From a virus, in the IMG/VR virus record IMGVR_UViG_3300029263_000187, positions 1-28,991 of that record: 28,991 nt of DNA. The stretch is one strand, 5' to 3'. Shown in pieces: positions 1 through 28,991 of the stretch; the stretch's first letter is position 1; the number at the start of each line of letters is the position of its first letter. Under the pieces are notes generated by a model. That model saw only the letters and a list, made by a program, of their open reading frames with translations, ran no database searches and was not told the origin of the DNA. Made by a program: the position numbers and the translations under genes.

Positions 1-9
1 CTCGGCCAT
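1..9 (-). CDS. Start of a gene running off the left edge (partial)
   Basis: An ATG at 9-7 follows directly after the TAA stop (12-10) of the small gene upstream, and only three codons (Met-Ala-Glu) are inside the window. The tight spacing fits the rest of this operon. No function can be given, and the start itself is only inferred from position. Confidence 0.3.
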
Positions 10-111
10 TTAGTATCCTAACTTTTTGCCGCCAGCTTTAGTCGGTTTTGGTTTCTTTTTCACGCTGCATCCTCCTTTACAATTTTTCTTGCCACAAACT
101 TTGCACGCCAT
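10..111 (-). CDS. 33-residue Cys-rich, Lys-rich small protein
   Basis: A short reading frame starts at ATG 111-109 with an AAGGA ribosome site eight bases upstream and stops at TAA 12-10. The N-terminal half has four cysteines (C3, C6, C11, C15), a spacing that could bind one zinc ion. The C-terminal half is very basic (KKKPKPTKAGGKK). A second, very strong ribosome site (AAAGGAGG) inside the gene precedes an in-frame GTG at codon 17, so a 17-residue basic peptide may also, or instead, be made. It lies in the small-gene tail of the replication operon, between the 86-residue Cys protein and a gene leaving the window. Small zinc-knuckle-like proteins are common in marine phages but their job is unknown. 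The call rests on start signals and position. Confidence 0.5.
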   Translation of the reverse strand: MACKVCGKKNCKGGCSVKKKPKPTKAGGKKLGY

Positions 112-132
112 AAGTCTTTTCCTTCCCTGTTA

Positions 133-393
133 TCACCAAGCCTTGCACGACCAGTAACGAGCACCAGTCTTCGGGCCACCGCCGTTCTCATCGCACTTAT
201 GTCTTGCTCGAAAAGACTTGCGACGAGCGGGGATGTCTTTCTTGATCGTCATGTTCTGGTCTCCGAACCGCACCACCTTAGTCGAGCCGCCATCCTTTAC
301 GCAGACGGCAGACTTCTTCGCCGCGCTCGGTGTCTTCCAAGGCTTGTTGATTTTCTTGCCCTTGCAGGCACCGCTAACTCGACCCTTCGTCAT
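133..393 (-). CDS. Small basic Cys-containing phage protein (86 aa)
   Basis: The start at ATG 393-391 has a strong GAGGAG ribosome site six bases upstream. The gene overlaps the end of the upstream endonuclease gene by 20 bases. The protein is strongly basic and has four cysteines (C10, C31, C67, C83). Its C-terminal third, with the pattern RKSFRARHKC followed by GPKTGARYWSCKAW, resembles from memory a short conserved family found in many marine phages, including T4-like cyanophages and pelagiphages. That family has no known function. The spaced Cys and His residues could bind a metal, and the basic charge suggests nucleic-acid binding; both are inferences. An 18-base palindrome lies just upstream of its ribosome site (409-426) and may control it. 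Confidence 0.75.
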   Translation of the reverse strand: MTKGRVSGACKGKKINKPWKTPSAAKKSAVCVKDGGSTKVVRFGDQNMTIKKDIPARRKSFRARHKCDENGGGPKTGARYWSCKAW

Positions 394-856
394 TCGGTTC
401 TCCTCGCATTACACTGAACAGTGTAACGATTTCTGCCGTTGTTTCTTCCTCACTTTCTTCGGTGAACTCACTGTCCTCGGTGGCCCAGCCGTACTGGTTG
501 AGGTAGCCCTCGTAGATAAAGGCGAAATCATTTAGTCGCATCACGACTAGGCTGTCACCCGTCTTCATTTTGTTGCGACGTTGCACGACGACAGGCATTT
601 CGGGTGTGTCAGATTTATGGATACCCATTTCGGCTTGGGCCATAGCAGCGTAAGGCACGAAGCGTTCGGTGCGCTTGGCTTCAATCCACAAGTCGGGAGT
701 GCCAAGTAAGTCGGCGCGACCACCGCCAGTTATGTACGATCCACCGCCTGATAATGGTGCGCGTGTGATCTTACCTTGGCTACCGAATAGTCGAGCGTCT
801 AGCCACTTGGCTAACTCGCGTTCATATCCGTCGCCCTTACGTTTTTGTTTGCTCAA
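374..856 (-). CDS. PD-(D/E)XK endonuclease, Holliday-junction-resolvase-like (160 aa)
   Basis: The N-terminus has the pattern KGDGYERELAKWL, which matches the RKGxxxEREL helix of archaeal Hjc-type and related phage resolvases. It is followed by GRADLLGTPDLWIEAKRTE, which supplies the Asp and the Glu-x-Lys of the PD-(D/E)XK nuclease fold (metal-dependent cleavage). A basic segment QRRNKMKTGD comes next. The last 35 residues are rich in Glu and Ser and look disordered. The start is a TTG at 856-854, chosen because AGGAG lies seven bases upstream, overlapping the stop of the upstream gene. It likely cuts branched DNA during replication or packaging. A generic phage endonuclease of the same fold is the alternative. 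Confidence 0.7.
   Translation of the reverse strand: MSKQKRKGDGYERELAKWLDARLFGSQGKITRAPLSGGGSYITGGGRADLLGTPDLWIEAKRTERFVPYAAMAQAEMGIHKSDTPEMPVVVQRRNKMKTGDSLVVMRLNDFAFIYEGYLNQYGWATEDSEFTEESEEETTAEIVTLFSVMRGEPNDEGSS
409..426. promoter_or_regulatory. 18-bp palindrome upstream of the 86-residue gene
   Basis: TTACACTG and CAGTGTAA form perfect 8-base arms around a 2-base centre. The site is inside the last codons of the endonuclease gene and ends a few bases before the ribosome site of the next gene. It could be an operator for a dimeric repressor or an RNA hairpin that limits translation. Only the symmetry is seen. Confidence 0.45.
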
Positions 857-866
857 AGAAACTCTC

Positions 867-1190
867 CTAGTCTACGATCCAATCGTTGGGTAATCCTGAA
901 TTTTCTACTGGCTTGCAGCGGTTGCAGACGTACTGCCAACGTGGTCGTGGAGCATCCGACTTGCACTTGAGGCAAGGACGTTCCCAAAGGTCTTGGTTCT
1001 CGGTTTCTTGTGAGACAATGGCGTACTTCGCGCCCTCAAACTCGGCCAGTTCCTCGCGTATGAGTATGCGCTTGAGCGTGTCGCTGCTTACGTCGAAGCG
1101 TCGGGCCATTGCGCGGTACGAGTAGTCGTTGTGCAGCATCCATTCTAATAAGTCGCGCTGCCCTTCTGATAGAGGGTTGCGTATGCTCAT
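867..1190 (-). CDS. HTH plus zinc-ribbon DNA-binding protein (107 aa, longer form possible)
   Basis: Residues about 22-43 (YSYRAMARRFDVSSDTLKR) read as a helix-turn-helix of the resolvase/transposase-regulator type. Residues C73, C76, C89 and C92 form a CxxC-x12-CxxC zinc ribbon. It is probably a DNA-binding regulator or replication accessory protein. The chosen start, ATG 1190-1188, has AAGGA seven bases upstream. The same frame is open for 81 more codons to an ATG at 1433 with a GAGGTG site, overlapping the primase stop by ten bases. That extension crosses a terminator-like hairpin and several other hairpins and uses AT-rich codons unlike its neighbours, so the short form is preferred. The extension does contain QLSLF, the consensus sliding-clamp-binding pentapeptide, so the 188-residue form cannot be dismissed. 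Confidence 0.65.
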   Translation of the reverse strand: MSIRNPLSEGQRDLLEWMLHNDYSYRAMARRFDVSSDTLKRILIREELAEFEGAKYAIVSQETENQDLWERPCLKCKSDAPRPRWQYVCNRCKPVENSGLPNDWIVD

Positions 1191-1423
1191 CTTTGGTTCC
1201 TTAACGGTGGCATTGCAAAAGACGCCCCCCGAAAAGGGGGGGTGTCCTGTGTGACTGGTGCCATTAGTGACACGTAATGGTATTGACTGGGGTCTAGGGG
1301 TAGTGGTTATACTCGCGTAGCGGCCTTCACCTAATAGTTCTAATTGTTCAAAGAGCGATAATTGCCTTTCGGCATTATCGGTTGGCATTGGAGCAGTTCT
1401 ACTAATAGAACTAATAGGTCTAA
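1191..1423 (-). other. Hairpin-rich spacer between primase and HTH gene
   Basis: This 233-base stretch holds four inverted repeats: 1395-1412 (7-bp perfect arms, 4-base loop), 1357-1379 (GATAATGCC against GGCAATTATC, one bulge, GAAA tetraloop when read on the minus strand), 1261-1280 (CCATTA/TAATGG) and the G/C-run hairpin at 1217-1246. It also has repeated CTAATAG words near 1331, 1402 and 1411. It may be a processing and termination region, or a replication origin next to the primase gene. It is open in the frame of the downstream gene, see that entry. Confidence 0.5.
1217..1246 (-). terminator. Intrinsic-terminator-like hairpin after the primase gene
   Basis: On the minus strand GAC-A-CCCCCC pairs with GGGGGG-C-GTC (one mismatch) around a six-base loop, followed at once by TTTT. 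This is strong and GC-rich but its T run is short. It would attenuate or end transcription coming from the primase gene before the HTH gene. Confidence 0.55.
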
Positions 1424-3415
1424 TCACACCCATCTGTTCACCTCGTACATCGGCAAGTTCAGCTTACGGGACACGTCCTCTACACTCATGCCTGTGCTGT
1501 GATAGTGTGCAGCTTTTTGCTTGAGGCTTGCTGTGCTCACCACGTATTGCGACCCGTCTATCAGGCTCTCTGCCCACCCGATGTAATGCGTTTCGTGTAG
1601 CTCTGTCGTCTGCCTGACTTTGCCGAAACTTATCTGACTGACCATGCGAAGTCGGCTGTCGGGGCGTAGGCGTTTCTCAAGGTAGCCGAAGGGCGTATGT
1701 GCTGCGCCTGTCATGTCGTGCATTTCCATCTCAGCGTCGAGCAGCCCAGCCTTAGCCTTAGCCTCTGCCTTGTGACGAAACACCTGTGTCACCATGATCT
1801 GCGTGTCGATGTCTGTAAGCTGTGCAGTCGAGCCAGCCTCACGGCCCATGCCACCCTCGCCGGGTTTGTTTCTGTGGTGAACCATGATCACCGACGCGCC
1901 GAACTTATTTCTGATCGACTTAGCTACGTGATTAACTTTGTACCATTCGCTTGCGCTCGCTTCCTCTAGCCCGCCGAACGCATTTCGCACGGTGTCGATC
2001 ACAACTACGTCGGGCTTGATTGCCTCCAACCATTCACCCAACAGGCTAAACCCCTGCTCAGTCGCAAGGCTCATCTCGCCACCATCTTCTGCGGAGATCA
2101 GGGCTGGCGACCACATGTTAAATTTCTCACCCGTGTCGCCAAACATTTTCACAAAGTTCTTGAAACGGTACAGGATGGTGCGACTTGGGTTGTCGTAGTC
2201 TAGGTACAGTACCTTGGCGGGCTTCGTTTCGTATGGCCCGAACACTTGTTTGCCAGCAGCCATAGACGTAAGCAATGCTTGAAGAAAAAACGACTTGCCG
2301 TGTCCATTGTAGCCCACGACTTGTGTGATCGTGGCGGCTGGGATCAACGGGTCGCACCAATATTCTGTCTCACCAATGCTGTCGATCAGGCGGTCAATGT
2401 CTGCATTGAGTATGGGCTTGAGCCTGCCCAGTCGTACTTGTTTTTTCTCAGCAACCTTACGGTAGCCTTTGTCGTCGTAATCGCTTGGGTAGTTGCGGCG
2501 ATCCATGTCGATTGCGCTGCGGCATTTGCTCTCTAGCCACTGCGCTGTCTCGGCCTCGGTGTATCCAGCAGAGTTAAAATACTCGTCGTAAAAATCTTTA
2601 GCCATGCTGACTAGGTCGTCACCCATAACGCCCTGTCTGCATTTCTGCCCAGCGTACCTAACCATAAGGGCGTCAGTGCCATCGCCATCCTCTAGCTTGC
2701 GGCCAAGGTGTGCGACACGGGCGTGCGTTTGATCCCAGATACTCACGAACTCGTCGGGGTTGTGTAGTGACACGCCGCTCAAGTCGAGCGCATCAAAGCT
2801 AAACTCGTCGTCAGTCTTCTCAGTGGGCGCACCCTTCCAAACGTGTAAGTCTAGGTCGTCCCAGTCAGCAGTAGTTTCAAAGGAATACTCATGCTCAACC
2901 TCGTCGTTCTTGACCTTGATGCTCGGCGGCATGACAACGAAGCCGCCATCACCACGAAAGTCTAGGCCATCTACTTTGGGCCAGTCTCGCGCATTGCTGC
3001 CGACCTTGTTGGCGAACCTTGCGCCTTGGCGGGGGTGCTTGAAGTAGTAGTGCGCTCCCTTCTGAGTGCTCACCTTATAAGGAGAGGCTAGGCCGTGCTT
3101 CTCTGCGTACTTAATCGCGTCTTCATTATCGCAATCGACAGCGACAACACCCGACAGCTCACCCGTTATCAAACCGATGTTGAAATACTCTATGACCTGA
3201 CCTGATTTCGTCGTGACGCCGTCGGTGAACCACTCGTCAATCATCTCGTCAGTCACACGGGTTGTCTGCCAGTCGAGCCAGCCGACTAGGGGTGTCTTGG
3301 AACTCATCGACAGCGGCATGATATTCCAGCCCCTATCATGCGCCTCAAGCGCAGCCGTGTAAGTACGGGATTTCCACTTATCTAAGTCGCGTTTAGTCAG
3401 TTGCTTGCCTGTCAT
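1424..3415 (-). CDS. Primase-polymerase/helicase replication protein (663 aa)
   Basis: The N-terminal 180 residues carry the bifunctional primase/polymerase pattern: VVAVDCDNED (metal-binding D94 and D96), TQKGAHYYF, and DFRGDGGFVVMPPS. A linker leads to a RecA-fold helicase/ATPase with Walker A GYNGHGKS (K374), Walker B DVVVIDTV (D474) and a sensor-like MVHHRNKP (H513, H514). The last 30 residues contain a predicted HTH (MSVEDVSRKLNLPMYEVNRW). It should both prime and unwind phage DNA, as in replicative proteins that fuse prim-pol to a RepA-like helicase. The start ATG 3415-3413 has GAGGA eight bases upstream. A TTG at 3466 in the same frame is less likely because it lies deep inside the upstream gene. 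The gene overlaps the regulator gene by 23 bases. Confidence 0.9.
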   Translation of the reverse strand: MTGKQLTKRDLDKWKSRTYTAALEAHDRGWNIMPLSMSSKTPLVGWLDWQTTRVTDEMIDEWFTDGVTTKSGQVIEYFNIGLITGELSGVVAVDCDNEDAIKYAEKHGLASPYKVSTQKGAHYYFKHPRQGARFANKVGSNARDWPKVDGLDFRGDGGFVVMPPSIKVKNDEVEHEYSFETTADWDDLDLHVWKGAPTEKTDDEFSFDALDLSGVSLHNPDEFVSIWDQTHARVAHLGRKLEDGDGTDALMVRYAGQKCRQGVMGDDLVSMAKDFYDEYFNSAGYTEAETAQWLESKCRSAIDMDRRNYPSDYDDKGYRKVAEKKQVRLGRLKPILNADIDRLIDSIGETEYWCDPLIPAATITQVVGYNGHGKSFFLQALLTSMAAGKQVFGPYETKPAKVLYLDYDNPSRTILYRFKNFVKMFGDTGEKFNMWSPALISAEDGGEMSLATEQGFSLLGEWLEAIKPDVVVIDTVRNAFGGLEEASASEWYKVNHVAKSIRNKFGASVIMVHHRNKPGEGGMGREAGSTAQLTDIDTQIMVTQVFRHKAEAKAKAGLLDAEMEMHDMTGAAHTPFGYLEKRLRPDSRLRMVSQISFGKVRQTTELHETHYIGWAESLIDGSQYVVSTASLKQKAAHYHSTGMSVEDVSRKLNLPMYEVNRWV

Positions 3416-3611
3416 TTTTTGTTTCCTCGAAGTATGAATTGATGTTGAGATTTGGGTAGTGCTCAAGGAGCCGAGCCAATGTCGGGGTGCCTAGATACCC
3501 CGTCCTCATGGCCCGATATGGTGCGGTGCGGGTATTGCCGAGCAACTCCGCGACCTGTGAAACGCCACCACAATCTTGAACTAACCGTGAGACGTTGAAC
3601 TTTAATTCCAT
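3393..3611 (-). CDS. Cro/XRE-like small DNA-binding regulator (72 aa)
   Basis: The segment GGVSQVAELLGNTRTAPYRAMRTGYLGTP... starting near residue 15 reads as a lambda-repressor-type helix-turn-helix, and the ending PNLNINSYFEE resembles the NLDWLL-type tail of XRE regulators. Two ATG codons are possible. The first (3617-3615) directly abuts the AGAGGA ribosome site, the second (3611-3609) sits six bases from it and is preferred. It is the first gene of the leftward operon and faces the divergent control region with its inverted repeats, so it probably represses one or both operons. A coactivator role or a nucleoid-type function is possible. No lysogeny gene was seen in the window. Confidence 0.7.
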   Translation of the reverse strand: MELKFNVSRLVQDCGGVSQVAELLGNTRTAPYRAMRTGYLGTPTLARLLEHYPNLNINSYFEETKNDRQATD

Positions 3612-3617
3612 TGTCAT

Positions 3618-3772
3618 TCCTCTTTCTTATATAGCCCCTCTAGCTGTCTATATATACATCGTCCACACATCTGTGACGTAAGTGACACAAAGTAAGGACA
3701 CAGCTAGTTGTGTAAACAGCAATCTGATTGTAGTGAGAGGGGGTTACTTCAAACTCTAAAAAGGAGACAGCA
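3618..3772. promoter_or_regulatory. Divergent control region between replication and recombination operons
   Basis: This 155-base gap separates genes read in opposite directions and must hold both promoters. An 8-bp perfect inverted repeat, CTAGCTGT at 3640-3647 and ACAGCTAG at 3700-3707, flanks the AT-rich core TATATATA near 3649. A second inverted pair is ACACAA (3685-3690) and TTGTGT (3708-3713), and a direct repeat GTGAC-GTAA-GTGAC lies near 3673. A leftward -10 box could be TATATA near 3650 or TATATAAG near 3627. No convincing -35 box was found in either direction, which fits an activator, a phage polymerase or alphaproteobacterial promoters. AAGGAG serves the rightward gene. Confidence 0.55.
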
Positions 3773-4192
3773 ATGTCTGACTGGGACACGACACCCGAAC
3801 CAATAAACAATTCATCACCCGCATTGATCGCTGCCGTTACAGAGTATCGACGGATCAATCACACAATGGATAAACTCAAAGAGCAGCACGAAAGTCTACT
3901 TGAGACTATCGCTTCCGAGTTTCCCGTCATGTCTGGTGAACAGGCCATCGTCGTAAACGACATGACCGTTACATGCACCCGCACCGAGCGTTGGACGTGG
4001 GATAACGAGATGCTTGAAGAACTATTCATGCTTCAAGATCAGCTACCCGATCACATCAAGAAACGTCTGACCGTCAACAAACGTATGTTTATGTTCCTCG
4101 ACGACGACCAAAAGCAGCAGTTGATACCAGCTTTGACCAGAACGCCGGGGCCAGCGAAAGTGAAAGTCATAGAGGTGAGCAGCGATGTTTAA
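3773..4192 (+). CDS. Small phage protein beside Sak4-like ATPase (139 aa), function unknown
   Basis: This is the first gene of the rightward operon, with AAGGAG six bases before ATG. The N-terminal third is charged and predicted helical (residues 20-50, possibly coiled coil). A middle stretch MTVTCTRTERWTWDNE reads as beta strand followed by a helix. The C-terminal LTVNKRMFMFLDDDQKQQLIPALTRTPGPAKVKV resembles small phage proteins that are often found next to Sak4/ERF-type recombination genes. It has no catalytic motif, signal peptide or membrane segment. Its last eight bases overlap the next gene, so the two are probably translated together. A role as accessory to the recombination proteins is inferred from place only. 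Confidence 0.75.
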   Translation: MSDWDTTPEPINNSSPALIAAVTEYRRINHTMDKLKEQHESLLETIASEFPVMSGEQAIVVNDMTVTCTRTERWTWDNEMLEELFMLQDQLPDHIKKRLTVNKRMFMFLDDDQKQQLIPALTRTPGPAKVKVIEVSSDV

Positions 4193-4991
4193 GCCAAGCA
4201 ACACAATCGACCACAGTACGTCGTACCTCAAGACCGTGCTCTTTGGAGACGCGGGATGGGGTAAGACTACGAACATGGCGCATATGCAAGAGCATTATGG
4301 CAAAGGCTTTATCATCAGTGGGGAGAGCGGTCTCAGTTCTATCCGCTCCGCTGGCATCGACTACCTCCCATTCAATTCGTGGGGTGGTCGAACCAATCCA
4401 GAGGCCGACGAGTATTCTTTCGTGGATATTTTCAGGTGGATGAAGACGCCAGACTTTAAAGCTCACGACTACAAGTGGATCGGGCTGGATAGCCTGACTG
4501 AGTTGTCGCATCACTCGCTTCGAGCGGCTGAACGGCAGACCAAAGACGAGGCTGAGAAGCTAGGCAAAAAGGCTAACGGTTATGAGGCGTGGGCCATCCA
4601 CGGTTCGCAGTTAGTCGGAGCGTGCAAGGCTATTAGAGATATGCCAATGCACTTTCTTTGCACGGCGTTAGCCAAGTCGAGCCAAGACGAAAACGGTAAC
4701 GTCGAGCACTGGCCTATGGTCGATGGCAAGGCGACTATCGAAAAATTGCCCGGAATTTTTGACTGCGTTTTCGCAGGGATCAGGGCATCGTCGGGCGACA
4801 ACGAAAACCAGAACGTCATTCGATACATCGTCACGGACGACGTGCGTGGTTGGAAGGGCAAGGTACGCGACGAGAAGCGTAGGCTTGCGCCTGTCGAGAG
4901 GACTGGGTCGGTAGTCGATTTGTTTAAACGTATGGAATTGTCCGACGTTGACTTCAAAAAATATCAGAAAACACAGGAGCAAAGTAAATGA
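4185..4991 (+). CDS. Sak4-like RecA-fold ATPase (268 aa)
   Basis: A Walker A motif GDAGWGKTT lies at residues 21-29 and a Walker B-like WIGLDSLTEL at about 98-107 (D102). The later pattern CTALAKSSQDENGNVEHWPMVDGK matches the end of the RecA core in AAA_24/Sak4-type phage proteins. Sak4 proteins are minimal RecA paralogues that promote single-strand annealing or exchange together with an SSB, and the SSB-like gene follows here with a 4-base overlap. The length (268) is normal for the group. The start has AGAGGTG about seven bases upstream. The protein probably mediates recombination-dependent phage replication or repair. The alternative is a generic phage nucleotide-binding protein of the same Pfam family. 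Confidence 0.85.
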   Translation: MFKPSNTIDHSTSYLKTVLFGDAGWGKTTNMAHMQEHYGKGFIISGESGLSSIRSAGIDYLPFNSWGGRTNPEADEYSFVDIFRWMKTPDFKAHDYKWIGLDSLTELSHHSLRAAERQTKDEAEKLGKKANGYEAWAIHGSQLVGACKAIRDMPMHFLCTALAKSSQDENGNVEHWPMVDGKATIEKLPGIFDCVFAGIRASSGDNENQNVIRYIVTDDVRGWKGKVRDEKRRLAPVERTGSVVDLFKRMELSDVDFKKYQKTQEQSK

Positions 4992-5473
4992 GCTTTTCAT
5001 TTAACGATCTAAATCTATCAGGCGTTGAGATTTCGTCTGCGTCAAACATGTTAAAGCCCGGACGCTACGTCTGCACAGCTAAGAACGCTCGACTTAAAGA
5101 CACTAAGTCTGGTGGCAAGATGGTTGAGGTCGAGTGCGAAGACACCGCTAGTGGTGCAAGCATCCGTGCGTTTCTGAACGTACACATTCCTTCGTCGGAA
5201 CAGGCCACACGCATTGGCCGTGAACAACTCAAAGCATTGCTCACACACGGCGGTCATAAAGACCCTGATAACGTAGGCAAGTCCGGCATTGCCAGCATCA
5301 ATGGCTTGAAGGTTGGCGTGTTGATCGTGGCTGAAACCTATCAGAAGGACGGTCAAACACGGACAGGCTCTCAAGTCAGTGGTTTCTTTGACCCCAAAGG
5401 CTTTGTCGCTCAATCGTCCTCAAGCTCGCAAGTCGATGTTGCGAAAACCTTGGACGACGACATCCCGTTTTAA
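4988..5473 (+). CDS. Single-stranded DNA-binding protein, DUF669-like (161 aa)
   Basis: The protein is 161 residues with alternating beta strands (YVCTAKNARLKD, KMVEVECEDTASG, ASIRAFLNVHI, KVGVLIVAETYQ) and a flexible Ser-rich stretch (QSSSSSQ). It ends in LDDDIPF, the acidic tip by which bacterial SSBs recruit partner proteins. This tail and its position after the Sak4-like gene make an SSB-type role likely. The body does not look like a standard OB-fold SSB and is closer to the phage DUF669 type. It starts at ATG 4988 in an ATGA overlap with the ATPase stop and has AGGAG eight bases upstream. It should coat single-stranded DNA and help load the ATPase and exonuclease. Confidence 0.85.
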   Translation: MSFSFNDLNLSGVEISSASNMLKPGRYVCTAKNARLKDTKSGGKMVEVECEDTASGASIRAFLNVHIPSSEQATRIGREQLKALLTHGGHKDPDNVGKSGIASINGLKVGVLIVAETYQKDGQTRTGSQVSGFFDPKGFVAQSSSSSQVDVAKTLDDDIPF

Positions 5474-5496
5474 CTCCCTTTACGGTTTGTCGAACT

Positions 5497-5573
5497 GGGG
5501 GTGAGAGCCTGTGAGTATGCCCGACGTATATCGCCGCCGCGCTCGAACTTTGGTAGCTCGCCCCCTTTTTTAA
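5497..5573 (+). terminator. Attenuator-like hairpin between SSB and exonuclease genes
   Basis: GGGGGTGAG (5497-5505) can pair with CTCGCCCCC (5557-5565; one G-U pair), and TTTTTT follows at 5566-5571. This has the form of an intrinsic terminator with a large 51-base loop. The loop carries an 18-codon frame, ATG 5517 to TAA 5571-5573, with five Arg codons (peptide MPDVYRRRARTLVARPLF) whose stop lies in the T run. A direct repeat TCGAACT occurs at 5490-5496 and 5543-5549. It could tune expression of the downstream exonuclease and kinase relative to SSB. The ribosome site of the small frame is weak. Confidence 0.5.
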
Positions 5574-5582
5574 GGAACGACT

Positions 5583-6368
5583 ATGGATATAACCGCGCTT
5601 ATCACTGACGCTTACGCTAAAGAGAAGCGCGGTAAGCCACGCCAGTACATAGGGGCCAGCGGCATAGGCCAGCAATGCCTTGCCAGTATCGCGTATAGCT
5701 ATCGCGGCTACCCTGAGACTGCGCCAGAGCCACAACTCAAGCGCATCTTTCGTGATGGTCACAAGATAGAATATGACGTGGTCAAGGACATGCGTAAAGC
5801 TGGTATGCACGTCATGGAGACTGACCCGCTGACTGGACGACAGTGGCGATGGACAGGATACGGCGGCTTGGTCATGGGTAATGCTGATGGCCTCATGGAA
5901 ATAGACGGCGAGACTTATGGCGTCGAGATCAAGTCGATGAATATGGCGAAGCACCAAGAGTTTATTAAGAAGGGCGTCAGGGGTAGCCACCCCAGCTACT
6001 ACGATCAGATGCAATTTATGATGGGACTATCTGGCCTCCGTAAATTTGTCTTGGTCGCTTACAACAAAAACAACAGCGCATACCACCACGAGTACATAGA
6101 CTTCGACGACTTCAGATGGGCCTACCTCACGACTAAGGTTGAGGACGTGCTTACAAACAGGGCTACACGAATAGCGTCTGACCAAAGCGACTGGCGTTGC
6201 AAGGGGTGCTTCAAGCGAGACGCTTGTTGGAGAGGCGACGAACCAGACGAGAAATCCATGCGTACCTGTGGCAATAGTCGAGCCGACAACATGGGCAATT
6301 TACACTGCGACGAGTGCGACGGTAGCACTTGCACTGAATGGAAACTCTACGAGCCGAGGCAGACATGA
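5583..6368 (+). CDS. Cas4/RecB-family exonuclease with Fe-S and extra Cys cluster (261 aa)
   Basis: The PD-(D/E)XK core is visible: GHKIE near residue 59, GNADGL (D102), YGVEIKSMN (E115, K117) and the later YYDQMQFMMGL helix typical of RecB-like nucleases. Cysteine C32 plus C206, C209 and C215 match the one-plus-three layout of a 4Fe-4S cluster in Cas4 and AddB-type proteins. A further cluster, C229, C242, C245 and C250, follows and may bind zinc; it is not part of the usual Cas4 pattern. It likely resects DNA ends to feed the SSB and Sak4-like partner. AAGGA lies six bases before the start. The gene follows the attenuator-like hairpin and overlaps the next gene by ATGA. No other cas gene is near, so a CRISPR role is unlikely. 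Confidence 0.85.
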   Translation: MDITALITDAYAKEKRGKPRQYIGASGIGQQCLASIAYSYRGYPETAPEPQLKRIFRDGHKIEYDVVKDMRKAGMHVMETDPLTGRQWRWTGYGGLVMGNADGLMEIDGETYGVEIKSMNMAKHQEFIKKGVRGSHPSYYDQMQFMMGLSGLRKFVLVAYNKNNSAYHHEYIDFDDFRWAYLTTKVEDVLTNRATRIASDQSDWRCKGCFKRDACWRGDEPDEKSMRTCGNSRADNMGNLHCDECDGSTCTEWKLYEPRQT

Positions 6369-6589
6369 AACTACGAGCCAAGCAAAAACAAATAGTCGAG
6401 TTAGAATATCAAGCCGCGAGTGTTGCGACACGCATCTCCGACTTAGAGTTTATGATAGCCTACGGGAACGACAGGCCGACTAGCATTGACAGTGAATTGT
6501 CTGATCGTCGCAAGGCATACGACAAACTAAAATACATACGTCGTGAGATTGCCAATCTCTCCAAGGAGGTGATTGATGACCAGACCTAA
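6365..6589 (+). CDS. Small coiled-coil protein (74 aa)
   Basis: The gene begins at ATG 6365 in an ATGA overlap with the exonuclease stop, with GAGG five bases upstream. A more upstream in-frame ATG (6338) lies inside the exonuclease and is less likely. The protein is nearly all charged helix with heptad-like spacing (QIVELEYQAASVATRISDLE, then LKYIRREIANLSKEV), so a coiled coil or helical hairpin is expected. It overlaps the kinase gene by 14 bases. No motif points to a function. A structural or adaptor role in the recombination complex is possible but only from neighbours. Confidence 0.65.
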   Translation: MKLRAKQKQIVELEYQAASVATRISDLEFMIAYGNDRPTSIDSELSDRRKAYDKLKYIRREIANLSKEVIDDQT

Positions 6590-7118
6590 GTTAGTCGCTT
6601 TCGTCGGGCCAATCGGTAGCGGCAAGACGGTGTGTGCGGAATACTTTTGCAAGAGATACGGCTATACTAACATTAAGTTTGCTGGCCCGCTCAAGCGTAT
6701 GCTTAAAGAGATGGGCCTCACCGACGAACATTTGGAAGGCGCGTTAAAGGAACAGCCTTGCGACATACTGGCTGGAAGGACACCACGATGGGCGATGCAG
6801 ACATTGGGAACGGAATGGGGACGGGACTTAATCGGAGAAAACCTGTGGGGCAACGTCTGGGAACACGCCGCAATGCAATTAATGCCAGCGCATCCAGTCG
6901 TGACCGACGATCTACGCTTTCAAAACGAAGCGGAGAGAGTGAGGAAGATGGGCGGGATGATAGTTCGCCTGTCCGTGACGGGCCAAGCCTCGACAGAAAC
7001 AGGCGCAACTCATAGCTCTGAGGGAATGGACTACGACGCTGATGTTGTGATCCACAATAAGCACGACGATAGCTTGTGGGACAGCCTAGACTTTCTTGCT
7101 TGCGGCCACATTTTATGA
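6576..7118 (+). CDS. Deoxynucleoside monophosphate kinase (180 aa)
   Basis: A P-loop GPIGSGKT lies at residues 11-18. The segment RWAMQTLGTEWGRDLIGENLW, and later VVTDDLRFQNEAERVRKMGG, match phage dNMP kinases of the T4 gp1/T5 type and the related adenylate-kinase-fold proteins. The enzyme converts dNMPs to dNDPs with ATP and so feeds phage DNA synthesis. ATG 6576 is chosen because AAGGAGGT lies five bases upstream; the TTG directly before it (6573) could also serve. It is the last gene of the rightward operon and ends at 7118, just before the convergent terminator region. The length is somewhat short compared with T4 gp1 (about 240) but the key segments are present. Confidence 0.85.
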   Translation: MTRPKLVAFVGPIGSGKTVCAEYFCKRYGYTNIKFAGPLKRMLKEMGLTDEHLEGALKEQPCDILAGRTPRWAMQTLGTEWGRDLIGENLWGNVWEHAAMQLMPAHPVVTDDLRFQNEAERVRKMGGMIVRLSVTGQASTETGATHSSEGMDYDADVVIHNKHDDSLWDSLDFLACGHIL

Positions 7119-7125
7119 TAGTTTT

Positions 7126-7185
7126 ACCCGTGGGTTAGCCAAAGGCGTGGCTGAGTCAACTCTATGTTTTTAATCGCTGACCCAC
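7126..7185. terminator. Bidirectional terminator region between convergent operons
   Basis: GTGGGTTAGC (7130-7139) pairs with GCTGACCCAC (7176-7185) over ten bases with one G-U pair. Inside lies a smaller hairpin AGCC/GGCT and then a TTTTT run (7167-7171). ACCC-GT-GGGT at 7126-7135 can form an alternative fold. Lying between genes that end facing each other (7118 and 7221), this should stop transcripts in one or both directions, though the T run sits inside the outer stem rather than after it. Confidence 0.5.
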
Positions 7186-7220
7186 ACGACCTCGCTTTTA
7201 GGTTTCGCACTGCGGCGGGG

Positions 7221-7655
7221 TCAACCTAACCACAGCCAGACGCCAGCTATCATGCCAGCTACCAGCACTATGAATAACAGAACCACCGCGCCTATCTCAA
7301 TGTTGGCCTGTATCTCGGCTTTCCTTTTTTTCGCAGCCTCAGTCCGAGCCTTGCGTATCTGACCTCTCAGTTGGAGCAACTCTCTCCACGCAAAAATACC
7401 TCTGGTCATAATCACATATTTTTTTAATTCTTCCTCTAAGTCTTCGGCTTTTTTCTTAGCCGCAAAAGTTGACAGCGCCTCCTCCTCGACTGACGAGAAA
7501 GGGTTCTTCTTACCTTTGGTGTGGCCCTGCTTGATCTCATCAATCGCACCCCACATTTTACCGATGTCGCCCATCATGGAATGAGCGTCCTTGCCTAGCT
7601 TAACGCCAGTCTTGATGGCGGCAAATGCCGCCATCGCTACGGAGATCGGTTCCAT
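7221..7655 (-). CDS. Coiled-coil protein with C-terminal membrane anchor (144 aa)
   Basis: The N-terminal 40 residues are a mildly hydrophobic helix (MEPISVAMAAFAAIKTGVKLG). A charged middle follows (AKKKAEDLEEELKKY and RKARTEAAKKRKAEIQ), likely coiled coil. One clear membrane segment ends the protein (AVVLLFIVLVAGMIAGVWLWL, residues about 122-143). Similar small proteins with this plan occur in many phages, often without a function. It is the last gene of the lysis cassette, four bases after the amidase stop. No good ribosome site is seen, so it may be translated by coupling. A spanin-like or lysis-timing role is possible, but the anchor is at the C-terminus, unlike i-spanins, which are anchored at the N-terminus. 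Confidence 0.7.
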   Translation of the reverse strand: MEPISVAMAAFAAIKTGVKLGKDAHSMMGDIGKMWGAIDEIKQGHTKGKKNPFSSVEEEALSTFAAKKKAEDLEEELKKYVIMTRGIFAWRELLQLRGQIRKARTEAAKKRKAEIQANIEIGAVVLLFIVLVAGMIAGVWLWLG

Positions 7656-7658
7656 AAC

Positions 7659-8096
7659 TTAGTCGCCCATCATCCAGTCATCCACGTCGAAACATGGGCA
7701 AGCCTTGTTACTGTATTCATTGTGGCCTGTAATGGTTGTGATCGTTGGGTGTTGTTCCTTCAAGTCTGCGATCAGCTTACGCAATGCTACGTCTTGCTCG
7801 GCAGTAAAGTTATCCTCGAAGATGTCGTGAGCCTCGCCGCCGCGCCCGCCAAGCAAGGAAACTCCGATGCTCGACTTATTTTTTCCTCGACAGTGCGCCC
7901 CGCTACGTTCAACAGGTCTAGCCGCACCGACTTCGCCCTTACGATTAACAGCAAAATGGTATCCGCATGTTGACCATCCGTTGTCCTCGACGTGCCACCT
8001 AGTCAATTCCTTGACAGCCTCATCGACTGGCTTGTCTTCGTACCACGACGGCCTAGTCGCAGTGCAGTGAATTATAATCTCAGTCAGTTTTCTCAT
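7659..8096 (-). CDS. Endolysin: T7-lysozyme-type N-acetylmuramoyl-L-alanine amidase (145 aa)
   Basis: This is an Amidase_2/PGRP-fold enzyme that cuts the amide bond between MurNAc and the stem peptide. With the start at ATG 8096, zinc ligands are H10 (IIIHCTA), H125 (TGHNEYS) and C133 (KACPCFD), and catalytic partners are Y46 (CGYHF) and K131. The spacing H-x5-K-x-C matches T7 lysozyme (H122, K128, C130), as does Tyr46. ATG 8096 is chosen because AAGGAG lies seven bases upstream. An in-frame start at 8249 would add 51 Ser/Arg-rich residues, but that stretch is occupied by another gene in a different frame. It has no signal peptide, so release needs a holin. Whether it also binds an RNA polymerase, as T7 lysozyme does, is unknown. 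Confidence 0.93.
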   Translation of the reverse strand: MRKLTEIIIHCTATRPSWYEDKPVDEAVKELTRWHVEDNGWSTCGYHFAVNRKGEVGAARPVERSGAHCRGKNKSSIGVSLLGGRGGEAHDIFEDNFTAEQDVALRKLIADLKEQHPTITTITGHNEYSNKACPCFDVDDWMMGD

Positions 8097-8256
8097 CGGC
8101 CTGCTCCTTGATGTGCTTTCTTTGTTTCTCGATTTCTTCGCGCTGAGTTTCGAGTTCAACGAATTGCCTGTCGATTTCATTAAGCTGCGGAAACCCGACG
8201 ACATTGTCGTGCCAAGCACTCGTAAACTCCCCACAATTCGACGTGTCATAGCTCAC
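8080..8256 (-). CDS. 58-residue helical protein with GTG start, hidden between holin and endolysin
   Basis: The frame starts at GTG 8256-8254 in a GTGA overlap with the stop of the upstream holin gene, preceded by an AAGGG site, and stops at TGA 8082-8080 inside the amidase start region. The sequence begins MSYDTSNCGEFTSAWHD and then turns into a strongly helical charged stretch (LNEIDRQFVELETQREEIEK...) with heptad pattern. The amino acid make-up is far more protein-like than the 51 Ser/Arg-rich residues read in the amidase frame over the same bases. The same GTGA/ATGA coupling links every gene in this cassette. A lysis accessory role is inferred from place. No membrane segment is seen. Confidence 0.7.
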   Translation of the reverse strand: MSYDTSNCGEFTSAWHDNVVGFPQLNEIDRQFVELETQREEIEKQRKHIKEQADEKTD

Positions 8257-8642
8257 TTGCCCTTACCGAAATATTGTGTCGCGCCACGTATCCCGAAGCT
8301 GGCTGCGACTACGCATCCCCAAGTGTATATGAACCAGTCGGGGGCTTGTTCGAGTGCAGCAAAACCGTCGAAAACTATGTCCCTCCCAGTCTCTCCAGTG
8401 AAGCAGATGATAATTGGCAGGCTCATCAAAATTGTTATGTACTCATCTTTCCACGACGACGTTGATCCTTGGGCCATGATCGCTTCCCAGTTCGCTTCGC
8501 TCTGACACTGCGACATGAGTATCTGCGACTTGGCCTCGGCTTCGCTCACCTTGATCTTAGTCTCTGCTGCCTTCGTCTCGACTTTGCCCTGAAGCCATGT
8601 GCCTGCGAGATTTGCTATTGGGCCGATGAGTGCTTGTATCAT
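8253..8642 (-). CDS. Holin, gene-transfer-agent 3TM family-like (129 aa)
   Basis: The N-terminal half is an amphipathic Ala/Glu/Lys-rich helix (ETKAAETKIKVSEAEAKSQI). It is followed by SSWKDEYITILMSLPIIICF and a second hydrophobic segment APDWFIYTWGCVVAASFGIRGA ending in a short basic tail. The order EAEAK helix, SSWKDE, membrane segment, APDW, membrane segment, GxRGA matches the family called holin of 3TMs for gene-transfer release, common in alphaproteobacterial phages and GTAs. It would form the inner-membrane lesion that lets the endolysin out. It starts in an ATGA overlap with the upstream small membrane protein and ends in a GTGA overlap with the next gene. Ribosome site is weak, so coupling is likely. 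Confidence 0.82.
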   Translation of the reverse strand: MIQALIGPIANLAGTWLQGKVETKAAETKIKVSEAEAKSQILMSQCQSEANWEAIMAQGSTSSWKDEYITILMSLPIIICFTGETGRDIVFDGFAALEQAPDWFIYTWGCVVAASFGIRGATQYFGKGK

Positions 8643-8839
8643 TTTTCATGTCCAACCCATGTTGCGAAAGCTCCCGTCATCGCACCAGTTACGACTGACA
8701 CGACTGCCGCGTGTTGCGACGAGAGACTTTCTGTTGTGATGGCAAACTCAATGACGCGAATGTAAACAATCGTCATCACTAGCATCATTAGTCGTGGCAT
8801 AAGTTTCCACGCTAGTATCTTCTGCATTGCTAAAGTCAC
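8639..8839 (-). CDS. Small two-helix membrane protein, holin-like (66 aa)
   Basis: Two hydrophobic stretches are seen: LMPRLMMLVMTIVYIRVIEFAI (residues about 13-34) and AAVVSVVTGAMTGAFATWVG (about 44-63), joined by a short polar turn. The pattern WKLMPRLM...VVTGAMTGAF recalls small membrane proteins common in marine phages and cyanophages, from memory the DUF7940 type, often annotated as holins. The start is GTG 8839-8837 in a GTGA overlap with the previous stop and with AAGGA eight bases upstream; ATG 8827 is the alternative. With the GTA-type holin directly downstream, the cassette has two candidate holins, so this one may be the antiholin or the pinholin. Confidence 0.7.
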   Translation of the reverse strand: MTLAMQKILAWKLMPRLMMLVMTIVYIRVIEFAITTESLSSQHAAVVSVVTGAMTGAFATWVGHEK

Positions 8840-9093
8840 TGCTCAAATCCTTCCTTCAAGCCTTCCATGATTTCCTTGACCGTTGGTCGGCGTTTAGTGT
8901 TGGGTGAGTATCGACATTGGAACGACTTGGGACACTCGGTATAACTGAACGAGGGGTAGTGGTATGCCGTCGTTCGGTTCGGGCCGAGATAGATGCAGAC
9001 CATCTCGTCCTGAATTTTTGTTTTCTTTGCGAGCTGACAGGTGACGTAGTCTGGATTTACCAGACCCGCGACTAAGATTGCTGTGAACCACAT
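8836..9093 (-). CDS. Small secreted-type Cys protein (85 aa)
   Basis: A short hydrophobic N-terminus (WFTAILVAGLV) with almost no positive charge is followed by a body with four cysteines, including CIYLGP and ECPKSFQC, which could form two disulfides in the periplasm. Small proteins with a YLGPN then CPxxFxC pattern lie beside holin genes in various marine phages; their role is not known. The start ATG 9093 shares one base with the giant gene stop (TGATG), with GGAGGG eleven bases upstream. It may be a Rz1-like or envelope-facing lysis factor; there is no lipobox, so an o-spanin is not supported. Confidence 0.65.
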   Translation of the reverse strand: MWFTAILVAGLVNPDYVTCQLAKKTKIQDEMVCIYLGPNRTTAYHYPSFSYTECPKSFQCRYSPNTKRRPTVKEIMEGLKEGFEQ

Positions 9094-12000
9094 CAGTCAA
9101 ATTTCCCTCCGAATTTATTAGAGTTGAAATCGCTGCTCCCAAAGCCGTCGCCAAATTTACCTTCCCCGGAGCCTTTTTTGCGTCCCGGCTTCTTGGCTTC
9201 TCCACCGACTGCATCGACGAAGGTTTCACGACCTGTAGGCCCACCATAGACACGACCAGCGATAGGTATGCGTCCGAACAGATCGCGCAACGTGGCCCTG
9301 ATCTTATCGTTAGGTTTGTCTTTCTCGTCAGAGAAGAAGTTGCTTGTCGCCTGCCCTGCGCCTGCTACCGCGTTGAAGCCCAGTTCAGCCGTGCCTACCT
9401 GTGGCCCAAAGACGCCAGACATGGTGCGTACAAAGCCGTACTTGCCGTTGTCTAGCTGCGCCGACGTGTTGTATAGCATCTCACCGATCAGGCCCATACC
9501 GCCCACCGCCAGTAAGCCGTCGAGATACCAGCCGAGTGCCGCGTCTACATCGTCACCTTCTTTAAGGCCCAGCACTTCGCCCAGCTTCTCACGATCCTTG
9601 ACCAGTGATCGCTTTCTGAAATCAGCCGAGTTCTCCTCGTCACCGCCACGCATTTGCACGAAGTCTTTTACGCCCACTGAAATGCTGCCCGCGCCTACGC
9701 CCGCTGTGAGCATGTATGCGAGAGGTGCGACGTTCCCCTGCTTGAACTCATCCATGATGTAACCTTGCAGCTTCATCATCAGCATGGGGAAAGACTTGAG
9801 TTGGAACATCATGCTGCCCCAAGGTGTCTGCGCCCACATAGGCACGTCGTTCGGGTTCGGAGTGAAGATCGCTTCGTTGGTAAAGCGCATCATCGCCATC
9901 TGAACTTGCATTTGTACGGCTTCGTTTTTGGGAAGCGTATCTATGCGGAACGAGCCATCTACCAGAAAGTCGTGAGGTGCGTTTTCGCCAGTAAGCCCGT
10001 AGCGTTCCAAATATCTAACGGCTGTTTTGTAAGAACGGCTATCAGTTTTACCTTTGCGCTTTAGTCGCATGGCCCTGTCTATCTCGGACTTGAAGCTCTC
10101 GAACCCGACCAAGCTGGCGACCTCTCGCATCGTATTCGTCCAAGGGGTCAGCAACGTCAGGTTAAAGAAAGCGTTTGCAAACTTCTGGTTCCCTTCGCCA
10201 GACATATGCACCATGCGTTCGTGCATCAAATTGTCTATGCCGACGCCAATGTTTTTGGCTGCTGCGCGGTAAGATGGGTCAGTGCTGTACTTGGCCCACG
10301 TCTTTGCAAATGCTCTCATGTTTCCGCTGCGAACCAATGGGAGTGCTACGTCTGGTATCGACGTGAACGTGGTGAAGCCAAGCAGGGATACGCTTGTGAA
10401 AGACTTGAGTAGACGGCTAACCTTGTAGCGTGCTTCTGTTCCGTCGCCGCCGTCGATGGGCTTCTTGTTTAACACGTTCATCATTGCACGCATCTTGGCG
10501 ATAGTCGTGCTGGGCGGGCGACCTTGGCTAAAGTCGATCAGGCCATTGACCACTGCCTCGACACGCTTTGCGTACTGCACGTTTCGAGTAACGTCGGCGT
10601 CTCCCATCTCCATCAGCATGTGGATCGCGGCTTGCTTGTTGTTGATGGCAGTTTTCGGGTCGCCAAGCATACGTTGCAGTCTACGGATCAACTCCTTAGT
10701 CTCGTCTGGGTTTAGAGTAAGACGGTTGATCATCACATCAGTTACGGTTGCCGAACCACTCTCGGTGGATACAGTGTCATTGGGGTTGTAGTCAGCTTTC
10801 AGAATGTTCACGGCTTCCTTGACGCCGCCACCATCAGCAATATCGACGTATGCAGTAAAGGCGTGTGCGTTCACGCCAAACTGTTCCGTCAGCACGCGCT
10901 TACGAATTGTCCTGTCGTAGTATTTAGCCAAGATACCTTGCAAGTCTTGCACGAGGAACCCGTCCATGAAGTCGTAGTCTCCGGGCTTCAGGGCCAGCAC
11001 ACGAGCGGCGAAAGGATTGTTCGACATAGCCGCTTGCAAGTCGCCATCGACTGTTGGGTCGCTGCCGCGAGTGAGTTTAGACGCAATCATGTCGGCTAGT
11101 TCACCTAGCTCCGTTGGGGTCATTCGATCATTTGGGTCGAAGTCGGGGTCTAATTGCGAGCGTCTGAGAAATTCGGACAGCCCAAGCTGGAATTTTTTAG
11201 GGTTGGCTAGGATCGCTTCGCTGTCCCAGATTTGAGGGACGTAAAAGTCACTGCCGAGCTTGCGAGCGTCACCAACTTTGATGCCCAGAGCTTTCATCTT
11301 GTTAAACTCATCGTTGAAAGCGTTGCCGATTTCCATTGCGACCCGCTGCTCTGCTGGTTTCAGCTTGGCAACAGCCCCTCTGCCTCTACGCAACGCTTGT
11401 ATGACGCGGGTGTGGCTTGCTGGCTGGCCTACATCTAGCGCACCCATTGCAAGGCCACGGTTGCGGCGGTTCCAGCGTTGGAAGTTGTTACCAGCGTCAG
11501 GCAGATCGTTCAGCTTTGCTATGATCGGCTGTAGCCTTCGTGCCAGCATCGCATCGTGTTTCTCAAATGTCCCAACACCGTTTACTGGTTTGATCTGATC
11601 GCCAAACCAGTTAGCACCTAGCTGTCGCATGAGGCTTGAGTTTTCGCGGAAGAAATTTTTGACCGTTGACCACTTAGATATTGTTTGCACGTCGTCGGCT
11701 TCGATCTTGTGCTGATTAAATATTTTCTTCGTGATCTTTGTTATCGGCGCAGGCACACCCATACGACGAACTTCGCGTGCGACACCCACAAACTCTGCGT
11801 TTTTGAGGGGCGCGTTCTTTACCATCATCTCCTCGACAACTTGACCTGTGAGCTTCATGTCACCGCCAAACCCTACTCCATCAAATAACAAAGCATCCGT
11901 TGCCTCAAAGCTGTTGGCTTCTTTGACCATGCTTGGATCAAAGACTACGTCGCCTTGGTCAGTGTGCATCGCATCGTAGCCTAAGTCTTTTAGGATTTTC

Positions 12001-15000
12001 TTGAACTTTGCCTGTGCATCAGCCTGCGACTTAGCCGTACCCGACGTAATCATTAGGCCATCTCGTCCATTGGTAAACGCATCATACATGCGAGGGCCGC
12101 TCACTGGTTCAATAAACCTATCGACTGCTGCCGTTACTCCGTCTGCATCCAGAATTTTTTTATCGGCAAGCTCCATAATAATATGGCGAACTGAGCCATC
12201 TTCCTCTGCGCCAAGAGAGTACGATTGCTTCGACGACACGTCTAACGGTGCTCTTATGCGTGCAAATACTGGCGCGACTTTTGTATCTACTGAGTTTGTC
12301 AGCCTGCTCAGTGCATCCCAGCGGCTTCGCTCCATCTTCAAGGTCATGTTGAGTAAACGACGCTCATCAAACGTCGGGTTAGCCTTGTTCGATAAGTCGC
12401 GGATTTGCTCTCGGTAAAACGCTATGTCTTTCATTGCGCTATCAATGTCAGGGGCCGAATTTTTTGGTGCGTCTGAATGGAACATGTCGTCTTCGACTTG
12501 CTTCTTGATCTGTGCCGCGCTGTAGTTTGTGTCTACTTCTTTGGTGGAGACGAGATAAACGCCTTCGCCGTATCTGCCGTTCTTCGTAACGGTCACGCCT
12601 CTAACAGCTTGATCTACTGACACGTTATACTGGAAGCTGTCCCGTAAGCTGGCTTCGGGCCTTAGACCCACGAAGTCTCTGATCGCATTGTCCAGTCGTG
12701 GGCTTACGTTGTCCAGATATGAGTTGGTGTACTTGCCAGCTACAGACGGGTGAACAAGTGTCACGCCCTCTGGATTGATTACCATGCCTAAGATTTCGTG
12801 CTTGTCGCGCTTTGCTTTATGAAGATCAGCGACGGCCATACGGCGCACTTCCATCTTGCGCTCTTTCATTGACTGCGGCTGTAGTAGCATGCCATCCAGT
12901 ATTTGTACGGCATCGTCGATTTGGAACTGCAACGCTTCAGTCTGCGCTGTCTGGAATAAGTACGGCATATCTGCCGACGCAAATTCCTCGGTGGGTGATG
13001 CGACCTCGACGAACACGCTATCAACTGACTTGGTGCTAAGTCTTGAAAACTTTGCTTTGAGATTATCTTTGTCAGCTTTTTCCAAGGACATTATACCCTG
13101 CTGCTCATCACGAGAGCGCATTGCAAAAGTAATGTTGTATAAACTGTCAAACAGAGCCTTTCGGTGTGGCGCAACTTCGGCGTCGTAACCTTTCGAGTCT
13201 AAAATATTGATATAAACATTTCTTAGTTCGTTAATCTTGGTTATTTCTTTAGCCATACCGCGCAATGATCTACGTGCTTCGTCATAGTTTTCGCCTTGTG
13301 GCAGCACGACGGTCTCATCGCTGTATTCCATAGCCAATGGGTCGCCACGCAAGATTGCTAAGTCGAACTCATTTATGGTTTCTGCGCTCTCATCCAAAAT
13401 ATCCTGTGGGTCTTCTGCCCCTTTGATCTTTCGCACCAACTTAATGAACAGGTCGCGTGCAATACCCTGCTCTGTCTTGTCCATTCCCCGCACTGAAATA
13501 CGATCAGCAAAAGTTTTTATTGCAGGGTTCAGAGGATCGGTAGAAATTGGATCAGGTGCATCTGGTACTGTCGCGCCATGTTTGCGGCCATAGTCGAGCA
13601 ATGCCAGATTGAAGTCACTAGGGTCGGCTTCAAGTGCCGCCATAGTCTTTGTTCTAAGTGCTTCGTCGTTACCGCGTAAGATTGCCAAGAGAGGGCTGTC
13701 GTCTGCTTCTAGCTGTGCAAGTTCTTTGCTGCTGTCTCTTGTTGTAAACGTAACTCGCGTCTTTAACTCGTTGATCGCTTGCGCTAACGCTCCCATGTTA
13801 TCTGCGCCCTCGGCCAAGTCAGCGTTGTGCAATGCGTTGGCTAATTCTTCTGCGCTGATTAGATTTTTTGACCGTGCATTGGCGTCAGCTAAGATCGCGT
13901 CTTCACCAACATCACGCCAGTCGATACCTCGCTTAGAAAGCTCCTCGACTATTTCAGAAACCGACTGCTCTATCGCCATAACTTTTCGGTTATTTTTTAT
14001 TGCTGCGTTTCTAAACATAGCAGACTTAGGCGGCAGGGTTTCGACGTAAGCCGCACCTGTGTACTGGTCGATAGCAATTTTCTTGCGCTCAGTGCGCGGC
14101 ATTGTGCGCTTAAACATTCCCGCGTATTCACCAACGGCCCGTTGCATTGCGACTTGTAGGTCAGAGGACAGGGCGTGAAGCTGATCAACTACGGCTTCGT
14201 CGAGACCTTCATACGCCGACTTGCTCTGTGTGAGCATACGCTCATATAAAGACTGAACATCACGAGCGGTGTCTGTTGTCATCTCCCTGTTTATTGCTTC
14301 CGCTTGGGCTGCATCTGTAGGGTTCTGGCCTGACAGAGATTGCCCGACTTTACTGTCAGCTTCCTCGGAACGTAGTCTTTTCAAAAACCCGTGTATTTTG
14401 TACTGGGCCTGCATGACATCTTCGAGGATAGTCTTGCCGCCTGTCTTGCTTCTCGCGTAGTCGAGTGCCTGTATGCGAGCCGACCCGCTTTCTGGGTTGC
14501 CCGGAATAGCCTTGTGGAAAGCCTCGCCCTTTACGCCACCGTATTCACCGTACAAAGACTTAGCTATTTTCTCTAACTCAATAGCAAGCGCGAAGCTGTC
14601 GCCCAGCCCTCTCGGACTTGCCATCTTAGAGATTTGCAAGTCTCTGATGCGCTCGTCGAGAGCGACCATCTGTCTAGCCGCGAACTGAGCGGCGGGCATA
14701 ACGTCGTTGCCGTAGGAGAACTGCGCGTCCTTGCCATGCTCTATGCCCATCTGCTCCAAGCCAGCAAACTTAGACAGACCTCTTGTCGGAGCACCCGTCA
14801 AAGGATCAATTTCTTCTTCCGGCAAGAATTTCTTAAACAGGTCTGCTAGGTCGGCATCGACTGACATAGTCTTGCGGCCCATTAGATAGTCGAACAGTGC
14901 CTTACCGAGCTTACTAACCTTGTGAAATACCTCGCTTAGTTTGGAGCCGGGAACGCGGAGAGCGTCAGTCTGCAAGACGTAGCCTAAAAACTGATTGGCA

Positions 15001-18000
15001 AAAAATTCCTGGGGGTTAGTCGCGGCATTTGAAATAAGCGACTTATCAACCATGCCACGCGAAAGCATGTCGAAATCCAACGCCCCGTTGTCGTCATAAA
15101 ACTTCTCCATAGACGACCAGAACTTTTGACGATCACCCTCGTCGAGAAGGTTGTCGTAAATCCAGTGGCCCATCTCGTGAACCAACTCCATCGCCATTGG
15201 GGAAGACCGCTCTTTAGTCGCGTCCTTGCTGCCAACATCCACCTTGATCGCGTTTGTGTTTGGATCAAACGCAGGGCCGTCTGTAGACTTCACAAGCACA
15301 GGTGCTCGGCCACCGTTGTATGCTGCCATGCGCTCTAAAAAGTCTACGGCAGTTTGCACCTCGCGTTGCGGGTATCCATCAAACATGGAACGCAACTTGT
15401 TCATGGCAAAACCTATAGTCGTAGTAGGTTTCTTGATGCCATTTGGCACGTTCGATTTAAGCACTCGTGCTGCTGCGGCTCTAGCTGTAGCGTACCGCTT
15501 CAAACCAGCTAAGGTTTTGATGTCGCCCTGCCAGTCCAACGTCTCTATGCGTTCGACGTAATTAACCAGATCGCCAACGAAGTTTAATTCCTCACCCTGT
15601 CGCTTGAAGAAATCTCTGTCTGCATCAGTCAGTTTTAGCTCGTTGCCTTGAACGTCCTCTAGCTTACTGGCTCTGTTCTCGCGCTTGCGGTTGCTCTGCA
15701 CCTTGGCAGACATGCCCCGCTTTCCTTTGGGTACGTCATGCCCGATCAGGCCATTACCGTTCTGATCTAAGAACACATCGTCCAAGTTCATTGGGAAGAA
15801 TGTTTCCTGTGCGGTAGAGCGGCCCCCGCCTGCCTGCACATGCCCGATCACATATTTTACGTCAGAACTTAGGCCCAGCATGTCGCCAATATTTTGCGGC
15901 TGTCTGCTATCGCCTGTACCCTTCATGCCCGCTTGACGAACTATGCCAGCCTTCTTAACCTTACCGCCTACGTCGAGAAATTGGACTGCAAGCTGCCGAC
16001 CATCGGGCAAGTCATCAAAGTCTGCTGCCGTCCAAGTTAATACGTTTTCTGGGTCGTTCTTAACTGGAGGGTTTTCTTCTGGAGAGCTGTCAACTGTCTC
16101 GGCTTTAGTCGGCGTCTCGTTTTTGTAAGTCTCAGTCTTAGTGTGATCGACTTGTACGTGGGGCGCACCTTCTGCCGACTTCTTGACAGCAAAGCGTTCA
16201 CCTTTCGACTGAAGTTGTATCTCCTCAATCTGACGATTAAATATCCGCACTAAGTTTTGCTTTAGGTCTTTTGCCGTACTGAATGTAACCTTGAAGCCGT
16301 CGGGGTGTTGGATGGATGCGTTGCCGTTCTTCGCCACGGAGAAACGGCCCAACTCTTTGCCGTCAATTTCTAGCCTGATCGCGCCATCTGCTTTCTGCCT
16401 ATAGTATTTGATGTCATTGTTAAGATCGACTTCAACACCGGAAGGGGTAGTCGCAATGAGCGGTTGCCTCTTAACGCCAACTGGCTTTGTTGGGGCTTCC
16501 TTTACGATTGATAAGTCTTGAACCTGTTGGTTCAAGCGGGCCATTGCGTCTAATAATTCTGCTGATGTTAGCTCGCCGTTCTGCGCCCTCGCCATCAAGG
16601 TTTTATTTGCTTCGATCATTTCCTGTTTAGCCGCTTGGGTAAGGGCCAACTGATTTACCTGAGTATTTACTTGCTGCCGCTGATCGGGGGTTGGCTCGCT
16701 GCCATACAGGTAGTCGTAAGCCGCGTTACCTTCTGCACCTAATTGGTCTTTGCCATTTGAACGCTCATTGAACTCAATGGCGGCTGCTTCATTTGAAACA
16801 TCAACCTCGTAATTTGGGTCTTGCTCGCCGTAAGTGCTGTTCTCGTAGTCGTACATTCCGTCTTTAACTTCGGCTAAGTATCTCCTTCTAGCCGCACGCT
16901 GCTTGCCCTGCTTGGTGAAGGCGTGCATGTAGATAGCGTTCGCCTTTTTCTGGTCTACCTCTGTGCCTGCTCTCTGGTGATGCGCCGTCAGTTTGTTTGC
17001 CTGCTCACGCATTGAGAAAAGCAAGTTCATGTAGTCTATGTCGTCCCTAGTCAGGCTCTTGCCGACTGCCTTTAACCCTGCTTCTTGCTTTAGCAAGGCT
17101 GCATAGCGGTTAGATATTTCACGGTTTGCTTTTTTGATTAGCGTTGCGCCACGGTTTTGGCTATCGACCTCGACTTCGTTTGCAAACTTTTGCTGTTCGG
17201 TGGACGACTGTAGGTCTGTACGCTCTCCCTTTAAGCCGCCAATTAGTGTTTTGGATTGTGAGCGATTGATCGCACCGACTTCGGCAATGTTATTTCGTGC
17301 GTATTGCGAAGCTGCAAACAACCTGTCTTCGGCTTCCGTCAGGGTAATTTTTATTCCCTTGTCGTCTTTAGACTTAGTCGCTTTAAATTTATAAGTCGCC
17401 CCTCCGTCTTTATTACGCAAGGTGGAGACTGCTCGCTGCAAGCTGTCGATGAGTTCGATGTGATAGTCTAGGATTTGGATGCGGTCTTTGTTGCGAACAG
17501 CCTGAATTTCGTCTCTCATACGGACTTGCGTACCACGCTCGATTTTTGCGCGGTTCATTTCGTCAAGATGTGCGTAGCCTGCAAGTTGCTTTTGCCACTG
17601 GCCCTTGGCGTCTTTCTTGTAGCCAGTACGCACTAGCTTGCCCGAAAACCCCTTGGCTCCAACCTTTTTTAAGATCCCTTGTATCTTGCCGTTAGGCTCA
17701 TATATGCCTTGGCCGTCACGAATTTGTGAGCGTCCCATGTAGTCAGCAAGGCCAGTGTCTTCGTGAACGCTAGTGTCTTTTGTTAGTCGCATACCGCGAG
17801 ACACGATCTTGATCGTGCCGTCCTTCTTCGCATTTAAACGAGAAATTTCTGTGTCGGCTGCAACAATAAGGTCGCCAATGGGGATGTCGTTGCGGCCCTT
17901 CATAATCACTTTGGCGTTGCTAGTCTTGGCGTATCTGCCACGAACCTCACGCAGTTTTGCCAAGTTGACGTAATGCGCTGAGATTAACTTTTGCTCTGCG

Positions 18001-21000
18001 CTGGACGGCTGCTGGCCCTTTGTCAGATTGTACCTGAACGTCTCCATCTCAACGAGATTACCGTCTGCACCGCGCACCATAATCGTGCCTGCTTCTTGCG
18101 TAAGGCTGCTTCTATATTTGACAGGCAGCTTCGCGTATGAGCCGACGTATGCTTCGCGGGCTGTACGCAGATCAGCAATGCCGTCTTTGATTTCTCTAAT
18201 CCGGCCATTCAGCATAGCCTCATTGCGCTCGACGAACCCGTCTCGCCCCGCCGCCATTTTGTCCAGCTTCTCGTAGTACAAAGCTGATGCTATTTTCTCA
18301 GCTTTAGGCTGGTCGTATCCTTCGTCTAAGGAACGCTGTAACAAATAGTCTTTGAAGTTTAAAAGCTCCACGTTAAGCGTGTCGTCCAGCAGGGTTTGGA
18401 AGTGTGCAAACCGACCATCGGTATCGGACAGCCCCTCAGTCGCAAAGTTGCCAGACGCCAAGGCGCGTGCTCCCCCCTTGACGTTCATGCCCCAAGGCTT
18501 TTCACCAGACGGTGACGCCATCTGGCGTTGTGGCAAAGGCATCGTCTCATCAGATAGCTTGGCGTCAGCGATGTCCTTCATTCGCTGCGTTAGTCGCCTT
18601 GCAAATGTGGGGCCGTAAAGGTTAGACGCGGCGGTGAAGAAGCCGCCTTCGCCTTCGGGAACTTCGCCTTCCATTATCTCAGTTATTTTTGCCGTATGTA
18701 GGTCTGGATTGGAAAGCATACGCTCTTGCGCGTCTAGTGTGGCCTTTATAATCTCAGGGCTTGCTCCCTCTAAGTGAAGCTCTAGGAATGATTTGTCGGT
18801 GTTCGGAATGTTGTCCGTATTAAACGCCGCATTGATGACGCCTTCACCATTAGTCAGGTCATGTAAAATTCTGCCAAGTTGCGCTTCACCCATGCGCCGA
18901 TAGAACACTTCGACGAACTTTTCTTTCTTAGCTGCTGTGCGGCCATCTACTTTTTTATAGGCGGCAATTTCCGCGTCTGAAATGCCAATGCTCTCTAGGT
19001 ATTCGAGTACGTCGTTATTGCCCTTAAACGCTTCGAAGACCTTTACAGGGTTAGCTTTATCGGCCTGACGCTGTCCCTCTATTTCTTCGGCTTCTACACG
19101 CTGCGCCGCAAAACTTATGGCCTCGTTTTCTTCCGCTATAGCGCGGGCCGCAAGTGCTTCGTCGCGCTTGATCTGATAGTCGGAAGTTTCGGTGTCGATT
19201 ACCTTATCGTTGTCGAGCCGTCGCTGCTTGAGTTCGTCGAGGATCGCTTGCTCTTTTGCGATCTCGTCACGTAATGAATTTTGTTCGGCCATCAACCTTT
19301 GGCGAGATTCGACGAGGATAGGGACGACATCTTCTTCTGTTTGATCTGTCCCTGCAAACTTGTCACGAAACCGTTTTCTAACTTCGGGCGGCGTGTCTGG
19401 TTTTAAGCCGCCGCCGTCCAGTACCGACGACATTTCTACGTCGTCTACACCTTCTGACCGATCCACGCCCTCCATATCAAATTCGCTTTTGGTAAACAAA
19501 GAGCCAGACTTGTTTTCAATTACGGCTTCTTGAGCCGCGACTGCGTCGTCCATTGCGTTCTTACGGCCCTGATTGACCTTTAGTCGCTCTGCAAACTCAG
19601 CGTCATCGTTGTTTAAGTCTTGGTCTGGTCGTTGCGGCCCCATCTTGTTGTCTGGGCCACCTTCAATCGGGTCGCCTACTACAGATTGACCGCGACCAGC
19701 TAGGGTGCCGTTACTGCTAAAGCTCTGCGGATCACTAAAATCTGCTGCCTCGTCGCCTGAAAGTAGGCCACCATCTCCGGGGCGTGCGCCTTCATTGTTA
19801 GTGTCGATGAAGTCGTCTACTTTCTCTTGCACAGTCTTGTTGCGAACAGTGCCACCGCCATCATTACCCGTGGGCTGTGCTGCATCTGAGTCGTAGCCAA
19901 TCAACTTCATGTCTTTGTTAGTCTGATCGGTGATTAATTTGATTTCTTGAATGACATCTGGCGTTGTAATCTCGTCGTCAGACAGAAACTTTTGCAGTCT
20001 GTTGCTGATGTTCGATGATGCGTTCCGCATTTTGCGAGCGCGTTCATTTAACCCATTAACTTTGTCTAAGTTCTTAGTCTCTTTGAGAGCTTCCGCGTCT
20101 AACTCTGACGCCAATCGGTCAAGGTTTACTGCTTGCTGTGCGGCTAAATCTAAAACGTCTTCTTCACCTAAGTCTAGCGCGTCAACGTCGCTGCCTGACA
20201 TTCTGCCGTCTGCGGTTGGCGTGTCTGGGTCTAAGTCGTCGGCAGACAAAGCTGCTGCGCCACGAGTGCCGGACGTTCTAGCGTTTACCGCCGCTTGCTG
20301 ATCGACAAGTCGCTGTGTGATTTGCTGCGCTTCGGTTAGCTCTGCTTCTGGGGCCACCACTGGCGGTAATAGTTCGTCCACTTCGGCGTCAGCACGCACT
20401 GTTGCCCGCGCTTGGCTGCGCCCGTCGATCATGCCCATTTCTGTCGCGCTACGACCTTTGGCAAACGGGTTTGGTGCCACGGCTGCTACGCCACCCAGCA
20501 CGGCACCCATGCCCCCGCCTATAAGTGCGCCACCGCCGACTGCCATTGCGCCTTGTGTGAGGCTGTAGCCGTCTTGTAGGCCCAGTTCTGTGTTCCTAGC
20601 TTGTATGCCTGCGTCCAGTATGCCCTCGGCCACGCCAGAGGCCGCGCCTTCGTACAACGCGCCTTTGTAAACGCCAGACTTGAGCGCAGCTTTTGTCGCC
20701 GTTTTCTTCATGCTTGCCGCGCCAGCGGCGGTCAGGGCTGTGCGGCCACCTTTGGCGATCACTTGCTTTGCGGCTTCGCGTGCCGCAATTCCACCTGAAC
20801 CAAAGCCGAGCAAGTTGATTGGGTCAGCTAACGTCGCAAGCGCGTTGGTTGCAAACCCCTGCCAGCCATCGCCACCATCTTCGTAAAAGTCTGGCATGGC
20901 GTCGAAGGTGGTCTGTAGTCGAGCCAGACGTGTCGTCTGTTCGTCGTTTTGGGTGTTAGCATCATATAAGTCACGGCCAATAGATACGAGGTTCATGTTG

Positions 21001-21251
21001 CGCCAGCGGCGGTCTTCCATGAAGTAATCTTTGGCTTCGTCTACGGTGTTAAATGTTTTGCCGTCGCGCTCATAGTAGTAGTCGTACACGTCTTGCACAA
21101 AGTCTTGTCGTGTAAATACGTTTTTAGAATTACCTTTGTTCAACCCAGCGGCATAATCTAATCCCGTGCCATCATTAGTTGATAGCTGCTGTGCTGCTGG
21201 TGCGCCCATTGCGCTGATCTGTGCGTATAGTGCTTTTTGTGCGTTGCTCAC
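9093..21251 (-). CDS. Giant polyvalent virion protein: metallopeptidase, ART-like and LPD38-like domains (4052 aa)
   Basis: One uninterrupted frame of 12.2 kb starts at GTG 21251-21249, with GGAG seven bases upstream. The N-terminus (about 1-230) is helical, followed by a Gly/Ala-rich hydrophobic stretch (232-259) that may enter membranes, and a long charged coiled coil (about 640-735). A zinc peptidase site HEMGH (H2025, H2029) has a likely third ligand E2082 (NPQEFFANQF), as in gluzincins. Around 2894-2900 YGEGVYL, then VFARIRAPLD and LGYDAM (3091 on) with VVFDPS, match the layout of ADP-ribosyltransferases in polyvalent proteins. The C-terminus (about 3805-3850, MMFQLKSFPMLMMKLQ) resembles LPD38. 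It follows smaller virion-type genes and precedes lysis, so it is probably an internal ejection protein like T7 gp16, but enlarged. No lytic transglycosylase or N4-type RNA polymerase motif was recognised. Confidence 0.85.
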   Translation of the reverse strand: MSNAQKALYAQISAMGAPAAQQLSTNDGTGLDYAAGLNKGNSKNVFTRQDFVQDVYDYYYERDGKTFNTVDEAKDYFMEDRRWRNMNLVSIGRDLYDANTQNDEQTTRLARLQTTFDAMPDFYEDGGDGWQGFATNALATLADPINLLGFGSGGIAAREAAKQVIAKGGRTALTAAGAASMKKTATKAALKSGVYKGALYEGAASGVAEGILDAGIQARNTELGLQDGYSLTQGAMAVGGGALIGGGMGAVLGGVAAVAPNPFAKGRSATEMGMIDGRSQARATVRADAEVDELLPPVVAPEAELTEAQQITQRLVDQQAAVNARTSGTRGAAALSADDLDPDTPTADGRMSGSDVDALDLGEEDVLDLAAQQAVNLDRLASELDAEALKETKNLDKVNGLNERARKMRNASSNISNRLQKFLSDDEITTPDVIQEIKLITDQTNKDMKLIGYDSDAAQPTGNDGGGTVRNKTVQEKVDDFIDTNNEGARPGDGGLLSGDEAADFSDPQSFSSNGTLAGRGQSVVGDPIEGGPDNKMGPQRPDQDLNNDDAEFAERLKVNQGRKNAMDDAVAAQEAVIENKSGSLFTKSEFDMEGVDRSEGVDDVEMSSVLDGGGLKPDTPPEVRKRFRDKFAGTDQTEEDVVPILVESRQRLMAEQNSLRDEIAKEQAILDELKQRRLDNDKVIDTETSDYQIKRDEALAARAIAEENEAISFAAQRVEAEEIEGQRQADKANPVKVFEAFKGNNDVLEYLESIGISDAEIAAYKKVDGRTAAKKEKFVEVFYRRMGEAQLGRILHDLTNGEGVINAAFNTDNIPNTDKSFLELHLEGASPEIIKATLDAQERMLSNPDLHTAKITEIMEGEVPEGEGGFFTAASNLYGPTFARRLTQRMKDIADAKLSDETMPLPQRQMASPSGEKPWGMNVKGGARALASGNFATEGLSDTDGRFAHFQTLLDDTLNVELLNFKDYLLQRSLDEGYDQPKAEKIASALYYEKLDKMAAGRDGFVERNEAMLNGRIREIKDGIADLRTAREAYVGSYAKLPVKYRSSLTQEAGTIMVRGADGNLVEMETFRYNLTKGQQPSSAEQKLISAHYVNLAKLREVRGRYAKTSNAKVIMKGRNDIPIGDLIVAADTEISRLNAKKDGTIKIVSRGMRLTKDTSVHEDTGLADYMGRSQIRDGQGIYEPNGKIQGILKKVGAKGFSGKLVRTGYKKDAKGQWQKQLAGYAHLDEMNRAKIERGTQVRMRDEIQAVRNKDRIQILDYHIELIDSLQRAVSTLRNKDGGATYKFKATKSKDDKGIKITLTEAEDRLFAASQYARNNIAEVGAINRSQSKTLIGGLKGERTDLQSSTEQQKFANEVEVDSQNRGATLIKKANREISNRYAALLKQEAGLKAVGKSLTRDDIDYMNLLFSMREQANKLTAHHQRAGTEVDQKKANAIYMHAFTKQGKQRAARRRYLAEVKDGMYDYENSTYGEQDPNYEVDVSNEAAAIEFNERSNGKDQLGAEGNAAYDYLYGSEPTPDQRQQVNTQVNQLALTQAAKQEMIEANKTLMARAQNGELTSAELLDAMARLNQQVQDLSIVKEAPTKPVGVKRQPLIATTPSGVEVDLNNDIKYYRQKADGAIRLEIDGKELGRFSVAKNGNASIQHPDGFKVTFSTAKDLKQNLVRIFNRQIEEIQLQSKGERFAVKKSAEGAPHVQVDHTKTETYKNETPTKAETVDSSPEENPPVKNDPENVLTWTAADFDDLPDGRQLAVQFLDVGGKVKKAGIVRQAGMKGTGDSRQPQNIGDMLGLSSDVKYVIGHVQAGGGRSTAQETFFPMNLDDVFLDQNGNGLIGHDVPKGKRGMSAKVQSNRKRENRASKLEDVQGNELKLTDADRDFFKRQGEELNFVGDLVNYVERIETLDWQGDIKTLAGLKRYATARAAAARVLKSNVPNGIKKPTTTIGFAMNKLRSMFDGYPQREVQTAVDFLERMAAYNGGRAPVLVKSTDGPAFDPNTNAIKVDVGSKDATKERSSPMAMELVHEMGHWIYDNLLDEGDRQKFWSSMEKFYDDNGALDFDMLSRGMVDKSLISNAATNPQEFFANQFLGYVLQTDALRVPGSKLSEVFHKVSKLGKALFDYLMGRKTMSVDADLADLFKKFLPEEEIDPLTGAPTRGLSKFAGLEQMGIEHGKDAQFSYGNDVMPAAQFAARQMVALDERIRDLQISKMASPRGLGDSFALAIELEKIAKSLYGEYGGVKGEAFHKAIPGNPESGSARIQALDYARSKTGGKTILEDVMQAQYKIHGFLKRLRSEEADSKVGQSLSGQNPTDAAQAEAINREMTTDTARDVQSLYERMLTQSKSAYEGLDEAVVDQLHALSSDLQVAMQRAVGEYAGMFKRTMPRTERKKIAIDQYTGAAYVETLPPKSAMFRNAAIKNNRKVMAIEQSVSEIVEELSKRGIDWRDVGEDAILADANARSKNLISAEELANALHNADLAEGADNMGALAQAINELKTRVTFTTRDSSKELAQLEADDSPLLAILRGNDEALRTKTMAALEADPSDFNLALLDYGRKHGATVPDAPDPISTDPLNPAIKTFADRISVRGMDKTEQGIARDLFIKLVRKIKGAEDPQDILDESAETINEFDLAILRGDPLAMEYSDETVVLPQGENYDEARRSLRGMAKEITKINELRNVYINILDSKGYDAEVAPHRKALFDSLYNITFAMRSRDEQQGIMSLEKADKDNLKAKFSRLSTKSVDSVFVEVASPTEEFASADMPYLFQTAQTEALQFQIDDAVQILDGMLLQPQSMKERKMEVRRMAVADLHKAKRDKHEILGMVINPEGVTLVHPSVAGKYTNSYLDNVSPRLDNAIRDFVGLRPEASLRDSFQYNVSVDQAVRGVTVTKNGRYGEGVYLVSTKEVDTNYSAAQIKKQVEDDMFHSDAPKNSAPDIDSAMKDIAFYREQIRDLSNKANPTFDERRLLNMTLKMERSRWDALSRLTNSVDTKVAPVFARIRAPLDVSSKQSYSLGAEEDGSVRHIIMELADKKILDADGVTAAVDRFIEPVSGPRMYDAFTNGRDGLMITSGTAKSQADAQAKFKKILKDLGYDAMHTDQGDVVFDPSMVKEANSFEATDALLFDGVGFGGDMKLTGQVVEEMMVKNAPLKNAEFVGVAREVRRMGVPAPITKITKKIFNQHKIEADDVQTISKWSTVKNFFRENSSLMRQLGANWFGDQIKPVNGVGTFEKHDAMLARRLQPIIAKLNDLPDAGNNFQRWNRRNRGLAMGALDVGQPASHTRVIQALRRGRGAVAKLKPAEQRVAMEIGNAFNDEFNKMKALGIKVGDARKLGSDFYVPQIWDSEAILANPKKFQLGLSEFLRRSQLDPDFDPNDRMTPTELGELADMIASKLTRGSDPTVDGDLQAAMSNNPFAARVLALKPGDYDFMDGFLVQDLQGILAKYYDRTIRKRVLTEQFGVNAHAFTAYVDIADGGGVKEAVNILKADYNPNDTVSTESGSATVTDVMINRLTLNPDETKELIRRLQRMLGDPKTAINNKQAAIHMLMEMGDADVTRNVQYAKRVEAVVNGLIDFSQGRPPSTTIAKMRAMMNVLNKKPIDGGDGTEARYKVSRLLKSFTSVSLLGFTTFTSIPDVALPLVRSGNMRAFAKTWAKYSTDPSYRAAAKNIGVGIDNLMHERMVHMSGEGNQKFANAFFNLTLLTPWTNTMREVASLVGFESFKSEIDRAMRLKRKGKTDSRSYKTAVRYLERYGLTGENAPHDFLVDGSFRIDTLPKNEAVQMQVQMAMMRFTNEAIFTPNPNDVPMWAQTPWGSMMFQLKSFPMLMMKLQGYIMDEFKQGNVAPLAYMLTAGVGAGSISVGVKDFVQMRGGDEENSADFRKRSLVKDREKLGEVLGLKEGDDVDAALGWYLDGLLAVGGMGLIGEMLYNTSAQLDNGKYGFVRTMSGVFGPQVGTAELGFNAVAGAGQATSNFFSDEKDKPNDKIRATLRDLFGRIPIAGRVYGGPTGRETFVDAVGGEAKKPGRKKGSGEGKFGDGFGSSDFNSNKFGGKFD

Positions 21252-21338
21252 GACGGTACTCCAGTTTCCGTGCTATGTTGGAAACATCATATCGTCGTAA
21301 AGGGTATAAGTCGTACCCCGCTTAGAAGTTAGTACATG
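21252..21338 (-). promoter_or_regulatory. Leader of the giant gene with two small hairpins
   Basis: This 87-base gap is the longest break in the right-hand operon. Read on the minus strand it holds GGGTA...TACCC followed by TTT, a weak terminator-like fold, then GTTTCC/GGAAAC (21264-21285), a 6-bp hairpin that ends two to three bases before the GGAG ribosome site at 21259-21262. A direct repeat TACGAC flanks the first hairpin. It may tune translation or transcript level of the giant gene; no clear -35/-10 pair is seen. Confidence 0.4.
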
Positions 21339-24176
21339 TCAGTATCCGTGGTGATCATTCACTGGGATTAGGTTTACCCTCGACGCACGATCACGCCTTG
21401 CTTGTAGTATCACCATCATTGCTTTTCTTGCTTTTTTATTTTCAGGGCCGTTGCCTAATCGAATATGACCCGTTTCAAGTTCTTCTAAAAAGTCCATCAT
21501 GTTTCTTGGTTCGTGGTCGAGCTTTCTTGTATAACCGTTATGATCTTGCGGTTTGTCATAACGGTAATAGCCCCTCTGGAACTCGTCCAGCCAATTCTTA
21601 TTCACACGGTTGACCCATTTTGCGCCGTCGGGGTCTAAACCTATCGCGTCAAACACTTGGGCGTCAGCAGTGGTTCCGACAAGATTGCTGCCGGTGCCGC
21701 GCATACTCTCCCAATACGGTTTTTTATACGGACTAAGTAGTGTATAATCTGGCATTACGCCTGAACCCTTTTTGGCCGTTACGACAGGGGCATTTTCCGT
21801 TCCGCTAGAAACCAATTCCTCTGCGTTTTTAAGTTTAAACCCAGTCGGTGATGAAGGGTCACGCACGTACACGCCCCCCACTTGGAATTGCATATTTTCT
21901 GCACGCGCTATTATGTCGTCGTCGCTGTCGATTACCGTATAGCCTTGCTTGCCACGGTTCCAAATTAAAAAGTCCGGCTCTTTGCTAGGTTTGGCTGCGC
22001 GAACTTTGTCACGGAGATCGTCTAGCATGACACGCATCGCGCCCAAGCCTGCCATTTCATCCTGCATGTTCAGAACTTCACCGACTTGAGGCGTTTGCAA
22101 GTCTATTCTTATCACTTTGCGCTGGGTTTCTATAGTATCAATAAGCGTGTTAAGCTGTGCCTGCGCGGCTGCGATTGTTGCTGGGTTATCGTCAGGGCTT
22201 AGAGACTGCATTGCATTGATGTAAGGCTGGATCATGCTTGCAAGAATATTTACTTTATCTGACGCATACTCCGTTACGCTTTGCCCCGGCTTCACTAAAC
22301 TTTTTCCGTCCATTATCGTAGCAATGTAAGTGCGCTTGAAATCTGCACGATAAGTCTCTTTACCCACTAAGCCAAGATTACCAGCCACTATGTTTATCGT
22401 CTGATTAAACTCTTGCAAGTCCTCTGCGGGATCAATGTCTTTGTTACTAATATCTCTGGATATAGCTTCAATAATGTCATCTATTTGATCGGCTTGTATG
22501 CCATAACTTGCGTTCAATACTTGCAAGACTTTGTACGCAATACTGTCTTTGCCGCCACTTGACTCAGCAAGTGCAGCAAGTCGATTAGTAACCGCTGCCT
22601 CATTTTCTAAAACAATTTTGTCTGCTGTCTCTGTAGCCGTCGTTACAGTCTGGTCATATACGCCAACACGGGCGTTACCAATTTGATCCGAGAACCACGC
22701 CCAGTCGTTCGCCCAGCTTTTATTGCTTGGGTCAGCTTCGTTCATACTCGCGTATGGAGAAAGATTGTTTTCTCCTCGAAGGCGGTTCACCTCAGTGAAA
22801 ACCTTTTCCTTTGTGTTTTGGTCGTAAGGGCGTTGAATAAGTTCAGCCATATAGGTTTGCCCGCCGTTGTCGTCCACTCTCGCACGGACAGCATTTTGGT
22901 AATTGGTTACGTCAACACGGGCTTCTAATATGTTGTCTCGTGTAGAGGCAGAAGTTAAGGCCGTCACGATCTGTTTTTTTAATAAGTCTTTTGCGGTTAG
23001 AGTATTTCCCTCGCCCATGTCTTTCCACCGCACACGCGAGAAGTCGAACCCTAAAGTACCCATTAGCGTATCGGCATGTTCTTCAATCGTTTCATCACGA
23101 TCCAGCCAGTCGTAGTCTGACTTTGGAGCAAGGGTTATTGTACTGAGCAATTTTGCTGTCTGTTCGTTTTCGTAAGTCGTAAGTGCGTTTTGCGATCCTG
23201 AGAGCACAATGTTGCGAATTACGGCCATACCAGAAGCACCCAATTCTTTTGGGTCGATGTTGTATTTATCTAAAATGCTAATAACTTCTGCGTTAAGAGC
23301 CTCTCCGTTGCTGTAAAGGTCTTTGTTGAAATCAAGCCCGCGTGCATACGTCTGTGCTTTGCCAAGGTTGCCAGACTGCCACAAAACATAATCAGATGTT
23401 GCGTTTTCTCTTACGCGGTCAAGAAAGGTGGGATCGACTGGCACATCGGATGGAAGCGAACGAGTGTATAAATTGACTGCGTGTGCGATAGCGTCGGCCT
23501 TGACTGTAATATCTCCAAATATTTTTGCGTGCTGATCGCCTATTGCGGTTGTCGCTTTCTCATGGGCGTTACGAATGTAGGTGCGTCGGTTGGACTCCAT
23601 ATTTGCACGAAGTTCTTCTTGCATCCACAATGGCGATTGAGAGACAACCCCGTCAATGCCCTCTTGAGTTACATATTGCGACACGTTGCGCGATGCCATG
23701 TAGTTTGTAATCACTTTTTCGTTCGTAAGCCTCAGAAATTTCTTCGCCTGCTCTGGGCCAAACTTTTTAACAATAGCGGCGAACGGGCCTTTCTGTGATA
23801 TACTGTTCCACGTTTTTGTGTCGTTAGGATCAGAACCCTCGTAAAAAGACATAACCGATTGCATGTTGGCAATAGATGCGCTTTCGTTTCCAAGAACAGT
23901 CGAGCGTTCGTTTTCTTGTTTGTCGGCTTGTATTGCGCCTAGTCGAGATGACGTTTCATTGATGACGTTCTCAGACGGCAAACTCTTTCCGTAAAAGAAA
24001 TCACCGCCCGCTAGGTTCCGCTTCATGCCCTCAAGGTCTTCGACTGACGCATCTACGCCAAGCTCAGACTGCGTCTTCACGTAGCTGTTGAACGCGGCCA
24101 TGTTGTCGCTACGTCGTTTCTGTATGCGATCTTCTTTGTTGTCGCGTGCCTTGAGAAAAGCTGCACCTATACGCAT
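21339..24176 (-). CDS. Internal virion-type protein (945 aa)
   Basis: A long, mostly helical, charged protein with no signal peptide or clear membrane segment. The N-terminal 60 residues are rich in Lys, Arg and Asp (MRIGAAFLKARDNKEDRIQKRR). The C-terminal part turns to a beta-type pattern (GKQGYTVIDSDDDI, GGVYVRDPSSPTGFKL) and a basic tail. No enzyme motif was recognised. Its size, helical content, low similarity and place between a 304-residue protein and the giant protein parallel T7 gp15 in the ejection core, so an internal virion or DNA-ejection role is inferred. The start ATG shares one base with the upstream stop (TAATG), showing tight coupling. A tail-hub or other structural protein is the alternative. 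Confidence 0.7.
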   Translation of the reverse strand: MRIGAAFLKARDNKEDRIQKRRSDNMAAFNSYVKTQSELGVDASVEDLEGMKRNLAGGDFFYGKSLPSENVINETSSRLGAIQADKQENERSTVLGNESASIANMQSVMSFYEGSDPNDTKTWNSISQKGPFAAIVKKFGPEQAKKFLRLTNEKVITNYMASRNVSQYVTQEGIDGVVSQSPLWMQEELRANMESNRRTYIRNAHEKATTAIGDQHAKIFGDITVKADAIAHAVNLYTRSLPSDVPVDPTFLDRVRENATSDYVLWQSGNLGKAQTYARGLDFNKDLYSNGEALNAEVISILDKYNIDPKELGASGMAVIRNIVLSGSQNALTTYENEQTAKLLSTITLAPKSDYDWLDRDETIEEHADTLMGTLGFDFSRVRWKDMGEGNTLTAKDLLKKQIVTALTSASTRDNILEARVDVTNYQNAVRARVDDNGGQTYMAELIQRPYDQNTKEKVFTEVNRLRGENNLSPYASMNEADPSNKSWANDWAWFSDQIGNARVGVYDQTVTTATETADKIVLENEAAVTNRLAALAESSGGKDSIAYKVLQVLNASYGIQADQIDDIIEAISRDISNKDIDPAEDLQEFNQTINIVAGNLGLVGKETYRADFKRTYIATIMDGKSLVKPGQSVTEYASDKVNILASMIQPYINAMQSLSPDDNPATIAAAQAQLNTLIDTIETQRKVIRIDLQTPQVGEVLNMQDEMAGLGAMRVMLDDLRDKVRAAKPSKEPDFLIWNRGKQGYTVIDSDDDIIARAENMQFQVGGVYVRDPSSPTGFKLKNAEELVSSGTENAPVVTAKKGSGVMPDYTLLSPYKKPYWESMRGTGSNLVGTTADAQVFDAIGLDPDGAKWVNRVNKNWLDEFQRGYYRYDKPQDHNGYTRKLDHEPRNMMDFLEELETGHIRLGNGPENKKARKAMMVILQARRDRASRVNLIPVNDHHGY

Positions 24177-25090
24177 TAACCAATCCCCGCCGCTGTTTTC
24201 AGACTGCCGACTTTGTCACCCGCCAAAGCCTCTAGTGAAGCCAAGTATCTAGCGTCTGAACCTTGCCCTGTGTCTGTTCGATCAGTCCTGTTGCCAAAGC
24301 CGTAGCCCATATTCGGGGCCAGCTTCTCGCTAAAGTTTGCCATAGTGTCACCGAATACCGCTTGGCTGTCATTGAAGTTAGCTGATGTCGTGTCAGCAAA
24401 ATTCGTCATGCTGTTAGAGGCATTTTGCATATTAGCAGACGCATTGTTGGTCATCATACCGCTTTCCAAAGTCGCGGCCTTGCCAAAGACATTGGTGATC
24501 TCGTCGAAGGTTCCTTGCCGACTAGAATTTACCGCGTCAGCATAGCCCTTGCTGCGGTTGATAGCCGCGTCAAAAGCGGTCTGGTCTATCGTGCCAAGTT
24601 GATCCGCGCTCCTATTGATTAACGCCGCCTGCTCGTCGGTAAACTGCGTAGACCTGTCCATGCCACGACGTATCGCAGACGCCTCAGTCTGAGACGCGAC
24701 TAGGTTTACTGTATCGTAGTAGTCGTCCATCATTTGACCACGGAACGACTGGTAGTTTTTGGTGATTTCCGCGCCATCCACTGTCGCTCTAGGGCCAAGT
24801 TTAGCCATCGACGACTTGAGTGCTGTGTCCATTGTCCCAATACGCTGAAGTATGCGGTCACGGTACGCGGCTTCGTCGGCTGCTGATTGCGCGGCCATTG
24901 ATAGCTGCGCCTCGGCAACTTGCCGCTGCATGTTTGCGACTTCTTTCATCGCGGCTTCATCTACTTTGCTCTGTCGATACGAATACCCCATATCGAACAG
25001 AGAGCCGTAGGCTTGCGTGCGAAATGCGTCCTTGCCCTGCGGATCATCGTAGTAGCTAGAAGCTACCTTCCCAAGTGTTTCTCCGAACAT
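24176..25090 (-). CDS. Internal virion-type helical protein (304 aa)
   Basis: The start ATG 25090 has AGGAG six bases upstream, overlapping the stop of the previous gene. The N-terminal 110 residues are long helices rich in Ala, Gln and Glu (EVANMQRQVAEAQLSMAAQSA). The middle carries YDTVNLVASQTEASAIRRGMDRSTQ. The C-terminal third is rich in Asn, Ser, Met and Phe with repeat-like NMQNASNSMTNFADTTSANFN, typical of flexible virion proteins. By place and size it parallels T7 gp14, the smallest ejection protein, with the 945- and 4052-residue proteins after it. No motif gives an activity. A scaffold or tail component remains possible. Confidence 0.65.
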   Translation of the reverse strand: MFGETLGKVASSYYDDPQGKDAFRTQAYGSLFDMGYSYRQSKVDEAAMKEVANMQRQVAEAQLSMAAQSAADEAAYRDRILQRIGTMDTALKSSMAKLGPRATVDGAEITKNYQSFRGQMMDDYYDTVNLVASQTEASAIRRGMDRSTQFTDEQAALINRSADQLGTIDQTAFDAAINRSKGYADAVNSSRQGTFDEITNVFGKAATLESGMMTNNASANMQNASNSMTNFADTTSANFNDSQAVFGDTMANFSEKLAPNMGYGFGNRTDRTDTGQGSDARYLASLEALAGDKVGSLKTAAGIG

Positions 25091-25099
25091 GCCTTACTC

Positions 25100-25786
25100 C
25101 TAGCTCATTCTGCGCCCAAAGCCCGTGCGCGGCGAACTCAAATTACGTGACAGGCTTCCAGTGCCTTGCAATGATGCGGGTCGAGAGCCGGGTACAAAGC
25201 CTTGGTTCTGACCACCGCCCGCCGTCGCAAGGGTGTAATCCAAGTCGTCGATAACTGCTTGTCCCGGCAATGGCTGCTCATTAGTCGTAGCCACGTCAGA
25301 AGCCATCTCCGTGCCGACTACGTTAGTCTGCTCCATGCTGCCCTCCGGCATTACGCCTCCCTCGACACCAGCTTCGCCGCCAATAATCCTATTGCCAAAT
25401 CCTTCGCCGCCTTCGCCTGTAGCTTGAAGGTTTTGGTTTGCGACAACAGCGTCCATACTTGGCAAGCCTTCGGCCTGTTCGTACTGATCACCTAAGAATG
25501 ACGCGCCCGCCCTCTGCTCCTCGAAGGGCTGGAACATCTGGCTTGCGCCTTCGCCACCTAACACCATCGTCAAGTCGTCGTCGCCCATGCCAGGGATCGA
25601 CGAAGACGCTTCTTTCCTAATGTACTCGCCCTGATTGTCGGGCGTCTCACCGTAATTGTTAGTGATGTATGTCTTCGCCATGCTGCCGTCTGGAACAGTC
25701 GGGCCTGTCGTCGCTGGTGTTGGTGTAACCGCTGGTGTTGCTGTAACCGCTGGTGCGCCGCCGCCGCCGCCGCCAAATCCACCCAT
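25100..25786 (-). CDS. Low-complexity Gly/Pro-rich virion-type protein (228 aa)
   Basis: The protein starts MGGFGGGGGG, then has a Pro/Thr/Ala repeat (TATPAVTPTPATTG), and is acidic, Gly-rich and probably disordered for most of its length (EGGEGFGNRIIGGEAGVEGG). It ends in a basic Arg/Ser tail (LSSPRTGFGRRMS). No enzyme motif, signal peptide or membrane segment is seen. ATG 25786 has AGGAG seven bases upstream and lies ten bases after the previous stop. The make-up and place suggest a minor virion protein or a linker for the ejection complex. Function unknown. Confidence 0.65.
   Translation of the reverse strand: MGGFGGGGGGAPAVTATPAVTPTPATTGPTVPDGSMAKTYITNNYGETPDNQGEYIRKEASSSIPGMGDDDLTMVLGGEGASQMFQPFEEQRAGASFLGDQYEQAEGLPSMDAVVANQNLQATGEGGEGFGNRIIGGEAGVEGGVMPEGSMEQTNVVGTEMASDVATTNEQPLPGQAVIDDLDYTLATAGGGQNQGFVPGSRPASLQGTGSLSRNLSSPRTGFGRRMS
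25712..25774. repeat. 18-bp tandem repeat and (GCC)6 run at the 5' end of the 228-residue gene
   Basis: Two 18-base units, 25712-25729 and 25730-25747, differ at one base, and a partial third follows to about 25755. Six GCC triplets run from 25757 to 25774. They encode the Pro/Thr/Val and poly-Gly stretches near the protein start. Such runs can change length by slippage. Confidence 0.7.
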
Positions 25787-25796
25787 GTCGCTTCTC

Positions 25797-27416
25797 CTAT
25801 CCTATGACAACGCCTACGCGCTTGTCGTTTAATCCTGCTCGACGAGTGCTGCGTCGCTGCTGCAAACTGTTGACTGGCCGTAGCATAGCACTTCCGTAGT
25901 CGCGGTTCGTCCCACCTGACTGCAAATACCGAACGCCTTTATTATCTGGCTGTGCATTGAACAGGGGATTGTTGGACGCGCTGATCGTTGGCGCACCCGT
26001 TAAATCGACTGGCTGAACAGAGTTAGGGTTGGCGCGTTTCGCGTTAGCCAGCAACCAAGCCTCGTAATCAAAGTCTGATGGTGCCGCTGCCAAGTCAGTT
26101 GCCGTCGCGGAAAGGCCGTCGTTGTTTAGCGTTGATACCGCTGGAGCCACTGTGGGGGCAGTAGGGGCTACGGATGAGTTTTCGTTGCCGTCGGACAGGG
26201 ACGCGCCGAAACCGCTTGGCTGCTCGTCTTTGCCCACCTTCCATGCGGGTGTAATGTCGCTGCTCATAACATTTGGGTTCAAGCCAAACTTCTCGCTCAA
26301 GAACCCGCCGACTGCCTTGCCGCCTTGCTCTGACGCAATGATGCCTGTGCTAACCGCGCCAGCCGTTGCCTGACCAACGCTGCCAGTGGCCTCATACAAA
26401 GCCTTGCCCACTTTGGGTGCGGCATATCCCGCAAGTTGGTCGCCTACAAAGCCGCCAGCCATGTTCTTGAAGTCAAAAGATGAGGTGCTGGTCATGCCTG
26501 TGCCATAGCCGTCTACGGGCGTGCCGTAATTGTTCATAGTTTTGTAGTCGGTGCCGACAGCTAACGCACTTCCAATCGGGCCTCCTATGCCTCCTAGAAC
26601 CACGCCTTCGATCATGTTAGCCAAGCCGCCACCAAACCGTTGCGCCCAAGTCGTAGTGCCGACGTTGCCTGCTGCGTCGGCTTCTAGCTTAGATCGGAAC
26701 GGCCCACGATTGTAGGCTTTGGAGAGTGCGGCAAAGTTATCTTGCTGCTGGTTTCTACTAAAGTCTGACCCAAGATATGTCGAAGACAACGTCGAGCCAA
26801 GTGCTGTGCCAAGAGGATCGTCAAAAGTCGCGCCGGGGAAACGTCGAACATTGGTGCCGAGGTAGCTTTCGCGCATGGCATCGGCCAGCATCTTTGTGTA
26901 CTCTTGGCGTTGTTTTGCGGTTGCAGTCGTGTTTCCGAACGCTGCATTTGTTAAGCCGTATCCATCATTCAGGGCCATCCTGTTCGTGCCAAGGCCCGCC
27001 GCAATCAGCGCGGGGCTAATGCTTTCAGTCGCACCCGTTTGGCCTGCAAGCCAAGTCGCCTCGGCTGCGGTTCGTGCAGTATTGTACTTCTGGGAGCTAC
27101 CGTAGTCGTTGCTGGCCTGATCTTGTATATTTGCATACTTGCCAGACAAGACAGGGTTTTTGTTGCCGTCTAGGACTGCGTTACCATAGCGATCGACTAC
27201 GCCTTTGTGACCTTTGGGATCGAAGCCAGCGCGACTAAGCTGGTGCGAGAGGTAGTCGTCTGACCCAGTATCGCCTTGAAACTGTTTGGCAGGGTTGGCT
27301 ACCTTTGGGTACTCGACAGTCCGTGGCCGCATCTTTGGGCGTTTGCTAGTCTTTAGGTCTGGATTTCCACCTTCATTTTTATCACTGCTGTCGTCGTCGC
27401 TTCCACCAAAACACAT
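25797..27416 (-). CDS. Virion-type protein with MCFGG start and Gly-rich hydrophobic core (539 aa)
   Basis: ATG 27416 is chosen: it has AGAGGA nine bases upstream and lies two bases after the upstream stop. A longer frame to 27557 would run deep inside the acetyltransferase gene. The protein begins MCFGGSDDDSSDKNEGG, has an acidic, then basic N-terminus, a Tyr/Asn/Gly-rich middle and a Gly-rich hydrophobic segment (GGGLANMIEGVVLGGIGGPIGSALAVG) about two-fifths in from the N-terminus that may act in membrane contact. Near the end come Ala/Pro-rich linkers and a basic tail. MCxGG-type starts recur in virion proteins of podoviruses. No enzyme motif was recognised. It belongs to the structural operon and may be an internal or tail-tube protein. 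Confidence 0.65.
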   Translation of the reverse strand: MCFGGSDDDSSDKNEGGNPDLKTSKRPKMRPRTVEYPKVANPAKQFQGDTGSDDYLSHQLSRAGFDPKGHKGVVDRYGNAVLDGNKNPVLSGKYANIQDQASNDYGSSQKYNTARTAAEATWLAGQTGATESISPALIAAGLGTNRMALNDGYGLTNAAFGNTTATAKQRQEYTKMLADAMRESYLGTNVRRFPGATFDDPLGTALGSTLSSTYLGSDFSRNQQQDNFAALSKAYNRGPFRSKLEADAAGNVGTTTWAQRFGGGLANMIEGVVLGGIGGPIGSALAVGTDYKTMNNYGTPVDGYGTGMTSTSSFDFKNMAGGFVGDQLAGYAAPKVGKALYEATGSVGQATAGAVSTGIIASEQGGKAVGGFLSEKFGLNPNVMSSDITPAWKVGKDEQPSGFGASLSDGNENSSVAPTAPTVAPAVSTLNNDGLSATATDLAAAPSDFDYEAWLLANAKRANPNSVQPVDLTGAPTISASNNPLFNAQPDNKGVRYLQSGGTNRDYGSAMLRPVNSLQQRRSTRRAGLNDKRVGVVIG

Positions 27417-27417
27417 A

Positions 27418-27870
27418 TTACAAATTCCTCTGAAAAATGTAGCCAGTCTGGGTGTAACCATATTTCTCGGCAAACTTACCCCATCGGTCATCCACGCCAT
27501 TATTACATGGCATAAACAACATGACTTCGGCTTCCATGTATCTCGCCCAATGTTCAAACTTCTTCATAAACCTAGACGCCGCCGACGAGCCACGGTGCAG
27601 CGGGTGTATATACATGCACTGCTCGACGGCGAGCTTGGTCGTGCCAAAGTAATGCTCTGTAAGGCTGGCTAAAAACCAACCGACGATCCCGTCTTCGTTC
27701 ACCGCGACTAGAGATAGCTTATCTCCATCAGCGTAATAGTTTGTAAGCATGGCACTGACTTTATCTAAGTCGTAGTTTGAATGACTAAACACGCCCTCGG
27801 CGTGCATGATCTTTCCCATCTCTGTGAGCGTATCGAGGTCTTCAAACTCAGCGAGCCTTACCCTGATCAT
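27418..27870 (-). CDS. GNAT-family N-acetyltransferase, copy 1 (150 aa)
   Basis: The GNAT pattern is visible: an N-terminal VRLAEFEDLDTLTEMG helix, the central VGWFLASLTEHYFG strand, then EQCMYIHPLHRGSSAASRFMKKF, which supplies the acetyl-CoA-binding motif A strand and helix, and a C-terminal KYGYTQTGYIFQR strand. These enzymes move acetyl from acetyl-CoA to an amine; the substrate here is unknown. It is clearly related to the next gene (shared VRLAE, VGxFLA, YFG, EQxMYI, RG, FM, HWA). Start ATG 27870 is in an ATGA overlap with the upstream copy. Small GNAT genes among structural genes are seen in other marine podoviruses and may modify a virion or host protein. Confidence 0.85.
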   Translation of the reverse strand: MIRVRLAEFEDLDTLTEMGKIMHAEGVFSHSNYDLDKVSAMLTNYYADGDKLSLVAVNEDGIVGWFLASLTEHYFGTTKLAVEQCMYIHPLHRGSSAASRFMKKFEHWARYMEAEVMLFMPCNNGVDDRWGKFAEKYGYTQTGYIFQRNL

Positions 27871-28322
27871 GGCGTCCTCCCGTACATTGGGCCGACGTAG
27901 TCGTACCCTAAACGCTTTGCGATAATGTCGAAGCCTGAGTGGACAGAAACAGTCGGGGCAAAGAACGCGCCTTTACACTTATTCAACTTAGCCCAGTGTC
28001 TAAACTCACGCATAAAGTTCATGGCGACCTTAATGTTTCCACGCGCTTTAGGGTCAATATACATCAAGTTTTGCTCGGCTATGAGATCATGGCCGAAGTA
28101 TGTCTTGTTGATCTGAGCAAGAAAAAAACCCACGACCTCACTGTCTTTCTCGTAGACCAGAAACATCCAGTCGGGTTGGTGAAACGCACGCTTTGCGTGA
28201 TGCGTCATTTCTACTTCGTCTATGTCGTAGTCTTTGTAGTAGCCCTCGCGGATCATATCTATTCCGAGGGCTACACACTTTTCTAAGTCTTTGTCTTCGG
28301 CAAGCCGGACGACATCGCTCAT
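27867..28322 (-). CDS. GNAT-family N-acetyltransferase, copy 2 (151 aa)
   Basis: Same plan as the downstream copy: VRLAEDKDLEKCVALG, VVGFFLAQINKTYFG, EQNLMYIDPKARGNIKVAMNFMREFRHWAK and a C-terminal LGYDYVGPMYGR strand. In the motif A loop it reads ARGNIKVA rather than the usual Q/R-x-x-G-x-G/A, as in copy 1 (HRGSSAA), so acetyl-CoA binding may be non-standard in both. ATG 28322 overlaps the previous stop by ATGA. The two copies appear to come from an old duplication, as identity is moderate but spread along the whole length. Substrates may differ. Confidence 0.83.
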   Translation of the reverse strand: MSDVVRLAEDKDLEKCVALGIDMIREGYYKDYDIDEVEMTHHAKRAFHQPDWMFLVYEKDSEVVGFFLAQINKTYFGHDLIAEQNLMYIDPKARGNIKVAMNFMREFRHWAKLNKCKGAFFAPTVSVHSGFDIIAKRLGYDYVGPMYGRTP

Positions 28323-28991
28323 GCAAGTATCATGTTTCCAAAGCCCATGCCCAAGCCCTTACGCCTGCTCGAACCTTTGATCGCACGGGCAAAGGCACTC
28401 TGATCTTGTGGGTTGGTCATGCCTGTGTACCTGTACTCGCCCGTCTCTCTGTCGCGCACGCGGTCTTGGTAGGTCACGCCTTGCGGCAGAACCGTTGGCA
28501 TTATCGGCGCGATGGGTGCTTCTTGCGGTAAAGTTGCAGACAGATTAGGACGCTGATTTTGATCGAATTGATCAGTGAAGTCGGACATCTGGGCAATAGC
28601 TGGCATCTTCGTCGCAGTAGGGTTTTTAATATTCAGTGGAGAAAAGTTGCTCTGTACAGGTGCCAGCATTTGACCAATACCAGCACCAGAAACCGCGTAC
28701 TTTAAACCCTTTCCGCTGAAGTTACCAAAGGCATCCATCGCTGCGGAACCCAAGTCTTTAAAGGTGCCATCGGCTGTTTTGTAGTTTTCTAGCGTAGGGT
28801 TTTTTGGCATCTCTGCGTAGCCCTCGTTGCCTTTCGGTAGCTCCGACGCCTTTACATTGGCTCGGTTTTCTAGGTAGTTGCCCACACCGTAGCCAAGGCC
28901 AGCACCCGCGCCTGTCGCAAGTGCAGTCTTAGTGTCTTGCCCAAAGAGATATTTAGACGCGGCTGCGGTGCCAACACCCGTGAGCGCGGCC
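28319..28991 (-). CDS. Gly/Ala-rich virion-type protein, 5' end beyond the right edge (at least 223 aa)
   Basis: The frame ends at TGA 28321-28319 and stays open to the right edge of the window, so the real start is outside. A GTG at 28885 is possible, but in-frame coding upstream of it (SKYLFGQDTKTALATGAGAGLGYGVG) matches the Gly/Ala-rich N-terminal segment common to small podovirus virion proteins and should be part of this gene. The middle is Pro/Asn/Thr-rich and probably flexible, and the C-terminus has a tidy YQDRVRDRETGEYRYTGMTNP segment then a basic Gly/Met tail. No enzyme motif seen. A minor structural protein is the best guess. Confidence 0.65.
   Translation of the reverse strand, partial: AALTGVGTAAASKYLFGQDTKTALATGAGAGLGYGVGNYLENRANVKASELPKGNEGYAEMPKNPTLENYKTADGTFKDLGSAAMDAFGNFSGKGLKYAVSGAGIGQMLAPVQSNFSPLNIKNPTATKMPAIAQMSDFTDQFDQNQRPNLSATLPQEAPIAPIMPTVLPQGVTYQDRVRDRETGEYRYTGMTNPQDQSAFARAIKGSSRRKGLGMGFGNMILA

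What the first reader, a model, noticed from the sequence alone, without database searches (positions are those of the whole stretch)
9093..21251. A 4052-residue single-gene virion protein filling over 40 percent of the window
One unbroken 12.2-kb frame with its own ribosome site encodes a protein larger than T7 gp16 (1318 aa) and larger than the N4 virion RNA polymerase (about 3500 aa). Peptidase, ART-like and LPD38-like segments are strung together with long helical linkers. Polyvalent proteins of this kind are known from conjugative elements and phages (Iyer and colleagues), but this domain set in a presumed ejected virion protein looks uncommon. The ejection role is inferred from gene order.
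Basis: partly seen in the sequence, partly recalled or inferred. Interest (0 to 1): 0.8.

Follow-up and report, generated by a model that had tools for sequence, protein, structure and literature searches.

The report
Giant multi-domain phage ejection protein
This marine phage gene encodes a single 446-kDa protein that most likely rides inside the virus particle and is pushed into the bacterium with the DNA, carrying an intact-looking protein-cutting enzyme and a partly worn-out ADP-ribosylating enzyme between two ejection-protein ends, and its start signal is buried in a conserved RNA hairpin.

Summary
In detail: window 9093-21251 (-) is one unbroken 4052-codon frame, and 51 distinct complete relatives (2935-4126 aa) keep it whole. 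Of these, 49 share one domain order: N-terminal ejection domain, zincin metallopeptidase, ADP-ribosyltransferase (ART) fold, C-terminal virion domain.

The virion role no longer rests on gene order alone. The N-terminus matches pelagivirus 'internal virion protein D' (E 6e-38). The C-terminus matches internal virion proteins and virion PHROGs, and its only significant PDB fold hit is T7 core protein. The phage belongs to the CRP-810-type marine family (2024), whose isolate carries this protein as three ORFs.

The zincin site (HExxH plus a downstream Glu) is invariant in every aligned member. The ART H-Y-D triad is kept in most of the family, but the His is Asn in this window's clade, so its ART may be inactive. 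No RNA polymerase, LPD38 or lysozyme domain was found: an N4-vRNAP-like polyvalent ejection protein without the polymerase.

New: the start codon sits in a conserved RNA hairpin (51 leaders, mean z -3.0; 141 control starts, 0.04), absent from Rfam, perhaps a translation throttle. Packaging, ejection and catalysis remain unproven.

The parts
9093..21251 (-). Giant gene, 4052 aa, 446 kDa, GTG start
   Evidence: unbroken in 51 distinct complete relatives
21247..21301 (-). 5' leader hairpin: outer stem TTTACGACG/CGTCGTGAG spans the start codon, inner stem GTTTCC/GGAAAC lies just upstream of the GGAG
   Evidence: folding z -3.2 in the window; 51 leaders against 141 controls; covariation in A7; no Rfam match
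21254..21270 (-). Conserved 17-mer CGGAAACTGGAGTACCG containing the ribosome site; once in the window
   Evidence: exact in 18 loci (several being copies of one contig), only at this gene start
20352..21251 (-). N domain, residues 1-300: homologous to the N-terminus of pelagivirus 'internal virion protein D' (gp16-type)
   Evidence: tblastn to 2e-15; hmmsearch 2e-57; hhalign 99.9%, E 6e-38
14712..15554 (-). Zincin metallopeptidase domain, residues 1900-2180
   Evidence: HExxH 76/76 and downstream Glu 75/75; AF2 model pLDDT 79.5 with the expected strand and helix order; BFVD matches to large polyvalent proteins, E to 6e-15
15165..15179 (-). HEMGH zinc-binding motif, residues 2025-2029
15006..15008 (-). 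E2082, predicted third zinc ligand, in NPQEFFANQF
11892..12704 (-). ART-fold domain (ART-PolyVal type), residues 2850-3120; N2876-Y2899-D3093 in place of H-Y-D
   Evidence: PF18760 in 10/30 members, best 3e-8; residue counts; AF2 model of 2820-4019 confident over this part
9252..11804 (-). C domain, residues 3150-4000: best conserved part, homologous to internal virion and virion structural proteins
   Evidence: phrog_16310 1.2e-8 and phrog_6958 1.4e-4 in the window itself; phrog_6958 in 25/30 and phrog_684 in 24/30 members; TL-2011b hhalign 99.1%, E 4e-19; Foldseek to T7 core protein 9jyy_I, E 8.5e-4
21339..24176 (-). 945-aa gene directly upstream, position of the T7 gp15 / N4 gp51 gene
   Evidence: position only; no sequence match to T7 gp15, N4 gp51 or CRP-810 gp37
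24176..25090 (-). 304-aa gene, position of the T7 gp14 / N4 gp52 gene; matches CRP-810 gp38
   Evidence: hhalign 94%, E 1e-7 to CRP-810 gp38

Best explanation
The gene encodes the large ejection (internal core) protein of a CRP-810-type, podovirus-like marine phage. It is the functional counterpart of T7 gp16 and N4 gp50 and carries enzymatic cargo in the polyvalent style. Proposed mechanism: a few copies are packaged above the portal. On adsorption they thread out through the tail as flexibly linked beads before the DNA. The N and C domains, which hold the only membrane-like segments, help build the inner-membrane part of the ejection channel. The zincin then cuts either the polypeptide itself, releasing parts, or a host protein. 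In most of the family the ART domain would modify a host protein early in infection; in this clade its His is Asn, so it is probably a binding-only or altered enzyme. A hairpin hiding the start codon keeps synthesis of this costly, low-copy protein down. Shown by computation: frame, domain order, homology of both ends to internal virion proteins, invariant zinc site, ART His loss, leader structure. Inferred: packaging, ejection, proteolysis and its target, translational throttling.
For: Intact in 51 complete relatives, 49 with order N-Z-A-C. N end = pelagivirus internal virion protein D. C end = internal virion and virion structural families and T7 core protein fold hit. HExxH 76/76 and Glu 75/75. 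PF18760 in 10/30 members. Eight window genes match CRP-810 genes, in the same order and orientation for the replication block. Membrane-like segments only near residues 241, 3621, 3841 and 3904. N4 vRNAP precedent: giant, multi-domain, beads on a string, ejected (PMC12633501). Iyer 2017 precedent: N4-type RNAPs fused to MPTase and sometimes ART (PMC5512222). Leader hairpin statistics.
Against: No proteomics. T7 gp16 itself is not matched by sequence by either end (hhalign 0.3% and 12.9%), and the Foldseek hit is a single match with low TM (0.13) over a long helical stretch. The upstream 945-aa gene shows no detectable similarity to T7 gp15 or N4 gp51. No lytic transglycosylase domain was found. 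CRP-810 morphology was not established in the passages read.
Confidence: 0.75

Rival explanations
1. The giant is a virion protein whose zincin acts during assembly: it cuts itself or head proteins before or after packaging (as suggested for phage P1 DdrB), so shorter pieces rather than 4052 aa are ejected.
For: Zinc site invariant; long, poorly conserved linkers on either side could hold cut sites; DdrB is processed before packaging (PMC5512222).
Against: N4 vRNAP also carries an MPTase and is packaged uncut (PMC5512222). No conserved cut-site motif was looked for.
Confidence: 0.3
2. The giant is an early, non-virion effector or anti-defence polyvalent protein that merely sits next to the virion genes.
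For: Zincin and ART are typical of conflict proteins; the leader hairpin shows special translational control.
Against: Both ends are homologous to internal virion proteins; the gene occupies the last large slot of the morphology module next to lysis genes.
Confidence: 0.08
3. It is a tape-measure protein of a siphovirus or myovirus.
For: Long, helix-rich, single gene in the morphology module; the CRP-810 paper reports tail-chaperone and baseplate-related annotations in some subgroups.
Against: No tape-measure family hit in Pfam or PHROGs; both ends match podophage internal virion proteins; two enzyme folds between them.
Confidence: 0.04
4. The family is a cryptic N4-type virion RNA polymerase: the poorly conserved 300-1600 region hides a diverged polymerase.
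For: Same overall plan and size as N4 vRNAP; CRP-810 gp36 hits phrog_2206, virion RNA polymerase, at 5.8e-5.
Against: That hit lies at model positions 295-593, N-terminal to the polymerase core (residues 998-2103 in PMC12633501). No profile window or slice matches the N4 or RPP1 polymerase core. Residues 300-1600 are the least conserved part (0-9% invariant), unlike a catalytic polymerase.
Confidence: 0.03

Closest known systems
Roseobacter phage CRP-810 gp36-gp35-gp34 (OR671924; Wu et al. 2024, PMC11288001)
   Same: Colinear homologue over the whole length; same phage family and replication-gene synteny; same leader hairpin position
   Different: Annotated as three overlapping ORFs in shifted frames; about 800 aa shorter in all; ART His retained
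Coliphage N4 virion RNA polymerase gp50 and Schitoviridae relatives
   Same: Giant single-chain protein of a podophage, last large gene of the virion module, contains a zincin; one relative (RPP1) also has an ART (PMC5512222); weak zincin alignment with the HExxH in register
   Different: No RNA polymerase here; N and C domains not detectably homologous by pairwise hhalign; 550 aa longer
Pelagivirus (HTVC019P group) internal virion protein D
   Same: N-terminal 250 residues homologous
   Different: Only 1241-1281 aa; zincin, ART and C domain not detected in it
Escherichia phage TL-2011b 1004-aa internal virion protein (phrog_342/phrog_16310)
   Same: C domain homologous (E 4e-19)
   Different: No N, zincin or ART domain detected; it sits beside a separate lytic transglycosylase protein
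T7 gp16
   Same: Proposed role; Foldseek match of the C slice to T7 core protein
   Different: A third of the size, has a transglycosylase domain, no detectable sequence similarity

Membership tests
Podophage large ejection (internal core) protein | Homology to annotated internal virion proteins | tested here: met
   N end: pelagivirus, 6e-38; C end: TL-2011b, 4e-19, and virion PHROGs
Podophage large ejection (internal core) protein | Fold shared with a solved ejection protein | tested here: inconclusive
   One significant PDB hit, T7 core protein 9jyy_I, E 8.5e-4, but TM 0.13 on a pLDDT 67.6 model
Podophage large ejection (internal core) protein | Last large gene after two smaller ejection genes | tested here: inconclusive
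   Gene order fits, but the 945- and 304-aa neighbours do not match gp14/gp15 or gp51/gp52 in sequence
Podophage large ejection (internal core) protein | Packaged in the virion and ejected into the host | not testable with these tools
   Needs proteomics of virions and emptied capsids
Polyvalent proteins (Iyer et al. 2017) | Two or more disparate enzyme domains in one polypeptide | tested here: met
   Zincin plus ART fold in 49 complete ORFs; in this clade the ART lacks its His
Zincin-like MPTase | HExxH helix followed by a second helix with a Glu ligand, after a three-stranded sheet | tested here: met
   Residues invariant; model elements in that order
ART-PolyVal (PF18760) | H-Y-D active-site triad | tested here: not met
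   Window has N-Y-D; the family mostly has H (55 of 72 aligned residues), Y (71 of 74), D (66 of 78)
ART-PolyVal (PF18760) | Profile match | tested here: inconclusive
   10 of 30 members, best 3e-8; window itself not matched
LPD38 | Pfam profile match | tested here: not met
   No match at E<=0.01 in 30 diverse members
N4-type virion RNA polymerase | Single-subunit RNA polymerase core | tested here: not met
   No match of any family slice to the N4 or RPP1 polymerase core
T7 gp16 | Lytic transglycosylase domain | tested here: not met
   No SLT match
CRP-810-type phage family | Shared replication-gene synteny | tested here: met
   HJR, Prim-Pol, gp25, AAA ATPase, gp27 and PD-(D/E)XK match at 37-45% identity in order

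The most novel reading that the evidence does not exclude
A whole marine phage family builds its ejection machine and its early effectors into one giant chain, dosed by a start-codon-hiding RNA hairpin of a previously undescribed class, with the peptidase maturing the chain inside the host and, in one clade, the ADP-ribosyltransferase converted into a non-catalytic binding domain.
Probability: 0.25. Interest if true: 0.75.

Novelty: new variant of a known kind. Interest (0 to 1): 0.58.

Why it matters
It shows that the N4-style giant ejected protein is not tied to carrying a polymerase: a globally distributed marine family uses the same plan with a peptidase and an ART instead. It gives a cultured system (CRP-810) in which to ask how proteins of more than 300 kDa thread through a phage tail, and what injected peptidases do. 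The ART His loss gives a natural comparison between active-site-intact and altered clades. The leader hairpin is a testable candidate for stoichiometry control of ejection proteins.

Tried and rejected
Single-sequence Pfam and PHROGs scans of the full protein gave nothing; slices and relatives were needed. PDB sequence profiles gave nothing. Foldseek PDB of the zincin slice: no significant hit. LPD38: rejected. Hidden RNA polymerase: rejected. Tape-measure protein: disfavoured. The 945-aa gene as a detectable gp15 homologue: not found. Prophages in sequenced genomes: one scan found only a short contig in a Phycisphaerae MAG, probably a stray viral contig. An N-domain profile scan of viral contigs could not be run because conservation was too low. 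RNAalifold on the mixed SD-pairing leaders found no consensus because the sequences could not be aligned, so covariation was tested only on the nine closer ones. Literature searches for an earlier report of such a giant protein in marine phages found none.

Full report
OBSERVATION. The window is a 28,991-bp viral fragment (G000). The frame at 9093-21251 (-) is open for 4052 codons with a GTG start and GGAG site; it is 41.9% of the window and 446 kDa. It is not an assembly artefact. L002, from another metagenome, is 99.6% identical over 9,218 bp and reads through. Six relatives at 33-59% identity are unbroken at 4002-4114 aa. With profiles for four regions, 51 distinct complete ORFs of 2935-4126 aa carry both ends.

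WHICH PHAGE. Tblastn against named phages finds Roseobacter phage CRP-810 along much of the length. Eight window genes match CRP-810 genes, including Holliday-junction resolvase, Prim-Pol, AAA ATPase and PD-(D/E)XK nuclease in the same order and orientation. The window therefore belongs to the CRP-810-type family described in 2024 (PMC11288001), which notes 'internal virion protein D' in all subgroups but does not discuss the giant gene in the passages found.

ANATOMY. Conservation falls into islands: residues 1-300, 1900-2300, 2800-3100 and 3100-4000, separated by poorly conserved linkers. Of the 51 ORFs, 49 have the order N, zincin (Z), ART (A), C; two lack a detectable ART. N: homologous to the N-terminus of pelagivirus internal virion protein D (tblastn to 2e-15; hmmsearch 2e-57; hhalign 6e-38). 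C: the window slice itself matches phrog_16310 (1.2e-8) and phrog_6958 (1.4e-4); 25 of 30 members match phrog_6958 and 24 match phrog_684, both virion structural. TL-2011b's internal virion protein aligns at E 4e-19, and Vibrio phage CKB-S2 'putative internal virion protein 1' matches a relative. Foldseek of the 2820-4019 model gives one significant PDB hit, a T7 core protein (E 8.5e-4), with low TM, so it is supportive only.

ZINCIN. HExxH (H2025, E2026, H2029) is present in 76 of 76 aligned distinct sequences and E2082 in 75 of 75, although the slice is otherwise only 15-30% identical to the window in distant members. The AF2 model (pLDDT 79.5) has three strands, the HExxH helix, then the helix with E2082, the order described for polyvalent MPTases (PMC5512222). 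Hhalign to the single N4 vRNAP sequence is weak (43%), but its HELVH falls in register. BFVD's top hits are 'large polyvalent protein' entries (E to 6e-15).

ART. PF18760 is matched by 10 of 30 members, best 3e-8, and by CRP-810 gp35 at 7e-5. Iyer et al. define this clade by H in strand 1, Y in strand 2, D in strand 5. Across the family the first position is H in 55 and N in 13; Y is 71 of 74 and D 66 of 78. The N members, including the window, form one clade (12 of 13 leaves, support 0.89; the thirteenth has no residue aligned there). Loss of catalytic activity in this clade is an inference.

WHAT IS MISSING. No RNA polymerase, LPD38 or transglycosylase. The CRP-810 gp36 hit to the virion RNA polymerase PHROG is to that model's N-terminal part, outside the catalytic core.

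BROKEN COPIES. CRP-810 carries the protein as three ORFs overlapping by 47 and 29 nt in shifted frames, colinear with the intact protein. At the second junction the record holds a short tandem duplication. L066 is also in three pieces, and L147 and L155 are partial or split. Whether these are real or sequencing indels cannot be told here; intact copies are the rule.

LEADER. Every close relative has CGGAAACTGGAGTACCG directly before the start codon; it is found once in the window and in 18 loci only at this gene. The start region folds unusually well: 30 leaders, mean z -3.37 against +0.31 for 34 control starts. In a larger set, 51 leaders had mean z -3.0 (34 below -2) against 0.04 for 141 other starts in the same contigs (7 below -2; Mann-Whitney p 5e-17, related sequences not independent). 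In the window clade the outer stem spans the start codon while the GGAG itself is mostly unpaired; in others, CRP-810 included, CTCCAGT/ACTGGAG pairs the GGAG. On nine close leaders the structure pairs in 82.7% of cells against at most 43% when slid, with covariation 0.227 against 0.130 in shuffles (0 of 500). Several AT-rich members lack it. Rfam has no match. My reading is a translational throttle for a costly, low-copy protein; an RNase III site or a repressor target are alternatives.

MECHANISM. By homology of both ends the protein is most likely the large ejection protein. In N4 the equivalent 383-kDa protein is a chain of loosely linked domains thought to thread through a 35 A channel (PMC12633501). 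The giant here would do the same with a peptidase and an ART-fold domain as cargo. Packaging, ejection, cutting and dosing are inferred; the frame, domain order, active-site conservation, ART His loss and leader structure are shown.

NOVELTY. The kinds are known (ejection proteins, polyvalent proteins, N4-type fusions). New here: a family-wide order without polymerase or lysozyme, N and C ends related to two different podophage groups, a clade-specific ART His loss, and the structured leader. I rate it a new variant of a known kind.

Noticed in passing
window 21247-21301 (-), and the same position in 50 other leaders: Conserved RNA hairpin over the ribosome site and start codon of the giant gene, absent from Rfam; the stem sequence varies while pairing is kept.
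   Followed up: yes
leader region of L003, L008, L020, L027, L048, L066, L087, L089 and others, about 40-90 nt upstream of the giant's start: A GG(A/T)ACGAC box recurs near the end of the intergenic region or previous gene; possibly a second element or a paired partner of the start region.
   Followed up: no
L011 (CRP-810) 24050-24135: Short tandem duplication at the gp35/gp34 frame junction of the deposited record; the gp36/gp35 junction is also frame-shifted.
   Followed up: partly
window 27418-27870 and 27867-28322 (-): Two adjacent GNAT acetyltransferase genes in the virion module, both similar to CRP-810 gp40, which has one copy there.
   Followed up: no
window 25712-25755: 18-bp tandem repeat (2.4 copies) inside the 228-aa gene upstream.
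   Followed up: no
window 7659-8249 (-): Endolysin appears amidase-like by its sequence, whereas CRP-810 has a GH108 enzyme at the same place: a likely lysis-gene swap between family members.
   Followed up: no
residues 300-1900 across the family: The 3200-aa and 4000-aa forms differ mostly in the length of the N-to-zincin linker, about 800 aa.
   Followed up: partly
L099 (JASLZV010000098.1): A C-domain relative on a 6.9-kb contig filed under a Phycisphaerae MAG, likely a stray viral contig.
   Followed up: no
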